From the NCBI RefSeq assembly GCF_017313085.1, contig NZ_JAFLNF010000005.1, positions 124,001 through 188,000 on the forward strand: a stretch of DNA of 64,000 nt. Direction: 5' to 3'. A model generated the notes under the pieces. That model was not told where the DNA came from and did not search any database. It was given only the letters and a program-made list of their open reading frames with translations. Both the position numbers and the translations under genes were made by a program. Positions 1 to 64,000 of this stretch are shown piece by piece; positions within the stretch are counted from its first letter, which is position 1; each line of letters opens with the position of its first letter. This DNA is from Roseibium limicola (lineage in GTDB: Bacteria > Pseudomonadota > Alphaproteobacteria > Rhizobiales > Stappiaceae).

Positions 1-36
1 CTGGTCAACTGCTTGGACGCAGGCGATTCGGCGTGA
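1..36 (+). CDS. Possible C-terminal tail of an upstream gene (partial)
   Basis: Frame 1 is open from the window edge and reads LVNCLDAGDSA before a TGA at 34-36. The next gene on the same strand starts about 27 bases later, which is compatible with an operon. Eleven residues are too few to name a function. It could equally be a chance open frame. Confidence 0.3.
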   Translation: MVNCLDAGDSA

Positions 37-62
37 TACGAGAACCTAGCTTGTTTTTAGTA

Positions 63-1205
63 ATGGACGATTTCATGCGATTTGCCGCACCTGCGCTTCT
101 TTCGATGTTGCTAGCCGGATGTGGGGCTCTCCCCGCTGATGGTCCTGGCGCAATTCATATTTCCGCGCAGGATGTGGAAACAGACGCTGAGCAGACCGGC
201 TATTCCCTGATTAATCTCGACACGCAGACAGTTGATATGCTGCAAGGTTATCGTCCCAGCAGTTTCGCCAATCGTTTTCTCGGCGTCGGTGATGGGGCTT
301 CTCCTTCGTCCCTCGGCGTGGGCGATACGCTGGTGATCGGAATTTGGGAAGCAACACGTGAAGGGCTGTTCAGCTCTGAGAACGATGGCGTTAATCAAAT
401 TCCGGCCGTTGTTGATGAAACCGGCTATATCTTCGTGCCTTATGCGGGCCGTGTTCGCGCTGCAGGGTTGACTGTCGAGGGCCTGCGTCAATCGATCCAG
501 CAAAAGCTGATCGGCAAGGCCGTTGAGCCGCAGGTGGTCGTGACGCTGGGCGATAAACTGTCCACCACCGCCGTTGTTGTTGGCGATGCGATGAAGCCGG
601 GCGTTTACCCGTTGCCAAGTCGCAAGATGCAGCTTCTAGATCTGATCGCCTCTGCCGGCGGGTCTCGTGAAGCAACCTTCGAGACGGTTGTTACCCTGAA
701 GCGGGGTCGGCATTCTGGCACGACACGCCTCGAGCACCTGATTGAGTTCCCGGAAAATAATGTGACCGTCTCGCCGGGCGACACGGTCTTACTTTCGCAT
801 CATCCGCGTACCTTCTCTGTCTTTGGAGCGGTGAAGAGCAACACACTCGTTCCTTTCAAGACCAAAAAGGTGACGTTGGCTGAAGGCCTCGCAACCGTTG
901 GTGGCCTGAACGATTACAAGGCCGATGCTGCTGGAATTTTTCTGTTCCGTTATGAAGATGCTCAGCTGGCTCAGGCCCTTGATCCTCAATTGTCTCGCTC
1001 CATTCCGTCAGAGACGCAGGTTCCGGTTGTTTACCGTTTGAGCCTGCGTGATCCGCGTGGCTTCTTTCTTGCCCGGGAGTTTGAACTACGGGACAAGGAC
1101 ATCATGTACGTGTCCAATCATCCGACTGCCGAGTTTGGGAAATTCCTTGCTATTATTGCGCCGTTAATCAGCAATGTTGCTGCGGCGAACACCCTCGTCG
1201 ATTAA
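63..1205 (+). CDS. Outer-membrane polysaccharide export lipoprotein (Wza/KpsD-like)
   Basis: Capsule exporter of the outer-membrane polysaccharide export family, expected to form the periplasmic/outer-membrane channel for K-antigen. Starting at 63 (or the in-frame ATG at 75) gives a short hydrophobic signal ending in the lipobox LLAGC. Gly follows the Cys, so there is no inner-membrane retention Asp and outer-membrane sorting is expected. The first third holds the Poly_export-type segment (LGVGDTLVIGIWE, then VDETGYIFVPYAGRVRAAGLT). SLBB-like segments follow, such as VVVGDAMKPGVYPLP and FSVFGAVKSNTLVPF. The C-terminus is short and hydrophobic (FLAIIAPLISNVAAANTL). The frame is open from 33, but that start would put a useless extension before the signal. 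The KpsS-like genes follow after 82 bases, so capsule export is the likely job. The exact exported polymer is unknown. Confidence 0.88.
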   Translation: MDDFMRFAAPALLSMLLAGCGALPADGPGAIHISAQDVETDAEQTGYSLINLDTQTVDMLQGYRPSSFANRFLGVGDGASPSSLGVGDTLVIGIWEATREGLFSSENDGVNQIPAVVDETGYIFVPYAGRVRAAGLTVEGLRQSIQQKLIGKAVEPQVVVTLGDKLSTTAVVVGDAMKPGVYPLPSRKMQLLDLIASAGGSREATFETVVTLKRGRHSGTTRLEHLIEFPENNVTVSPGDTVLLSHHPRTFSVFGAVKSNTLVPFKTKKVTLAEGLATVGGLNDYKADAAGIFLFRYEDAQLAQALDPQLSRSIPSETQVPVVYRLSLRDPRGFFLAREFELRDKDIMYVSNHPTAEFGKFLAIIAPLISNVAAANTLVD

Positions 1206-1287
1206 CACATTGGAATATGTGATAAGCCTGTGGAGGCTGACCCGCTGCGAGGCTTCTCCTGGTGGGGTACAGGTGTTGGTTTCATAA

Positions 1288-2649
1288 GTGCGAGTATCCA
1301 GTTTGGGTCAGGCGTTTCGAGTATTTTTGTTTCTGCAGGGGCCACCTGCGCGTTTCGCCAGGGTCCTCGCCGATGAACTCGACCTATTGGGTGCCAAAAG
1401 CTTACGCGTCAATCTTTGCGCAGGGGACTGGCTTGCTTGGCATGACCTGCGCTGCACAAACTATCGAGGCAGCCTGAGCGATTGGAAAGCGTGGCTTAGT
1501 GATTTCTGCCTAGCGAATGGCGTTACCGATATCGTGTATTACGCTGACCGGTTGCCATATCATGTGGCAGCACATGAAGTGGCTCAGGACCTGGGGATCG
1601 AGTGTTTTGCATATGAGTTCGGGTACCTGCGCCCGGATTGGATCACTCTTGAACGCAATGGAATGTCGGCTCATTCGTTGTTTCCCAATAACGCGGAAAC
1701 CATTCGGACCGCGGCGCGGGACCTTCCAGATATTGATCGACGACAGCTTTATGGACATAGCTTTGGCGAGGAAGCCTTCGTTGAAGTGATTCACAACATG
1801 TCAAATGTTGTTCTGGCATCGGCATTTCCCAAGTACGACCGAGACCGCTGCTATCACCCGCTGGCTGACTATACCCGCCATCTTTTCCGTCTGCCGCTGG
1901 CGCGCTGGCGCAATCGCCGCGCTGGGAAGGTGATCGACGATCTGGTGGCCTCCGGCACGCCTTACTATGTGTTTCCGCTGCAGCTGCAGAGCGACTATCA
2001 GCTGCGCTTCAATTCTCCTTTCAACCACATAGGCAAGGCTGCGGAAGAAGTCATACGTTCCTTCGCCAAGTCGGCGCCTGTGGAAGCTCATCTCGTCTTC
2101 AAGGTTCATCCGCTCGACAACGGCATCGAGCCCTGGACACGCATCTTGATGTCTGTTGCCAAGCGGTTTGGCGTCAAGCGCCGTGTCCGGATCATTGATG
2201 GCGGCAATCTCGATGAACTTCTACGGTATTCGCGTGGTGCCTTGACGATCAATTCTACGACTGGTCTGCATTCCCTGCGTGTAGGATGTCCGACGAAAGT
2301 TCTCGGTATCGCGCTCTACGACATGGAAGGGCTGACCTGTCAGGTGCCTATCGACGATTTCTGGAAGAACGGGACCGTGCCGGACCTCGAACTCCTGGAT
2401 TCGTTGGAGCGACTTCTGGCTGCCACGATCCAGGTCAAAGGTGACTTCTACCAACCGAAGGGGCAGCGCGTTGCCGCTTACGCTATGGCACGCCGGCTGA
2501 TGGAAAACCGGGTGAACGAACCCGGTGCACTATGCGAGGAGCCGCCGCGACTTGCGAGGGCGAAAGCGATGAATATTCCAGTGACCTTCGTTGAACAAAT
2601 GGCCAATCGGGGCAAAACCGAGCGGTGGTTCAATGCGTGGCGCCGCTGA
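1288..2649 (+). CDS. KpsS/RkpJ-like capsular polysaccharide glycosyltransferase, copy 1
   Basis: Member of the capsule polysaccharide biosynthesis/export family that includes KpsS, KpsC, LipB and rhizobial RkpJ. In Escherichia coli, KpsS and KpsC are beta-Kdo transferases that build the poly-Kdo linker between lipid and capsule; the same role is inferred here. Visible motifs are FLFLQGP near the N-terminus, LCAGDWLAW, ERNGMS, LPLQLQSDYQLR, the conserved KVHPLDNGIEPW and the NSTTGLHS stretch of the nucleotide-sugar fold. It ends with VNEPGALCEEPPRL. The first possible start after an in-frame TAA (1285-1287) is a GTG at 1288. No clear ribosome site precedes it, so TTG at 1303 is possible. The last 17 bases overlap the next gene, a close paralogue, implying translational coupling. 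At 453 residues it is a single-module protein, not a two-module KpsC. Confidence 0.85.
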   Translation: MRVSSLGQAFRVFLFLQGPPARFARVLADELDLLGAKSLRVNLCAGDWLAWHDLRCTNYRGSLSDWKAWLSDFCLANGVTDIVYYADRLPYHVAAHEVAQDLGIECFAYEFGYLRPDWITLERNGMSAHSLFPNNAETIRTAARDLPDIDRRQLYGHSFGEEAFVEVIHNMSNVVLASAFPKYDRDRCYHPLADYTRHLFRLPLARWRNRRAGKVIDDLVASGTPYYVFPLQLQSDYQLRFNSPFNHIGKAAEEVIRSFAKSAPVEAHLVFKVHPLDNGIEPWTRILMSVAKRFGVKRRVRIIDGGNLDELLRYSRGALTINSTTGLHSLRVGCPTKVLGIALYDMEGLTCQVPIDDFWKNGTVPDLELLDSLERLLAATIQVKGDFYQPKGQRVAAYAMARRLMENRVNEPGALCEEPPRLARAKAMNIPVTFVEQMANRGKTERWFNAWRR

Positions 2650-3976
2650 GACTACCAATATAGAAACTGTTTTGCCGGTAGAGGCTGTCTCTGCTCCTGG
2701 CTCCGAGCGCCACTTTCTGTTTCTCCAGGGCCCCCTGTCTCCTCTTTACCGACAAATGGGGAGGCGCCTTACCGCAGCTGGTGTGAGGGTATCGCGGATC
2801 AATTTATGTGCTGGTGACTGGCTGCACTGGCCCGGGCCACGTACAATCTCGTTTCGCGGCAAGGTCAGCGTCTGGCCTGAGTTTGTCGAACGCTTCATAC
2901 AGAAAAACGGCATTACAGACCTGGTTGTCCATGGGGATCAGCGAATCTACCACAAGGCTGCGATTGACGTCGCCTTTGCAGTAGGCGCACGTGTCTTTGT
3001 AACTGAACTCGGCCTTTTGCGGTCAGGTTGGATGACACTTGAGCGCAACGGCCTGTCGACCTTGAGCTGTTTCCCCGATGATCCGCAGCAGATCCGCGCA
3101 GTTTCTGAATCCGTTGGTCCCATTGATCTCGACAACCGGTTTGAGAAGTCGACCTGGCTAGAACTTGGGCCGGACGTCATTTACAATCTGTTGAATGTGG
3201 TTGCCAGGCCACTTTTCCCGCACTTTCAGCGTCATACGATCTATTCGCCTGTGCCGGAGTACCTGCGTGGAGCTTGGAAGATGATACGCGCCAAGAAGCG
3301 CGATCGAGAAGCGGCGGAGGTTGTTGCGCGTCTAAAACGGTTACGGGGGCCGCTCTTCCTGCTCCCGCTGCAGCTGGAAGGAGACTTTCAGCTGAGAGCC
3401 CATTCGCCCTTTGACAGCTTCTCCGAGGTTCTGGATACAATCCTGACGTCCTTTGCGAGAAACGCGCCTGCGAGTGCGAAGCTTTTGATCAAAAGCCATC
3501 CGTTGGATGTGGGATACGAAAACTGGCCGCAGGTCATAAAAGATATTTCCCGTCGCCGGGGTTTGGTGGGGCGTGTTGAGTATATCGACGGCGGCCGGAT
3601 GTCGGACCTGTTTCCGTTGGCAAGCGGACTGGTGACATTGAATTCCACAGCCGGATTGGAAGCGCTTATGGCAGGCGTTCCTGTCAAGACACTCGTACCA
3701 GCGCATTTCGACATCGTCGGGATGACGCACGATGGATTACTCGAAGATTTTTGGGGAGCGCCGAAAAGACCAGACACGGACCTTCTGGCTGCTTACTGCC
3801 GAGCCTTGGCCGGCACAGTGCAGGTGCCTGGCTCTATCCACAACAAGCAGGGCACTCGCATTGCAGCCGAAAACATGGTCCGCCGTATGCTTGAGTGCAG
3901 CGTCAATGAGCCTGGGGCGTATGTTTTTCCGCCTCCCAGGTTGGAGCGCGCGAGGGCCTTGGGTGTTCCGTTATGA
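2633..3976 (+). CDS. KpsS/RkpJ-like capsular polysaccharide glycosyltransferase, copy 2
   Basis: Second single-module KpsS/RkpJ-like protein, 447 residues from the ATG at 2633, which lies inside the end of copy 1. It repeats the landmarks of its neighbour: FLFLQGP, NLCAGDWLHW, ERNGLS, LPLQLEGDFQLR, KSHPLDVGYENW, NSTAGLEAL and VNEPGAYVFPPPRL. An in-frame ATG at 2591 exists, but the start at 2633 leaves a short variable N-terminus like that of copy 1. The two proteins are clearly paralogous but diverged, so they may add different linker sugars, as KpsS and KpsC do, or act on different acceptors. The family is cytoplasmic or loosely membrane-attached. The SDR gene follows 49 bases downstream, so all four plus-strand genes probably form one transcript. 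Substrate specificity is inference. Confidence 0.85.
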   Translation: MRGAAETTNIETVLPVEAVSAPGSERHFLFLQGPLSPLYRQMGRRLTAAGVRVSRINLCAGDWLHWPGPRTISFRGKVSVWPEFVERFIQKNGITDLVVHGDQRIYHKAAIDVAFAVGARVFVTELGLLRSGWMTLERNGLSTLSCFPDDPQQIRAVSESVGPIDLDNRFEKSTWLELGPDVIYNLLNVVARPLFPHFQRHTIYSPVPEYLRGAWKMIRAKKRDREAAEVVARLKRLRGPLFLLPLQLEGDFQLRAHSPFDSFSEVLDTILTSFARNAPASAKLLIKSHPLDVGYENWPQVIKDISRRRGLVGRVEYIDGGRMSDLFPLASGLVTLNSTAGLEALMAGVPVKTLVPAHFDIVGMTHDGLLEDFWGAPKRPDTDLLAAYCRALAGTVQVPGSIHNKQGTRIAAENMVRRMLECSVNEPGAYVFPPPRLERARALGVPL

Positions 3977-4025
3977 TGATATTGGCGGATCGACAACACT
4001 GATAAGCTGGAAACAGGAGGCTTGG

Positions 4026-4832
4026 ATGGCTGAGGCATACAAAACCATCGTTCTGACCGGGGCGAGCGGCGGCATTGGCGAAGCCCTGGCGAAACGCATG
4101 GCGAAGCCTGGTCGACATCTGGTGCTTATTGCCAGAGATCAGAAAAAACTGGATGCACTTGCGGCACAGGTCGCAGTTTTGGGTGCGACCGTGGAGACGG
4201 CTTCTGTCGATTCGCGGGACACGGAGCTGATGGGACGTACCTTGGCTGACGTGCAGCAGCGGTTTGAAATTGATCTGGTGATTGCCAATGCAGGGGTGAC
4301 AGCCGGGCTCGGTGCCGGCAATAGCCACGAAGCTCTCGAAGACTTCGACCGTCAGATCGACATCAACCTGCGTGGCACTGTTCATACAGTCGGCGCAGTG
4401 GTGGAAGGCATGCGATCACGTTTGAGGGGGCAAGTTGTCTTGATCTCGTCCCTGGCAGGTATGCGCGCCTTGCCGGAGATGCCAGGTTATAGTGCGACCA
4501 AGGCGGCAGTGATTGCCTATGGACACTCCTTGCGCGGTTGGCTGAGGCCGTTTGGTGTCAGTGTTACCATCATCTGCCCCGGTTTTGTGACGACGCCGAT
4601 GTCTGCGCGCCACAATGGTCCAAAGCCGCTTGAGTGGTCAGCAGAGAAAGCGGCAGACAGGATGTGGCGTGCCATTGAGGCCAAGCGAGCGTTTTTTGCC
4701 TTTCCGTTCTTGTTGGCGTGGGGAATTCGTTTGCAAAATCTTCTGCCTGCAAAACTTGGCGATATTTTCATGGGAGGCTTCGCAGCGACGATTGAGCCGG
4801 ATCCGCGCTATACGAAAAAACCGGACGTGTAA
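4026..4832 (+). CDS. rkpH: Short-chain dehydrogenase/reductase, RkpH-like
   Basis: NAD(P)-dependent classical SDR of 268 residues. The Rossmann glycine motif TGASGGIG lies at residues 11-18, NAG at 88-90, the catalytic Ser at 141/142, and Tyr155 and Lys159 in YSATK. The start at 4026 is set by AGGAGG at 4015-4020, although the frame is open far upstream across the end of the preceding gene. The C-terminal third (about 220-250) is rich in aromatic and hydrophobic residues (FFAFPFLLAWGI), as in membrane-associated SDRs that act on lipid substrates. In Sinorhizobium, rkpH sits with rkpA, rkpG and rkpJ in the rkp-1 region needed for K-antigen, and the neighbours here match. I infer that it reduces the keto group made by the RkpA/RkpG pair. 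The symbol rests on context plus family, so another lipid SDR cannot be excluded. Confidence 0.8.
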   Translation: MAEAYKTIVLTGASGGIGEALAKRMAKPGRHLVLIARDQKKLDALAAQVAVLGATVETASVDSRDTELMGRTLADVQQRFEIDLVIANAGVTAGLGAGNSHEALEDFDRQIDINLRGTVHTVGAVVEGMRSRLRGQVVLISSLAGMRALPEMPGYSATKAAVIAYGHSLRGWLRPFGVSVTIICPGFVTTPMSARHNGPKPLEWSAEKAADRMWRAIEAKRAFFAFPFLLAWGIRLQNLLPAKLGDIFMGGFAATIEPDPRYTKKPDV

Positions 4833-4913
4833 CAAACGCGCCCGGCTTTTGTTGTCCCTTGATTTAAGCTGCTGCGTACCCTTCGATCAGCTGCGCGAGC
4901 GTGACGGCTTGTC

Positions 4914-6299
4914 CTATGAGGACTTCAACAGCCGGTCCATAACCCCTGTATCGGCATTCAACTTGTCGAGCTCTTCCACAGTTGCATTCACCGCCCGGTC
5001 GATCTGCTCCAGCGTGTGGTCGCTGGTGATGAAAAAGCGCAGACGTGCCGACTTCTCAGCAACGGCAGGGAAGATGATCGGTAGTGCATTGATCCGCCGT
5101 TCCAGCAGATTGTTTGAGAGCATGGCAGCTCGCAAGCTGTCGCCGACAATTACCGGAACGACAGATGCGCCGATGCTTGGCCCCGTGTTCAAGCCGGCAT
5201 CCGTGGCGACTTTCAGGAAGTAAGCGCCATTTTCACGCAACTTGGCAACGCGTTCAGGCTCCTTTGCCATCATCTCGATCGACATAAGCGCAGCTGCACT
5301 AAGCGCTGGGGACAGACCGACTGAGAAAACAAAGCCAGGATTACTGACCTTCAGATAGTCGCACAGAACTTTTGACCCGGCGATATAGCCGCCGCAAGAC
5401 GAGAAGGTCTTACTGAGAGTACCCATCCAGAGTTCGACGGATGTTGGATCAATGCCTTGTTCCTCACAGATGCCACGGCCTGACTGGCCGAGCACTCCGA
5501 TGGAATGAGCTTCATCGACCATAAGCCATGAATCATAGGCCTGCTTTATCTGGATCACCCGCTTCAGGTCTGGGACGTCGCCGTCCATGGAATACAGGCC
5601 TTCTATGATGATCAGCACATTCTCGAACTTGTGCCGCTGCTCTTGCAGCAGACGTTCCAGTGCCTTGAAGTCATCGTGAGGGAAGTTGATACGAGTGGCG
5701 CCTGATAAGCGAGCGCCTTCGGCAATCGAGTTGTGAACAAGACTGTCGGTAACAATCAGGTCGCCTTTACCCATCAAGTGGCCGATCGTTGAGACGTTGG
5801 TCGCATGCCCAGACACCATGACGATAGAAGATTCCACCCCATGTAAATGGGCCAATGCAGTTTCTAGCTCACCATGAATCGGCCGCTCACCCGCTACAAT
5901 CCGACTGGCGGACGCGCTGGTGCCAAAGGTTTCAACTGCCTTTGCTGAAGCTTGGTTGATCAGCGGATGACCGTTGAGTCCAAGGTAGTTGTAAGAGGCG
6001 AAGTTGTCATAGGTCTCTCCATCGATCAGCGTAACGTTGCTGGCGATGCCCTGATGTGGACGGAAAAACGGATTGGTAACGCCGAGAATGTCTGCTGCCG
6101 CGCGTTGCATCTGGAGTTGTTTTACCTGCGGCAACTTGCGGAAGTCGAAGGCCTTCGGGCGCTTGTCCTTCTCGCGGCCAGCATTCTCCTGCAGACTTGA
6201 CGAACCAACTCTTGCGGAGCCGCTTCCCCGCCGATCCCGGGCAGATTTGCGACCGGTTCGCAGGTTGTCGATCAGTTTTGCCTTTTCCGAAGCATCCAT
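4914..6299 (-). CDS. rkpG: PLP-dependent alpha-oxoamine synthase, RkpG-like
   Basis: Family of 8-amino-7-oxononanoate synthase, serine palmitoyltransferase, 5-aminolevulinate synthase and 2-amino-3-ketobutyrate ligase: decarboxylative condensation of an amino acid with an acyl thioester. Landmarks are SYNYLGL (102-108), SRIVAGERPIHGELE, His189 expected to stack on the cofactor, VDEAHSIG (Asp262, His265) and the Schiff-base Lys297 in GTLSKTFSSCGGYIAG. The SGRGICEE and GARLSGATR stretches resemble serine palmitoyltransferase more than BioF by eye. The first 50 or so residues are a polar, charged extension absent from short BioF proteins and might dock with the synthase. The start lies 21 bases after the stop of rkpA, so both are one transcript. 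No bio genes are nearby, which argues against a biotin role. It probably offloads the RkpA-bound acyl chain; the amino acid used is unknown. Confidence 0.85.
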   Translation of the reverse strand: MDASEKAKLIDNLRTGRKSARDRRGSGSARVGSSSLQENAGREKDKRPKAFDFRKLPQVKQLQMQRAAADILGVTNPFFRPHQGIASNVTLIDGETYDNFASYNYLGLNGHPLINQASAKAVETFGTSASASRIVAGERPIHGELETALAHLHGVESSIVMVSGHATNVSTIGHLMGKGDLIVTDSLVHNSIAEGARLSGATRINFPHDDFKALERLLQEQRHKFENVLIIIEGLYSMDGDVPDLKRVIQIKQAYDSWLMVDEAHSIGVLGQSGRGICEEQGIDPTSVELWMGTLSKTFSSCGGYIAGSKVLCDYLKVSNPGFVFSVGLSPALSAAALMSIEMMAKEPERVAKLRENGAYFLKVATDAGLNTGPSIGASVVPVIVGDSLRAAMLSNNLLERRINALPIIFPAVAEKSARLRFFITSDHTLEQIDRAVNATVEELDKLNADTGVMDRLLKSS

Positions 6300-6320
6300 T
6301 CCGTAGGTCGTTTCTCAAAG

Positions 6321-9300
6321 TTAGAGGAAAGATCCCAATTCGCGACTTTTGTCGTTCATCCGTTGTTCAAGTTCCGCCAGATCACTCATATTCTCACCAG
6401 CGCCATCGATATGGGAGCTGGCGAGGCGTTGAGTTTCACCTGAGATACCCTCGTCACCGCTCTCGCCGAGAACTCGGCTTGCAATCCGCCCGGACAAATC
6501 GTTGAGCGTTGCACCATTTGCCAGCGACATAAGGGGAATGTCTATACCCAGCTGACGTTCCGCACTCATGCGTAATTCCAGTGCCATTAGTGAATCCATG
6601 CCGATTTCAGACAAGGGCTTATGTGCGTCAATATCATCGCCGGAGATACGAAGGATTTTGCCAATCTCGGCGGCCAGAAGCTTGCCAACAGTCTGGCTTG
6701 CCTCGACTTTGGTCATGCCTTTTAGCAGCACGTGCAGATCGACTGCCCCTTCCGAGCCCTGTCCATCATCTCCCGCGCCGACGCCCATCAAGGCAAAGAG
6801 TGGCGTACCGATAAGAGCCAGATCGCGGGAGGCTGCTGCCCAGTCGATCCTGGCAAAGCCGAGGGCCGCAGTTGCGACATCATCTTGCGGTTGCCGCATC
6901 AGATCGACAAGTCCGTCCAGCGCTTCACTCGCGGCCAGAGAATGCTTGCCCAGCTTGCGCGCGAGCAAGTCACCCACTTCGGTATTGCGAGCCAGATAGC
7001 CGGCATCGGAAATTGCACCCCAAGCAACTGCCAATCCAGCCAGTCCCTCTGTGCGGCGCTTGCGTGCCAGAGCTTCCAGATAAGCATTGGCAGCCACATA
7101 GTTGGCCTGTCCAGGGTTACCCACCAGTGTGGTGGCGGAGGAATAAACAACAAAGTGATCGAGCGAATCCTGTCGCGTCAACCGGTCCAGCAACTCAGCG
7201 CCGCGCACCTTCGGCGCGATAACCCTGTTCAGGGCATCTTGGTCGAGATTGGCGATCAACACGTCTTTCAAAACCATCGCAGTGTGGAATACCCCGGCGA
7301 TTGCCGGTTGGTCCTGGCGGATGGTCTGCAGCGCGCTGGCAACTGCGGATTCGTCGGTGATATCACACGCGTGAGCCGAGACCTGAACACCCATGGCTTC
7401 CAGCTCGCCGATCACGGCTTGTGCATCTTCTGAAGCGCCGCCGCGACGGCTGAGTACAGCCAGATGAGCAGCGCCATGCATAGCAAGGCGTTTCAGCAGT
7501 TCAGCACCGAATCCGCCGAAGCCGCCTGCAACCACATAGGTTGCGTCTGGCTTCATGGCCAGCGGCGCCGGCTCAGGCTTGATTTCCGGGATCTGCGGTG
7601 GGCGCAGAACAATCTTGCCAATATGTCCGGCCTGCTGCATCAGTCGGAAGGCTTCTACCACCTGATCTGCTTCAAAGGCACGATAGGGCAGAGGTGCCAG
7701 AGTTCCGTCTTCAAACAGCTCCACAAGCTCCTTGAAAAGGCGCTTTGCCAGCTTTGGCTGTCGCGTCAGAAGTTGATCGGCATCAATGCCGAAATAGGTC
7801 AGGTTCTGGCGGAACGGACGCAAGCCAATACGGGTGTTGCCATAATAATCACGCTTGCCGAGCTCCAGGAAGCGGCCGAAAGGCTTCAGAACCTCGATGC
7901 TGCGCTCCATTGCCTCTCCGAAGAGGGAGTTGAGCACCACATCGACACCCTCGCCAGCCGTCTCATCCATTACCGCGTCGACGAACTCCAAGGTCCGACT
8001 GTCGAGCACGACATCGGCCCCCAGAAGTGTCAGGAAGGCGCGTTTCTCCGGGGAGCCTGCAGTGGCAATCACTTTGGCGCCACGCCATTTGGCGATCTGT
8101 AGGGCGGCAAGCCCCACACCGCCCGCACCACCATGGATGAGGATCGTCTCGCCTTCCTCCAATGAGGCAAGTTTTACCAATGCATAGTAGGCCGTCAGGA
8201 AGGTGACTGGAATGGTCGCAGCTTCTTCTGGAGAAACAGTCGTCGGCATTGGCGCACAGCCGCTTTCATCCACCATGACATGGGCGGAGAAACAGGCCGG
8301 CGCAAAGGTGATGACCTGATCACCAGGCTGGAACCGGCTAACGTCTGGACCAACACGCACCACGGTGCCACAACATTCCATACCCAGCGTCGGTCCGGCA
8401 AAGCCGTCTTCCAAGGCCTCTTCCGGCAGCAGACCAAGAGCCCACATCACATCGCGGAAATTCAGGCCGCTGGCCTTCACTTCGATTTCCACATCCCCGG
8501 CTTTCAGCTCGGGGCGGGCGATTGGGGTCCAGGCAAGTTGATCGAGAGATCCCTGCTGGATGACGTCCAGGCGAACCGACGGCAAGCTGCCATCCGGCAG
8601 GTGGGTCTCGTCGAGCAGTCCACCTTGCAGAACACGCAGGCCATATCGCCGGTCACCGTCGAGAACGATTTCGCGTTCGTTGTCATCGGAGGCCAATTCC
8701 TGGGCAAGACGGGCCGCGGCCAGCCCCGGCGCCAGATCTGGAGCCAGATCAATGAGCTTCATCTTGATTTGCGGGAATTCATTCATTGCCACGCGGGCGT
8801 AACCCCAAAGGGCCGATTGCTCAGGTGCGGGCATTGCTGCCGTTGCCATGTCTCGCGCCGCATTTGGAGCGATGAAGGTGATTTGCCCCTCATCACCGCC
8901 ATGCGCATTCAGCACGCGCGTCAGCGCCCAAAGCCGATCATTGCTCAAGGCGAGAGCATCCGACGGATTGCCATAGGCGCCAAGCAGAAAAATGATTTGT
9001 CCGCCCTTGGCCGAGACGTCAGTCAGCTCGCTGAGAGAGCCGTTCATGTCGATGGCCAGATGGCCAATATCCGGTTCACCTTCGGCTGCGGGCACAGCAA
9101 TTTGGACAGGGTACCCCCGCTTTTCCAGGCAAGAGTGCAGACCTTCGGCCAATTTGCGAGACGTGCCTTCACGATCAGCAAGCACGACAATAGGCGCTTT
9201 TGTTTCTGACTGATCCACTGGAGCAGTATTTTCGTTGTCGGCGACTGCAGGTTCAAAAGACTTTGTGCGTGCCGAGCTAACGTCAATCTCGCCTTCGCTG

Positions 9301-12300
9301 GTTTCGAGCGCGCGCGTTTCGATCTCAGTCAGACCGAGCCCTTCCAGAACGCTTGCCCAATCCCGGTCCGTGTTCTCGTCGTCCTCTTCGTCGACAACGG
9401 CCCACCAATCTGCACCAATACCCTGAATAAGGTTTTCTAATGGAGACGGTAGTGGCTCTGCGGTCAGCCATTGTGCACCGACGATGGCAATGTCTTTCAG
9501 AAGGGCCAGCTGCTCACGGTTCAGATTCCCAGCTGGACCTGCCCCGATCACCAAGTCGAACCCACCGGTATCATCCGCAAGGTCTGCTAGCGGCACATGG
9601 CGTGTGCTACGAGATCCAGTCCATAGCCGTTCGGCCCGGGCAACATTACTGTTCATGGCATCACTGATGACCAGTTCCTGCGTTACAGGATCCAAGGCGC
9701 GATCAAGCGCGAGGGCCAGCCCTCCGGATTGGGCGCCGATCAAGGCAATGCGCAGCGAACGATCTTTGGGTGCCTCTGCCAGAAGCGCGAGGACAGCTTT
9801 TTTCAATCCGCTGTCGAGAGCCTGATTTGCGCCAGAGCCTTCGGTGTGGGCTGCGAAAAGCGAGTTCGCATAATATCCTTGCGCAGTCGCAGGAAGGCCA
9901 TTTTCAAGCAGATTCGGCAGCTCCTGCGAGAGCCGGGCGAGCAGTGAAGCCGTAGCAATTCGGTTGCCAGCCTCTCGGTAGACGGTCTGCATCAGCAGAT
10001 CGACACTTGGTCCATCAGCCGGGTCGGTGAGGATCCATGATGCAGTGTCACCTTCCTGGTCATGTATATCGGCAAGGCCACTTTCCAGCAACCAGTCGAG
10101 CAGACCTTCAAACAGCGGCTGTGCATTTTCATACAAGTGTCCGTCTGCAACCAGATCGGGAATTGTGAAGGGCGTACCACCTGCTACCTGGAACATGCCA
10201 GTATGCGCGACTGTACGGCCGAGAGCTTCGATCAGCAAAACGCTATCGCTCAGATCAGGCGCCGTTTCAGACGCAAATTCAGCCTGTTGGCCAAAAGCAT
10301 CAAGCGAACCACCAGGCAACAGTGTTTTTGCTAGCTGACGGGATCTGTCCGGTAGCAGGACTGCGGTCTGACGGTAGATCAGCTCGTCGGTGTGTTCGAT
10401 CTTGCCAAGGGTTACGGCGCGGAACCGGGTTTTCTCAAGACGTGCCACAACCAGACCATCGGTATCGATGAACTCAAAATTTGCTTCGAGCGATCGTGGC
10501 GAAGCCTTGGTGACCTTAATCAGGGTTTTTACCGGATCGACACCGGGCTGCAGCAAACGCAGGGCTCCGATACGAATGGGCAGGAAGCTGGTCTTTTTCG
10601 GCAGATCCGGGAGCTGAGATAACAGTGCGAACAAGCCATGGAAACCGCTGTCCAGCAGGCTCGGGCAGAAGGCAAACGGCAGGGAGGCGATGGCCGCATC
10701 ACGTGGTGATAAAGTCAACTCTGCTTCGGTCTGGGAGCTCGCGGTGACAGATTCAGCACGACGGAAGATCGGACCATAATTCAGTCCGAAAGTCTGGGTG
10801 ATGCGATACAGCTCATCCTTGTCAAGCTTCGCCTGCACGGCCTGGGACGACTGAAGCCTCGGCGTCCCCGTGGCGCTCGATACCGAGACATAATGCCCCC
10901 GCGCGTTCAGAGCAAACTCGCTGTCTTTCAAGCGCGGGCGAGAGAGCACTTCGACCACATGGTCGTCAGGAGAGAGGCGAACCAGCGTTTCAAAGCTGTC
11001 TCCATCCTCAAAAACCAGTGGACGCAAAATGTCGAAGTCGCGCAGCTCGATCTGATCGTGACCGCTCCATTGCAGGGCGGCTTTTAGGGCCATTTCGGCA
11101 AAGCCAGCCGCCGGAAAAACAACCGTGTCTTCGACCTTGTGGTCTGCCAGCCACGGATGGGCTTGCGCGTCGAGCGTATTGAACCATTCGGCAGCTTCTG
11201 GCCGCATCCGGTAACCGAGCAATGGAATGTCGACCCCAAAAATAAAGTCGACATCCTCATCGGTGGCTTCGGGCCGAATTTCGGTGTTCTGCCAAGGGTA
11301 TTGCGGCAAGGCAATTGCAACGTCGGGAGCGTCTCCGACAAAGGCGCTGAGTTCAGTCTCGCCACCAGCTGCGAGAATGCTGGCTGCAACCCGATCAAGC
11401 GGCGTACGAGCCTTTGCATCGGCCATAGACACCGGAGCCTTGGATTTCGGCGGCTGATCGAGAGATCCGATTACGGTTGCTCGGGCACCTTCAGCACGTA
11501 GCACATCGTTCACATAGGTCGACAAGACCGGCTTTGGACCGATCTCGACGAAGACGCCGATGCCACTCTGTGCCATCCGATTCGCGGCTTCAGAGAATAA
11601 AACAGGCTGACGCACGTTACGCCACCAATAGTCGGCATCCAGCAACGGTGCGGTTTCATCCGGTGTCACAGTGGAAAAGAACGGAAGGACGTGCTTGCCC
11701 GGCGTTACTTCTGACAGCGCTTTCAGCAGCGGTTCGCGAATTGGGTCAACCAGAGCGCTGTGGAACGGATAGGCCAGATTGAGGCGACGCATTGCCCACT
11801 TATTTTTGCGGGCAAACTTTGCGAAGGCATCGAGACTATCGACATCGCCAGAGATCGTCACGCTGCGCGGGCTGTTGATGGCCGCCAGCTCAAGGCGCGG
11901 CAAGCCGCTCGCAGCCAAAGCTTCGCGGGCCTTTTCTGCCGGTAGCAATAGGGCGGCCATGGAGCCGAGGTCGCGCACGACTTCCTGTTCTGTTGAACGC
12001 GCGTGAATAACCTTGACCGCTTGCGGGAGCGTCAGAGCACCACTGGCCCAAGCTGCGGCGACCTCACCAACGCTATGACCTATGACAGCGTTGGGTTCGA
12101 TACCGCGCATCTTCAGGCTTTCGGTCACGGCAACCTGAATGGCAAACAGCAACGGTTGTGCAATTTCGGTGCGCTCGATCTCGGCTTCCAGATCGTCGCT
12201 AAACAGGGTGGTCAGAAGGGACCAGCCGCCAACGCCCATGAAGATGTGATCGACCTTTTCGAAGCTCTCCTGAAAGCCCCGGTCCTGCTTGTAGGCCTCT

Positions 12301-13949
12301 TGGCCCATGCCGGCCCATTGTGCGCCGTTTCCGGAAAACACGAAACCGATTGGCACTTTCGGCTTTTGCGCTGATCCTGTGACAATCCGGTCGTCGCTTT
12401 CGTCCTTGATGAAGGCGTCCAGAGCCTGAAGCTTGTCTTCAAGGCTTTCGCCGAGAACGATCAGACGTTCGCTCAGCAGGTCACGTCGCTGCGCTGTGCT
12501 CAGGACAAGGTCTTTGGCCAACTGAGGCGCATTCGTCAGTCGATCCTTGTAGGTTTGAGCAAGTTCAGCCAGAGAGGCCTTGGAGCGTGCGGACAGAAGC
12601 AGAGGGGCGAGAACGGACGGTTTTGACGAAGTTGAGGCACTGGAAGAGGCAGCAACCGGATCGCCGTCAGAAATGACAGCATGTGCGTTGGTGCCACCGA
12701 AACCAAAGGAGTTGATGCCAGCCAAACGAGGCTTGTCGCTGGGCGCGAGGGGAGTTGCCTCAGCTGCAACTTCGAGATTCAATTCGTCAAATGGAATATC
12801 GGGGTTCGGTTCCTTGAAGTGCAGAGACTTCGGCAGCAGGTCATGTTTCAGCGCCAGAATTGATTTTAGAACACCAACCAGGCCAGAGGCGGGTTCAAGG
12901 TGGCCGACGTTGGTCTTTACCGAGCCGATAAGCAATTTATCATCGCGTTTCTGACTGACGCTGGTGCCAAGAGCTTGAGCTTCGGCCGGGTCGCCGACCC
13001 TGGTGCCTGTGCCGTGCGCTTCAATGAAGGCAAGGTCGTTCGGATTGACGTTCAGCTGGCCGCCGTAAATCTCTTGGAGCAGATTGCCCTGCGCTTCCGA
13101 TGAGGGAAGGGACATGCCGACGGTTCGACCGTCGGCATTCAAGCCGCAGGCGACAAGCCGCGCATGTGCCATTGTACCAGGCAGTTTCTTGGCGCGCTCC
13201 GACTGAAGTACCATGACGACGCCGCCTTCCGAGCGCACATAGCCATCGCCATTGGCGTCGAATGCCTGACAGAGGCCGGTCGGCGACAACATGGTCGCGC
13301 GCGAGAACCCGATGAACGGGAAAGGGCTCAGAAGCAGACTGATGCCGCAGACGATTGCAGTGTCGATCCGGCCGCTCTCAAGCGCGCTGACAGCTTCGTG
13401 TAGTGCGACAAGTGAAGAGGAGCATGCCGTGTCCACGGTAAAGCTCGGGCCGCGCAAATCGTAAATATAGGAAATCCGATTCGAGACAATCGACAGCGTA
13501 TTGCCGGTCATGAACTGCATGTCGGCATTGGCCGGATCTGTCAGGAAACGGTGGTGGTAATCGAGAGAGGAAGCGCCGACATAAACCCCGGTTGAACTTC
13601 CGGCAATGTCGCTTGGGCGAATGTTGGCGTGTTCCAGCGATTCCCAGACCAGTTGCAGCAACAACCGCTGCTGCGGATCCATCTGCAGGGCTTCACGAGG
13701 GGAGATGCCGAAGAAGGCAGGGTCAAACCCCCAGACGTCATCAATCTGCCCGGCAGCCCAAGTGTATGAACGGCCAGGCATGGCGGTGTCAGGATGACGA
13801 AACCTGGAAAGCGGCCAGCGTTGCGGGTCGACACTCGTAACTGAGCAGGTGCCCGAACGCAGGAGTTCCCAGAATTCTTCAGTGGTATTTGCTCCTGGGA
13901 GTCGGCTTGCATAACCGACGATACGAATATCGGAACTCAGAGACGCCAC
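6321..13949 (-). CDS. rkpA: Giant type I polyketide/fatty acid synthase, RkpA-like
   Basis: 2542 residues with one full reducing module. Ketosynthase about 7-428 has Cys176 (DTACSSS), His312 and His350. Acyltransferase about 530-830 has Ser626 in GHSVGE and YPFH at 727-730, of malonyl-like type. Dehydratase about 905-1185 has His937 and Asp1100 (LLDSGFH), but the usual HxxxGxxxxP Gly is Asp941. A methyltransferase-like stretch about 1390-1500 has a degraded SAM loop (IGAQSGG). A structural KR-like part is followed by enoylreductase about 1795-2115 (GGAGGVG at 1940-1946). Ketoreductase about 2135-2390 has AGGFGGFG, Ser2270/2271, Tyr2284 and Asn2288. The acyl carrier Ser2453 is in GMDSL. No thioesterase is present. 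The start is GTG with AAGGA six bases upstream. Sinorhizobium RkpA, of similar size, is required for K-antigen and thought to make a special lipid. An iterative fatty-acid-type product is inferred. Confidence 0.92.
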   Translation of the reverse strand: MASLSSDIRIVGYASRLPGANTTEEFWELLRSGTCSVTSVDPQRWPLSRFRHPDTAMPGRSYTWAAGQIDDVWGFDPAFFGISPREALQMDPQQRLLLQLVWESLEHANIRPSDIAGSSTGVYVGASSLDYHHRFLTDPANADMQFMTGNTLSIVSNRISYIYDLRGPSFTVDTACSSSLVALHEAVSALESGRIDTAIVCGISLLLSPFPFIGFSRATMLSPTGLCQAFDANGDGYVRSEGGVVMVLQSERAKKLPGTMAHARLVACGLNADGRTVGMSLPSSEAQGNLLQEIYGGQLNVNPNDLAFIEAHGTGTRVGDPAEAQALGTSVSQKRDDKLLIGSVKTNVGHLEPASGLVGVLKSILALKHDLLPKSLHFKEPNPDIPFDELNLEVAAEATPLAPSDKPRLAGINSFGFGGTNAHAVISDGDPVAASSSASTSSKPSVLAPLLLSARSKASLAELAQTYKDRLTNAPQLAKDLVLSTAQRRDLLSERLIVLGESLEDKLQALDAFIKDESDDRIVTGSAQKPKVPIGFVFSGNGAQWAGMGQEAYKQDRGFQESFEKVDHIFMGVGGWSLLTTLFSDDLEAEIERTEIAQPLLFAIQVAVTESLKMRGIEPNAVIGHSVGEVAAAWASGALTLPQAVKVIHARSTEQEVVRDLGSMAALLLPAEKAREALAASGLPRLELAAINSPRSVTISGDVDSLDAFAKFARKNKWAMRRLNLAYPFHSALVDPIREPLLKALSEVTPGKHVLPFFSTVTPDETAPLLDADYWWRNVRQPVLFSEAANRMAQSGIGVFVEIGPKPVLSTYVNDVLRAEGARATVIGSLDQPPKSKAPVSMADAKARTPLDRVAASILAAGGETELSAFVGDAPDVAIALPQYPWQNTEIRPEATDEDVDFIFGVDIPLLGYRMRPEAAEWFNTLDAQAHPWLADHKVEDTVVFPAAGFAEMALKAALQWSGHDQIELRDFDILRPLVFEDGDSFETLVRLSPDDHVVEVLSRPRLKDSEFALNARGHYVSVSSATGTPRLQSSQAVQAKLDKDELYRITQTFGLNYGPIFRRAESVTASSQTEAELTLSPRDAAIASLPFAFCPSLLDSGFHGLFALLSQLPDLPKKTSFLPIRIGALRLLQPGVDPVKTLIKVTKASPRSLEANFEFIDTDGLVVARLEKTRFRAVTLGKIEHTDELIYRQTAVLLPDRSRQLAKTLLPGGSLDAFGQQAEFASETAPDLSDSVLLIEALGRTVAHTGMFQVAGGTPFTIPDLVADGHLYENAQPLFEGLLDWLLESGLADIHDQEGDTASWILTDPADGPSVDLLMQTVYREAGNRIATASLLARLSQELPNLLENGLPATAQGYYANSLFAAHTEGSGANQALDSGLKKAVLALLAEAPKDRSLRIALIGAQSGGLALALDRALDPVTQELVISDAMNSNVARAERLWTGSRSTRHVPLADLADDTGGFDLVIGAGPAGNLNREQLALLKDIAIVGAQWLTAEPLPSPLENLIQGIGADWWAVVDEEDDENTDRDWASVLEGLGLTEIETRALETSEGEIDVSSARTKSFEPAVADNENTAPVDQSETKAPIVVLADREGTSRKLAEGLHSCLEKRGYPVQIAVPAAEGEPDIGHLAIDMNGSLSELTDVSAKGGQIIFLLGAYGNPSDALALSNDRLWALTRVLNAHGGDEGQITFIAPNAARDMATAAMPAPEQSALWGYARVAMNEFPQIKMKLIDLAPDLAPGLAAARLAQELASDDNEREIVLDGDRRYGLRVLQGGLLDETHLPDGSLPSVRLDVIQQGSLDQLAWTPIARPELKAGDVEIEVKASGLNFRDVMWALGLLPEEALEDGFAGPTLGMECCGTVVRVGPDVSRFQPGDQVITFAPACFSAHVMVDESGCAPMPTTVSPEEAATIPVTFLTAYYALVKLASLEEGETILIHGGAGGVGLAALQIAKWRGAKVIATAGSPEKRAFLTLLGADVVLDSRTLEFVDAVMDETAGEGVDVVLNSLFGEAMERSIEVLKPFGRFLELGKRDYYGNTRIGLRPFRQNLTYFGIDADQLLTRQPKLAKRLFKELVELFEDGTLAPLPYRAFEADQVVEAFRLMQQAGHIGKIVLRPPQIPEIKPEPAPLAMKPDATYVVAGGFGGFGAELLKRLAMHGAAHLAVLSRRGGASEDAQAVIGELEAMGVQVSAHACDITDESAVASALQTIRQDQPAIAGVFHTAMVLKDVLIANLDQDALNRVIAPKVRGAELLDRLTRQDSLDHFVVYSSATTLVGNPGQANYVAANAYLEALARKRRTEGLAGLAVAWGAISDAGYLARNTEVGDLLARKLGKHSLAASEALDGLVDLMRQPQDDVATAALGFARIDWAAASRDLALIGTPLFALMGVGAGDDGQGSEGAVDLHVLLKGMTKVEASQTVGKLLAAEIGKILRISGDDIDAHKPLSEIGMDSLMALELRMSAERQLGIDIPLMSLANGATLNDLSGRIASRVLGESGDEGISGETQRLASSHIDGAGENMSDLAELEQRMNDKSRELGSFL

Positions 13950-14366
13950 GTGAAGTCCTTTATAGTGTCTTTTTACTTCGAGTCAGAAATGGGAATGAGC
14001 GCGCTTTAATCGCGTGTCCCAAGGTCGCGTGGCACCGGCGAGATGCATGCTAGCATAAATACAGCTGTGCTTCTCGATCGTTGCCTTGAAGTCGCGACCT
14101 TCAAACGCAAGCAAAATGTCCTCACCCTCAATATCCCTTTAAGACCATGTCGCCGCTAAGGCAAAAAATTGAAACGCCTTTGAAACAATACCCCAGCGGC
14201 CTTGTCCAATCTACGAACATTTCAACAGAGGCACAGGATCTGCTGGTGCAGCCAATATCCTCAATATAGCCGAAGGAATTTCGACTGTAGCATTTGTCAC
14301 AGTTTCCTCTGTGCGGCAAGCTCGTGAAAGGCAATCTACAATAGTTATTACCACGCGGTAGGTAGC
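13950..14366. promoter_or_regulatory. 417-base gap containing the rkpA leader/promoter region
   Basis: Non-coding stretch between the DNA glycosylase gene and rkpA, both read leftward. The rkpA ribosome site (AAGGA on the minus strand) lies at its left edge. The middle (about 14140-14260) is relatively AT-rich, as expected of a promoter zone. I could not pick a convincing -35/-10 pair. The short open frame at 14128-14334 has no ribosome site and no family resemblance, so I do not call it. Confidence 0.4.
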
Positions 14367-15593
14367 CTAGCGGGTTTCCCTTTGCCAGTCTTTCTCGAAG
14401 CTAAGGGTTGTCAGCTGGCAAAAGCGAGCCAGACGATAAAGTTCCTTTTCCAACGAAAGGTCTCGTGCCTTGGATGCTCGAATACCACGCTCTGGCCAGT
14501 AGGCGATTACGTTGAGGCTACCGTCTTTCCGATTTGCTCGCATGTCGATACGGCCAATCATTCGGGATCCTTCCAGTACCGGAAAAACATAATAGCCATA
14601 TGTACGCAGAGGTTCGGGTACGAACACCTCTATCTTGTAGTCGAAGTCGAACAGGCGCATCGCTCTTTTGCGGTCTCGTAGCATCGGATCGAAGGGCGAT
14701 AGAATTCTGACTTTTCCGGGCGGGTTTGGCAGTGTTTCCATAGTCTGTAGAGTAAGGGGACGCATGTAACTGGTGCGAGACCGACCATCGCAGTCGAGAA
14801 TGTCGACCGCTTGTATCTCTCCGCGGGCTTCCGCTGCCAGAGCCCAGGTCTTGGCCTCGTTCGGTGTAATCAAGTCGAGGAAGGCTGCCAATTCGCCGGA
14901 TGTGGCAAAGCCGAGCCGATCAAGCGCCATCTGACAGGCAAAGGCGATGGTTTCCTCAAGCTCAGGCTTTCGCGTCAGGATATGATCCGGCACGACATTC
15001 TCGGTCAGATCGTAGACCTTCTTGAAGCCGTCGCGTCCGGTGACGCTGAGTGCGCCGGTGCGCCATAGAAATTCCAGCGCCGTCTTTGAAGGGTGCCATT
15101 CCCACCACCCACCCTTGGAGCGGGGTTCGTCTTTACCGACATCCCCGGATGTTGCCGGGCCGTGTTGAGCAATTTGATGCAGGACGTCCTGGAACTTCTG
15201 CTGGAAGTCGTGCTGTTGCCAGCGCTCCCATCGTCCGCTGAGGCGTTCCTTGTCTCGGGTGAACTTGTGCTTCCAGTGGGGGAAGAACTCCATTGGAATG
15301 AAGGATGCGTCGTGCGTCCACTGCTCAAACAGCTGGCGATCTTTCTCGTAGAGGCGTTTGAGTTGGTTTTCCCTGTAGGTTCCAAGACGAGAGCGGAGGA
15401 TCATGTGATGGGCCCGCGCCACCGTATTGATGCTGTCGATCTGGACGAAGCCCAGGTTCTGGATCGTCGATTGAAGTCGTGCTGAGACACTGCTTTCTTT
15501 GTTCGGTGGGCGACTCAACCCGTGGCGGTCGAGGAAGAGCCGGCGAGCTTGCTCATTGGAAACTTGTGGGCGTGATGGGGAGGGGGCTGGCAT
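14367..15593 (-). CDS. YcaQ/AlkX-type DNA glycosylase (winged-helix, HTH_42 family)
   Basis: 408-residue protein of the winged-helix HTH_42 family that includes Escherichia coli YcaQ (AlkX) and Streptomyces AlkZ, glycosylases that unhook interstrand crosslinks and remove bulky alkyl adducts. The N-terminus reads LGFVQIDSINTVARAHHMIL. The QID triad matches the QxD catalytic motif of the YcaQ branch rather than the QxQ of AlkZ. Later conserved stretches include WTHDASFIPMEFFPHW, ATSGELAAFL, LTPNEA, LSPFDPMLRDRKRAMRLFDFDYKIEVFVP and VLEGSRMIGRIDMRA. The length is normal for the family. It is likely monocistronic and unrelated to the capsule genes on either side. Enzymatic activity is inferred from the motif. 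Confidence 0.82.
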   Translation of the reverse strand: MPAPSPSRPQVSNEQARRLFLDRHGLSRPPNKESSVSARLQSTIQNLGFVQIDSINTVARAHHMILRSRLGTYRENQLKRLYEKDRQLFEQWTHDASFIPMEFFPHWKHKFTRDKERLSGRWERWQQHDFQQKFQDVLHQIAQHGPATSGDVGKDEPRSKGGWWEWHPSKTALEFLWRTGALSVTGRDGFKKVYDLTENVVPDHILTRKPELEETIAFACQMALDRLGFATSGELAAFLDLITPNEAKTWALAAEARGEIQAVDILDCDGRSRTSYMRPLTLQTMETLPNPPGKVRILSPFDPMLRDRKRAMRLFDFDYKIEVFVPEPLRTYGYYVFPVLEGSRMIGRIDMRANRKDGSLNVIAYWPERGIRASKARDLSLEKELYRLARFCQLTTLSFEKDWQRETR

Positions 15594-15981
15594 AAACGCT
15601 CTTTATGATCTGTAGTACCGGTCCATTAAAGTGAGGGCCGACTTGACTGTCAGTCTAGGCAATTTGAACCGGGCTTGGAAAGGATTGTGGCATGCTGCTG
15701 CCTTGCAAATTTCGTATGGTGTGTGCAAGAGCAGGCGGGTTGTTCGGTCGTAGCTGATAATCCGAAGAGTTGAGGGCCTTCGCGCGGGTAAACTGGTCCG
15801 CGCAAGGAGTGCTGTGCACGTTCGGAATAAACTTTGCCAAACCGGGTCTGGATTCAGTGGAATATTCCCGAAGAACGCGCTGGGCAGCATTCTCTTTGCT
15901 CAACAGGCTTCGCGGTGGATGCTAGAAACTGTGCTCTGAGATCTAGAGATTTAACTGCTTGTGAATGGAAGACGAGGACTG
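15594..15981. other. 388-base divergent intergenic region
   Basis: Lies between the leftward glycosylase gene and the rightward ferredoxin-NADP reductase gene, so it should hold both promoters. GAGGA at about 15974, just before 15982, is the ribosome site of the reductase. The minus-strand open frames 15603-15890 and 15655-15903 lack ribosome sites and have compositions typical of chance frames. I see no RNA gene or repeat. Confidence 0.35.
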
Positions 15982-16794
15982 ATGAACGTTCTTTCCAAAC
16001 CTGCTGATCTGGAAGCTGCAGCCCCTGCGGGCGCGTTCATCCAGGAAGTGACATCGGTTCAGCATTACACTGACCACCTGTTCAAGTTCCGCATGACACG
16101 GCCGGCAAGCTTCCGCTTCCGTTCCGGCGAGTTCGTGATGATCGGTCTGATGATTGATGGAAAGCCGCTTTATCGCGCCTATTCCATTGCCAGCCCCTCT
16201 TGGGATGAAGAGCTGGAATTCTTCTCCATCAAGGTTCCTGATGGGCCTTTGACCCAGTATCTGCAGAAAGTGCAGCCGGGTGACGCTGTTCTGATGAAGA
16301 AGAAGCCGACAGGCACGCTGGTGAATGATGCCCTTGTGCCGGGTAAGCGTGTTTACATGTTCTCCACTGGCACTGGTCTGGCGCCCTTCGCCAGCCTGAT
16401 CCGCGACCCGGACACTTACGAAAAGTTTGACGAGGTCATCGTGACTCACACCTGTCGTCAGGTGGAAGAGCTGCGGTACGGCCTGGATCTGGTGGAAGCC
16501 ACTAAAAATGATCCACTGATCGGCGAGCTCGCTGCTGAAAAGTTGAAGCATTTTACTTCGGTGACCCGTGAAGACTATCCGGTCAAGGGGCGGATTACCG
16601 ACCTGATCGAGAATGGGCGCCTGTTTGAAGAGTTGGGCGTGCCGCCTCTGGATCCTGCCATCGATCGCGGAATGATCTGTGGCTCGATGGACATGCTACG
16701 CGATACCAAGGCAATCCTTGAGAAGGCTGGCTTGCATGAAGGCGCCAACAACAAGCCTGCCGAATTTGTCGTGGAGCGCGCCTTCGTTGGCTGA
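15982..16794 (+). CDS. fpr: Ferredoxin-NADP(+) reductase
   Basis: FAD-dependent reductase moving electrons between NADPH and ferredoxin or flavodoxin, of the bacterial Fpr subclass; 270 residues. The FAD-binding part shows YRAYSIASPSWDEELEFFSIKV, with the RxYS motif that holds the flavin. The NADP part shows MFSTGTGLAPFASLIRDP and THTCRQVEELRYG, plus MICGSMDML. The C-terminus ends VERAFVG, with no plant-type terminal Tyr. The start is set by GAGGA seven bases before ATG 15982; an in-frame GTG at 15961 is unlikely. It stands alone with a hairpin terminator after it. In related bacteria Fpr supports oxidative-stress recovery and radical enzymes, a role inferred here. Confidence 0.92.
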   Translation: MNVLSKPADLEAAAPAGAFIQEVTSVQHYTDHLFKFRMTRPASFRFRSGEFVMIGLMIDGKPLYRAYSIASPSWDEELEFFSIKVPDGPLTQYLQKVQPGDAVLMKKKPTGTLVNDALVPGKRVYMFSTGTGLAPFASLIRDPDTYEKFDEVIVTHTCRQVEELRYGLDLVEATKNDPLIGELAAEKLKHFTSVTREDYPVKGRITDLIENGRLFEELGVPPLDPAIDRGMICGSMDMLRDTKAILEKAGLHEGANNKPAEFVVERAFVG

Positions 16795-16846
16795 TTCTCC
16801 GGTCTGAAGCTCGCTTCCTCCCGAGATTCACCGCGCTAGATTATTG

Positions 16847-16876
16847 AACGGCTGTCTGAATGGGCGGCCGTTTTTG
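16847..16876 (+). terminator. Rho-independent terminator of the ferredoxin-NADP reductase gene
   Basis: The left arm AACGGCTGTC (16847-16856) pairs with GGGCGGCCGTT (16862-16872), with two G-T wobbles. It is followed directly by a T-rich run. It lies 53 bases after the stop codon. Confidence 0.75.
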
Positions 16877-17050
16877 TTTTTATTCCCTAAGGCTTCTGCG
16901 CTGTTTATGCATGAATTCTGCGTGAACTGTGTGTTGGTCAAGCCATGTCTGGACACGAACGTAGCGGAATGGCACTAGTTTTAGGCCAAGTAATAAATGC
17001 TCCGGGTATCTTTATTGTTCCGGCTAGCGAATGGGAGGCAAGCTCCGAGA

Positions 17051-17917
17051 ATGTCTGGCGAAATGATCACTGACGGCCGATGCTACGTCATTGCCGAAAT
17101 CGGCATCAATCACAACGGCGATCTGTCCAAGGCGCTTGAGATGGTTCGGGCGGCGAAGGTAGCTGACTGCGATGCAGTCAAGTTTCAGAAACGCACCCTT
17201 GACGTCGTTTACACTGCGGAAGAGCTGGCCAAACCAAGAGACAACGTCTTTGGTCCGACCAACGGGGACCTGAAGCGCGGGCTGGAGTTTTCCGAACAGG
17301 ACTACACGGCCATCGACAGCTTCTGCCGTGAGGTCGGTATCGACTGGTTTGCCTCCCCCTGGGATCAAGCCTCGACCGAGTTCCTGATGAAGTACGACAG
17401 CCCCTATCTGAAGGTCGCTTCGGCGATGCTGACGGATAAGGCGTTCCTGGAGCATTGCGCGGCGACAGGGCGGCCATTGCTGGTTTCAACCGGCATGGCG
17501 GACATGGATCTGATTTCACGCGCAGTCGGAGTTATCGAGGGCGCTGGTGGAACAATTGCCTGCCTCTACCATTGCACGTCGACATATCCGTCCCGCGATG
17601 CAGATCTCAATCTTCGTGGCATTGCGACGCTCAAATCCCGGTTTCCGAACCTCAAGATAGGCTACTCCGGTCATGAGGAGGGGATACTGCCGAGCGTGCT
17701 TGCTGCGGCGTTGGGGGCGGTTTCTGTCGAGCGCCACATCACGTTAAGTCGAGAAGACTGGGGATCTGATCAGAAGGCCTCGCTTGAGATGGGAGACGTG
17801 GCAGAGATGGTCGCGCAGATCCGGCGGGCTGAAGTTGTGCTCGGTAATGGCGACATTCGTTTTCTTGAAGATGAAAAACCCATTGCCGAGAAATTGCGCC
17901 GCAACCACACCCTGTAG
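17051..17917 (+). CDS. NeuB-family nonulosonic/sialic acid synthase, no SAF domain
   Basis: Condenses phosphoenolpyruvate with an N-acylated hexosamine to give a nine-carbon keto-acid (neuraminic, legionaminic, pseudaminic or related). Conserved features are AEIGINHNGD near the N-terminus, AVKFQKR, DWFASPWD, LKVASAML, LVSTGMAD and LYHCTSTYPS. The two His expected to bind metal are in GYSGHEEG and VERHITL, followed by WGSDQKASLE. The usual DH before the AS pair is DQ here. The protein is 288 residues and stops at the end of the barrel, whereas classic NeuB has a further SAF (antifreeze-like) domain of about 60 residues. Start 17051 is chosen because the upstream in-frame ATG at 16997 would add a tail that precedes the conserved start. 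The cytidylyltransferase 1.3 kb downstream supports the pathway. The exact sugar cannot be told. Confidence 0.85.
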   Translation: MSGEMITDGRCYVIAEIGINHNGDLSKALEMVRAAKVADCDAVKFQKRTLDVVYTAEELAKPRDNVFGPTNGDLKRGLEFSEQDYTAIDSFCREVGIDWFASPWDQASTEFLMKYDSPYLKVASAMLTDKAFLEHCAATGRPLLVSTGMADMDLISRAVGVIEGAGGTIACLYHCTSTYPSRDADLNLRGIATLKSRFPNLKIGYSGHEEGILPSVLAAALGAVSVERHITLSREDWGSDQKASLEMGDVAEMVAQIRRAEVVLGNGDIRFLEDEKPIAEKLRRNHTL

Positions 17918-17949
17918 GGGGCATTTCTGTAACGGTAACTCTAAACCCC

Positions 17950-17981
17950 GCTTGGGAAAGAAATAACCTACTTTCCCAAGC
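17950..17981. terminator. Hairpin between convergent NeuB-like and methyltransferase genes
   Basis: GCTTGGGAAAG (17950-17960) and CTTTCCCAAGC (17971-17981) form a perfect 11-bp stem around a 10-base loop. The stop codon of the minus-strand methyltransferase lies in the loop, and its last codons lie in one arm. There is no strong T-run on either side, so terminator function is inferred from the convergent placement. Confidence 0.5.
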
Positions 17982-18912
17982 AGGATTTGTTTGGCTTTCT
18001 GGCGGTGGCAATGAGCGTGTCTGTACGCCCGAGAGTGGCGAGATGGGCCCGATAAGCTGCATCAAGAGCTTCTGAACTCAAGTGTGCGAAATGGGCGTGC
18101 CCGCCCGGCTTTCTCTCCATCTGCCAGTGGAGATGGTTGGCATATCCGTATCTTTGAAAGTAATCGACCTTGATATCGGTGAAGCCGGATGCGGCCAAGT
18201 ATGTCCTGAGGCTATCCTGGGTGTGTAGCACCAGATGCTCGCTCCAGTAGGTGAAGTCACGATATTCAGTGATGGCCAGCTCTTCCGACAGGAAGTCTCG
18301 GGCATGCGGCACTTCAATGAAGAGTGTTCCGCCGGGCTTCATGGCTTTCTCGACGTCTGCCAGAATTTGCAGCTGATCCGGTATGTGCTCCAACACATGA
18401 AACAGCGTCACCAGGTCGAAATCGCCAGCAGTATCCGCCAGAGATGCCGCGATTTGTCCGCGGGCGCCTAGCCTGTCGGAAATGAGGTCACGCAAATCTT
18501 TGCGGATTTCGATGCCCGTGACATCCGTTGTCAAGGATAACGCGTCGTCCAGAAACAGGCCTCGTCCTGTTCCGAAATCACAAACTCTCTTGCCGCGTAT
18601 TAGTTCGGAGGTCTGGGCCAGCCGTCTCGCGTCGTCGTCATTTCGGGTGAGCCGCTGTAGTCCGTCTCGTGTCGCGACTTCGGATCGGTCTAATTTGCCG
18701 ATGGTTTTCTGGCCGTAGTGACTCTCTACCTCGATCGTCTCGGCCAGAAATATGACCCCGCTTTCCGTATCTTTTAAAACCTTGATGTCCGCATCTCGGG
18801 TGCGGGGCCAGTGAAGCTCCACGCTCGTCTGGCGGATCAAGCCCAGATCCAGAAGTTGGCGAATGTGTACCGCCTTGGAGGTAAGCTGAAACTCCTGTGT
18901 TGCCGGCTGCAT
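17968..18912 (-). CDS. Class I SAM-dependent methyltransferase
   Basis: 314 residues from the ATG at 18912, which has AAGGA six bases upstream; the frame is open to 18939. The central part is a Rossmann-type methyltransferase. It shows motif I VCDFGTGRGLFLDDAL, acidic loop VTGIEIRK, motif IV FDLVTLFHVLEHIPD, then MKPGGTLFIEVPHARDF. This is the ubiE/Methyltransf_23 pattern seen in many sugar methyltransferases of surface-glycan clusters. The N-terminal 90 residues carry no known motif by eye. It is inserted on the opposite strand between the NeuB-like and CMP-transferase genes, so methylation of the nonulosonic sugar or its glycan is a reasonable guess. Methylation of another small molecule is possible. 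Confidence 0.75.
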   Translation of the reverse strand: MQPATQEFQLTSKAVHIRQLLDLGLIRQTSVELHWPRTRDADIKVLKDTESGVIFLAETIEVESHYGQKTIGKLDRSEVATRDGLQRLTRNDDDARRLAQTSELIRGKRVCDFGTGRGLFLDDALSLTTDVTGIEIRKDLRDLISDRLGARGQIAASLADTAGDFDLVTLFHVLEHIPDQLQILADVEKAMKPGGTLFIEVPHARDFLSEELAITEYRDFTYWSEHLVLHTQDSLRTYLAASGFTDIKVDYFQRYGYANHLHWQMERKPGGHAHFAHLSSEALDAAYRAHLATLGRTDTLIATARKPNKSCLGK

Positions 18913-19174
18913 GGAAGGTCCTTGACGTAAAGAGCGCATGTATAAAAATACGTATAGTTTGGGTGGGAATACAATTGTTTACGAAATCAATAGTCTCAGC
19001 TGACGGAGAGGATATCAATTAATAAATTTGTTGAAACTTAAGCACTTGGCCGCCTCTTGGTTGAATGCGCTGTGGGTTCGGAGAACTATAGGGAAGGTGT
19101 TGGCGGATTCGGGTCGGTTGAGTGCTGTGAAAATCCCTGGTTTCGCTGATAGATGAGACAGAAGGGCGGATTGA

Positions 19175-19906
19175 ATGTCCTGTATCGCCGTTATTCCGGC
19201 GCGGGGAGGCTCCAAAGGTGTGCCAGGCAAAAACCTGAAGCCCTTGGCCAACCGCCCGCTGATTGCCTGGACAATCGAAGAAGCTCTGAAGGTTGCTGGC
19301 GTCGATGAGGTCATCGTTTCGACCGACGATGATGAGATCGCCGAAGTCAGCCGAGGTTACGGTGCCTCCGTGCCTTTCGTCAGGCCGGCTGACCTGGCGC
19401 AGGACAGCGTGCATGCTGTCCACGTCGTTTTGCATTTGATCGAGTGGCTGAGCGAGTATCGCTCAACGGCCCCTGATGCGATTACCATGTTACTCCCGAC
19501 CGCGCCGTTACGTAGGCGTTGGCATGTCGAGAAGGCGCTGGGCCTTTTTGCCCAGCAGCCGGAAAGCCCGGTGATATCCGTTTATCGCAGTCTGACACCG
19601 CTTATCAGCCTGCGCTGGATCGAGGAGGGGCGGATGAAGCCTGTTGTCGAGACCGGCAATCTCAATGTGCAGCGTCAGGACCTGAAGCCGGTCTATGGCG
19701 TGAATGGAAGCATCTACATCGCCAGTGTTGAGCATTTGAAGCGGACGGGTTCGTTTCATACCGAAGACGCTCGACCTTTCGTCATGGATCGGCTGCACTC
19801 CCTCGATATCAACTCCTTGGATGATTTCGCCATGGCAGAGCACTTCTTGACTTCGCCCGACTTTGATCTGGACAAGAGTTTGTTGGAAGAGGAACGCGCA
19901 GTATGA
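19175..19906 (+). CDS. CMP-nonulosonate (acylneuraminate) cytidylyltransferase
   Basis: Activates a keto-sugar acid with CTP to a CMP-sugar for glycosyltransferases. The N-terminal nucleotide-binding motif IPARGGSKGVPGKNLKPLANRPLIAWTI is diagnostic of the NeuA/KdsB superfamily and closest to acylneuraminate cytidylyltransferases. LLPTAPLRR and NGSIYI also match. At 243 residues it is a single catalytic domain without an added phosphatase. It overlaps the next gene by four bases (ATGA at 19903-19906), so the two are coupled. Pairing with the NeuB-like synthase supports a CMP-nonulosonate product. A Kdo cytidylyltransferase is less likely because KdsB has a different motif spacing. Confidence 0.85.
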   Translation: MSCIAVIPARGGSKGVPGKNLKPLANRPLIAWTIEEALKVAGVDEVIVSTDDDEIAEVSRGYGASVPFVRPADLAQDSVHAVHVVLHLIEWLSEYRSTAPDAITMLLPTAPLRRRWHVEKALGLFAQQPESPVISVYRSLTPLISLRWIEEGRMKPVVETGNLNVQRQDLKPVYGVNGSIYIASVEHLKRTGSFHTEDARPFVMDRLHSLDINSLDDFAMAEHFLTSPDFDLDKSLLEEERAV

Positions 19907-21036
19907 TCCGCATCGCCCATATCGGCGGTTGGGGCCGCAATTTCGGAGACTTCGCCCTTCAGGCCGGCCAAATGAGCATCCTGCGCGAAAGCGCCCCGGA
20001 TGATCTCGACTTTCTTCCAATCCATTGCCAGCGAACGCGATTTCATCCCGACCTGATCGACCTGATCAACGAAACATGCGACCTCTTTCTTCTGGGGGGC
20101 GGCGGGATGATCTTTCACCGGCCCGAGGATTCCAGCCTCTCTGGTTGGCAATTCAATATCAGCCTGGAGGATCTCAAGCGGATCAGGATCCCGCTGGCAG
20201 TCTATGCCATCGGCTACAATCCCTTCCATTTCGATAGTCTCAAGCTGCTTCCTCAGGCGATGGGGCATCTGCGCGCCGTTCAGGAGAAGGCAGCCTTGTT
20301 TTCCGTGCGCAATCAGGGAAGCCGCAAGGCTCTGATGGAAGGAGGGCTGGATGGCGACCGCATAGACGTCATCCCTGATCCGGGTCTGTACGTGCCGCCG
20401 CACGCCTTTACCTTGCCAGGTAAACCTCGAGCGGGGCCGAAAATCGGCCTGAACTGGGCGGGTGATCGCCCGCATTTCCGGTTCGCCGAGCCGTGGGAGA
20501 AGAGCCGCGGCAACCTGATCTCTGCCATATGCGCGGCTTTTGAGAGGGTCGCGGCACAGCATCCTGATCTGCAGGTCTACTTTCTCCCGCATCTGGAAGA
20601 CCGGATCGACAGCGATGTCTGGCCTCAATTCCAGGAGCGTCTCGGTGATCGTATTCTCAATCTAGAAGACGCCGCCTCGCAAATTTATCCGCCGTCACTG
20701 GCGCAGGTCGGCTTCCTGGCGGATTGCTACCGGCAGATGGATCTGACCATCGGCATGCGCGGCCACGCCAACATCGTGCCTTACGGTATGAATACGCCGA
20801 TCCTAGGTTTGGGGAGTCACGACAAGGTGGGCTTCTTTTTAAAGGAGGTCGGGCTTGAAAAGGCGTGGTTGTCGACCCAGCAGAGTGCGGATGCAGGGGG
20901 TGGTGAAGCCATCGCGGACCGGATTTTCGAAACTCTCGCCAACAAGGCCTCGTTGAAGGCGGAAATGGCAACGGGGTTGGCGGAGTGCCGTGAGATATCT
21001 CTGGCGTTTCATCGACGCTTGTTTGACGTACTCTGA
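19903..21036 (+). CDS. Polysaccharide pyruvyltransferase family protein
   Basis: 377-residue protein of the CsaB/WcaK family, which transfers pyruvate from phosphoenolpyruvate to glycan sugars as a ketal; some members act differently. Visible landmarks are the N-terminal HIGGWGRNFGDFALQAG, the LLGGGGMIFH glycine stretch, LAVYAIGYNPF, FSVRNQGSRKAL, DVIPDPGLYVPP and the C-terminal DLTIGMRGHANIVPYGMNTPILGL, where RGH is the family signature. It is translationally coupled to the cytidylyltransferase. Its likely role is to modify the same glycan, but a sugar-transfer role is possible because the fold is of GT-B type. It is predicted to be cytoplasmic, with no signal or membrane segment seen. Confidence 0.8.
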   Translation: MIRIAHIGGWGRNFGDFALQAGQMSILRESAPDDLDFLPIHCQRTRFHPDLIDLINETCDLFLLGGGGMIFHRPEDSSLSGWQFNISLEDLKRIRIPLAVYAIGYNPFHFDSLKLLPQAMGHLRAVQEKAALFSVRNQGSRKALMEGGLDGDRIDVIPDPGLYVPPHAFTLPGKPRAGPKIGLNWAGDRPHFRFAEPWEKSRGNLISAICAAFERVAAQHPDLQVYFLPHLEDRIDSDVWPQFQERLGDRILNLEDAASQIYPPSLAQVGFLADCYRQMDLTIGMRGHANIVPYGMNTPILGLGSHDKVGFFLKEVGLEKAWLSTQQSADAGGGEAIADRIFETLANKASLKAEMATGLAECREISLAFHRRLFDVL

Positions 21037-21066
21037 CAGATTTCGTGATGGCACTGGGGCTCGGCG

Positions 21067-22935
21067 CTATTCCAGCCCGAGGCGCTTTAGTCGTCGTGAG
21101 CAGTCTGGGGCTTTTAGCCAGGCCCTGAGGTCGGATACAAGCCGCGGAACAATGTCGGAGGCGTGTTTTTCCGGTGGAATGCGGTAGTAAGTCATGCTCG
21201 GATACCAGGGTGGGTTTTTCTGCCCCAGGAGCACGACCGAGTGGACAGACCCATAGCGCCAGCATGGCACATCAAGCGCTCCCGCAAGATCGGCAACACT
21301 GGTGTTCGCGCTGATCACCAGATCGACACAAGCTGTCAAGGCTGCCGCTGCATCCATGTCATCACGCAGGTCGAGATCGTCAAAGTGCTGCATGTTGACG
21401 CCAAGCCCTTCGCGAACCCAGCGGATCTCTTTGTCCTTGCTGGAATACTGAAGATTGAGGAAAATCGCATTCGGGGTTTCCAGAATCGGTTTTATTTCCA
21501 GAATGCTGAGGTACCAGCGTGACCGCCAGGCAGCCAGACTACCGCTTCGCCAGGCGACGCCTATGACAGGTTTGCCCTCCGGGTTGTCCAGTCTGCCGTG
21601 CAACTCGAGCGCGCGTTCACGGTCGAACTGCAGGTAGGGCGATTTCCTCTTCTTGAAGTCGGAGGCCGAGGGACGGATGAACTGCGGCAGATCCGTTAGA
21701 CAGCAATGGACATCGTAGTCCTTCAGTTCAGTCTCCAGGGTTTCCGGATCGTATTGCCCCTTGCGAACAAGGGCGCCTTCAAAGCTGCGTTCGTACATTT
21801 CGACGAGCTTTGCGGGTGCTTCAACGATGACCTTGCAGTCTTTCTCGATCATCTCCGGGATCATGGAGGCGTTGCGCAGTGCGTCGCCGACACCCTGATC
21901 GTTCCAGACCATGATTGTTTTGCCCTCCAGCGGGCTGCCGTCCCACTCAGGTACATCGAACTGACGATTGATAGCGGAAGAGTTCTTGTCCTCGAAGCGT
22001 GCCTTGTGAAGTGCCCACCCCTCTTTCAGGCGACCGGCGGCAAGCAGGGCGAGCGCCTTGTTCCAGGACGCCGCAGGCAGGTCGGAGCCAGCTGCATCAA
22101 GGGCCTTGTCCAGAGTGACAACCGCATCATTGAACCGCCCGGTGCTGTGATAGTGAACTCCGAGCGTCACCAGCTTGTGGTAATTCTTGGGATCATTTTT
22201 CGCGGCAAATTCAGCGTGCTTCAGGCTTTCCGTGGATTCTCCGGTCTTGAACAGAAGGCGGGCGTATTCATGCGCCAGATCGCCGTTCTTTGGGAAGAGT
22301 TTCAGGGCGGCCTCAAGCTCGGGGCGGGAGTTTTTGAAGTCTTCGATTTCCAGTCGAGACCGGGCGCGTTGGACGAAGTTTTCCACATTGCTCGGATCCA
22401 GCTGTGCCGCCCGGTCGAAGAAATAGACAGCCTTGTCATGATCCTTGTTGTCCCGCAACAAAATGCCGTAGTTGCGATAAGCGTCGACGAACCTGGGGTG
22501 TTCATTGATGAGGGCGCGAAAAATGTCTTCGGCCTCTGTCTTTCGGTCCATGTGGGACAACGAAATACCTTTGAGATTGCGCGCTTCGATCAGGGTTGGG
22601 TCCAGAATTAGTGCCTTTTCGGCAACGGCCAAGACGCTTTCGGGCTCCATGTGCGGCATATCGGAAAAGACGCGGGCCAGATTGGCGTAGAAGGGCGCGC
22701 GGTCGGGCGCAATGTCGATCGCCTTCTGGATGTATTGCCTGGCTCTTTCGGGTTTTCCCAGCTGGCGGTAGCAAACGCCGAGCAGGTGATTGGCATCGGC
22801 TGACTGGGGGGCTTTTTTGAGCGCCGATTTATAGAGCCGCTGTGCTTTTTCGATGTCTCCGGCCTTTTGCAAGGCAAGAGCTTGATGCATCTTCTCACTG
22901 AAAGTTGTCGGGGCGGCGGCTTTCTTCAGGGCCAT
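21067..22935 (-). CDS. TPR protein with C-terminal glycosyltransferase-like domain (FlmG-like)
   Basis: 622 residues. About 15-330 are a string of roughly eight tetratricopeptide repeats (for example HQALALQKAGDIEKAQRLY and NHLLGVCYRQLGKPERARQY). About 345-610 form a GT-B/heptosyltransferase-like domain. It has EGKTIMVWNDQGVGDALRNA, GVAWRSGS, DLVISANTSVADLAGALDVPCW and the WYPSMTYYRI stretch near the end. This two-part layout matches FlmG of Caulobacter, a soluble transferase that puts pseudaminic acid on flagellin, and related TPR-transferases. The neighbouring NeuB-like and CMP-transferase genes could supply the donor. The start ATG has GGAGA ahead of it. No flagellin is present in the window, so the acceptor is unknown. 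Family membership is by eye; the glycosylation role is inference. Confidence 0.75.
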   Translation of the reverse strand: MALKKAAAPTTFSEKMHQALALQKAGDIEKAQRLYKSALKKAPQSADANHLLGVCYRQLGKPERARQYIQKAIDIAPDRAPFYANLARVFSDMPHMEPESVLAVAEKALILDPTLIEARNLKGISLSHMDRKTEAEDIFRALINEHPRFVDAYRNYGILLRDNKDHDKAVYFFDRAAQLDPSNVENFVQRARSRLEIEDFKNSRPELEAALKLFPKNGDLAHEYARLLFKTGESTESLKHAEFAAKNDPKNYHKLVTLGVHYHSTGRFNDAVVTLDKALDAAGSDLPAASWNKALALLAAGRLKEGWALHKARFEDKNSSAINRQFDVPEWDGSPLEGKTIMVWNDQGVGDALRNASMIPEMIEKDCKVIVEAPAKLVEMYERSFEGALVRKGQYDPETLETELKDYDVHCCLTDLPQFIRPSASDFKKRKSPYLQFDRERALELHGRLDNPEGKPVIGVAWRSGSLAAWRSRWYLSILEIKPILETPNAIFLNLQYSSKDKEIRWVREGLGVNMQHFDDLDLRDDMDAAAALTACVDLVISANTSVADLAGALDVPCWRYGSVHSVVLLGQKNPPWYPSMTYYRIPPEKHASDIVPRLVSDLRAWLKAPDCSRRLKRLGLE

Positions 22936-23270
22936 CGTATCTCCGGGTCACAAGCACGCTTGATGCGTCGATAGATTGATTCTTGACCAAGAGTAACAAG
23001 TGCCGAATTCAAATGCGTCAGTTTTTAACGCTAGGTCATTCAGGTCGGTCAGGTTCACGTGGATGAGTGTTAAATCTTAAGAGGTTCTGCTGACTTTGTG
23101 GGGGGATGTTCTCCGCGATCGGGTGGCCCGCATGAAGTAGGCGGAGTGGTTCATGCATCCATCCGTCAAAGTCCATGCCCTTGCTGGTTCGGACGGAGAG
23201 GGGTAATCAGGGGGAAAGCCCTTCTGCGCGCCCTTCATCTGCAGCCTTCCCGCCAGAGCCTGGAATATTC
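22936..23270. other. 335-base divergent intergenic region
   Basis: Separates the leftward TPR-glycosyltransferase gene from the rightward phosphatase gene. GGAGA on the minus strand at the left edge serves the TPR gene. The right half (about 23150-23270) is an open extension of the phosphatase frame without conserved sequence. I see no RNA gene, repeat or convincing promoter boxes. Confidence 0.3.
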
Positions 23271-23960
23271 ATGTCCTCAGAGAAATCCACCGACCGTCGT
23301 CCCGTCATCATCTTCGATCTGGATGGCACGCTTGTGTCGTCCATGGATGACTTGGTTGTCACCTTGAATGTAATCCTGACAGAAGAAGGGCATCAGGCCA
23401 TTCCGCCGGAGAGTGTGCAGACGATGATTGGCCATGGCGCCAAAGTTCTCTTGCAGCGTGGTCTGGAAGCAAATGGCGTCGCCTGGACGGAAGACAGCAT
23501 CGCGCCAATGTATGGCAACTTCCTCGCCCATTACGAAGCGCATATCGCTGATCACACGCGGCCTTTTCCTGGCGTGGTGGCCTGTCTTGAGCGTCTGAAG
23601 GCGCGTGGCTTCCGTCTTGCTGTGTGCACCAACAAGGTGGAACGATTGACGATGCCCTTGCTGGCGGCTCTGGATTTGACCAGGCATTTCGATGCCATTG
23701 TCGGTGGCGACAGCTTCGACAAGCCGAAGCCCGATGCGGCTCCGGTTCTGGGGGCAATTGAACGCAGCGGCGGCACCAAGGCAGGGTCTGTCATGGTCGG
23801 CGATAGCGTCACGGATATTGATGCTGCACGGGCTGCCGGCATACCGGTCGTCGCAGTTGATTTCGGCTACACTCCTGTGCCGGTGAACGAGTTGAACCCG
23901 GATCGGGTAATTTCGCATTTCGACGCACTTGAGGCGGCTCTAGACGCGGTCATTGACTGA
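23271..23960 (+). CDS. gph: HAD-family phosphoglycolate phosphatase
   Basis: 229-residue HAD subfamily IA hydrolase. Motif I IIFDLDGTLVSSMDDL carries the nucleophile Asp. The cap region follows (MIGHGAKVLLQRGL). Motif II AVCTNK, the Lys region GGDSFDKPKPDAAPVL, and motif IV VMVGDSVTDIDAARAAGIPVVAVDFGYTP complete the fold. The layout and the FGYTP segment are typical of Gph, which removes 2-phosphoglycolate formed in DNA repair or by Rubisco oxygenation. ATG 23271 begins just ahead of motif I; the frame is open from 23175 but the extra residues are not conserved. In Hyphomicrobiales gph commonly lies close to rpiA and gor, as here. A different HAD substrate is possible. Confidence 0.88.
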   Translation: MSSEKSTDRRPVIIFDLDGTLVSSMDDLVVTLNVILTEEGHQAIPPESVQTMIGHGAKVLLQRGLEANGVAWTEDSIAPMYGNFLAHYEAHIADHTRPFPGVVACLERLKARGFRLAVCTNKVERLTMPLLAALDLTRHFDAIVGGDSFDKPKPDAAPVLGAIERSGGTKAGSVMVGDSVTDIDAARAAGIPVVAVDFGYTPVPVNELNPDRVISHFDALEAALDAVID

Positions 23961-24080
23961 AGCGCGAAGCCACCCTGTATTCGCAATTGAGCGCAGGGCA
24001 GCTGGGGGAAAGCACCTTTCTCCCCCTTGCCCGGGATCTTTGGTTGATTTAATTACCCGCTTCACTGGCCGTCAGGCACA

Positions 24081-24155
24081 GGGCGATTAGCTCAGCGGGA
24101 GAGCATTCCGTTCACACCGGAAAGGTCACTGGTTCGATCCCAGTATCGCCCACCA
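24081..24155 (+). tRNA. tRNA-Val (anticodon CAC)
   Basis: 75-base cloverleaf with encoded CCA. Acceptor arm GGGCGAT pairs with ATCGCCC (24145-24151), followed by ACCA. The D-arm is GCTCAGCGGGAGAGC. Anticodon stem TTCCG/CGGAA encloses the loop TTCACAC, giving anticodon CAC for the Val codon GTG. The T-arm contains GGTTCGATCC. No integrase or repeated 3' end nearby suggests use as an attachment site. Confidence 0.97.
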
Positions 24156-24240
24156 TATTTTTCAATGATTTGGTGGATTTTTACGGAAAGCACTTAGGTT
24201 CAAGTGAGCCCGGGAGTGCGGGACCTTGTCGTCCGTTACA

Positions 24241-26019
24241 TCACATTTTGTAGGCTGTGCGGAAGCCACCCCAATGGCGTCCCTGGATCAGGATTGGCGC
24301 ATCGATCTCCCGCATCCAGATGATGTTTCCGGCGCCCATATCACGGGCATAGGTCTGGATGAGAAAAGGGCGAGTGTTGCGACCCGCGCTTAAGCCCGCG
24401 CGGTCGTCGAAGATACGCTTGTTGCGGCAATTTCCGGCATTCCAGACCGGGTCATCTGCTTTTTGCGGATGTGAATAGATCTTGTTGTGGACTGGCAGGT
24501 AGCCATTGCGGTCGACTGCGGCGCAGAAGGCCATGGATTTGTCCGTACCGAGGATTCCTTCCTGAATGGTGGGTAGCAGCTTTTCCAGATGCTTGAGATA
24601 GCGCGTTGCAAACTGCTGCGGCGCGCTGCCTTCAATCGGCTCGTAGCTGGTGTCGAACAGATCATCGGCTTGCAGCTGTCCGGTCCTGATCAGCTCATCC
24701 ATGGCAGCGGCAATGCGGTTGGCGCCGTCCTGCGCGCGTTCGACGAAGACCTCGTGCTCGCTGTGTATCTGCGCAATCTTTTGCCGCACCGCACTTATGA
24801 ACTCGGTGCCGGGGGACACGAAGCTGCAGTGGAGACCATTTTCTGACACTGCGACCACGCGGACCTGTGTGCTTCCCAATCCGGTAACTTGCAGATCGAG
24901 CAGGCTGCCGGTGGAAGACGATGGATCACCTTCCGGCTTCAGAAGCAGTCCACCTTCCGATATGTCGAGGGTCTCGAAGCGCTGCGTCCCCTGAGGGGCC
25001 CTGAGGGTTCCGTTCAGCCGTGCCGGCCAGCGATCTTGCTGGCGACGGTCGCCGAGTGCTGTCTGGCGGATCATCATGGTGAAACGATTGCCGAGCCCGT
25101 CTGCTCGCTCTCCCATGCCCGTGCTGGCCTGCGCAGCTTCGTCGGCAACCTTCATGGCTTGCTCGGTGGACGCGGCAATGGCCTGCGCCTGGCTGCTCAC
25201 CTCTTGCACGAATTGAGCGGTATCTCGGGCCCGATCACCGATCGAGCGTGTCGTGTCGATCTGCTCGTGGACGGCAGCCTCGACCGTGGCGAAGCTTGGA
25301 CGAATTTCTGCGATGACGTCAATCACCCGCGTCACATTGCCGATGCTCGTACCTGCAGAATCCTGGAGTCGGGCGATGTTGCTGGAAATCTCGTCGGTGG
25401 CGTTCTGTGTCTGTTGCGACAGAGCCTTGACCTCGCTGGCGACCACGGCGAAGCCTTTGCCTGCCTCACCGGCGCGTGCGGCCTCGATTGTCGCATTGAG
25501 AGCCAGCAGATTGGTTTGTTTGGCAACATCTGAGATCAGGCGAACCACATTGGCAATTGCATCAATAGCCGACTGGAGCTCCAGAACGCCCTGGTTGGCT
25601 TCGTCGGCAAGACCGCGCGCTTGATCTACAAGCTGATTGGAGTTGGTGATCTGGCGCCCGATCTCGTCGCTGGCAGACGAAAGCTCAGAAATTGAATGAG
25701 CGAGCTCAGACGCCGTGCTTGCGGCTTCGCTGGACTGGGTTTCCAGTCGGTCGCTGGCATCTTCCACCTGGCCCAACAGGTGGCGCTGGCTGTTGATTTT
25801 GCTGGTGACTTCCCCGGCCGCTTCACTCATTGACTTGGCGGCGACCTGAAGATCATCTTCGATCGCATCAAGTGTGTGGGCGCTTGAAGGAGCCACGTCA
25901 TTTTGGGAGGCGGTTGCCCGGTGGTCGACGCTAACTTCCTGAGAGGAAATCGAATTTTCTTCTATAGATGTAAGGTCAGTTGAAACTATTTTGGCTTTTC
26001 TGCGAGAAAAGTAAGACAT
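24241..26019 (-). CDS. Soluble chemoreceptor: MCP signalling domain, PilZ, C-terminal sensor
   Basis: 592 residues with no membrane segment. Residues about 50-320 are a coiled-coil signalling domain with the hairpin-tip signature [19 protein letters not shown] at about 163-181, followed by [14 protein letters not shown]. Residues about 325-425 are a PilZ domain with both c-di-GMP contacts intact: R330/R334 in RWPAR, and D352, S354, G357 in DISEGG. Residues about 430-592 are a further sensory domain ([45 protein letters not shown]) found after the signalling domain in some alphaproteobacterial receptors. Whether it binds a ligand or cofactor is unknown. AGAGGAA precedes the ATG. The protein probably links cytoplasmic c-di-GMP to a chemotaxis-type kinase; no che genes are in the window. 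Confidence 0.88.
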
Positions 26020-26399
26020 GGCGTTCCTCTGAGTATCAACTTTTATTATATATTTTTGCTAACTCTAGGTTTTATTCGTCGACAAGTTCTTAACCTACGC
26101 ATAATTACGCATTCCGTTTGATTTCGAGCCATCTCATGCGGCTGTCGCTGCGGTCCCTTGGACGTGAACTGGCTGGGGAAGCATTCACTTCGGTTTTCGG
26201 CTTTGCACTTTGCCCGCTTCACAAGCCATGCTAAGCACCCACTAACTTGAGTGCGTCTCTGATGGCCGTCGAAATAGCGGTGAGGGCGTCACCGGAAATG
26301 TGCCGGAACTGAACTGTAACTGCACTGCAGCTGCATTGGCGCTGCTACGGGACAGAACGGGCGCGGGAGCTTCGGCTCGTAACGGAATGAGCAGGTAAG
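26020..26399. other. 380-base divergent intergenic region with AT-rich segment
   Basis: Lies between the leftward chemoreceptor gene and rightward rpiA. The part next to the receptor (26040-26110) is strikingly AT-rich against the window background and probably holds its promoter. The remainder looks ordinary, and no small gene or RNA is evident. The minus-strand open frames across 26242-26948 are shadows extending into rpiA. Confidence 0.4.
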
Positions 26400-27101
26400 A
26401 TGAGTGACGACATGAAGCGTCTGGCTGCCGAGCGGGCGGTCGCAGATGTGACAAGCGGTATGAGGCTGGGGATCGGAACCGGGTCCACAGCCGAACATTT
26501 TGTGCGCGCCTTGGGAGTACGGGTTCGCGGTGGCCTTGATGTGATCGGAGTTCCGACTTCCGAGCGCACCCGTGCACTTGCGCAGGAAGAAGGCATTCCG
26601 CTGACGACGCTGGAAGAAACCCCGGCGCTGGATCTGACTGTTGATGGTGCCGACGAGATCGACAACGCCCTGCGTCTGATCAAGGGCGGCGGCGGCGCGC
26701 ATTTGCGCGAGAAAATCGTCGCTGCAGCCTCCACTCGAATGATCGTCATTGCGGATGGCAGCAAGTGTGTTCAGACACTGGGTAAATTTCCGTTGCCGAT
26801 TGAAGTTGTGCCATTCGGTCTCGGTGCAACCCGTAACGCCCTCGAAAAACTGTTTGTCAGCCTCGGCCTCGGTGGAGAACTGACGATGCGAGGCGGGGAA
26901 CAACATCCTTTCGTCACAGACGGTGGACATTACATCCTCGACGCACATTTAACGGCGATTCCCGATGCCGAAACTTTGGCTCGGGCCTTGGTTGCCGTTC
27001 CGGGTGTTGTCGAGCACGGGCTTTTCATTGGCCTGGCCGACAAGGCCTATGTGGCAGGCACTGATGGTGTCTTCGAGATGACCGCCGGATCTGAAGTTTA
27101 G
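26400..27101 (+). CDS. rpiA: Ribose-5-phosphate isomerase A
   Basis: Interconverts ribose 5-phosphate and ribulose 5-phosphate in the pentose phosphate pathway. The 233 residues match the family length. Diagnostic stretches are [16 protein letters not shown] (phosphate loop), [43 protein letters not shown] with the catalytic Asp/Glu/Lys cluster, [21 protein letters not shown] and [19 protein letters not shown] 26400 is preceded by an AGGTAAG-type site; an in-frame ATG at 26412 also exists. The DUF2059 gene starts 43 bases later and gor lies 0.8 kb further on the same strand, the usual order in related genomes. Confidence 0.95.
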
Positions 27102-27144
27102 TGGGAGGCTGGGCTTGAGCCTGGTCTTGTTAGGAGTCTTAAGA

Positions 27145-27660
27145 ATGAAACTGACGTCGATTGTTTCCTATGGAGTGCTGTTCGCAGCGACGCTGGTACT
27201 GGCAACTGCTCAGCCGCTGCGCGCGCAGGAAAACGAATTCTCCGAAAGCCACATCGAAGCCGCGCGCAAGGTTGTCGTTGCCACCAAGGCGATGGGCTCT
27301 TTTGATGACATTTTGCCAGTTCTGGCAGAACAGACGCGCACGCTCTTTGTTCAGGCCGATCCGTCGCGCACGCAGGAAATCGTGGATGTGACGTCTGAAA
27401 TGGCTTTGAAGTTGGCTCCGCGTCGTCGCGACCTGAATAATACGATCTACCAGGTCTGGGCACGCAGGTTTTCCGAAGAAGAACTGAACCAGCTGACCGC
27501 ATTCTATGAGAGCCCGCTTGGCTCCAAGGTGGCCGATTCCGGCCCGACGATTACGGCGCTGGCGATTGGTGCCGCGCGCGAATGGCAGAACAAAATGTCG
27601 ACCGAACTGGTCGCCATGGTTCGCGAAGAACTCGATAAGCGTGCAGCCGAAGCCCAGTAA
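27145..27660 (+). CDS. Exported DUF2059 protein
   Basis: 171-residue protein with a clear Sec signal peptide (MKLTSIVSYGVLFAATLVLATAQPLRAQ, probable cut after LRAQ), so it is likely periplasmic. The mature part is helical and matches the DUF2059 pattern: AARKVVVATKAMGSFDDILP in the first half, then WARRFSEEELNQLTAFYESPLGSKVADSGP. The last stretch, where a peptide end is read as FYxSPxG, is the most recognisable part. AGGAG lies about ten bases before ATG 27145; the frame runs back to 27115 without conserved sequence. It is probably co-transcribed with rpiA, and a hairpin terminator follows. Function is unknown for the family. Confidence 0.85.
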   Translation: MKLTSIVSYGVLFAATLVLATAQPLRAQENEFSESHIEAARKVVVATKAMGSFDDILPVLAEQTRTLFVQADPSRTQEIVDVTSEMALKLAPRRRDLNNTIYQVWARRFSEEELNQLTAFYESPLGSKVADSGPTITALAIGAAREWQNKMSTELVAMVREELDKRAAEAQ

Positions 27661-27684
27661 GCGGCTGAGTTGTTTGAAATTCGA

Positions 27685-27716
27685 GCCTGTCCGCAATCGA
27701 GCGGGCAGGCTTTTTT
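27685..27716 (+). terminator. Rho-independent terminator after the DUF2059 gene
   Basis: GCCTGTCCGC (27685-27694) pairs with GCGGGCAGGC (27701-27710) with one G-T wobble and a six-base loop, followed by six Ts. Confidence 0.9.
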
Positions 27717-27900
27717 GTGTCGATGCACAAGGGTTGAACGCAACGCGGTTGCCACCCAAGTAAATGGCACGATTTCCGATCGAAGCCTCTCGTGTCTTTG
27801 ATCTGCCCGATCAGATCAGCCCCTTGACGCGGGCTTCATGACGCCTGACTAAAGTCCTCAAGTCACTGAGTTCCACATAGTTTGAAAGTTGGAGAGCCCC

Positions 27901-29277
27901 ATGAGCGAGTTTGATTTTGATCTGTTTGTCATCGGCGGCGGATCCGGCGGAGTGAGGGCAGCCCGGATTGCGGCCTCTCATGGGGCAAAGGTCGGGTTGG
28001 CGGAAGAGTATCGCTATGGTGGCACCTGTGTGATCAGAGGCTGTGTCCCCAAGAAGCTGTTTGTCTATGCCTCGAAGTTTTCTGAAGAGTTTGAAGATGC
28101 TGAGGGCTTTGGCTGGGCTGTTGGCGAGCGGAGTTTTTCGTGGCGTCAGCTCATTGCAGCCAAGGATAAGGAGATTTCCCGTCTCGAGGGGATTTACCGC
28201 AACAACCTGGAAAAGACCGGTGTTGAGTGTTTTGACAGTCGGGCGGAGTTCGAAGACGCCCACACACTGCGGTTGACGGCGACTGGCCAGACCATCACGG
28301 CCAAGCATATCCTGATTGCAACCGGTGGATCTGCCAACTTGGATCAGAAGATCCCGGGTATCGAGCATGCAATTACCTCGAATGAGGCATTCCATCTGGA
28401 AGAGCTGCCCGAGACGGTAATGGTCGTTGGTGGCGGTTATATTGCAGTTGAATTTGCCGGAATCTTTAACGGGCTTGGGGCCGAAACACATCTGATGTAC
28501 CGCAAGGACGTGATCCTCAACGGCTTTGATATGGATTTGCGCCATGCAGTTCACGAGGAGGTCGCCAAGAAGGGTGTGGACATTCTGACGGAAGATGTCC
28601 CGGCAGCCATCGCCAAACGTCCGGATGGGCGCCTTGAAGTCACCTCACAAAGGGGCAAGACCTACGTCGTGGATCAGTTGATGTACGCCATTGGTCGCCG
28701 GCCGAACACGGAAGGCCTGGGGCTGGAAAAGGCCGGCGTGGCAATGAAGAAGAACGGGGCTGTTGTGGTCGACACCGCGTCACGAACCAACGTCGAACAC
28801 ATCTTTGCTGTGGGGGACGTGACGGATCGTGTCGCACTGACACCGGTCGCGATCCGCGAAGGTCATGCTGTCGCCGACACGCTGTTCGGCAACAACGCCT
28901 GGATCGTTGATCACAGTCTGATTGCTACGGCGGTATTCTCGCAGCCGGAACTGGGAACAGTCGGTCTGACCCAGGAACAGGCCCTCAATGTGACGCCCAA
29001 CCTGGACATTTACCGCGCCAAGTTCCGGCCAATGAAGCACACTCTGACCGGTCGCGACGAAAAGATGCTGATGAAGATCATTGTCAACGCCGACAATGAC
29101 AAGGTTCTCGGAGTTCATTTGATGGGCCCGGACTCAGGCGAGCTGGCGCAGACACTTGGTATCTGCTTGCAGATGGGCGCCACCAAGGTAGATTTCGACC
29201 GTACGGTTGCGGTCCATCCGACTGCCGCTGAAGAGCTGGTGACGATGCGTTCGCCGAGTGAAAAATTGCGTGGCTAG
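27901..29277 (+). CDS. gor: Glutathione-disulfide reductase
   Basis: Flavoenzyme that reduces glutathione disulfide with NADPH. It has 458 residues. The FAD-binding motif VIGGGSGGVRAARIAA is at the N-terminus, and the redox disulfide is in GGTCVIRGCVPKK. The second dinucleotide fold is VMVVGGGYIAVEFAGIFNGLG, followed by the NADPH phosphate-contact region LMYRKDVILNGFD. The second FAD stretch is HIFAVGDVTDR. The C-terminal active-site His-Glu is in VAVHPTAAEELVT. GGAGAG precedes ATG 27901. It is a single gene between two hairpin terminators. The Arg at RKD and the GCVPKK pattern favour glutathione reductase over lipoamide dehydrogenase. Confidence 0.95.
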   Translation: MSEFDFDLFVIGGGSGGVRAARIAASHGAKVGLAEEYRYGGTCVIRGCVPKKLFVYASKFSEEFEDAEGFGWAVGERSFSWRQLIAAKDKEISRLEGIYRNNLEKTGVECFDSRAEFEDAHTLRLTATGQTITAKHILIATGGSANLDQKIPGIEHAITSNEAFHLEELPETVMVVGGGYIAVEFAGIFNGLGAETHLMYRKDVILNGFDMDLRHAVHEEVAKKGVDILTEDVPAAIAKRPDGRLEVTSQRGKTYVVDQLMYAIGRRPNTEGLGLEKAGVAMKKNGAVVVDTASRTNVEHIFAVGDVTDRVALTPVAIREGHAVADTLFGNNAWIVDHSLIATAVFSQPELGTVGLTQEQALNVTPNLDIYRAKFRPMKHTLTGRDEKMLMKIIVNADNDKVLGVHLMGPDSGELAQTLGICLQMGATKVDFDRTVAVHPTAAEELVTMRSPSEKLRG

Positions 29278-29312
29278 GGTCAGCGCCGGTCAGGGCTTAA
29301 GGCCCAATCGGA

Positions 29313-29336
29313 GGGCGGGGAAACCCGCCCTTTTTC
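29313..29336 (+). terminator. Rho-independent terminator of gor
   Basis: GGGCGGG (29313-29319) pairs with CCCGCCC (29324-29330) across a four-base loop, followed by five Ts. Confidence 0.92.
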
Positions 29337-29415
29337 GTTTCAGGGAGAGGCGCATTCACCGGTAAATGGAAGTGAAACCAAATGACGTGGTTGAGCGCTA
29401 GACGTGCCGCAAGGC

Positions 29416-30969
29416 TTAGCCTGCGGTGCGTTTGACGCGCTGCTCTTTGTCTTTCTGTGACTCTCGCTTGAAGTCTGGATCGAGCGCTTTTTCCGGAGGT
29501 GGGGACGCGTGGTCGGCAAACGCCATGCGGCCGCGCCCGGCGTTCTTTGCTCTATAAAGAGCTTCATCGGCTGCAGCTTGCAGGTCTCCCGGCCCCAGCC
29601 CGTCTTCCGGCGCGATGGAAATGCCAATGCTGATCCCGACTTTGGCAACTTCTCCGTTGCCCAGATCAATAGGCTCGGGGATTGCGCTCAGAAGCTGTCC
29701 CGCGATTTTTTGAAGGCCGACACGCTCTGTGACATCATTCATGATGATGGCAAATTCGTCGCCACCAATTCGGCAGGGCAAACCGGCATCGCCGATGACA
29801 ACCTGCATGCGCTTGGCGACCTCCTTGATCACCGCATCACCGGCTGCATGGCCATGGGTGTCATTGACCAACTTGAAGCAGTCCAGATCGCAATGCATCA
29901 AGGCGAAGGGACGAAGGGACAGTGTGTTGACGGCTTCAGCCAGGGTCCGGTTGAAGGAAAGACGATTTGCCAGACCCGACAACGTGTCGTGAAGAGCGAG
30001 GAAGCGGTTTTGATGTTCACTGGCCTGCAGCGAGTTCGTCAACTTTCCGATGCGCCAGGCGATCGCGAAAGCCATGATGCCGAGCGTGACACTCAGGGCC
30101 AGGACGATAGGAATGACCGTGTGCCAGATGGGGCGAGCAACGGACAGTTTCTCCCAGGTGAAATGCCCCATCATCAGGCCTTCCAGATCGTAGATATCCA
30201 GGCCGGGATGATCTGGCTCGGGAGAGGGGCCAACGTGGAACTGCAATTCTCGAAACCGGATCTGGGCGTTGACGAAGTCGAAAAAGTCGCGATCGAGATA
30301 TTTGACGGAGACCAGCAGTGTGGCCTCCTTGTCAGGTAATGCGACCTTATCCTGGTCCGGAATGATGGGAATGGCGCTGACAAGCGCCGGACGACCATCG
30401 AGAAGCATGAAGCCCAGGGCGGCGATCTTGTTCAGATCCAGTCCCTGGATCGACGAGAAGCTGTAGCCGCCTGGAACGCGTGTACGGTGGTCCGCAAACA
30501 GGCTTCGGGCCTGTGCGACTGCGGGCATGAATTCCATGGTGTCGGAAAGTGGGCGTCGCAGGATGTGGGTGTAGTCCAGAAAAGCCTCTGCGATGACGAC
30601 GTTGTCCGGGCCAACGATCATGCTTCGGTCGTGGCCAAAAGCCGACCACAGGCTCTTCAGCTCCTGGCGAACGTAGTTCTTGTCGAAGTCACGCACGATA
30701 CGTCGAACAGACATGTCCCTGCGTGAAAATCCGAGTTGCTCGTGGACGATTACCAGCATGCGTTCGCGAAGAGTGTTTTGGAACAGATACCTTTGATGCT
30801 TGAGAGCTTCTTTCTCAGAGGCACGGGTGGCGACATACCCCACAAAAAGCAGAGAGATCGCGCAAACTGCAATCAACAGACTGGCGAGCGCGAAGGCCAG
30901 ACGCGAAATCTGGTGTTTCTGCGACCGCGAGATCCTGTCTGCTTGTCTGCGTAAAGTCTGCCGTGCCAC
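29416..30969 (-). CDS. Membrane diguanylate cyclase with periplasmic CHASE4-like sensor
   Basis: 517 residues. A transmembrane helix at about 24-48 (LAFALASLLIAVCAISLLF), a periplasmic domain of about 230 residues (CHASE4-like: RRDMSVRRIVRDFDKNYV, then LWSAFGHDRSMIVG), a second helix near 280-305 (HTVIPIVLALSVTLGIMAF), and a GGDEF domain. The catalytic motif is intact (CRIGGDEFAIIMND), and the LHDTLSGLANR and DLDCFKLVNDTHGH landmarks are present, so c-di-GMP synthesis is expected. I see no RxxD product-inhibition site ahead of GGDEF, so feedback control may be absent. Translation starts at a GTG (30967-30969). The signal sensed is unknown. The PilZ chemoreceptor encoded 3.4 kb away is a possible, unproven target. 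Confidence 0.9.
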   Translation of the reverse strand: MARQTLRRQADRISRSQKHQISRLAFALASLLIAVCAISLLFVGYVATRASEKEALKHQRYLFQNTLRERMLVIVHEQLGFSRRDMSVRRIVRDFDKNYVRQELKSLWSAFGHDRSMIVGPDNVVIAEAFLDYTHILRRPLSDTMEFMPAVAQARSLFADHRTRVPGGYSFSSIQGLDLNKIAALGFMLLDGRPALVSAIPIIPDQDKVALPDKEATLLVSVKYLDRDFFDFVNAQIRFRELQFHVGPSPEPDHPGLDIYDLEGLMMGHFTWEKLSVARPIWHTVIPIVLALSVTLGIMAFAIAWRIGKLTNSLQASEHQNRFLALHDTLSGLANRLSFNRTLAEAVNTLSLRPFALMHCDLDCFKLVNDTHGHAAGDAVIKEVAKRMQVVIGDAGLPCRIGGDEFAIIMNDVTERVGLQKIAGQLLSAIPEPIDLGNGEVAKVGISIGISIAPEDGLGPGDLQAAADEALYRAKNAGRGRMAFADHASPPPEKALDPDFKRESQKDKEQRVKRTAG

Positions 30970-31277
30970 TGCGTCAAATATCCCCCGCCTGCATCCATCT
31001 GTCCGATACGACTAGCAGCTAAGGCTTAATGCGGGGTGAGTTCGAAGAGTGAAAAGCCTACCTATGGTGAAGCAATCTTTACGACAGCCTGTCTCGTGCG
31101 CTCAAACCGGGGAGCTGGCGGAATGGGGGCATGGGCGATGATGCTTCGAGGGCTTTACCGGTACTCGAGGACGCGGTAAATCCTGAACATGGATCAAGCG
31201 GAAGCGTAAATACAGGCTCTTCCGCTAGGGACGCAACTTCATCCTGCCTGCTTCAACTCATGCCCTCAGATGTGTAG
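30970..31277. other. 308-base divergent intergenic region with a small hairpin
   Basis: Lies between the leftward diguanylate cyclase and rightward gamma-glutamylcyclotransferase genes. AGCGGAAG (31197-31204) and CTTCCGCT (31219-31226) form a perfect 8-bp inverted repeat with a 14-base loop about 50 bases ahead of the latter. No T-run follows, so it is not a terminator. It might be a leader structure or operator. No further gene seen. Confidence 0.35.
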
Positions 31278-31871
31278 ATGACAATTTCCTATTTCGGTTA
31301 TGGCTCGCTTGTGAACACCGCAACGCTTCCCTCCCACACCCAAGTAACCCCGGGTACGCTGACAGGCTGGGTCCGCCAATGGAGTATTTCAGGTAGAGAA
31401 ACTGCAAAACGTGGGGTTTGTTCACTCTGCGTCGTGCGCAAGGAGGGAGCCCAGATCCGGGGAGTCCTTGCGAGCGAGCCGCGTGACGGTCTGGCACGTC
31501 TCGAGCAACGTGAATATATGTACGACAAGGTATCCGATGTCGGTCATGAGTTTCGCGCTGATGAGAAAGGTGGGCCGGGCCCACAGGATATGTTCCTGTT
31601 TCAGGCAAAGGCAGCTCACTACGCTTGGGGAGATGCCGCCAATCCGATCCTGCAAAGCTACGTCGACTGTGTTCTGACCGGTTTTCACAACTTCTGGGGT
31701 GAGGAAGGGGTTCGGCACTTCTTTGACACAACGGAAGGCTGGCATGTGCCGATCCTCGCGGACCGTGCTGCTCCTCAGTATCCACGGGCAATCGTTCTTG
31801 ACCCGCATGTGCGTGACCTGATCGATGGTTGCCTGGGGGAGCTGGGAGTCACTTATCTGAAGGATGCGTGA
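31278..31871 (+). CDS. Gamma-glutamylcyclotransferase-like (AIG2/GGCT fold) protein
   Basis: 197-residue protein beginning MTISYFGYGSLVN. The YGSL loop at residues 8-11 is the hallmark of the gamma-glutamylcyclotransferase (AIG2-like/ChaC) fold that releases 5-oxoproline from gamma-glutamyl amines. Downstream it shows TLTGWVRQWSISG, VRKEGAQIRGVLAS and LARLEQREYMYDKV, where the Glu of QREYMY is in the place of the catalytic acid. The C-terminal half (YVDCVLTGFHNFWGEEGVRHFFDTTEGW) is less familiar. No clear ribosome site precedes the ATG, and TTG or GTG starts nearby are not better. It appears to be a single gene. Substrate is unknown: glutathione-derived, or a small-molecule amine. Confidence 0.7.
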   Translation: MTISYFGYGSLVNTATLPSHTQVTPGTLTGWVRQWSISGRETAKRGVCSLCVVRKEGAQIRGVLASEPRDGLARLEQREYMYDKVSDVGHEFRADEKGGPGPQDMFLFQAKAAHYAWGDAANPILQSYVDCVLTGFHNFWGEEGVRHFFDTTEGWHVPILADRAAPQYPRAIVLDPHVRDLIDGCLGELGVTYLKDA

Positions 31872-31886
31872 CTGAGGCGTCTGCGC

Positions 31887-32612
31887 TCAAAGTTCGAAAC
31901 CCACGCGTAAGCCGTAGCCGACGAACCAGGCAATGCCGGCTGCGGTCAGTCCTATGAGGCAGGTTTCCAGTCCTGACCTGACCCAGGAGCGCACGGACCA
32001 GTGGGATTTGACAGCGCCGATCGCAAAGAACGCCAGAGCGGTGACGAGCGTCGTTGACAGGCCGGATGCCGCCATGCCGAAGAGAAACGGCACCAATGGA
32101 AGACTGCCACACAGGACGAAAGCGGCAAAGGTTGCCAGAGCAGCATAGCCAGCTTTGCGGGTCGGGCGCGCCAGGCCGTATTCTTCCTGCATCATGGTGT
32201 CCAGCCATGTCCGGCGGTGCGACGTGATGATCTCCACCAGTGTCTCAAGCTCGGCATCAGCAAAGCCCTTGGCCTTGTAGATCTGTCGAATCTCCTCCTG
32301 CTCCCCCTTTGGGTCCAGACGCAGGTGCTTTTTTTCGACCGTCAGCAGCCGTTGATAGTCTTCCTGCTCCGACTTCGTGCCGCTGTAATTGGCAACGGCC
32401 ATGGAAAAACCATCGGCAAGGAGGTTGGCCAGACCGAGAATGAGGACCACTGAAGTCGACAGGTTGGCCCCCAGAGACCCTGCTACAATGGCGAAGGTGG
32501 TGATGGACCCGTCGATGCCGCCATATACCCAATCGCGCAGGTAACTGGCGGTTGGCCCAGCTCGCAGCCTGGCTGCGATATCCGAGGCTTTGTGGCTGTG
32601 CTCCAGCGGCAT
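31887..32612 (-). CDS. VIT1/CCC1-family iron/manganese transporter
   Basis: 241-residue membrane protein of the vacuolar-iron-transporter family. The first membrane segment carries YGGIDGSITTFAIVAGSLGA, where the Asp and neighbouring residues line the ion path, followed by LILGLANLLADGFSMAVANYSGTKSE. A cytoplasmic helical metal-binding insert spans about 85-150 and is Glu-rich (KGEQEEIRQIYKAKGF). Three more hydrophobic segments follow, ending near LTAAGIAWFVGYGL, for about five membrane helices in all. Plant and yeast relatives move Fe2+ or Mn2+ out of the cytosol in exchange for protons. Export of one of these metals is inferred here. AAGG lies ahead of the ATG. No Fur or manganese box was identified. 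Confidence 0.85.
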   Translation of the reverse strand: MPLEHSHKASDIAARLRAGPTASYLRDWVYGGIDGSITTFAIVAGSLGANLSTSVVLILGLANLLADGFSMAVANYSGTKSEQEDYQRLLTVEKKHLRLDPKGEQEEIRQIYKAKGFADAELETLVEIITSHRRTWLDTMMQEEYGLARPTRKAGYAALATFAAFVLCGSLPLVPFLFGMAASGLSTTLVTALAFFAIGAVKSHWSVRSWVRSGLETCLIGLTAAGIAWFVGYGLRVGFEL

Positions 32613-32710
32613 TGTTCAAGGGCCTTTCCAGTCAGCGAACACTGGCAATTTTTCACAAGTCGAGCTGTGGTCTTCGCCAATAGACCCGTGTATAAACGCG
32701 CGCACGTTTT

Positions 32711-32736
32711 GACCGGAAACAGCATCGGTTCCGGTC
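32711..32736. repeat. Inverted repeat upstream of the DAHP synthase gene
   Basis: GACCGGAA (32711-32718) and TTCCGGTC (32729-32736) are a perfect 8-bp inverted repeat with a 10-base spacer, about 90 bases before the DAHP synthase start. It could be an operator or a leader stem-loop. A second weak stem, CACGGA/TCCGTG, lies just before the ribosome site. Confidence 0.4.
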
Positions 32737-32821
32737 GATAATGGTATGCGTAAACGTAAAATATCAAGTTCGATAACAGTACACCACGGAATGAGACGTC
32801 CGTGATCTAGGAGTGGAGAGA

Positions 32822-34201
32822 ATGGCGGAGAAGTGGACACCGAACAGCTGGAGGGCGAAGCCGATCCTGCAGGTTCCCGAGTATCCCGATCAGGCAGCAT
32901 TGGCAGATGTGGAAAATCGTCTGGCAAGCTATCCGCCCTTGGTATTTGCAGGTGAAGCCCGCGCACTCAAGCAGCAGTTGGCCCGAGTTGCAGAAGGCGA
33001 AGCTTTCCTGCTGCAGGGGGGGGATTGTGCCGAGAGCTTTGCCGAGCATCACCCGGATCACATCCGCGATTTCTTCCGTGCGTTTCTGCAAATGGCTGTG
33101 GTGCTGACGTTTGCTGCCAGTCAGCCGGTCATCAAGGTCGGTCGTATTGCCGGTCAGTTTGCCAAACCGCGTTCCTCCAATGTGGAGAAAAAGGGCGATG
33201 TGGAACTGCCGAGCTACCGTGGTGACATCATCAACGGCATCGAGTTCAACGAGGAAAGCCGCGTTCCGGATCCGGCGCGTCTTGAGCAGGCCTACCGTCA
33301 GTCGGCTGCCACGCTGAATCTGTTGCGGGCGTTCGCGCAGGGTGGTTTTGCCAACCTGGACCAGGTGCATCAGTGGATGCTCGGCTTCATTTCCGACAGC
33401 CCGCAGGGACATCGCTACAAGGAGCTGGCTGACCGTATCTCGGAATCGCTTGCCTTCATGCGCGCTTGCGGCGTTGACAGCTCCACCGTGCCGCAGATGC
33501 GGTCCACTGATTTCTTTACCAGTCACGAAGCCCTGCTGCTTGGCTATGAAGAAGCTCTGACCCGCGTCGACAGCACGTCTGGTGACTGGTATGCGACCTC
33601 CGGCCACATGCTGTGGATCGGTGACCGCACCCGTCAGCCGGATCATGGTCATGTCGAGTTCTTCCGCGGTATCAAGAACCCGATTGGACTGAAGTGCGGC
33701 CCAAGCCTGACACCGGAAGGTTTGATCGAGCTGATCAATCAGCTGAACCCGGAAAATGAGCCAGGTCGCCTGACACTTATCTGCCGCTTTGGCTCCGACA
33801 AGGTGTTCGATCATCTGCCGCAGCTCATTCGTGCGGTCGAGCGTGAAGGCAAGAAGGTTGTCTGGTCCTGCGATCCGATGCACGGCAACACCATTACGGC
33901 GGGTGGCTACAAGACCCGTCCGTTCGAGCGTGTTCTGAAGGAAGTGGAAGACTTCTTCTCTGTTCACCGCGCAGAGGGCACCCATGCTGGTGGCATCCAC
34001 ATCGAGATGACCGGACGCGATGTGACCGAGTGTACCGGTGGCGCTCATGCGCTGACGGAAGAGCAGCTGGGCGACCGCTATCACACTCATTGCGACCCGC
34101 GCCTGAATGCCAATCAAGCGTTGGAACTGGCCTTCCTGATTGCGGAGAACCTGAAGAAGGAACGCGCTGGCAAGGAGCCGGGTATCGCCGTAAACGGTTG
34201 A
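32822..34201 (+). CDS. aroG: Class II 3-deoxy-7-phosphoheptulonate (DAHP) synthase
   Basis: First enzyme of the shikimate pathway, joining phosphoenolpyruvate and erythrose 4-phosphate. At 459 residues with [11 protein letters not shown] at the start, it belongs to the class II (plant/actinobacterial/alphaproteobacterial) type. Supporting stretches are [12 protein letters not shown] (metal Cys), [67 protein letters not shown] and [18 protein letters not shown] 32822 is preceded by GGAGTGGAGAG. It is a single gene closed by a strong terminator. Class II enzymes elsewhere are inhibited by aromatic amino acids, but the sequence does not show which ones. The symbol is a family-level label. Confidence 0.95.
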
Positions 34202-34225
34202 TTTCAGGTTATTGTGATGTTTAAG

Positions 34226-34253
34226 AAACGGGCGGATTTCCGCCCGTTTTTTT
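34226..34253 (+). terminator. Rho-independent terminator of the DAHP synthase gene
   Basis: AAACGGGCGG (34226-34235) pairs with CCGCCCGTTT (34240-34249) across a four-base loop and runs into seven Ts. Confidence 0.93.
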
Positions 34254-34435
34254 GTTCTCATGTCGACGCTGAAGTATCGATAATTTTAGTAACGCTGCGT
34301 TAATGTCAGTGGCGGACAACAAACGCTTGTGAAAGTGTCTGTGGTGGCGATCTGGTGAGAACGGTCCAGCCTGATGACCAAGATTTGCAAACGCGTGCTT
34401 TCAGCGCAAAGTGACAGGGAGAGGCTTGGCGCAAT

Positions 34436-34999
34436 ATGGATAAACGGTGGGACCTATCCCGCTTGTCATTCCTGGTGGTGGAGGACAATGCTCATATGCG
34501 GGCAATCCTCCGGTCGATTCTGAGCGGATTTGGCGTCCGTCAGATTTTCGAAGCATCAGAAGGAACGGACGGCCTGGAACTGGCAATTGATCGCCAGCCG
34601 GACGTGATCTTGTGCGACTGGGCCATGCATCCGGTCAGTGGCCGCGAATTCATTCAGTTTCTCCGCGCCGAACGTGACCTTACCCTGAGCACGATCCCCA
34701 TAATTGTCATCAGCGCCAATTCGCGCAAGACCACGATTCTGGAAGCGCGTAAGATGGGCATTCACGGCTTTATCGCGAAGCCGGTTTCGCCGATTATTCT
34801 TTATCAGCGCATCGGCGGTGTTCTGGACAATCAGGCGGCCCATGGCCGGACCAAGGGCGTTTCCAGGACCAGCACGTCGACCTCGCCTCTCAACATTACA
34901 GACCTGGCACCTGCCGGAACCAAGCGGCGGGAAGAAAAGCCCAGCCAGAGCGATCTTGATCAGCTCGATGATGACGACCTGACCCGAGCGCTTCTCTAA
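34436..34999 (+). CDS. Single-domain CheY-like response regulator with acidic tail
   Basis: 187 residues. The first 130 form a receiver domain: acidic pair VVEDN, the phospho-acceptor Asp in PDVILCDWAMHPVSG, conserved Ser in IVISANS and Lys in GFIAKPVSP. The last 50 or so residues are polar and low-complexity (Ser/Thr-rich, then QSDLDQLDDDDLTRALL), with no output domain, so signalling is by protein contact. In related alphaproteobacteria similar stand-alone receivers act in general stress or motility circuits, but no partner kinase is adjacent. It stands between the DAHP synthase terminator and a cyclase-family gene. The frame opens exactly at ATG 34436; AGGGAGAGG lies about 15 bases upstream. 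Confidence 0.88.
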   Translation: MDKRWDLSRLSFLVVEDNAHMRAILRSILSGFGVRQIFEASEGTDGLELAIDRQPDVILCDWAMHPVSGREFIQFLRAERDLTLSTIPIIVISANSRKTTILEARKMGIHGFIAKPVSPIILYQRIGGVLDNQAAHGRTKGVSRTSTSTSPLNITDLAPAGTKRREEKPSQSDLDQLDDDDLTRALL

Positions 35000-35256
35000 C
35001 AGAGTTCTGGCTGTCATACGTTGCCACTTCCGAGCATTTCGGACCTGTTCGAATCCTCCCAAACTCCAAGTCGCATTCAACGAGCAGGATGAATCTGTTC
35101 AGACTTTGCTTCTCCGTCCAGAGGGGAGGGTGAAAGCGCCTGTGCTTATTTGCACTGCCTGAATACGTACTATTGACTAAACTAACCAGTTCGTACAATT
35201 TGACGCAATCAACCTTGGAGGAGGTTGGCAAGCATCTGAAATTGGGAGGAGAAATT

Positions 35257-36099
35257 ATGTGCCCACCTGGCTGTCTACATAGTATTTGTGAGAAGGCGAC
35301 ACGCCGTGGCTTCCTCAAGGCAGGCTTCACGCTTGCTGTCGGTTCCGCTGCAGCAGCGTCTGGTGGCTTCACTGCGGAAGCCGTTGCGTCGGAAAAGAAA
35401 AGCCTGGCCTTCAGTGAAATGACCGACATGTCACATGCGCTTTACGAGGGTTTTCCGACCTTTGGAGGCGAGAAATGGTTCACCGTCGAGAACATCGTCA
35501 ATTTCAAAGAAAATAAGGTGAACCTGAACCGCTGGACGTTGATGGAGCACACAGGCACCCATATGGATGCCCCGATCCATTTCTCGGAAGATGGCATGAC
35601 TGCCGATCTGATTCCGATCAGTGACCTTGTGGTTCCACTTGCAGTCATTGATATCTCGGCGCGAGCTCAGGATGACCCGGATACGTCGTTGACACCGGAC
35701 GACATCAAGGCCTGGGAAGCAGAATATGGACAGCTGCCCGAGGGATGCTGTGTCGTCATGAACTCCGGTTGGCACCGCCTGGTCGGCGATCCCAAGTTTA
35801 CCGGCCGCGATAACGAAGGTCTCAACCACGTTCCCGGTTTTCACGAAGAGGCTGCCAGGTTCCTGCTTGAGGAGCGCGACGTGAAAGGCATAGGAGTCGA
35901 CACCCTGTCCCTGGATACGGGCCTGAACTCATCTGGTGCTTTCCCGGTCCACTATGAATGGCTGGGCAGTGGCCGGTGGGGTGTTGAGGCCATCGCCAAC
36001 CTGGATGCGATCCCGCAAAGTGGAGCGCATCTCTTCCTTGGTTTGCCAAAAGTTAAAGGCGCGACCGGTGGACCGGCCAGAGTAATTGCGTTGATGTGA
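35257..36099 (+). CDS. Tat-exported cyclase-family (kynurenine formamidase-like) hydrolase
   Basis: 280 residues. A twin-arginine signal with TRRGFLKAG and a hydrophobic Ala-rich stretch ending near AVASEKK implies folded export to the periplasm. The enzyme part carries the metal-binding motif HTGTHMDAPIHF of the cyclase/KynB family, together with DMSHALYEGFPTFGG, VIDISARA, VVMNSGWHR and GIGVDTLSLDTG. The family hydrolyses amide or ester bonds (N-formylkynurenine, isatin and others). GGGAGGAG seven bases ahead fixes ATG 35257, although the frame is open to 35173. The short MCPPGCLHSICEK lead before the RR is unusual but Cys-rich leads occur in this group. A perfect terminator follows. The substrate cannot be told. 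Confidence 0.87.
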   Translation: MCPPGCLHSICEKATRRGFLKAGFTLAVGSAAAASGGFTAEAVASEKKSLAFSEMTDMSHALYEGFPTFGGEKWFTVENIVNFKENKVNLNRWTLMEHTGTHMDAPIHFSEDGMTADLIPISDLVVPLAVIDISARAQDDPDTSLTPDDIKAWEAEYGQLPEGCCVVMNSGWHRLVGDPKFTGRDNEGLNHVPGFHEEAARFLLEERDVKGIGVDTLSLDTGLNSSGAFPVHYEWLGSGRWGVEAIANLDAIPQSGAHLFLGLPKVKGATGGPARVIALM

Positions 36100-36120
36100 G
36101 GCCTTCAGGCCAATACATGA

Positions 36121-36153
36121 CAACCCTGCGGGATCAGTCCCGCAGGGTTGTTT
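36121..36153 (+). terminator. Strong Rho-independent terminator of the cyclase-family gene
   Basis: CAACCCTGCGGGA (36121-36133) and TCCCGCAGGGTTG (36138-36150) form a perfect 13-bp stem with a four-base loop, followed by TTT. Confidence 0.9.
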
Positions 36154-36213
36154 GGTGAATCGGGCGCGTAAAGCAATTGCACTGCGTGATTGCTCGGGAT
36201 AAATCATCGGCCC

Positions 36214-37905
36214 ATGAGCGATACGACACACCCGAATCCGTTAGACGGCCGCTTGCGGCTTGCAGTGGCCCAGTTGAACCCCACAGTGGGTGACATTTCC
36301 GGCAATGCTGGACTTGTTCGCGCAGCGCGAGCAGAAGCCGCGGAGCAGGGCGCGGATCTGGTACTTTACTCAGAACTGGTGATTGCCGGCTATCCGCCGG
36401 AGGACCTGATCCTCAAGCGGGCTTTCATTGAAAGATGCATGGAAGAAGTCCAGGCGTTGGCGAGGCTGACGGCAGATGGCGGGCCCGGTATGCTGGTCGG
36501 GAGCCCCTGGCTGGACGAGGGCAAGGTCTACAATGCGGTTGCGTTGTTGGACGGTGGCAAGGTTCAGACGCTTCGCTTCAAGTACGACTTGCCGAATTAC
36601 GCAGTCTTTGATGAGAAACGTGTCTTCGCGGCCGGCCCGCTTCCCGGACCGATGGATTTTCGTGGCATCCGGATCGGTGTTCCGATCTGTGAAGACATCT
36701 GGAACGACGAAGTCTGCGAGTGCCTTTCTGAAACCGGTGCTGAAATCCTGCTGGTTCCCAACGGCTCTCCCTATTGGGAAAACCGGGCAGAGGAACGCTT
36801 ACAGGTGGTCGTTGCGCGAGTGGTGGAGAGCGGGCTTCCACTGGTCTATTGCAATCAGCTTGGCGGCCAGGATGAACTTGTCTTCGACGGCGGCTCTTTT
36901 GCCCTGCAGGCCGATCGCTCGCTCGCCTTCCAGATGAAGCAGTTCGACACCGAGCTCTCGCTCAGCACCTGGGTGCGAAATGAAGACGAGATCTGGGTAT
37001 GTGAAGCAGCGCCTGTGGCGACGCTCCCCGATCTGGACGAGGCGAACTGGTTGGCCTGTGTCCAGGGCCTGCGTGACTATGTGCTGAAGAACAATTTTCC
37101 AGGCGTTGTCCTTGGATTGTCTGGCGGGATCGACAGCGCTATCTGCGCTGCTCTGGCTGTCGATGCGCTCGGCGCCGACAAGGTCCATGCAATCATGCTG
37201 CCTTATCGCTATACGTCGCGCGAAAGCGTGCGTGATGCAGCTGATTGTGCCGATGCGCTCGGCATCCGGTTCGATCATGTGCCAATTGCCGAACCTGTCG
37301 AAGGTTTTGGCCGGGTGCTAGGCGGGCTGTTCTCGGGCTGCGAGCAGGATACGACGGAAGAAAATATCCAGTCACGCGCCCGCGGCGTCATCCTGATGGC
37401 AATCTCCAACAAGTTCGGCGCAATGGTCGTGACAACCGGCAATAAGTCGGAAATGTCCGTTGGCTATGCAACACTCTATGGCGACATGAACGGCGGCTTT
37501 AATCCAATCAAGGATCTTTACAAGACCCAGGTTTATCACCTGTCGGAGTGGCGCAACGACCACAAGCCGGCCGGCGTGCTCGGGACCGATGGAGAAGTCA
37601 TTCCGTCCAATATTATCACCAAGGCACCGACAGCAGAACTGCGCGAGAACCAGACCGATCAGGACAGTCTTCCCGCCTATGAGGTTCTGGACGACATTCT
37701 GGCCTGCCTGGTCGAAAATGAGATGTCGGTTGCTGATATCGCCAAGCGTGGCCATGACGTCGCTTTGATCCATCGGATTGAGCACCTGCTTTACATTGCC
37801 GAGTTCAAACGCCGACAGGCGCCTCCGGGAGTGAAAATCACCTCGCGCAATTTTGGCAAGGATCGCCGCTATCCGATAACCAATCGCTTTCGGGACAGGA
37901 CGTAA
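36214..37905 (+). CDS. nadE: Glutamine-dependent NAD(+) synthetase
   Basis: Last step of NAD synthesis: amidates nicotinate-adenine dinucleotide using ammonia released from glutamine. The N-terminal nitrilase-type glutaminase has the triad Glu54 (YSELVIAGYPPED), Lys123 (KYDLPNY) and Cys159 (VPICEDIWND). The C-terminal synthetase has the ATP loop LGLSGGIDSA (Ser303-Ser308), then LPYRYTS, TTGNKSEMSVGYATLYGDM and NIITKAPTAELRENQTDQDSLP. At 563 residues it is the standard two-domain form. ATG 36214 is preferred over an in-frame TTG at 36190. The neighbours are unrelated metabolic genes in the order usual for Hyphomicrobiales. Confidence 0.95.
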   Translation: MSDTTHPNPLDGRLRLAVAQLNPTVGDISGNAGLVRAARAEAAEQGADLVLYSELVIAGYPPEDLILKRAFIERCMEEVQALARLTADGGPGMLVGSPWLDEGKVYNAVALLDGGKVQTLRFKYDLPNYAVFDEKRVFAAGPLPGPMDFRGIRIGVPICEDIWNDEVCECLSETGAEILLVPNGSPYWENRAEERLQVVVARVVESGLPLVYCNQLGGQDELVFDGGSFALQADRSLAFQMKQFDTELSLSTWVRNEDEIWVCEAAPVATLPDLDEANWLACVQGLRDYVLKNNFPGVVLGLSGGIDSAICAALAVDALGADKVHAIMLPYRYTSRESVRDAADCADALGIRFDHVPIAEPVEGFGRVLGGLFSGCEQDTTEENIQSRARGVILMAISNKFGAMVVTTGNKSEMSVGYATLYGDMNGGFNPIKDLYKTQVYHLSEWRNDHKPAGVLGTDGEVIPSNIITKAPTAELRENQTDQDSLPAYEVLDDILACLVENEMSVADIAKRGHDVALIHRIEHLLYIAEFKRRQAPPGVKITSRNFGKDRRYPITNRFRDRT

Positions 37906-38079
37906 TTATCCTGTCAGACAACCATGGACTTGACCCGAGACATCGAAAAGCCCCCCACTCAGGAAGCTGTAGCGAGAAAACTCGAATTCTGCTGCTTCAA
38001 GAGACAATAATAATAAGCTAGAGAGCTGGTTGAGGCCTGATGGCCTTGCTGCCGAAAGTGGAGAGAGTTACCCCAAGGC

Positions 38080-39441
38080 ATGACAGTTACCGTACGTTTT
38101 GCTCCGTCCCCGACAGGACATATTCACATTGGCAACATCCGGACAGCCCTCTACAATTGGCTGTTTGCGAAGAAAGCTGGTGGCACCTTCATTCTCCGCT
38201 TTGATGACACCGATGTGGAGAGATCCAAGCGGGAATTTGCCGATGCGATTGAAAAGGACCTTGCCTGGCTGGGCGTGAGACCTGACCGTCAGGAACGCCA
38301 GTCTGATCGCCTGTCGGCCTATGATGCGGTTGTTGAACGTCTGAAGGCGTCCGGTCATCTGTATGCCTGCTATGAAACTGCGGACGAACTGGAGCGGCGT
38401 CGCTCACGCGCCCGTGCCATTGGCCGTCCCCCGGTCTATGATCGTTCTGGTATGAAGCTGACTGACGAGCAGAAAGCCGAGTTGGAAGCCGATGGCCGCA
38501 AGCCGCATTGGCGCTTCCTCCTGCCAAATTTCGAGAGTGATCCGCACGGCATTCAGCGCACCGACGTGACGTGGGATGATTTGTGCCGTGGTCCACAGTC
38601 AATCGACTTGGGCTCCATGTCGGATCCGGTTCTGATCCGTGAGAGCGGCAGCTATCTCTACACGCTGACTTCGATTGTCGATGATATCGACATGGGCGTG
38701 AGCCACATCATTCGCGGCGAAGATCACGTTGCCAACACAGCCGTTCAGCTCTCCATCTTTCGGGCGCTAGAGGCCACCGCTCCGGTGTTCGGACATCATA
38801 ATCTGCTCACGACCATCGACGGTGAGGGATTGTCCAAACGCAAGGGCGCTCTGTCCATCGGTTCGCTGCGCGAAGATGGACTGGAGCCAATGGCCGTGGC
38901 ATCTCTCGCCGTCCTGACAGGCACCAGCCAGTCAGTCGAAGCAGTGCCAAGTATGGACGCGCTTGCCGACAGGTTTGATCTTGCGAGCGTTTCGAAATCC
39001 GCAGCCAAGTTCGATCCCGAAGAGTTGAACGGTCTGAATGCCCGTCTGGTCCACGAGATGCCGTTTGAGGCTGTTCAGCCCCGCTTGGCCCGTCTGGGGA
39101 TTATGGCCGACGAAACGTTTTGGGAAACAGTGCGCGAGAATTGCGCCAAAGTCGCGGATGCGCGTCTCTATTGGCAAATCGTGCGGGGCAGCATCGAAGG
39201 CCAAGTGGAGCAGGACGACCTGGAGTTTCTGACGGCAGCCCGTAACTTGCTGCCGGAAGGTCAGATCGATGAGCAGACCTGGAAGGCCTGGACCTCAGCG
39301 CTGAAGTCTGAGACCGGGCGTAAGGGCAGGGGGCTGTTCATGCCTCTGCGCAAGGCCTTGACTGGTCTGGAGCACGGCCCGGACATGCAGGCCATGCTGC
39401 CGCTCATTGGGAGACAAAATATTCTGGACCGACTACCCTGA
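38080..39441 (+). CDS. gltX: Glutamyl-tRNA synthetase
   Basis: Class I synthetase charging glutamate. The HIGH-type motif is [19 protein letters not shown] at the N-terminus, and the KMSKS-type motif is [25 protein letters not shown] and [14 protein letters not shown] are also conserved. At 453 residues it is slightly shorter than the main enzyme of about 470 residues. Alphaproteobacteria often carry two GltX paralogues, one specialised for tRNA-Gln mischarging. Which one this is needs the rest of the genome. AAGG lies close to the ATG. The last 38 bases overlap tail-to-tail with the DUF2865 gene. Confidence 0.93.
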
Positions 39442-40798
39442 CAGCGCCTTCGCCACGCGAAAGCGTTGGCAGTTTGTCGTCAACTGTAAAGATCGCACTG
39501 GCTTCTGTTTTGGGGCTGGTGTGGTCTTTTTCAGTTCTGGCACTGCTTGCTGTTGCCGCAAGCTCTGTGTCCGGGCCTGACAAGGCGGAAGTTGTCGTCG
39601 TTTTGTTCCGCGACTTCAGGCTGGCGAAGGCCTTCCGGCTGTCGAAGCCGAGAGCGGCATCCATCCGGCTTGCCGGATCGACACTGACTGGGATCGCTTG
39701 AGGGTCGACAGGCGGCATGGCCCAATCGATCAACTGGGTCCGCAATCCATAGGCGTTGGTCGGAGACTTTGAGCCACCGCCTGTCGTTTTCCCACCGATG
39801 ATGACCTTGATATGACCGGCACCTTTGCTCACTACCTTCAGGGGAGAGGTGTCCAGAGTCTTCAGCATGGCCATGCGTTGGCCGGCTGAGCTCTGGCCGC
39901 GACAGGAACAGCTGTTTACGCGCTCGGATTTGTAGCGCCAGGCATTCTCCAGATTTTCATAAGGCGTTCCCGCGAGCGACATCATGTCTTCCGGCGCGCC
40001 GCCCGGGTTGCGGTAGACGTATAGCTCGGTTTCCGCTGCCGGGCAGATCTGGCCACAGCGCGCGGCGTCTTGCTCGAACTGATTGCGATTTGCCTTGAAG
40101 CTGAGCGGGAAGAAATAACCATCGCAACTTCTCACGCAGAGCGTGCGGTAGGTTTTCCCTGAGGCGAAAGACGCACCGGAATTAACAACGGCGCGGGACC
40201 GCTTCAACTGCTTTGGACGTTCATGATTGCCGGCTGCCGGTGTCAGTTTGGTCGTTCCCTTGGGCGTTTTGCGGGAAAACAGCGCGCTGAGAACGCCTTC
40301 CGGAGCAGATGAAGCCTTGGCGGAGCCATTTGATGTGCAGTTGGCGGCTTTTATCTGGCGTTCGACAGCCAGCTTGGCACGGGCGGTTTTATCGCCTCGT
40401 GAAACCTTTGCCAACTTACGTTCAATGGCCGCCAGATTGCGACGCATCTTGCCGATTTTCGTCGTCAGTGCCGCGCAACGGGCGTCCTGTGTCTGGCTGG
40501 AACAGCGGAAGTGCCGGGCATCTCTTTCAGCCGCCTGCAAAGCCGAGGCTTGCCGGTTCTGGGCGTCTTCCCATTTGGCACTGGCAGCCGAAGAAGAGTT
40601 CTTTGACAGGCGCGCCAACTCACCGCGCAGGCTGCTGCAGCTTGCTGCGGCTTCCGCGCTCGAGATCGGTCCACTGAAGGTGAGCAGGGCCAGGACCGAT
40701 AGGGCAGCCGCAAGACGGCCACCTGCAGACATGGCAAATGCCAAGCTTTTACCGAAGGTAGCACGCGAAAAAACGGTCAAGAGCATGGTGAACAGCAT
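39404..40798 (-). CDS. Exported DUF2865 protein
   Basis: 464 residues. An N-terminal hydrophobic signal ([19 protein letters not shown]) is followed by a coiled-coil region with Cys pairs ([27 protein letters not shown]). The DUF2865 core is near residues 210-310, with [52 protein letters not shown] and the terminal NSCSCRG. The core is Cys-rich, and disulfides in the periplasm are likely. The C-terminal 140 residues are polar and variable. The start is uncertain: 40798 is the longest frame, while ATG 40732 would place the signal at the very N-terminus. The domain is typical of Hyphomicrobiales; its function is unknown. It overlaps the end of gltX by 38 bases. Confidence 0.82.
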
Positions 40799-41396
40799 CA
40801 GCTATCCCGAAACACACAATAGAATTGAGCTTTATTGCCAGCCCTTCAGCCGGCAAGCCCAAGGGCCCGTCGAAGGAGGCATTCTATCCGAGGAAGTCGG
40901 AGGAAAAAGCTCCCACTGAAGGTGATCTTGGTAGTCTTGACAGTTGCCGCAAGGATATCAAGTGAAACCCTTTGTTCAGGTTAATGACCAAAATATCCGG
41001 GCAGAGATGCGGAGCGCGGGTGCCGGCCTGCAAAGCGAACACGCCCCATGCTGCCGCCTTCGGTTGCCCGAAGTGGCATTGATTTGGTCATCTAGCTGTT
41101 GAAAAGGCGGTCTCAACCTGTTGCTCGACATCAGAGTGTTTGCGAATCGGCCATCGAACCTGAGACGGTTTTCTATTGGGTGGTTTTAACCTCATTCGAC
41201 CTCAATTGCCCATTATCCCTGCTCAACGGGCGCCGGATAAGAGGTTCGGCCGCGATAAGCGTGGGAGCCTGCCACTTAAACGAGAGGCCATGAAATGGCC
41301 CATTGACCGAGGATTGAATGATCTGCGCAGACGGGCACCCGGTGTCCGTGTCAAACATTGCCAGACATTGCCGGTCCAAACAGGTGAGATACGAAA
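40799..41396. other. 598-base intergenic region without a recognisable gene
   Basis: Separates the leftward DUF2865 gene from the rightward metallo-beta-lactamase-fold gene and should hold both promoters. Small open frames at 41099-41293 and 41176-41400 have no ribosome site and no familiar sequence. A GGAGG stretch at about 40875 is not followed by a start codon. Around 41332-41354 there is an imperfect palindrome (GACGGGCAC, then GTGTCCGTGTC) close to the downstream gene. I see no RNA gene. Confidence 0.4.
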
Positions 41397-42554
41397 ATGA
41401 CTAAACAGGCGCCGTCCCCCGACACTTCCACGTCGAAGAACGTTTCCTTCCAGGAATTGGGCCGGGATTGTTACGCTGTACGCCTGAAGGGGCCTGTCGG
41501 CGAAACTGCTAGCCTGACAGCCAATATCGGCGTGGTCGTCGGACGTAAGCAGATTCTCGTGATCGATGCAGGCCCTGTTCCAGCCGCCGCGACTGCTGTC
41601 TCCGAGAGCCTATCAAACAAATTCGGCAAGCCGGTTCGCTATGTTGCCCTGACCCACTTTCACGCCCGTCACGGCTTGGGGGCAAGTGGTTTTGAAGGTG
41701 CGGATGTCGTGGTTTCGGATCTGACGCGCCGCATGTTGGCCGATCATGGCTCTGACAACCGCCAGCTTGCTGCCAGGAGGGACCGCTCGACCTTTGCAAA
41801 GGGTACGGCTCGTCTGGTGGAACCAAACATCAGCTGCGCCTCATCTCTCTCGCTGAACTTGGGCGACAAGGAAGTGCGCTTGATGCACTTGGGGCGCGGT
41901 CACACGCTCGGCGATACCGTCGTTTGGGTGGAGGATGCCCGTGTGATGTTCACCGGCGGTCTGGTTGCTACAAGCAACGCTCCTTATTGCGCTGACGGTC
42001 ACTTGGCCGATTGGCCACGGGTCTTGACCCGCATTGCAGCTTTCCGTCCCAACGCCATCATGCCCAGTTCGGGCGAGAGTGCCATCGGTACGAGCTCGGT
42101 AACACGGGCGGTTGAGCAGACGCGGACCTATCTCGAAACCCTGAAAGACACAGGTTTTCAGGCAGTGGAAGAGGGTGCAAACCTGCGGGAGGTTCTGAGC
42201 GCAGTAGATCAGTCCATGACGTCGCGCTTGAAATCCCTTAACGCTTATGATGAGCGGATCAGCGTCAATGTTGCGCGGGCCTATGATGAGGCCAAGGGCG
42301 TTGATATGCCGATTATCTGGACGACGGAGCGTGAAGCCTCGTTGATGAGTGTCCTGGGTGATGTTGCTCAGTCGTCTGCCGAGAAGGCTGTGGATGCGGA
42401 TCCTGCCGAGGCTGCGCCAGCAGACTCGGCCTCACACGTCGAGGAATCTCCCCCAAAACAGGACAAGACAGCCGAAACTTCCCAGACGGATGCTAAACCA
42501 GCCTGCGAAGACGATCAGCTGGAAGAGACAATAGCGGAAGACGAGAAGGCCTGA
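41397..42554 (+). CDS. Metallo-beta-lactamase-fold protein with altered metal site
   Basis: 385 residues of the SoxH-like/quinoprotein-relay MBL-fold group. The first motif is THFHARH (His87, His89, His92), where the usual HxHxDH Asp is Arg91. The second His motif is HLGRGHTLGDTVVWV. The usual bridging-Asp motif (TGD) reads FTGGLVATS, so that Asp is lost too. With two metal ligands missing, a normal dizinc centre is unlikely; it may bind one metal or none. LVIDAGPVP replaces the usual strand lead-in. The final 65 residues are a low-complexity acidic/Pro/Ala tail. No signal peptide is seen, so it is likely cytoplasmic. ATG 41397 follows GTGAG. The creA-like gene lies 168 bases downstream. Function is unknown. 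Confidence 0.8.
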   Translation: MTKQAPSPDTSTSKNVSFQELGRDCYAVRLKGPVGETASLTANIGVVVGRKQILVIDAGPVPAAATAVSESLSNKFGKPVRYVALTHFHARHGLGASGFEGADVVVSDLTRRMLADHGSDNRQLAARRDRSTFAKGTARLVEPNISCASSLSLNLGDKEVRLMHLGRGHTLGDTVVWVEDARVMFTGGLVATSNAPYCADGHLADWPRVLTRIAAFRPNAIMPSSGESAIGTSSVTRAVEQTRTYLETLKDTGFQAVEEGANLREVLSAVDQSMTSRLKSLNAYDERISVNVARAYDEAKGVDMPIIWTTEREASLMSVLGDVAQSSAEKAVDADPAEAAPADSASHVEESPPKQDKTAETSQTDAKPACEDDQLEETIAEDEKA

Positions 42555-42722
42555 CGATCCGGCCATCTGACAAGGCAAAGGTCCGGCGGCAGTCGGCGTG
42601 ATGCAAGACGTTCCGCCAAAGTCTGCTTTTGTGCGTTTGCTACTAGCGCTTGCCCCATCGCGTCCCTACATGAACAGGCAATGAGCCTGGGCTTTTCGCT
42701 CAGGACGAACACGAGGGTTCCC

Positions 42723-43247
42723 ATGTCGTTTTTCAGGAAAACCGGCCTCTTCGCGTTGGCTGTCGCCTCTCTTGTCGCAGCAGGCCCTGTGGCGCAGGCA
42801 GCTGACGATCCTGAGCTGATTTTCAAGAAGTCGACTGTGTGGAAGTTCATGGCCCCGGATCACAAACTGGCAACCTATGCGATCGATGATCCGGTCGTCG
42901 ACGGCGTTTCTTGCCATTTCACCGTGCCGGAAAAGGGCGGTATCAGCGGCTGGTTGGGTGTTGCCGAGGAAGTCTCGGACGTCTCGCTCGCCTGCCGGCA
43001 AGTAGGTCCTGTTTCTTTCAAGGAGAAGTTCGAGCAGGGCGAGGAGATGTATCAGGAGCGGCGCTCACTTTTCTTCAAAAAGATGCGGATCGTGCGCGGC
43101 TGTGATGCCAAACGCAATGTGCTGGTCTATCTGAGCTATTCCGACAAGCTGATCGAAGGTAGTCCGAAAAACTCCACCTCGACTGTTCCTTTGATGCCTT
43201 GGGGCGATCAGGTTCCGCCGAAGTGTGGTGACTTTCTCGACGATTGA
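42723..43247 (+). CDS. creA: CreA-family exported protein
   Basis: 174 residues from ATG 42723. A signal peptide MSFFRKTGLFALAVASLVAAGPVAQA precedes a mature domain with DPELIFKKSTVWKFMAPDHKLATYAIDDP, VDGVSCHFTVPEKGG, SDVSLACRQVGPV and MRIVRGCDAKRNVLVYLSYSDKLIEGSPKNSTSTVPLMPW. These are the conserved stretches of the CreA family, including its paired Cys. The frame is open from 42681 but the signal fits 42723. CreA of Escherichia coli lies beside the creBC regulators, which are absent here. The function remains unknown; it is a periplasmic protein. Confidence 0.88.
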   Translation: MSFFRKTGLFALAVASLVAAGPVAQAADDPELIFKKSTVWKFMAPDHKLATYAIDDPVVDGVSCHFTVPEKGGISGWLGVAEEVSDVSLACRQVGPVSFKEKFEQGEEMYQERRSLFFKKMRIVRGCDAKRNVLVYLSYSDKLIEGSPKNSTSTVPLMPWGDQVPPKCGDFLDD

Positions 43248-43261
43248 GCCTGTTGGTTTTC

Positions 43262-43447
43262 TCAGACGACGGACTGCAGGATGGCCTCGCCGATCTGGCA
43301 GATGTGGGAGCCGGTCTCACAACGCTCATACGTGCGCAGGCTCATGCTGGCAGTCGCTGGTCCGTCCATTTTTTGGGCCAGGAGGATCAGAAATGGCGTG
43401 CCGAGAACGGAAGTCATGATGGCGAGGGCGAAGATGCGGTTCAACAT
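43262..43447 (-). CDS. Possible small membrane protein (61 aa)
   Basis: Begins MLNRIFALAIMTSVLGTPFLILLA, one hydrophobic segment that could be an anchor or a signal, followed by a short polar tail with two Cys (RCETGSHICQ). AAAGAGG lies seven bases ahead of the ATG, a good ribosome site. It sits convergently against the creA-like gene with a 14-base gap. No family is recognised, and such a short frame could occur by chance. Confidence 0.4.
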   Translation of the reverse strand: MLNRIFALAIMTSVLGTPFLILLAQKMDGPATASMSLRTYERCETGSHICQIGEAILQSVV

Positions 43448-43823
43448 GGGGTGGCCTCTTTAAGGTTGTCTGCAGGAGGCAGTGCCCCCGTCCATGTCCC
43501 AGGGTTTAGCAAGGTCAGCTTGAACCCTGTCTGAGGTCGATATTCAGCCAGCGTTCAGCTTCGTAAACTTGGATAAACGGATGCAATGGGAAGGAAGGAG
43601 CGATGGCGCGCTTCCTGCCGTTTCCGGGCTTGACCGTCGTGCTCAAAGCGGTCATTAACAAACTCATGATGACGGCCAAACGCACCATCATTGCGATCAA
43701 GATTATTTGCAGCTAGCGACATCGCTGGCTGTGGCCGTTCCCTCTTGGCAAAATTTCTCCTGAGACGGACCGCCCGGCCAGCCGGTGGTGAAGCGCTTCT
43801 GCGCGCCGGGAGAGACGAGCGAC
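43448..43823. other. 376-base region ahead of cysS
   Basis: Holds the presumed cysS promoter on the plus strand and the leader of the small minus-strand ORF. One short plus-strand frame at 43603-43716 is listed separately. Minus-strand frames 43515-43700 and 43555-43839 lack ribosome sites and are not called. No RNA gene or strong repeat was seen. Confidence 0.3.
43603..43716 (+). CDS. Possible cationic small peptide (37 aa)
   Basis: A purine-rich AAGGAAGGAG run at 43591-43600 precedes an ATG at 43603. The frame reads MARFLPFPGLTVVLKAVINK and continues to a TAG at 43714-43716. The peptide is hydrophobic with several Lys and few acidic residues. The spacing from the best Shine-Dalgarno to the ATG is very short, so translation is doubtful. 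No family is recognised. Confidence 0.2.
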   Translation: MARFLPFPGLTVVLKAVINKLMMTAKRTIIAIKIICS

Positions 43824-45254
43824 ATGACTGCCCAGTCACGCACTTCGACGTCAGGAACCTTTAAAGGTCTGAAGCTGACGAACACGCTGACCCGTCAGAA
43901 AGAGGACTTCGTTCCGATTTCCGACGACAATGTGCGCATGTATGTCTGCGGCCCGACCGTCTATGATTTCGCCCATATCGGCAACGCGCGCCCGGTCATC
44001 GTCTTTGATGTGCTGGCACGCTTGCTACGCCATCTCTACGGCGCCGATCATGTGACCTATGTGCGCAACATCACTGACGTCGATGACAAGATCAATGCGC
44101 GGGCCTTGCGCGATTTTCCCGATCTGCCGCTGAATGAGTCGATTGCAAAAGTGACCGGCAAGACCGCCGATCAGTTCCACGCCGATGTCAAGGCATTGGG
44201 CTGCGACGAGCCGGACATCGAGCCGCGTGCCACCGCCCATATCGGTGGCATGATCGAGATGATTCAAGATCTCATCAAAAAGGGCCATGCCTATGTTGCC
44301 GCGACGGCAAATGGCGGTGAAGTTCTGTTCGATACCGCCTCCATGCCGGCCTATGGCGAACTGTCCAAGCGCAACTTGGACGACCAAAGAGCTGGGGCGC
44401 GGGTCGCGGTTGAAAGCCACAAGAAGTCACCAGGGGACTTTGTGCTTTGGAAGTTGTCTTCGGAGAATGAACCCGGCTGGGACAGCCCCTGGGGTCGCGG
44501 CCGTCCGGGTTGGCACATTGAGTGTTCGGTGATGAGCGCCGAGCATCTTGGTGAGACGTTTGACATCCATGGCGGCGGTCTGGATCTGATCTTCCCGCAT
44601 CATGAGAACGAGATCGCCCAGTCATGCTGCGCCCATGGCACGGACAAGATGGCCAACGTCTGGATGCACAATGGCTTCGTTCAGGTCGAAGGTCGCAAGA
44701 TGTCCAAGTCAGAGGGCAACTTCGTCACCATCAACGAGCTTCTGGCGACCGACAAGTTCGGCGGCCGCGTTTGGCCGGGCGAAGTTCTGCGCCTTGCCAT
44801 GCTCATGACCCATTACCGCGAGCCCATCGACTTCTCCGTCAAACGACTGGAAGAGGCGGAGCGCCTGCTGGCCAAATGGCCGGATCTGGTGGACACCGAT
44901 GCGGCGCCTAGCGATGAGCTGTTGTCCGCTCTCGGCGATGACCTTAACACGGTCGCGTCGATCAAGGTTCTGCAGAGGTTGGCGGCAGATGCGACGAAAG
45001 ACCCGACGCTTCTTGAGGTCTATTCGGCCTCGGCAGCGCTGCTGGCTCTTGCGCCGGTCAAGGTGGAAACGGACGACCTCGACACCGCTGGCATCGAAGC
45101 CCGTGTCGCCGAACGTCTTGCCCAGCTGGACTCCAAGAACTGGGGCGAGGCCGACCGCATTCGCGATGAGCTGGCGTCTGAAGGCATTCAGCTAAAGGAT
45201 TCAAAAGACTCTGAAACCGGCAAGCGCGTCACCACCTGGGAAGTGAAGCGATAA
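43824..45254 (+). CDS. cysS: Cysteinyl-tRNA synthetase
   Basis: Charges tRNA-Cys. 476 residues with the zinc-binding and HIGH-type region [72 protein letters not shown] (His and Cys zinc ligands) and the KMSKS loop [17 protein letters not shown] 43824 follows GGGAGAGACGAG; the frame runs back to 43785 without conserved sequence. The length and C-terminal helical domain ([21 protein letters not shown]) are normal. It leads a run of closely spaced plus-strand genes (GFA protein, pip, cimA, rarD), although function does not connect them. Confidence 0.96.
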
Positions 45255-45284
45255 TGCGCGCCGAATGCACGGGGACGCTTGGCC

Positions 45285-46708
<1,424 letters not shown>

Positions 46709-46765
46709 AAGGGCGAAAAGCCTGAGGGGCGTCGCATCGCGGCGCAAGGGAGACGGGAAACGACC

Positions 46766-48373
46766 ATGACTACGGCTGAGACGAGAGAACGGCTTTACCT
46801 CTTCGACACGACCCTGCGCGATGGGGCGCAGACTTCGGGTATTGATTTCTCGGTGAATGAGAAGATCGTGGTGGCTGAGCTGCTCGACCGTCTCGGGGTG
46901 GACTATGTAGAAGGCGGCTATCCCGGTGCCAATCCGACCGATACGGAATTCTTTGAGACAAAGCGCACGCAGAAGGCTCGGTTTACGGCGTTCGGCATGA
47001 CCAAGCGGGCAGGGCGCTCGGCAGCCAATGATCCTGGTCTTCAACAGATCCTTGCTGCCGATACCGATGCCTGCTGTTTCGTCGCCAAGGCCTGGGACTA
47101 TCACGTCAAGGTGGCGCTCGGCTGCACCAATGAGGAAAACCTGGAAGGCATCGCCGAAACCGTCAAGTCGGCGATTGCTGCCGGTCGCGAAGCGATGCTT
47201 GATTGCGAGCATTTTTTCGATGGCTATCGCGCCAATCCGGAGTATGCACTGGCCTGCGCGAAAACAGCTTATGACGCTGGCGCCCGCTGGGTCGTGCTTT
47301 GCGACACCAATGGCGGCATGCTGCCAGATGACATCCGCGAAATCGTCTCTGAGGTGATCAAGGTCGTGCCCGGCGATCATCTGGGCATCCACACCCATGA
47401 CGATACTGGCCATGCCGTGGCGAACTCGCTGGCGGCTGTCGATACGGGCGTGCGACAGATCCAGGGCACGTTGAACGGCATCGGTGAGCGGTGCGGCAAC
47501 GCGAACATGATTTCCCTGATCCCGACGCTGCTGCTCAAGTCGGCCTACTCGGAGCGCTTTGAAATCGGCGTGACCACACAGAAACTGTCGGAGATCACGT
47601 CGATTTCCCACGCCTTCGACGAGATCATCAACCGCTCGCCGGACCGTCATGCCCCTTATGTCGGCGAGACGGCCTTTGCCACCAAAGCCGGCATTCACGC
47701 CTCGGCGATCCTGAAGGATCCGGCGACCTATGAGCATGTGACCCCGGAAAGCGTCGGAAATCGACGCCGGGTTCTGGTGTCTGATCAGGCTGGCAAGAGC
47801 AATCTGCTCGGCGAACTGAACCGACTGGGCATCGACGTTGCCAAGACGGATAGTCGTCTCGACCGGCTACTGGCGGAAGTGAAGCAGCGCGAGGCCGAGG
47901 GCTATGCTTATGAGGCTGCCGACGCGTCCTTCGAGTTGCTGGCCCGTCGCACGCTGGGTGAAGTGCCGAACTTCTTCGACGTCAAATCCTTCCGGGTGAT
48001 GGTCGAGCGACGTTTCAATGCCATGGGTGAGCTGACAACCATGTCCGAAGCCGTGGTGAAGCTGGACATCGATGGCGAAAGCCGCATGTCGGTGGCAGAG
48101 GGGAATGGCCCGGTCAACGCCCTCGACAAAGCGTTGCGCAAGGACCTCGGCAAATATCAGTTGGCCATCGACGGACTGGAACTTGTCGATTATAAGGTCC
48201 GCATCCTCAACGGCGGCACGGAAGCCGTCACCCGCGTCCTCATTGAAAGCCACGACAAGGCGAGCCATCGCAGGTGGTTCACAATTGGCGTATCTTCCAA
48301 CATCGTGGACGCATCTTTCCAGGCTCTGGTGGACAGCATCAATTTTGCGCTGATGACCGCCAAAGTCGGCTGA
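46766..48373 (+). CDS. cimA: (R)-citramalate synthase
   Basis: Condenses acetyl-CoA with pyruvate to citramalate, a threonine-independent route to isoleucine. The 535 residues are DRE-TIM family: LFDTTLRDGAQTSGIDFSVNEKI with the DRE-type RDGAQ start, YVEGGYPGANPTD, VLCDTNGGMLPDDI, GIHTHDDTGHAVANSLAAVDTGVRQIQGTLNGIGERCGNANM and the linker AGIHASAILKDP. The C-terminal LeuA-dimer regulatory domain is present (about 400-535), so isoleucine feedback is likely. The length and GAQTSGIDFS stretch separate it from 2-isopropylmalate synthase. AGGGAGACGGGAAA precedes the ATG. The rarD gene follows after 22 bases. Confidence 0.92.
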   Translation: MTTAETRERLYLFDTTLRDGAQTSGIDFSVNEKIVVAELLDRLGVDYVEGGYPGANPTDTEFFETKRTQKARFTAFGMTKRAGRSAANDPGLQQILAADTDACCFVAKAWDYHVKVALGCTNEENLEGIAETVKSAIAAGREAMLDCEHFFDGYRANPEYALACAKTAYDAGARWVVLCDTNGGMLPDDIREIVSEVIKVVPGDHLGIHTHDDTGHAVANSLAAVDTGVRQIQGTLNGIGERCGNANMISLIPTLLLKSAYSERFEIGVTTQKLSEITSISHAFDEIINRSPDRHAPYVGETAFATKAGIHASAILKDPATYEHVTPESVGNRRRVLVSDQAGKSNLLGELNRLGIDVAKTDSRLDRLLAEVKQREAEGYAYEAADASFELLARRTLGEVPNFFDVKSFRVMVERRFNAMGELTTMSEAVVKLDIDGESRMSVAEGNGPVNALDKALRKDLGKYQLAIDGLELVDYKVRILNGGTEAVTRVLIESHDKASHRRWFTIGVSSNIVDASFQALVDSINFALMTAKVG

Positions 48374-48395
48374 GCCCTTCAGATGGACTTCTAAA

Positions 48396-49325
48396 ATGAC
48401 TGTGCAAACGCCTGCTGCGGATGCGGCTGAAACGCGGACCGGCTTTATTTGCGCGCTAACGGCGTATGGTATGTGGGGCGTTCTGCCAGCATTCTTCAAG
48501 CTGATGGAGACCGTGCGCCCGGACTTCGTGGTTTCTCACCGCATTGTCTGGTCGGTGATCTTCGTCAGCCTGTTTCTGCTCGCGGTAGGCCGCTTCAGTG
48601 AGGTGATGGAGATCGTCCGTCAGCCCAAGTTGGTGCGCAATCTGTGCATCTCCACCCTGCTCATCGTTGGCAACTGGCTGGTATTCGTCTGGGCTGTCTC
48701 CAACCATCAGGTGCTTGAAGTCTCGCTTGGATACTTCATCAATCCGTTGGTGAGCGTCGTGCTGGCGCTGGTGGTCTTGCGTGAGAAGATTTCACGCTTT
48801 CAGGGCCTTGCCATAGGTTTGGCGGCGGTAGGCGTCGTTTTGCAGGCGATCATTGCGGGCGGGCTTCCTTGGGTTTCACTGTTTTTGGCAGCGAGCTTTG
48901 CGGGCTATGGCTACATGCGCAAGATCACGCCGGTGCGCGCCACACCTGGGTTGCTGATCGAGACGGTTTTGCTTCTGCCCTTTGTCCTGGGGTATCTCGC
49001 GATCAACTGGGTGAATGGGGTTGAGGTGTTCCCGACCGATGAACCGGTCGTAATGGCGGCACTGATTGCCTCCGGCGCCCTGACTGCTGTGCCTCTCGTT
49101 CTGTTCTCAGCCGGTGCTCGTCGTCTGCCGTTGGTGATGATCGGCATCCTGCAGTACATTGCACCTTCGATGCACTTTCTCCAGGCCGTGTTCATCTGGG
49201 GCGAGCCGCTGCATATGGGCACGCTTACGACCTTCCTGATCATCTGGGCCGCGCTGGCAATCTTCAGCTACGACTCACTGAAGCGTTGGCGTCGTCAGAG
49301 ACTAGGACCGGTGCCGACCGTATAG
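48396..49325 (+). CDS. rarD: RarD/EamA-family membrane transporter
   Basis: 309-residue integral membrane protein of the drug/metabolite transporter superfamily, RarD branch. It starts GFICALTAYGMWGVLPAFFKLM and shows about ten hydrophobic segments, with two EamA-like halves. Conserved stretches include HRIVWSVIF, NWLVFVWAVSNHQVLEVSLGYFINPLVSV, LVVLREKISRFQGLAIGLA and LQYIAPSMHFLQAVFIWGEPL. The original RarD is linked to chloramphenicol resistance in Pseudomonas, but substrates are unproven. It is probably co-transcribed with cimA. A hairpin lies just after its stop. Confidence 0.88.
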   Translation: MTVQTPAADAAETRTGFICALTAYGMWGVLPAFFKLMETVRPDFVVSHRIVWSVIFVSLFLLAVGRFSEVMEIVRQPKLVRNLCISTLLIVGNWLVFVWAVSNHQVLEVSLGYFINPLVSVVLALVVLREKISRFQGLAIGLAAVGVVLQAIIAGGLPWVSLFLAASFAGYGYMRKITPVRATPGLLIETVLLLPFVLGYLAINWVNGVEVFPTDEPVVMAALIASGALTAVPLVLFSAGARRLPLVMIGILQYIAPSMHFLQAVFIWGEPLHMGTLTTFLIIWAALAIFSYDSLKRWRRQRLGPVPTV

Positions 49326-49352
49326 GCCAACGGACCTGAGTGACCAAACCAA

Positions 49353-49376
49353 AAAGGGCCCTGAATGGGGCCCTTT
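49353..49376 (-). terminator. Terminator shared between rarD and the LOG-family gene
   Basis: AAAGGGCCC (49353-49361) and GGGCCCTTT (49368-49376) form a perfect 9-bp stem. On the minus strand the stem runs into five Ts, so it ends the leftward LOG-family transcript. On the plus strand only a short TTT follows, so rightward termination is weaker. Confidence 0.8.
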
Positions 49377-49411
49377 GCGTATTTGCGGCGATGGTGATCG
49401 CAAAGTTGCCC

Positions 49412-50017
49412 TCAGAGCTTGTTGAGGGGCGCGTTGACCGTTCCGGCGGCAGGCTCTGCAATACAGTCGAGGGTGTCGCTGATCAGCGGCAGCACGTCAT
49501 CGATTCGCTTGGCGACCAGATAGGGCACTTCCGTCTGCGCGCGGATGAAACCCTGGGCGCGCATGTGGTCGAGCAGATGCAGCAGCGGGCTCCAGAAACC
49601 TTTGACGTCCGCCAGGCATATCGGCTTCTGATGACGCCCGAGCTGAGCCCAGGTCATCATTTCCACGACTTCTTCGAGCGTGCCAACACCACCGGGCAGA
49701 GCGATGAAGGCATCCGCCTTGTCGAACATCAGGTGCTTGCGTTCGTGCATGGTCTCGGTGACGATCAACTCGTCCACATCGTCCAGCATCTTCTCTTTTT
49801 GTTCGAGGAATTGTGGAATGATTCCAGTGACTTTTCCGCCCTCGTCGAGAACCGCACGTGCAACGGTGCCCATCAGACCGACGTTGCCTCCGCCATAAAT
49901 CAGTCGCAGGCCGGCGCCCGCGATGACCTGGCCGAGCCGTGTGGCGGCCGCTTCAAAGGCGGGATCCGTGCCAAAGCTGGAGCCGCAATAAACGCAAACG
50001 CTGTTAAAATGTGTCAT
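49412..50017 (-). CDS. LOG-family nucleotide 5'-monophosphate nucleosidase (TIGR00730 type)
   Basis: 201 residues from the ATG at 50017 (MTHFNSVCVYCGSSFGTDP). The Rossmann-like fold shows LIYGGGNVGLMGTVARAV, METMHERKHLMFDKADAF-like TETMHERKHLMFDKAD and the catalytic PGGVGTLEEVVEMMTW motif. The family includes plant LOG enzymes that release free cytokinins and bacterial AMP/nucleotide nucleosidases; in most bacteria it is a general nucleosidase. The longer frame to 50053 adds a 12-residue lead without conservation. It is a single gene with its own terminator, divergent from the LysM gene. Cytokinin production is possible but not implied. Confidence 0.9.
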   Translation of the reverse strand: MTHFNSVCVYCGSSFGTDPAFEAAATRLGQVIAGAGLRLIYGGGNVGLMGTVARAVLDEGGKVTGIIPQFLEQKEKMLDDVDELIVTETMHERKHLMFDKADAFIALPGGVGTLEEVVEMMTWAQLGRHQKPICLADVKGFWSPLLHLLDHMRAQGFIRAQTEVPYLVAKRIDDVLPLISDTLDCIAEPAAGTVNAPLNKL

Positions 50018-50371
50018 ACTGCAGATGTGGCATTGCAAACGGGAATTGGTCAAGCATCCCGTTGATTGCGCCGAGTAGAAAAACGCCTCCGGCTGCCCGA
50101 ATGCGGCGGTTTTGTTGCCGACCGCTAAAAATAAGTCTATTCATGGCGTTAGATAAAAGACTGTGGCCGCAGACAGACGGTCCGGGGTGGAAAATCAGGT
50201 TTTGATCTCCAGGTTTGTGACCTGGAGGGGGAAATGGGGCAGAGCGGAGCAGATTGCAGGTTTCCAGATAGGGTCAATGCGGCGCTGCATCTTTGATGTT
50301 TCAGCGGCAACATTGATCTTGGGGAGGCTTGCAGGCAGGGCAAGGCTGACCGCTCAGCGATGGGAAGATAC
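50018..50371. other. 354-base divergent intergenic region with a hairpin
   Basis: Between the leftward LOG gene and the rightward LysM gene. CTCCAGGT (50207-50214) and ACCTGGAG (50220-50227) are a perfect 8-bp inverted repeat around TTGTG, about 150 bases before the LysM start. It is not followed by Ts, so it is more likely a leader structure or operator than a terminator. GGGAAG at about 50361 is the LysM ribosome site. Confidence 0.4.
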
Positions 50372-52012
50372 ATGACCAAACTAGCTCTGATCCGGACGAT
50401 CATTGTTGCCATTCTTGTCGGTGCTGGCGCTCTGGTGACCGGGTATATTTACTCCAACTCTCCGGACGAGGGTGAACCGGCTGTTGCCGAAGCCCCGGCC
50501 TCCCCTGCCGAAACATCAAATGGTTCCAGTGACGTGGCTTCCGTAGCAGCTGATGCCGTCGATGCGGAAGTCGAAGATGCTGCCGTGGCCGATGACGGTC
50601 CCTCATTTGATGTGGTTGGGGTTGAGCCGACCGGAGACACAGTGGTCGCAGGCCGGTCTGACCCGGGGGCTATTGTCGCGCTTGTTGCCAATGGCAAGGT
50701 CGTCGGCAGAGGGCAGGCCAACACCAAGGGCGAATGGACGATCATTCTGGACGATCCCCTGACTGCCGGCCAATATGACGTCGGATTGGAAACTCAGGAT
50801 AAAGACGGCAACAAAACAGGCGAATCCAAGCAGCGTCTGGCTGTCTCCATTTCCGAAGACGGCAAGGAACAGCCGCTGGTCGTGCTGAACGCGCCCGACG
50901 CTCCCTCGACGATCCTGCAAGTGCCTGAAGCGCAGCCCGCAGCAGAAACGGTAGTTGCTGCAGCTAATCAGACTGCCGTGCCAAATGAAGACCCGTCTGA
51001 CAAGGCCGCAGACGCCGAGGCGCTGGCCGAAGGGGTTACGGCCGATGCGGCAGACGCAGCCGAAACGGTAGCCGACGCCATCGCCGATGCTGTGGATCAG
51101 CCTGCCGAGACGGACCTGAGCAAAATGGCTGCTCTTTCCCCGCCTGCTGAAGATGCAGACAATGCTGCAGGGCAAGCCCCGAACGCTGCTCAATCCGGTG
51201 ATGTCGGAGAGCCTGAGACAGAGGCGGAGACACCAACGCAAGCCTCTCCCCCGAGTTCGGTTGAGCAGGAGACTGCTGTAGATGCCACCGCCTCAGAGGG
51301 CGACGACAGCTCGGCCACTGCGGATGTGGCAACTGCTGACGGCAGTGGAACGAATGGGGAAGCCACAGCAGACGTCGCCGTGGACACCAATACTGAAACT
51401 GGCAGCGATGCCACCCAGCTTACTGCGGTTGCTCCGCAGGCAGAGCCAGACACGGACATGGCCCCGGTCGAAGCCGGAGACATGGTCGTGACCGTGGAAG
51501 CGGTCGAAGCTGAAAACGGTAAGGTCTATGTGGCCGGCACCGGTGAGGCTGGGCATGTGGTCCGCGTTTATGTCGCCGACAAGTCACTTGGCGAAGCCAC
51601 GATGAAGGGTGGCGACCGCTGGCTTGTTCAGGGCGCAGTGAACCTGGAGGCTGGCGCTGTCGAAGTTCGCGCCGACATGCTTGATGCCAAGACCGGCGTG
51701 GTTGTGGCCCGGGCTGCGGTGACCTTCGAGAAGGCAGCCGAAAAAGCCATCGTGCTGACGCGGGTTGTTACCGAGGGAGCAGCTGATTCCCAAGGTGGTC
51801 AGGTGAATGCGAATGTCGAGCGCGCACTGCCCAACGTCATCATCCGCAAGGGTGACAATCTTTGGAACATTGCTCGCCGTCTTTATGGTACAGGCTATCG
51901 CTACACCACGATCTATCAAGCCAACCAGACACAGATTCGCAATCCGGATCTGATCTATCCGGGTCAGGTCTTCCTGACGCCGGAAGGTGATCTGAGCTGG
52001 CCAACCAACTAG
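50372..52012 (+). CDS. Membrane-anchored LysM protein with acidic linker and Ig-like repeats
   Basis: 546 residues from ATG 50372. One N-terminal transmembrane segment (LIRTIIVAILVGAGALVTGYIY) is followed by a first Ig-like beta domain (about 70-165: GVEPTGDTVVAGRSDPGAIVAL). A long Ala/Asp/Glu-rich low-complexity linker (about 165-370) comes next, then a second Ig-like domain (VVTVEAVEAENGKVYVAGTGEAGHVVRVY). A C-terminal LysM reads IIRKGDNLWNIARRLYGTG with YTTIYQANQTQIRNPDLIYPGQVF. The layout predicts a periplasmic protein anchored in the inner membrane and binding peptidoglycan. Proteins of this design are common in Hyphomicrobiales. Its partner is unknown. A terminator follows. The start at 50360 is less likely. 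Confidence 0.87.
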   Translation: MTKLALIRTIIVAILVGAGALVTGYIYSNSPDEGEPAVAEAPASPAETSNGSSDVASVAADAVDAEVEDAAVADDGPSFDVVGVEPTGDTVVAGRSDPGAIVALVANGKVVGRGQANTKGEWTIILDDPLTAGQYDVGLETQDKDGNKTGESKQRLAVSISEDGKEQPLVVLNAPDAPSTILQVPEAQPAAETVVAAANQTAVPNEDPSDKAADAEALAEGVTADAADAAETVADAIADAVDQPAETDLSKMAALSPPAEDADNAAGQAPNAAQSGDVGEPETEAETPTQASPPSSVEQETAVDATASEGDDSSATADVATADGSGTNGEATADVAVDTNTETGSDATQLTAVAPQAEPDTDMAPVEAGDMVVTVEAVEAENGKVYVAGTGEAGHVVRVYVADKSLGEATMKGGDRWLVQGAVNLEAGAVEVRADMLDAKTGVVVARAAVTFEKAAEKAIVLTRVVTEGAADSQGGQVNANVERALPNVIIRKGDNLWNIARRLYGTGYRYTTIYQANQTQIRNPDLIYPGQVFLTPEGDLSWPTN

Positions 52013-52048
52013 GTTGTAGGCCGTTCGAGACAGAATCACATTTTCAGG

Positions 52049-52084
52049 AAACCGCGTTAAGACATTGACTTGATGCGGTTTTTC
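52049..52084 (+). terminator. Rho-independent terminator of the LysM gene
   Basis: AAACCGCGTTAAG (52049-52061) pairs with CTTGATGCGGTTT (52069-52081) with two wobbles, followed by a T-run. Confidence 0.85.
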
Positions 52085-52218
52085 CTTTCCGGACTTGCAT
52101 TCAAGAAATCATCGCATATTTACGATATAAGAAACGATGTTTCGCTTTGGCTCGCGCCAGTCGTTTCAGCTGCCGAGCTGGGCGCGCTCACCTATGTTTT
52201 CTTGCTACTAGGAACTTC

Positions 52219-52674
52219 ATGCCGACTTCCTTCTCTCAGAAAGAAACTGCTGTCCTCACCTCGGCAGATCGGAGGATGTGTTCGGCAACCACAGAAGGCC
52301 TTGTGCCGTCCGAGGACGAACGGTTGGCAACTGTCTATCGCGCGCTCGCCCATCCGGCGCGCCTGGCAATCTTGCGCAGATTGCGGTCTGAGCCTGGAGC
52401 CTGCTGTGGCGACATCGTCAAATGTCTTCCGCTGGCCCAGTCGACTGTTTCCCAGCATCTGCAAGCGTTGAAGGACGCGGGACTGCTGATGTGTCAGGTG
52501 AAGGGTCGCTGTTGCCACTATCGCGTCAATGAGGCAGGTCTGCAGTTCGCTCGTGCCGCCTCCGCCGACTTTCTGGATGAGATCAGGATCGTTGATGCGA
52601 CAGGTTCCTCTGACAAGGCCATTACTGCAGTCGAGCAGCCGCCCGTTTGCTGCCCGGAAGGCGCCGATCCTTGA
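52219..52674 (+). CDS. ArsR-family transcriptional regulator, Cys-rich
   Basis: 151 residues from ATG 52219, which has AGGAA ahead; the frame is open from 52147. A winged-helix ArsR domain follows: ATVYRALAHPARLAILRRLR, then the recognition region LPLAQSTVSQHLQALKDAGLL and wing VKGRCCHYRVNEAGL. Cys pairs lie in GACCGDIV (where the classic ELCVCDL arsenic site sits), in RCC and in the C-terminal PVCCPEG. Metal or metalloid sensing is plausible, but the exact ligand set differs from ArsR, SmtB or CadC. The Atm1-type exporter starts about 105 bases downstream on the same strand and is the natural target. Redox sensing is the alternative. Confidence 0.85.
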   Translation: MPTSFSQKETAVLTSADRRMCSATTEGLVPSEDERLATVYRALAHPARLAILRRLRSEPGACCGDIVKCLPLAQSTVSQHLQALKDAGLLMCQVKGRCCHYRVNEAGLQFARAASADFLDEIRIVDATGSSDKAITAVEQPPVCCPEGADP

Positions 52675-52780
52675 ATTAATTGCCGCCAATATTCGTCGCA
52701 ATCGTCAGTGCGGATGAGACGCCGAAAAGGTGCCACCGCTAAAAAATACGCCCGTTAAACGGGTGAAGGAGACCAAAGTT

Positions 52781-54748
52781 TTGGCAAACAGTGCCGATCA
52801 GACCGGTTCCGGCCGCCCCCCCAGTGGCGACAACGCCCCACAAACGCCATCCAATGCTACTCCACAAGCTGGGCGCGTCAGCGCCGATGATGGGTCCACT
52901 CTGACGACCCTGATCAACCTGCGGCCTTACATCTGGCCGTCCGATCGCCCGGATCTGAAGATACGTGTGCTTTGGGCGCTCGTTGCGTTGGTCATTGCCA
53001 AGGCGGTGACGGTACTGTCGCCCTATTTCTTTGCCTGGGCCACAGATGCTCTGACGGGGGAAACCGACAGTCTTCCGGCATTTCTCGTCGCTCCCCTGAT
53101 GTTGGTGCTGGCCTATAATGCCGCCCGTGTCATGGCTGTGGCCTTCAACCAGATCCGTGATGCGTTGTTTGCGCGGGTTGGCCAGCATGCCGTGCGCCAG
53201 CTTGCCCAGATCACCTTCCGTCATCTTCATGAGCTGTCCTTGCGGTTCCATCTGGCCAGGCGCACCGGCGGCCTCTCCCGGGTGATTGAACGTGGGGTGA
53301 AGGGCATTGAAGCCATCGTCCGCTTCACCATCTTGAATGGCATCCCGACCATTCTGGAATTCGCCATCATGGCGGCTGTCATCTGGTGGCAGTTCGGCTT
53401 GGTGTATGTGGTCATCGTTGCGGTGATGATTGTCGCCTATGTCTGGTACACGATCTTGGCTTCGAACTGGCGGATTGCTATTCGTCGCGAGATGAATGAT
53501 TCCGACACGGAAGCCAACTCCAAGGCCATCGACAGCCTGCTGAACTTCGAGACCGTAAAGTATTTCGGCAACGAGCAAATGGAAGCCGAGCGCTTCGATG
53601 CCTCGATGCGGTCCTATGAAAAGGCAGCAACCCGTGTCTGGACGTCGCTGGCCTGGCTGAACTTCGGCCAGACGGTGATTCTGGGCGTTGGCATGGCGGC
53701 ATGCATGGTTCTCTCAGCCATGGCAGTCCAGCGTGGCGAACAGACCATCGGTGACTTCGTTCTGATCAATGCGCTGTTGATGCAGATCTCCATACCGCTC
53801 AACTTCATCGGGTTCATCTACCGCGAGATCCGGCAGGGACTTGCCGATATCGAGGAGATGTTTGCGCTGTTGCGCGTACCGGCGGAGATCACCAACCGCG
53901 AGAACGCACCCAACCTGAAGGTTGAGAACGCTGCGATCCGGTTCGAGAACGTGACGTTCCACTACGACGCCAACCGGCCGATTCTGAAGGGGATCGATTT
54001 TGAGGTTCCCGCTGGTCAGACGATTGCGATCGTCGGGCCGTCGGGCGCGGGAAAGTCGACGATCTCGCGCCTCTTGTTCCGCTTCTATGATGTGACGGGG
54101 GGGCGGGTGACCATCGACGGGCAGGATGTGCGCGATGTCACGCAGAAGTCGGTTCGTGATGTCATTGGCATGGTTCCGCAGGATACGGTCCTGTTCAACG
54201 AATCCATTGCCTACAACATTCGCTACGGTCGCGTGAATGCTTCAGAGGAAGAACTGAGCGAAGCAGCCCGTATGGCACAGATCCATGATTTCATCAGCAC
54301 GTTGCCGGAAGGGTATGACACACAGGTCGGCGAGCGCGGTTTGAAGTTGTCCGGCGGCGAAAAACAGCGTGTCGCCATTGCCCGGACGATCCTCAAGGCA
54401 CCTCCGATTTTGATTCTCGATGAGGCAACGTCGGCTCTGGATACTCACACGGAGCAGGAAATCCAGTCGGCGCTGGATCAGGTGTCGCGCAACCGGACGA
54501 CACTGGTGATCGCCCACAGGCTGTCGACAGTCGTCAACGCGCATCAGATTATCGTGCTGGAAGGCGGATTAATTGCCGAACGCGGCACACACTCCGAGTT
54601 GCTGGCCAGGCAAGGGCTTTACGCTTCCATGTGGGACCGCCAACGGGAGGCGAATGAAGCCGAGGAACGGTTGCGTGCGGTACGTGAAGCGGATGACCGC
54701 GGTATCGTTTTGCGCGGCCAGACAGCCGACTACATTCCACCAAAATAA
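52781..54748 (+). CDS. Atm1/HMT1-type ABC exporter (fused permease-ATPase)
   Basis: Half-transporter of 655 residues from the TTG at 52781, which has AAGGAGA eight bases upstream; in-frame GTG codons at 52730 and 52763 are alternatives. Six membrane helices occupy about 60-350, with the KAVTVLSPYFFAWATDALTG region, FRHLHELSLRFHLARRTGGLSRVIERGVKGIE and SLLNFETVKYFGNE of the Atm1 branch. The ATPase has Walker A GPSGAGKST, signature LSGGEKQR, Walker B ILILDEATSALD and the H-loop region VIAHRLSTV. Alphaproteobacterial homologues export glutathione-metal conjugates or glutathione polysulfide. Next to the Cys-rich ArsR regulator, metal-conjugate export is the leading inference. Confidence 0.9.
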   Translation: MANSADQTGSGRPPSGDNAPQTPSNATPQAGRVSADDGSTLTTLINLRPYIWPSDRPDLKIRVLWALVALVIAKAVTVLSPYFFAWATDALTGETDSLPAFLVAPLMLVLAYNAARVMAVAFNQIRDALFARVGQHAVRQLAQITFRHLHELSLRFHLARRTGGLSRVIERGVKGIEAIVRFTILNGIPTILEFAIMAAVIWWQFGLVYVVIVAVMIVAYVWYTILASNWRIAIRREMNDSDTEANSKAIDSLLNFETVKYFGNEQMEAERFDASMRSYEKAATRVWTSLAWLNFGQTVILGVGMAACMVLSAMAVQRGEQTIGDFVLINALLMQISIPLNFIGFIYREIRQGLADIEEMFALLRVPAEITNRENAPNLKVENAAIRFENVTFHYDANRPILKGIDFEVPAGQTIAIVGPSGAGKSTISRLLFRFYDVTGGRVTIDGQDVRDVTQKSVRDVIGMVPQDTVLFNESIAYNIRYGRVNASEEELSEAARMAQIHDFISTLPEGYDTQVGERGLKLSGGEKQRVAIARTILKAPPILILDEATSALDTHTEQEIQSALDQVSRNRTTLVIAHRLSTVVNAHQIIVLEGGLIAERGTHSELLARQGLYASMWDRQREANEAEERLRAVREADDRGIVLRGQTADYIPPK

Positions 54749-54932
54749 ATGCCTCCCCCTCGTCTTTCGCAGGGTGAGGGGGAGAAAACAGCTTTTCCGG
54801 TTCAATTGCCGAGAAAAAGCCTCTACAACCGGCCGGATCGAAAGATGATGGGTGAATTTTGCCTGTCGTCTTGCCAGCCATGAGGTGGCTGGTGAAGATA
54901 CCAAAATTTCAAACGTTCAAGGACTGCGTCCC

Positions 54933-55637
54933 ATGTCGCTCGTCGATTCCGTCACCAAGGCCTTTGTGCCGATCCATCGTGAAGGCTGGCCCTTCATCGC
55001 GATCTCTCTCGTGGCAACGGTTGTCATCGGCTGGTTTGTCGATCCGCTGTTCTGGATTGGGCTGATCTTCACGGCTTGGGTCTGCTACTTTTTCCGGGAT
55101 CCTCAACGGGTGACACCTGTGGGCGCCGGGCTGGTGATCGCCCCGGCAGACGGAACGGTCAGCCATGTCGGCGAAGTGATGCCGCCGGTGGAGTTGGAGC
55201 TGGGAACAGTTCCAATGATGCGTGTGTCGATCTTCATGAACGTTTTCAATTGCCACGTGAACCGCGCTCCGCTCGGGGGCAAGATCACGCGTGTGGCCTA
55301 TCGTGCCGGGAAGTTCCTCAATGCCGAACTCGACAAGGCCTCTGAAGACAATGAGCGCAACGGCTTGGTGATCGAAACGGGGGACACCCGCATCGGCGTC
55401 GTGCAGATCGCCGGTCTGGTGGCCCGACGCATCATTTGCTTCGTGCGTGAAGGGGAAAGCCTGGGCACAGGCGAGCGTTTCGGTCTGATCCGCTTTGGCT
55501 CTCGCCTGGATGTCTACGTGCCCGCAGGCACTGTTGCACGTGTCGCTATCGGCCAGACGATGATTGCAGGCGAGACGATCCTGTTCGACCTCAATGACAA
55601 GGATGCCCAAGCGCGTCCGATCACCCGCGTAAGCTGA
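54933..55637 (+). CDS. psd: Phosphatidylserine decarboxylase proenzyme
   Basis: 234 residues from ATG 54933 of the short (type II) alphaproteobacterial form. Two N-terminal hydrophobic segments ([18 protein letters not shown] and [15 protein letters not shown]) precede the catalytic part [37 protein letters not shown] and the self-cleavage site [13 protein letters not shown], where the Ser of GS becomes the pyruvoyl group. The product is phosphatidylethanolamine from phosphatidylserine, acting at the inner membrane. The pssA gene follows after 14 bases, giving the complete two-step branch in one operon. The longer frame from 54852 has no conserved residues. Confidence 0.93.
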
Positions 55638-55651
55638 TTGGGAGCGACAGT

Positions 55652-56542
55652 TTGAGCGATCCGAGCAAGACGCCTGGCAGCCGCCCGACTGTCGCACGTG
55701 ATCCGGCGCGCGTACCACGGTTCCGCCGCGTGCCCATGCGCCTGATCCTGCCCAATATGGTCACGCTTCTGGCCCTGTGTTCCGGTCTGACTGCCGTGCG
55801 CATGGCCTTTGAAGGGCGTTGGGAATTCGCCATCGGTGCTGTGCTGGTGGCTGCTGTTCTCGATGCCCTCGATGGCCGGGTGGCGCGTATGCTGAAAGGC
55901 ACGTCCCGGTTTGGAGCCGAACTGGATTCCTTGGCGGATTTTGTCAACTTCGGTGTGACACCGGCGCTGATGCTCTATCTCTGGATCTTGAAGGAAGCCG
56001 GGTCATTCGGCTGGATTGCGGCCTTGCTCTTCGCCATTTCGGCAGCTCTTCGGCTGGCCCGGTTCAATGTCGCTCTGGACGATCCTGACAAGCCTGCCTG
56101 GGCGGTCAAGTTCTTCACCGGCGTTCCGGCCCCTGCGGGCGCGCTCGTCGTGCTGATGCCGCTCTACTGGGAATTCCTCGGCGTGCTGCCGCATTGGCCG
56201 GAATTTGCACCAGCTGTCGCGATTTACGTAATCGGCGTCGCTTTCCTGCTGATCTCACGCCTGCCGACCTTTTCTGGAAAACAGGTCGGTCAGCGCATTC
56301 GTCGCGACTTCGTCCTGCCGCTGTTTGTCGTGGCCGTGCTGATTGTTGGCCTGACGGTCAGCTACCCGTTCCGCATGCTCGCCATAGGCACCCTGGCTTA
56401 TATCATCGCCATTCCGATTGCCTGGCGCTCGCATCGCAAGCTTGTCCTGGCCGATAAGTCGCTGGGGCTGGACGATGATGGAGACTGCGATGACACGGAT
56501 CTTGATCACCTCAGTGATCGGGACAAGCACGACGCTGGCTAG
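55652..56542 (+). CDS. pssA: CDP-diacylglycerol-serine O-phosphatidyltransferase
   Basis: 296-residue membrane enzyme making phosphatidylserine. The CDP-alcohol phosphotransferase motif is LDALDGRVARMLKGTSRFGAELDSLADF (Dx2DGx2ARx8Gx3Dx3D). There are about eight hydrophobic segments, including VPMRLILPNMVTLLALCSGLTA at the start and LPLFVVAVLIVGLTVSYPF toward the end. Type II pss, as in Bacillus and rhizobia, rather than the phospholipase-D-type Escherichia coli enzyme. Translation starts at TTG 55652 after GGGAG. The C-terminal 25 residues are Asp-rich. It is coupled to psd. Confidence 0.92.
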   Translation: MSDPSKTPGSRPTVARDPARVPRFRRVPMRLILPNMVTLLALCSGLTAVRMAFEGRWEFAIGAVLVAAVLDALDGRVARMLKGTSRFGAELDSLADFVNFGVTPALMLYLWILKEAGSFGWIAALLFAISAALRLARFNVALDDPDKPAWAVKFFTGVPAPAGALVVLMPLYWEFLGVLPHWPEFAPAVAIYVIGVAFLLISRLPTFSGKQVGQRIRRDFVLPLFVVAVLIVGLTVSYPFRMLAIGTLAYIIAIPIAWRSHRKLVLADKSLGLDDDGDCDDTDLDHLSDRDKHDAG

Positions 56543-56563
56543 GCCGCGAGCTGCCCCACGTTC

Positions 56564-57547
56564 CTATCGTGTAGGACGAAACCGGCTGAAGGTCTGTTCA
56601 CTGATCTTGCGTCCCCACTGATCGCCCACATACTCGCTTGTCAGGACAAATCCGTTCTGTTCATAAAGCTTTCGAGCAGCGTCCAGGCCTTTGACGGTCC
56701 ATAGGCGGATTTCATCGAAGCCGTGCTGATCGCAGTGGTCAATGGCCTTGTTCAACAGAGTTCTTCCAAGACCTTGCCCACGCAGTTCCTCCGACAGGAT
56801 GAACCATCTCAAATGGGCAAGCTTCCGACCATTTTCCTCACCCAGATCTTCGCCGTCGATGCTGATGGAAGCGATCACCCGCTGGTTCTTGACAACACTC
56901 CAACTGTTGTTTTTCGCCCGGGACAGGCGTGGCACAAACTCTGCCAGTGCTGTGGACACGACGCTTTCAAACTTTGGACCATCGCCGACAATGAAGCCGT
57001 GGGTGCGGGCGTGTAGAGCGGCCAGATCGCCAATCATGCCGGTTTGATAGCCCTCGACTATTTCGGGTTCCTTGTGCCTTGGCTGCACCGCCTGTCCTGT
57101 CCGCCGGGCTTTCAGAGCGTCTGCGTAGGCTGTCAGGACCTCGGCAACATCTGCAGGCGCTATGCCGTTCAGGCGCGGTAGAGCGTTGGCGACCATGTCG
57201 CGCCCATAGTGTGCGGCACTCTTCAGAGTTTCCGTGCCTTGGGACGTCAATCGCAGGGTAGAGGATCTGCGGTCTGATGGGTTGGCAACTACGGCCAGCT
57301 CTCCTCTTTTTTCCAGGGACTGTACCAGTCGTGAGATAGTCGATTTTTCCAGATTGAGACGTTCTGCCAGTTGTTTGGAGGTCAACTCTCCCGCCAAACC
57401 GATCTCGATAATGGCGTGAACCGCGGAAGGGGCGAGCGTGGTGCCGGCAAGTGTCTTGTCGAGAAAGCCGTGCTCGCGCACGAATGTTCGCGAAGCACTG
57501 CGTATGTCCTCAATGAGGGTGGGGGCAATCTGGGTCATGGAACTCAC
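56564..57547 (-). CDS. MarR-type regulator fused to a GNAT acetyltransferase
   Basis: 327 residues in two parts. Residues about 1-150 are a MarR winged helix (LTSKQLAERLNLEKSTISRLVQSLEKRGEL, SDRRSSTLRLTSQGTETL). Residues about 170-327 are a GNAT domain (RGQGLGRTLLNKAIDHCDQHGFDEIRLWTVKGLDAARKLYEQNGF, with the acetyl-CoA motif RGQGLG). The fused form is widespread in alphaproteobacteria; substrates are mostly unknown. The ATG at 57538 and a GTG at 57547 compete as the start. A TAGTTGC...GCAACTA palindrome overlaps the leader, suggesting self-repression. The RND efflux genes lie upstream on the same strand, but a terminator separates them. Confidence 0.85.
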   Translation of the reverse strand: MSSMTQIAPTLIEDIRSASRTFVREHGFLDKTLAGTTLAPSAVHAIIEIGLAGELTSKQLAERLNLEKSTISRLVQSLEKRGELAVVANPSDRRSSTLRLTSQGTETLKSAAHYGRDMVANALPRLNGIAPADVAEVLTAYADALKARRTGQAVQPRHKEPEIVEGYQTGMIGDLAALHARTHGFIVGDGPKFESVVSTALAEFVPRLSRAKNNSWSVVKNQRVIASISIDGEDLGEENGRKLAHLRWFILSEELRGQGLGRTLLNKAIDHCDQHGFDEIRLWTVKGLDAARKLYEQNGFVLTSEYVGDQWGRKISEQTFSRFRPTR

Positions 57548-57549
57548 AT

Positions 57550-57568
57550 TAGTTGCTTAATGCAACTA
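57550..57568. promoter_or_regulatory. Candidate operator of the MarR-GNAT gene
   Basis: TAGTTGC (57550-57556) and GCAACTA (57562-57568) are a perfect 7-bp inverted repeat with a five-base spacer. It lies immediately upstream of the MarR-GNAT start codon on the minus strand. Its size and TTGC/GCAA ends fit a dimeric MarR site. Confidence 0.6.
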
Positions 57569-57597
57569 TCTAGCTGTAAAAGCCTGACCGTGGCAAT

Positions 57598-57623
57598 AAA
57601 AAACGCCGGGGCGGGCCCCGGCG
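57598..57623 (-). terminator. Rho-independent terminator of the RND efflux operon
   Basis: CGCCGGGG (57604-57611) pairs with CCCCGGCG (57616-57623) across a four-base loop. On the minus strand the stem is followed by six Ts. It lies 37 bases past the permease stop codon. Confidence 0.92.
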
Positions 57624-57659
57624 CTTAGCTGTCTTTTTAATGGGAGTCCGGCTCAAGGC

Positions 57660-60600
57660 TCACTCGGCTGCGTGTGGCATATGGGACGGCCCCTGTTTTT
57701 CCGGCTGGCGCGATTTCAAGCCAGCCTCGTCCTCTCCCGTGGTCGCATGCACTGGCGAAGGCGCTGCCTTGTCCGGAACCGCCTGAGCATCGTCTTGAGA
57801 GGGCTCGCCTGTCGAAGCATGGCCAGCAGTGTTCTCTGCCCCCCTGGAGAAAACCCGTGAAAAGGCCCGCCCCCAGACGCTGGGCAGCGCGATCATCACC
57901 GGGATCATGATCAGTGTCAGCAGCGTGGAGAAGGCAAGGCCGGAAATCACTGCGGTGGACAGCTGCACCCACCAGAAGCCGGTGATGCCGCCAATGGCGA
58001 TCGTCTGGTTGATGAAGTCGAAGTTCATCTGTGTCGCCATCGGGATCAGACCGGCAATCGTCGTGATCGTCGTCAGCATGATTGGTCGAATACGCTGCGC
58101 CGACGTCTTAAGGATGGCGTCGAGTGGCTCCAGACCGTCTTCTCGGAACCTGTTGTAGGTATCCAGCAGCACAATGGCGTTGTTCACCACGATACCGGCC
58201 AGGGCCACGACGCCCGTTCCCGTCATGATGACGGAGAACTTCTGTCCGGTGATCAGCATACCCAGCAGAACCCCCATCACCGACATGACCACCGTGGAGA
58301 GTGTCAGAATCGTCTGATAGAAGGAATTGAACTGGGTCAGCAGGATCAGGAACATCAGAAGCAGTGAGCCGATCATCGCCTTCATCAGGAACTCGAAGCT
58401 CTCCTGCTGATCTTCATCGGCTCCACGGAATTTCAGGTAGACATTTTCCGGATAGGTCTGCTGGTCGAGCCATTCCTGGATCTCCTTGACCTTGTCGGGA
58501 ATGGTGGCGCCACTTGCCGGGTCCACGGTCGCCTTGATCATCATTGAATACAGGCCGTCGCGACGGGTGATCGATGACACCCGTTGAGCTGGTGTGCGCT
58601 CGACGAAGTTGGTCAGCGGAACCTGCCCGCGTGGTGTTTGCAGTCGCAGCTGATCGAAACGGTCGAGCGTGCGCTCGTTCTTCGGCAGGCGGACGCGGAT
58701 ATCGACTTCGTCCTGGCTATCGGCGGGGCGGTATGTGCCGATCAGAACGCCGTTGGTGACAAGCTGAACCATTGAGCCGACGGACGCGATGGATGCCTGA
58801 TAGCGACCAGCCTGCTCACGGTCGATGGCGATCTGCCATTCGATGCCGGGGAGAGGACGATCATCTTCTTCATCGATCAGCCCCTCCATCTGGTCGAACT
58901 GGGCGCGTGTCTGGGAGACGGCAGCGACCATCTGGTCATAGTCGGTCGACTTGATCTCCAGCTGGATATCCTTGCCGGTGGGCGGTCCCCCCTCGATCTT
59001 GCGTGTTTCCACCTTGATGCCCGGAAGTGGCTGGGTGCGGGTGCGGATCTCGTCGAAGATCGCCTGCGCCCGGCGGCGACAGCAGAAGTCGTCGAGCTCC
59101 AGAGAAAGCTGGCCGATCACGTCGGCCGGCTTGTCCTGAACACCGCCGATGTCAGGGCCAGAGCCCCCGGACGAGCCGGGGGCATTGGCTGTGGTGACGA
59201 CATTTTTCACCCCGTGGATCTGCAGTACTTCCTGTTCAACCGCCTCGACCAGGGTCAAGCTCTCGGCAGCCGAGAGATTGCCGCGACCGGAGACCAGGAC
59301 CACGGCCTGATCCGGTTCTTCATCAATGAAGAACTCCACACCCGTCGGGTTTGCAGAGAAGCTGGCAAAGATCATGAACCCGCCGCCAAGCACCATGACC
59401 AGGGTCACAATGTTGCCGATGGGATTCCCGGCCAGCAGCTTCAGGAAGCGAATATAAAGACCGGTAACGCCGCGCACCTTGCGCACGTCGAATGTTTCGC
59501 TCGCCGACAAGGCGCGTGCCTCTTCCATTTCCTGTTCGTGTCGGCGCGCGGCACGGGCACGAGACCAGGCGACGAAGGGCCGCAAGATGAAGAACCCAAC
59601 AAGCCCCGCCAGCAGTGCGGCGCCGATGGCAATCGGCATCCGCAAAGCGACCAGTTGTTCTGGTCCGGGAAGATTGGGCGCCTTGGCAATACCGAAGCCG
59701 ACGGCCACTGCGATGGTTAGCGCGAGCAGCCATGTCGCATAACGCCCCATCCAATGGGATGCCTTGGCAAACAGCCCGCCGGTGACCGGTAGGAAGATCA
59801 TGGCGGTGACTAGAGAAGCCGACAAAACGATGATGACGGTGATCGGCAGATAGCTCATGAACTCGCCAGCCACGCCAGGCCACATCAGCATCGGCAGGAA
59901 GGCGGCAAGCGTCGTCGCTGTGGAGGAAACAATGGGCCAGAACATCAGCTTGGCGGCGCGGATGTAAGCTTCGGTCGGCTCCATGCCTTCCGCACTCTTG
60001 CGGTCGGCATATTCCGCCATCACGATGGCACCATCGACCAGCATTCCGACCGTCAGCACCAGGCCGAACATCACCATGTTGGAGACCGTGTAGCCCATGC
60101 CCGCCAGAATGAAGAAGGCCAGCATGAAGCTCGTCGGGATCGCCAGCCCCACCAGCAGGGCGGAGCGCAACCCAAGTGCTGCCACGACCAGGATCATCAC
60201 CAGGAAAATGGCGGTCATGATCGAGGATTCCAGCGAGCCCAGAACCTCAAAGGTCTTTTTGGATTGATCGAGCAGGATGTCGACCTTGACGGTCTCGGGC
60301 CAATTGGCTTCCGCTGCTTCGACAGCAGCGCGCACGGCAGCATTGTTCTCGATGAGGTTCGTGCCGATCCGCTTGGTCACCTGAATCGCGATCGCCGGAT
60401 TACCGTTGACGCGGGTATAGCTGCTGGCGTCCTTGAAGGTTCTGCGGATCTCGGCGACATCCCCAAGCGTGACAACACCTTCGCCGCTTTGTTTGACCGG
60501 CATGGAGAAGACATCATCGGCACTGGCGACAAGACCCGGCACCTTGACGTTGAAACGCCCGGACCCGCTGTCCAGTGCTCCGGCAGGGATCAGCCGGTTG

Positions 60601-61226
60601 TTGGACGACAGGGTATTCAGCAGCTCTTCTTGAGAGATTGAATAGCTTTCCAGCTTCTGGCTGTCGATCAGGACTTCCAGCAGTTCTTCGCGGTGACCGG
60701 AAAGATCTGCGGAGCGCACAGTATCGACCGCCTCGATCTCATCTTTCAGCCGTCGCGCCATATGATACAGCGTTCGCTCCGGCACCTGACCTGAAAGCGC
60801 CACAGTCATGGTCGGGAACAGGGCGAAGTTGGTTTCCGTAATGGTCGGCTCGTCTGCTTCGGAAGGCAGCTTCGACTTGGCCTGATCGACCTTGTCACGC
60901 ACATCCTGCAGCGCTTCGTCCTTGTCGAAGGATACGTCAAATTCAAGCACGAAACCCGCATGCCCCTCGGAGGCAATCGCGGTGAGTTCCTTCAGCCCAT
61001 CCAGCCCGCGCAGTTCAGTTTCCATCGGTCGAACCAGCAACCGTTCGGAATCCTCCGGGGAAATGCCCTGTTGGGTCACGGAGACATAAAACACCGGCAC
61101 GTCGATGTCGGGCGCTTCTTCCTTCGGGATGGCGATGTAGCTGGCGATTCCTGCTGCCAGCAGGGCGATCATCAGAACCACCACCGTTTTGGGACGTCTG
61201 AGGATCCCTTCAAGCATTGCAATCAT
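57660..61226 (-). CDS. RND-family efflux permease, long form
   Basis: 1188-residue inner-membrane pump of the resistance-nodulation-division superfamily, driven by protons. TM1 is VVLMIALLAAGIASYIAIP, with the conserved EEAPDIDVP after it. TM4 has GMLVDGAIVMAEY, where the second Asp of the usual DD pair is Gly399. TM10 has GIVVNNAIVLLDTYNR, without the Lys of AcrB. The central cytoplasmic stretch has two extra hydrophobic segments (about 496-514 and 530-552) and a charged coil, so about 14 membrane helices are predicted. A Cys pair lies in LDDFCCRRRAQ of the second porter loop. It overlaps the adaptor gene by four bases, and an outer-membrane channel gene is not present. Substrate unknown. 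Confidence 0.92.
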   Translation of the reverse strand: MIAMLEGILRRPKTVVVLMIALLAAGIASYIAIPKEEAPDIDVPVFYVSVTQQGISPEDSERLLVRPMETELRGLDGLKELTAIASEGHAGFVLEFDVSFDKDEALQDVRDKVDQAKSKLPSEADEPTITETNFALFPTMTVALSGQVPERTLYHMARRLKDEIEAVDTVRSADLSGHREELLEVLIDSQKLESYSISQEELLNTLSSNNRLIPAGALDSGSGRFNVKVPGLVASADDVFSMPVKQSGEGVVTLGDVAEIRRTFKDASSYTRVNGNPAIAIQVTKRIGTNLIENNAAVRAAVEAAEANWPETVKVDILLDQSKKTFEVLGSLESSIMTAIFLVMILVVAALGLRSALLVGLAIPTSFMLAFFILAGMGYTVSNMVMFGLVLTVGMLVDGAIVMAEYADRKSAEGMEPTEAYIRAAKLMFWPIVSSTATTLAAFLPMLMWPGVAGEFMSYLPITVIIVLSASLVTAMIFLPVTGGLFAKASHWMGRYATWLLALTIAVAVGFGIAKAPNLPGPEQLVALRMPIAIGAALLAGLVGFFILRPFVAWSRARAARRHEQEMEEARALSASETFDVRKVRGVTGLYIRFLKLLAGNPIGNIVTLVMVLGGGFMIFASFSANPTGVEFFIDEEPDQAVVLVSGRGNLSAAESLTLVEAVEQEVLQIHGVKNVVTTANAPGSSGGSGPDIGGVQDKPADVIGQLSLELDDFCCRRRAQAIFDEIRTRTQPLPGIKVETRKIEGGPPTGKDIQLEIKSTDYDQMVAAVSQTRAQFDQMEGLIDEEDDRPLPGIEWQIAIDREQAGRYQASIASVGSMVQLVTNGVLIGTYRPADSQDEVDIRVRLPKNERTLDRFDQLRLQTPRGQVPLTNFVERTPAQRVSSITRRDGLYSMMIKATVDPASGATIPDKVKEIQEWLDQQTYPENVYLKFRGADEDQQESFEFLMKAMIGSLLLMFLILLTQFNSFYQTILTLSTVVMSVMGVLLGMLITGQKFSVIMTGTGVVALAGIVVNNAIVLLDTYNRFREDGLEPLDAILKTSAQRIRPIMLTTITTIAGLIPMATQMNFDFINQTIAIGGITGFWWVQLSTAVISGLAFSTLLTLIMIPVMIALPSVWGRAFSRVFSRGAENTAGHASTGEPSQDDAQAVPDKAAPSPVHATTGEDEAGLKSRQPEKQGPSHMPHAAE

Positions 61227-62326
61227 TGAGCCGCCTCCGCCGTCTTGAAGACCGGCTGAACCTTCTCGCCGTCCTTGACGTAATCCTGACCGACTGTGAT
61301 GACGTCGAGCGTGTCAGGCAGACCCTTGACCCACATTCCGTCATCTCCGCCGCCCATCACACTGACGGGATGGAACTGGGTAACATTGTCATCGGAGACG
61401 GCGCGAACGCCGACCTGACCGTCATCGTTGAGCGTCAGGATGGAGGAATCAATCAGATGAGCTTTTTCTGAAGGCAGAACGATCCGGGTCAGTGCTGTCA
61501 GCCCGTCGCGAGTGGTGCCGTCATGATTGTCGATCTCGACTTCGATGCGGAATGTCCGTGTGTCTGGATCCGCGGCCGGGCCGATGTAACTGAGAGCGCC
61601 CTGAACCGTCTGACCGGAGATCAGCTTCACTTCCGCCGGCATCCCGAGGGACAGTTTGCCGATGTTACGTTCGGAAACCTGACCGATGGCAATCATCGGA
61701 TTGAAGTCGACAACCGTTGCACAAGTGTCGCCTACATTGAGACGGGTTCCCACGTCAGCCATCGGGCTTTCGATGATGCCATCGATGGGGGAGCGAACCG
61801 TCACCCACTTCAGCTCTTCCTGGGCCTCCTGGAGCCGGGCTTTGGCTGCATTCAGCCCAGCCTGTTGGGCAGCCAGGGTCGTCTGCGCCGTGTAGCCATT
61901 CTGCGACAGGCGATCCGCCGCCTTGAAGTTCAATTCCGCCTGAGCCAGATTTGCCTCGGCTTCCAGAACCTTTGCCTGCCGAGTTCCCGCATCGAGCTGA
62001 CACAGCACGTCGCCCTTGGCGATCTGCTCGCCGGCGTTGGTTGGGCGCGAGATGACGACAGCGGCAGTCTCTGCCTGGACCTGGACCTTCGCATGGGCTT
62101 CGGTCCGGCCATGGATCTCAAGTGTCGCGCTGCGGTCCCGAGCCACAAGCTTGGTGACTTGTACTTTGAACAGGTTTTCCCCGGACGATGATTGCCGCTC
62201 TGCGGGCGGCGGTGTGCTGTTGGGATTATCTTCTTCACCGCCACGCACCACGGTACCTGTCGCCATCCACAGTGCGACGCCGCCAGTCATGGCCAGTGCC
62301 AGAACATATGAAAACTTGAAGTGCAT
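61223..62326 (-). CDS. RND periplasmic adaptor (membrane fusion protein)
   Basis: 367 residues. An N-terminal hydrophobic anchor (FSYVLALAMTGGVALWMATGTVV) is followed by a lipoyl-like domain (HAKVQVQAETAAVVISRPTNAGEQIAKGDVLCQLD) and an alpha-helical hairpin (AEANLAQAELNFKAADRLSQNGYTAQTTLAA, QAGLNAAKARLQEAQEEL). A beta-barrel and membrane-proximal part come last (VRSPIDGIIESPMADVGTRLNVGDTCATVVD, ISGQTVQGALSYIGPAADPDTRTFRIEVE). It connects the RND pump to an outer-membrane channel. GGAGA precedes the ATG. It is translated first and coupled to the permease by a four-base overlap. The PadR-type gene lies 29 bases upstream. Confidence 0.92.
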   Translation of the reverse strand: MHFKFSYVLALAMTGGVALWMATGTVVRGGEEDNPNSTPPPAERQSSSGENLFKVQVTKLVARDRSATLEIHGRTEAHAKVQVQAETAAVVISRPTNAGEQIAKGDVLCQLDAGTRQAKVLEAEANLAQAELNFKAADRLSQNGYTAQTTLAAQQAGLNAAKARLQEAQEELKWVTVRSPIDGIIESPMADVGTRLNVGDTCATVVDFNPMIAIGQVSERNIGKLSLGMPAEVKLISGQTVQGALSYIGPAADPDTRTFRIEVEIDNHDGTTRDGLTALTRIVLPSEKAHLIDSSILTLNDDGQVGVRAVSDDNVTQFHPVSVMGGGDDGMWVKGLPDTLDVITVGQDYVKDGEKVQPVFKTAEAAQ

Positions 62327-62355
62327 CGAAATTGTCTCCGACTTTGAGACCCAGC

Positions 62356-62967
62356 CTATTCGGCGGCCTCGGTCGCCACGGGCGGCGTTTGTTCGGTGGT
62401 CTTGGAAAGACGGCCGCTGCCGTCATCGATAGGGTTGGCACCAGCGGGTCGCCCCGCCATTGCAATCAGTTCTTCGCCATGACTGGCAAGGTAACCGAGG
62501 GAAAACTCCATGCAGGCGATGCCGTAATTGCGGGTCCAGCGGGCGCCGGGATGTTGTGTTTCTTCATTGTGGCCCTGCAGAACGCTCAGCTCTTCCTGCA
62601 GATGCAGGCGGCGGCGTTCGATTGCGGCACGTAATGTGGCCTGATCCAGATGTTCAGCGCAGAGAGCGATCAAGAGAAAAGGAGAGCGATAGGAATCCGG
62701 TTGTTGCGGAGCGCAGAGCTCTGTCACCAGAGCCGCGCGTCCTGCTTTCGTTATGGAGTAGACCTTGCGTGTCGGCTTGCCGGACTGGCTTTCCTCGCGA
62801 ACGGTGACCAAGCCTTCGTTCTCCAGCTTGGCAAGCGTCGGATAAATCGAGCCGAAGCTGGCTTCGTCAAAGTAGCTGAAACGCCCGGACGTGGATTCCT
62901 TCCGGATTTCATAGCCAGTGGCGTCTCCGAAACTCAGGATCGTCAGGCACAGCTTGCGCACGCTCAT
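62356..62967 (-). CDS. PadR-family transcriptional regulator
   Basis: 203 residues with the PadR winged helix at the N-terminus (LCLTILSFGDATGYEIRKEST, SFGSIYPTLAKLENEGLVTVREESQSGKPTRKVYSITKAGRAAL). A helical C-terminal dimerisation part follows (LIALCAEHLDQATLRAAIERRRLHLQEELSVL). GGAG lies about nine bases before the ATG. It heads the operon PadR / adaptor / RND permease, so it most likely represses the pump until a ligand binds. The last 30 residues are polar and variable. No effector can be predicted. Confidence 0.9.
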   Translation of the reverse strand: MSVRKLCLTILSFGDATGYEIRKESTSGRFSYFDEASFGSIYPTLAKLENEGLVTVREESQSGKPTRKVYSITKAGRAALVTELCAPQQPDSYRSPFLLIALCAEHLDQATLRAAIERRRLHLQEELSVLQGHNEETQHPGARWTRNYGIACMEFSLGYLASHGEELIAMAGRPAGANPIDDGSGRLSKTTEQTPPVATEAAE

Positions 62968-63610
62968 AGGCGAGATCTCCGGCGGGTCCAGGTTCTGTAA
63001 AATTCAACGAAGACGGCGCACACGCGCAGTCTGATCAAATGCATCATTTCGGTATGTATCAAATCAATATATGTCAGTCCGGATATGTCGTGCAAGACCT
63101 CTAGTCCGCGACAAATGCTCGGCAAGCAATTTTTCTCGTCATTTCCAGATCCGAGAGGATCCGCAAGCCTTGGCAACTCGCTGGACATGCCTTCAGTTCG
63201 AGGCTCGGAATGAAGGCCTGTTTCCATCTGACTTGCGTTAGGTCATGCAATTTACGCAAGTCAGATGGGGTAAGAGGTGTGCAAGTGCAACATGGCAGCA
63301 GTTGTATTGCGCCAATTTTCACATGATGGATGGCATTTTTAGCTATCTGCTGGCCGGAGTGGCGCTCAATTGTCCAAAATGCTTTGAGCGTAAGAACAGA
63401 CGTCCTTCGAAAAATATGTCGTGATATTTCCAATTCCTGAGCGAAACCGGCGGCGGGCGCGCGCAGGAAGCGGGACCCGAGCGCCATCGCCGTCAGGCAA
63501 AAAGTGTCAGATGGAAAAGAGAAGGTGCGCGGATTGTTCGCGGTATGGAAGGAAGTCAGACGGACTCCGGGCGGGGATGGCCCACCCAAGTCGGATCGAC
63601 CGCATTCTGC
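62968..63610. other. 643-base region with PadR promoter and no clear gene
   Basis: Upstream region of the PadR-efflux operon. Near 63050-63090 the motif TATGT occurs three times in a 40-base stretch, which may be a PadR-binding region. The perfect inverted repeat at 63224-63268 is listed separately. Minus-strand frames 62964-63227 and 63101-63589, and the 33-codon plus-strand frame from 63323, lack ribosome sites and are not called. Confidence 0.35.
63224..63268. repeat. Perfect 15-bp inverted repeat
   Basis: CCATCTGACTTGCGT (63224-63238) and ACGCAAGTCAGATGG (63254-63268) are exact reverse complements separated by 15 bases. There is no T-run on either side. It sits in a region without genes, about 260 bases upstream of the PadR operon. 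It may be a protein-binding site, an RNA stem-loop or the remnant of a small mobile repeat. Confidence 0.75.
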
Positions 63611-63778
63611 CTAGTGAAGCAGGCTGGCCTGCATCATGCTCGTGCTGGTGTTCAGGTTGCTGCTGATGCTGGATCGCGCGCTGTAGCTTGAAGAATCTTC
63701 AAGCGTCTTGAGATCGGCGAAAAGTGCCATTGAGGCGGCCGTGGCCAAAAACAGCAGCCCCGTGGTGACGAGTTTCAT
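63611..63778 (-). CDS. Small secreted protein (55 aa)
   Basis: A 55-residue frame with a near-perfect ribosome site: minus-strand TTAGGAGAACCC directly before the ATG at 63778. It begins MKLVTTGLLFLATAASMALF, a short positively charged end followed by a hydrophobic core, as in a Sec signal peptide. After a likely cut near AASMA the rest is Ser/Asn/Thr-rich with few charges (YSARSSISSNLNTSTSMMQ). The stop is TAG at 63611-63613. No family is recognised. The product may be a periplasmic or secreted peptide, or a membrane peptide if uncut. It is not close enough to PadR to be in the same operon. Confidence 0.6.
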   Translation of the reverse strand: MKLVTTGLLFLATAASMALFADLKTLEDSSSYSARSSISSNLNTSTSMMQASLLH

Positions 63779-63980
63779 TGGGTTCTCCTAAGGTCTGCGG
63801 TGGGTTCTAACAGCGACCTTGGAAGACTTTGCAAAACAGTCCGGTAAAATTTGAGATAAAGGCTCGAGGTTGCGGCTGCCTCGCAAAGATGCTGGCCGTT
63901 CATCTCCTGCCTGCCCCTTGCATTGGGGAATCGAATGGGGTTTTGTGATTCTCACAAGTGAATGAGGGACTTCTGCCATC

Positions 63981-64000
63981 ATGACAACACCATATCCCCG
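63981..64000 (+). CDS. Possible start of a gene running off the window
   Basis: ATG at 63981 opens MTTPYP, with GAGGGA at 63964-63969 ahead of it. Only six codons are inside the window, so it may be chance. Confidence 0.25.

Follow-up and report, generated by a model that had tools for sequence, protein, structure and literature searches.

Genes at the locus

The window, that is the whole stretch of 64,000 nucleotides of DNA that was analysed, derives from a marine bacterium of the Roseibium type (Stappiaceae), which is no nodulating rhizobium. It contains a series of capsule genes next to three candidate lipid genes, rkpH, rkpG and rkpA, and the positions at which a preliminary description of this DNA had placed these three genes were all correct. 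The features of relevance are the following:

33-1205, plus strand: KpsD/Wza-type polysaccharide export protein with Poly_export and SLBB domains, the first capsule-strand gene in the window
1288-2649, plus strand: second KpsS/KpsC-type Kdo transferase homologue (PF05159, 258 bits)
2636-3976, plus strand: KpsS/KpsC-type Kdo transferase homologue, the gene directly preceding rkpH (PF05159, 218 bits; best NCBIfam model KpsS, below cut-off)
4026-4832, plus strand: rkpH, short-chain dehydrogenase/reductase (SDR), predicted 3-keto-sphinganine reductase (adh_short; ribosome binding site AGGAGG)
4914-6299, minus strand: rkpG, PLP-dependent alpha-oxoamine synthase (AOS) of the RkpG/SgaB-type clade (trees, residues, structure model)
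6321-13949, minus strand: rkpA, GTG start, single-module fully reducing iterative type I PKS/FAS (Pfam domains)

Both PF05159 genes score under the NCBIfam KpsS cut-off. With respect to gene content, the rkpA-rkpG-rkpH set adjoins capsule genes in the Roseibium window as do the rkp-1, or K-antigen lipid, genes. The rkpH gene is convergent with rkpG on the opposite strand and follows directly downstream of the two KpsC/KpsS-type genes in the same direction. No LTA-synthase-like gene is present at this locus; elsewhere in the genome three PF00884 genes occur, among them one membrane candidate with weak similarity (22.6%).

The synthase RkpA

The Pfam domains of RkpA are arranged in the order KS-AT-DH-ER-KR-ACP. 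The C-terminus lies about 90 amino acids past the ACP serine motif and a Pfam search of the protein detected no thioesterase domain, in agreement with the earlier notion of a synthase that ends in an acyl carrier. The active-site motifs TACSSS, HGTGT, NVGH, GHSVGE, YPFHS, GGAGGVG, YVAAN and GMDSL are intact, and in the DH motif HxxxG is replaced by HxxxD, a substitution that occurs elsewhere in the family. From this domain anatomy, the product of RkpA is predicted to be a saturated ACP-bound chain.

Identity and phylogeny of RkpG

The motifs previously quoted for RkpG were found, with the PLP and catalytic residues all intact. Residues H189, D262, H265, K297 and R421 are kept in 36/36 PKS-linked homologues and S132 and T294 in 35 of the 36. 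Equally, the catalytic His, Asp, His, Lys and Arg of serine palmitoyltransferase (SPT) all have their counterpart in RkpG, as has Ser81 of the S. multivorum enzyme, to which S132 is aligned and where ALAS possesses Thr and KBL Val. Over 36 active-site positions, RkpG is identical to a Pseudomonas PKS-linked AOS at 32, and has 19 positions in common with SPTs and 13-17 with BioF, KBL and ALAS.

A first tree unites the 36 PKS-linked RkpGs in a single group (99/87) located on the SPT side, away from BioF, ALAS and KBL (100/95), while in a second tree the PKS-linked AOSs of Pseudomonas, Burkholderia, Nitrosomonas and Planktothrix fall inside the RkpG clade. The phylogeny against SPT, BioF, KBL and ALAS, which the preliminary description had suggested as a check, consequently groups RkpG with the SPTs, outside the ALAS and KBL clades and without their Thr or Val at the Ser81 position. 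The structure model of RkpG (pLDDT 89.9) superimposes on S. multivorum SPT with a backbone rmsd of 1.7 A, the lowest among the top structural matches; pairwise PDB scores do not separate SPT from the other types, the highest rank going to a Thermus AOS in the case of RkpG and to KBL in that of the Pseudomonas AOS. RkpG also carries an N-terminal basic helix extension, and a basic N-terminus is found in 59/63 separate AOSs, a feature that speaks for a hand-off of the chain from PKS to AOS.

RkpG stays under the cut-off of every NCBIfam equivalog, with 340 bits against a cut-off of 426 for the BioF profile (TIGR00858) and 262/500, 293/640 and 199/670 bits (score/cut-off) for the SPT equivalogs NF047599, NF047600 and NF047603. 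As it remains below all SPT equivalog cut-offs, RkpG is classed as an enzyme with an SPT-like mode of action and not as an SPT of the canonical kind. The proposed closer relationship of RkpG to SPT than to BioF is thus upheld by the trees and the rmsd, but not by the raw profile score, which is higher for BioF than for the best SPT model, both under cut-off. That RkpG is the biotin enzyme BioF in an incidental rkpA neighbourhood might be read from this top score; the score, however, is below cut-off, RkpG belongs to a separate clade that is PKS-linked in the loci examined, and no BioB above cut-off was detected anywhere in the genome (99.84% complete), so that RkpG is not a biotin enzyme. On these grounds of profile score, BioB absence and tree position the assignment as BioF was rejected as exceedingly improbable, and the earlier remark that biotin genes are missing nearby is extended to the entire genome. 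The sole other AOS in the genome, as searched with RkpG as query, is ALAS.

Based on these residues and on homologous systems, RkpG is predicted to release the RkpA chain by condensing it, under decarboxylation, with an amino acid, probably L-serine. RkpG could act instead as a plain acyltransferase that hands the RkpA chain over to a phospholipid or sugar already present, with a long-chain acyl anchor devoid of a long-chain base as the result, a reading in line with the partial anchor of the S. meliloti 1021 poly-Kdo, which Fraysse in 2005 is said to have described as phosphoglycerol with a hydroxylated C28 acid. The PLP and substrate-carboxylate residues are, however, all conserved in RkpG, no AOS-fold enzyme is known to work without an amino acid, and the linked SDR would be left without an obvious substrate, which makes a plain acyl transfer very unlikely.

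On the other hand, condensation might involve alanine, glycine or another amino acid, so that a 1-deoxy-sphingoid or some other amino ketone would result and the remaining model would be unchanged. Comparison of sequences and active sites does not suffice to prove that serine is used and not alanine or glycine, SPT itself takes Ala and Gly at a low rate (PMC10196870), and the RkpG pocket is unlike that of S. multivorum SPT at 17/36 positions. Yet S132 occupies the position of the SPT serine, the pocket is near-identical to those of the Pseudomonas PKS-linked AOSs, SgaB of Pseudomonas fluorescens MYb115 is virtually exclusive for L-serine (PMC12134224), and a 1-deoxy base would miss the hydroxyl for the phosphoglycerol head discussed below. 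A substrate other than serine is consequently considered rather improbable.

The reductase candidate RkpH

With the motifs TGASGGIG and YSATK present, RkpH is an intact SDR, as had been put forward for the third partner; its expected lipid type is not reflected in the profile matches, which are to generic SDR families only, and the gene is not part of an rkpA-rkpG operon, as it resides on the other strand together with the kps-type genes. RkpH shows 40% identity to the SDR of a Pseudomonas PKS-AOS capsule cluster and both have the same best NCBIfam model, each below cut-off. RkpH is predicted to function as a 3-keto-sphinganine reductase.

Linkage to capsule genes across genomes

In the RkpG-clade loci examined, the AOS gene adjoins the PKS gene, and natural PKS-AOS fusions exist in cluster L057 and in Planktothrix; an apparent RkpA-RkpG fusion in genome G046 (2716-aa frame) proved to be an overlapping open frame and no real fusion. 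Capsule genes or an LTA-synthase-like gene are found within approximately 10 kb of 69/85 PKS-AOS loci versus 0/18 SPT/BioF control loci (p = 4e-11). The genes for PKS, AOS, SDR and LTA synthase occur together with capsule genes in Pseudomonas, Caballeronia and Paraburkholderia clusters, with KpsF, KdsA and KdsB in addition in the Pseudomonas PKS-AOS capsule cluster, and the combination of an LTA-synthase-like gene with KpsC/S is recurrent at PKS-AOS loci. Neither a capsule nor an LTA synthase gene is nearby in 16/85 PKS-AOS loci; as clusters L057 and L058 harbour MacB/FtsX-type exporters in place of capsule genes, the module serves other lipids too.

Of 37 genomes from the genus, 25 encode RkpG together with KpsC/S and 12 lack both, and the second KpsS/KpsC homologue (1288-2649) tracks the presence or absence of rkpG in 37/37. 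The connection to the capsule, initially offered as a mere possibility, is hence backed by synteny and co-inheritance well beyond a single genome.

A proposed sphingoid acceptor for the capsule

A model that we regard as reasonably probable holds that the sphingoid base made by RkpA, RkpG and RkpH and equipped with phosphoglycerol is the lipid acceptor for the Kdo linker. RkpA, working iteratively, would assemble on its ACP an acyl chain, long and saturated, which RkpG as a PLP enzyme of the SPT branch would free by decarboxylative condensation, most probably with L-serine, to 3-keto-sphinganine. Reduction of this ketone by RkpH would subsequently give an amino alcohol of the sphinganine type, and a phosphoglycerol head would be added to the base, in many relatives probably by the neighbouring LTA-synthase-family enzyme. 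The phosphoglycerol-sphinganine so formed, which structurally mimics lyso-phosphatidylglycerol, might take the place of the latter as membrane acceptor, on which KpsS/KpsC-type enzymes would start the Kdo linker of the ABC-exported capsule. The three-step chemistry of chain synthesis, AOS release with an amino acid and keto reduction, as initially proposed, is backed by phylogeny, active-site residues, the lack of biotin synthesis, PKS-AOS fusions and the SgaABC system (PMC12134224).

The sphingoid might also be a free membrane or secreted lipid merely needed by capsule export and not a covalent anchor, as the MYb115 products have been reported mainly as free sphinganines and some homologous clusters possess MacB-like exporters and no capsule genes. 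This is judged to be unlikely in view of the strict co-inheritance of RkpG with KpsC/S, the location of rkpH behind the Kdo-transferase genes on the same strand and the recurrent pairing of the LTA-synthase-like gene with KpsC/S.

Since the 1990s the K-antigen has been known to require the lipid genes of rkp-1, whose product has remained a 'specific lipid carrier'. If true, the sphingoid anchor would name this carrier and supply its chemistry, would explain the PKS, PLP enzyme and reductase in capsule loci of many Proteobacteria and would predict sphingolipids in many genomes believed to be without them. Furthermore, it would tie the discovery of PKS-derived sphingolipids in 2025 to capsule biology. 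While the idea of a PKS sphingolipid was already known from SgaABC (PMC12134224), the capsule link appears not to have been stated before. With some hesitation, a class of ABC-exported capsules, including the rhizobial K-antigen, Burkholderia wcb and capsules of Halomonas, Nitrosomonas, Pseudomonas and others, can be suggested to be anchored by a PKS-derived phosphoglycerol-sphingoid and not by a glycerophospholipid, with the host-protective sphingolipids of MYb115 as intermediates of such a capsule pathway.

Comparison with known systems

SgaA (PKS), SgaB (serine-specific SPT) and SgaC (proposed reductase) of P. fluorescens MYb115 have been described in 2025 to yield C24-C28 sphinganines, which are lost in sgaA or sgaB mutants (PMC12134224). 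Serine-specific AOS activity and sphinganines of this length are thus established for a homologous type of system. Free sphinganines are the main reported products, phosphoglycerol-sphinganines having been proposed tentatively from mass alone; capsule and rkp find no mention in that work, where the product is regarded as a secondary metabolite (PMC12134224). As likened by description, SgaABC and RkpA-RkpG-RkpH equally combine a single-module iterative PKS, an SPT-side AOS and an SDR. In the Pseudomonas clusters L175 and L111 of the RkpG clade, the SDR follows the AOS as the fifth gene, at the same spacing as indicated by the locus tags of MYb115 (RS19800 to RS19775), whereas the Roseibium SDR sits with the kps genes and has no LTA-synthase gene nearby.

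K-antigen is believed to be secreted by way of a specific lipid carrier that the rkp-1 products make (PMC4881576), and wcbR of the Burkholderia wcb cluster and rkpA are treated as belonging to the same PKS type, their capsule clusters being orthologous (PMC3908369). In the literature found, a search that lay outside the original rkpGHIJ and rkp-1 papers, the rkp-1 lipid is nowhere named a sphingoid. Compared to S. meliloti rkp-1 (rkpA, rkpGHI, J), the Roseibium locus differs in that rkpH lies on the opposite strand and the rkpI position is empty; the pSymB cluster of S. meliloti Ak57 has the order PKS, AOS, SDR, LTA-synthase-like gene and KpsS-like gene.

The fungal fumonisin and sphingofungin pathways equally employ a reducing PKS, AOS release and 3-keto reduction by an SDR (FUM13, SphF; named in PMC12134224), but lead to fungal toxins and not to capsule lipids; apart from a weak PDB match to SphA, they are likened by description. 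Canonical bacterial SPTs (Sphingomonas, Caulobacter, Sphingobacterium) share fold and catalytic residues with RkpG and form a neighbouring branch, but are stand-alone enzymes of about 400 amino acids whose control loci are free of nearby PKS and capsule genes, and the N-terminal basic helix extension distinguishes RkpG from them. In the group 2 capsule of E. coli, where the anchor consists of (lyso-)PG with poly-Kdo added by KpsS/KpsC and KpsS acts on (lyso-)PG, the likeness lies in the KpsC/KpsS-type enzymes beside the Roseibium module and in the predicted phosphoglycerol-headed acceptor. While the E. coli acceptor is a bulk (lyso-)phospholipid, Roseibium is predicted to devote a dedicated PKS-AOS-SDR route to its synthesis.

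Arrangement of the rkp genes

The three rkp genes occupy the following positions, for each of which the preliminary description had been exact.

6321-13949, minus strand: rkpA, 2542 aa, with KS, AT, DH, ER, KR and ACP domains and without a thioesterase
4914-6299, minus strand: rkpG, beginning just past the rkpA stop
4026-4832, plus strand: rkpH, with an AGGAGG ribosome site, convergent with rkpG

The domain search of RkpA, a single-module PKS/FAS, equally agrees with the earlier reading of a synthase that ends with an ACP and has no thioesterase. The KS, AT, ER, KR and ACP motifs are intact, and the DH motif HKVEDTVVFP carries Asp in place of the textbook Gly, at a position that varies in the family (G 42, E 22 and D 17 among 96 PKSs). 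On the plus strand, a KpsD-type gene is followed by two PF05159 (KpsC/KpsS-type) genes, and rkpH, whose product is by profile a generic SDR, starts approximately 50 bases 3' of the second one; convergent with rkpG, the reductase gene is thus in line with the Kdo-transferase genes and not behind rkpG. In the window and a few close relatives, only a short gap (3977-4025 in the window) separates the KpsS-type gene from rkpH; some Roseibium relatives (loci L033-L036) have a further PF05159 gene, of 581 aa, at this place. An AlkZ-like DNA glycosylase gene (14367-15593), probably unrelated, lies immediately upstream of rkpA on the same strand. Possible capsule or surface glycan genes close to the locus stand at 19175-21036: one for a PseF-like cytidylyltransferase, whose best model, that for pseudaminic acid, stays under its cut-off, and after it one for a polysaccharide pyruvyl transferase.

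Phylogeny, active site and structure of RkpG

The phylogeny of RkpG against SPT, BioF, KBL and ALAS, envisaged in the preliminary description, comprised 82 alpha-oxoamine synthases (AOSs), 36 of them RkpGs encoded next to an RkpA-type PKS. All 36 formed one group (support 99/87) on the SPT side, separate from BioF, ALAS and KBL (100/95). A second tree with named relatives gave the same result, with Pseudomonas, Burkholderia, Nitrosomonas and Planktothrix proteins within the RkpG clade and an RkpG-like AOS without PKS (L027) nested inside it. The nearest row outside the group is human SPTLC2, which in both trees (99/94 and 97/95) goes with the RkpG clade and not with bacterial SPTs; on a long branch and as the one eukaryotic row, it is a lead only, but one that, if it held, would touch on how eukaryotic SPT arose.

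The equivalents of Sphingobacterium multivorum SPT His138, Asp210, His213, Lys244 and Arg367 are kept in 36/36 RkpGs and those of Ser81 and Thr241 in 35/36, most of these residues having described roles (PMC10196870). Of 36 active-site positions compared, 32 are common to RkpG and a Pseudomonas PKS-linked AOS; the figure is 19 for SPTs and 13-17 for BioF, KBL and ALAS. Among the top PDB matches of the AlphaFold model (pLDDT 89.9), a Thermus AOS comes first by E-value and S. multivorum SPT has the lowest rmsd (1.7 A). On the other hand, RkpG falls under every NCBIfam equivalog cut-off and scores highest with BioF (340, cut-off 426), ahead of the best SPT profile (293, cut-off 640), so that the proposed closeness to SPT rather than BioF is borne out by trees, active-site positions and lowest rmsd but not by profile scores. 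A biotin enzyme was nevertheless rejected, as a profile search of the whole genome (4.51 Mb, 99.84% complete, with the window on contig 13) found no BioB at cut-off, which extends the earlier remark that no biotin genes are near to the entire genome. With RkpG as query, one other AOS only was found there, 5-aminolevulinate synthase.

Coupling of PKS and AOS

In the RkpG-clade loci examined, the AOS directly follows the PKS, barring a few PKS-less relatives and Burkholderia-type loci with one gene in between. In L057 (genome G227, 9335-17167) a single 2611-aa protein has the order KS-AT-DH-ER-KR-ACP-AOS, and on Planktothrix agardhii plasmid p3 (L176:7611-15209) an AOS match lies inside an annotated PKS gene; both are natural PKS-AOS fusions. 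In the RkpG model the conserved domain starts after an N-terminal helix and disordered linker, and in 59/63 unfused family members the N-terminus carries a net positive charge; we infer a docking role for it.

Variants of this arrangement were also seen. The L057 cluster contains HlyD, FtsX, ABC, OEP, SDR and cytidylyltransferase-type genes and, next to them, a gene that resembles one for inositol-phosphate synthase, a content that makes a different sphingolipid head likely. The PKSs of L058 and L060 are shorter (~2100-2230 aa); since that of L058 has no ER domain seen and a separate zinc-type dehydrogenase gene follows the AOS, enoyl reduction may occur in trans. RkpG-like AOSs (41-46% identical) without RkpA-type PKS, often adjoining an SDR, occur in L027, L044, L059, L061, L062, L063 and L070, that of L027 having a stand-alone ketosynthase and also a MaoC dehydratase next to it; they may represent a type II form of this chemistry.

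Linkage to capsule genes

Among 85 PKS-AOS loci, each at least 18 kb, KpsC/S, KpsD, E or M homologues occur in 47, an LTA-synthase-like gene in 40 and an SDR in 44. Capsule or LTA-synthase genes are present in 69/85 versus 0/18 SPT and BioF control loci, a large contrast even though p = 4e-11 is overstated by non-independent loci. In 16/85, capsule genes were not seen within the locus DNA examined, and exporters of other kinds are encoded in L057 and L058; the sphingoid module is thus not bound to capsules. Within the genus, 25 of 37 genomes (the window's own included) have both RkpG and KpsC/S and 12 neither; across 61 genomes, 27 have both, one RkpG only, none KpsC/S only and 33 neither, with RkpH following the same pattern.

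Representative gene orders (the first three from annotation)
Pseudomonas sp. TMW 2.1634 plasmid: PKS, AOS, PhyH, capsule gene, GNAT, LTA synthase, SDR, two capsule genes, KpsF, KdsB, KdsA
Caballeronia: SDR, LTA synthase, PKS, LpxC-like deacetylase, AOS, export system
Paraburkholderia: gene set similar to Caballeronia
S. meliloti Ak57 pSymB: PKS, AOS, SDR, LTA-synthase-like gene (unannotated), KpsS-like gene, KpsF

An LpxC-type deacetylase gene separates PKS and AOS in two Burkholderiaceae loci (L177, L179), and a GNAT gene follows the AOS in Paraburkholderia; their products may deacylate or N-acylate the base. By gene order, AOS-deacetylase-PKS-LTA synthase-SDR may correspond to wcbT-S-R-Q-P. 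The window locus has no LTA-synthase gene, and its genome has one distant candidate (22.6%).

Proposed mechanism and comparison with known systems

Phosphoglycerol can be moved from phosphatidylglycerol by PF00884 membrane enzymes that belong to the LTA-synthase group. E. coli KpsS adds the first Kdo to (lyso-)phosphatidylglycerol, and phosphoglycerol-sphinganine, with its single long chain and its phosphoglycerol head, resembles the lyso form. Based on these three points, the most economical reading is that RkpA would build the chain, RkpG condense it and RkpH reduce the product, with phosphoglycerol transferred onto the reduced base before the Kdo linker is added. The poly-Kdo of S. meliloti 1021 reportedly has a phospholipid anchor, as the title of a cited study has it, and its partial structure is said to be phosphoglycerol with a hydroxylated C28 acid. 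This could be an N-acylated form of such a sphingoid base, or it could speak for a plain acyl anchor. According to reviews, rkp-1 supplies K-antigen secretion with a specific lipid carrier (PMC4881576), and the Sinorhizobium K-antigen data apply by homology to a marine Roseibium-type alphaproteobacterium. No paper linking capsule with sphingolipid or serine palmitoyltransferase was found in the open-licence PMC literature, a scope that leaves room for a subscription paper.

The closest precedent for a sphingoid product of RkpA-RkpG-RkpH is Pseudomonas fluorescens MYb115, in which sgaA and sgaB are required for C24-C28 sphinganines, SgaB, when purified, shows SPT activity as an AOS specific for serine, SgaC is the proposed reductase and phosphoglycerol-sphingolipids were proposed by mass (Peters et al., 2025, PMC12134224). 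The same study counts 6,101 homologous clusters, most in Burkholderia, and mentions neither capsule nor rkp. In both Pseudomonas clusters readable through to the SDR (one capsule gene being split in L111), the SDR comes fifth after the AOS, and the spacing from SgaB (RS19800) to SgaC (RS19775) in MYb115 is equal; by this analogy, the sga cluster is predicted to be a capsule-type locus.
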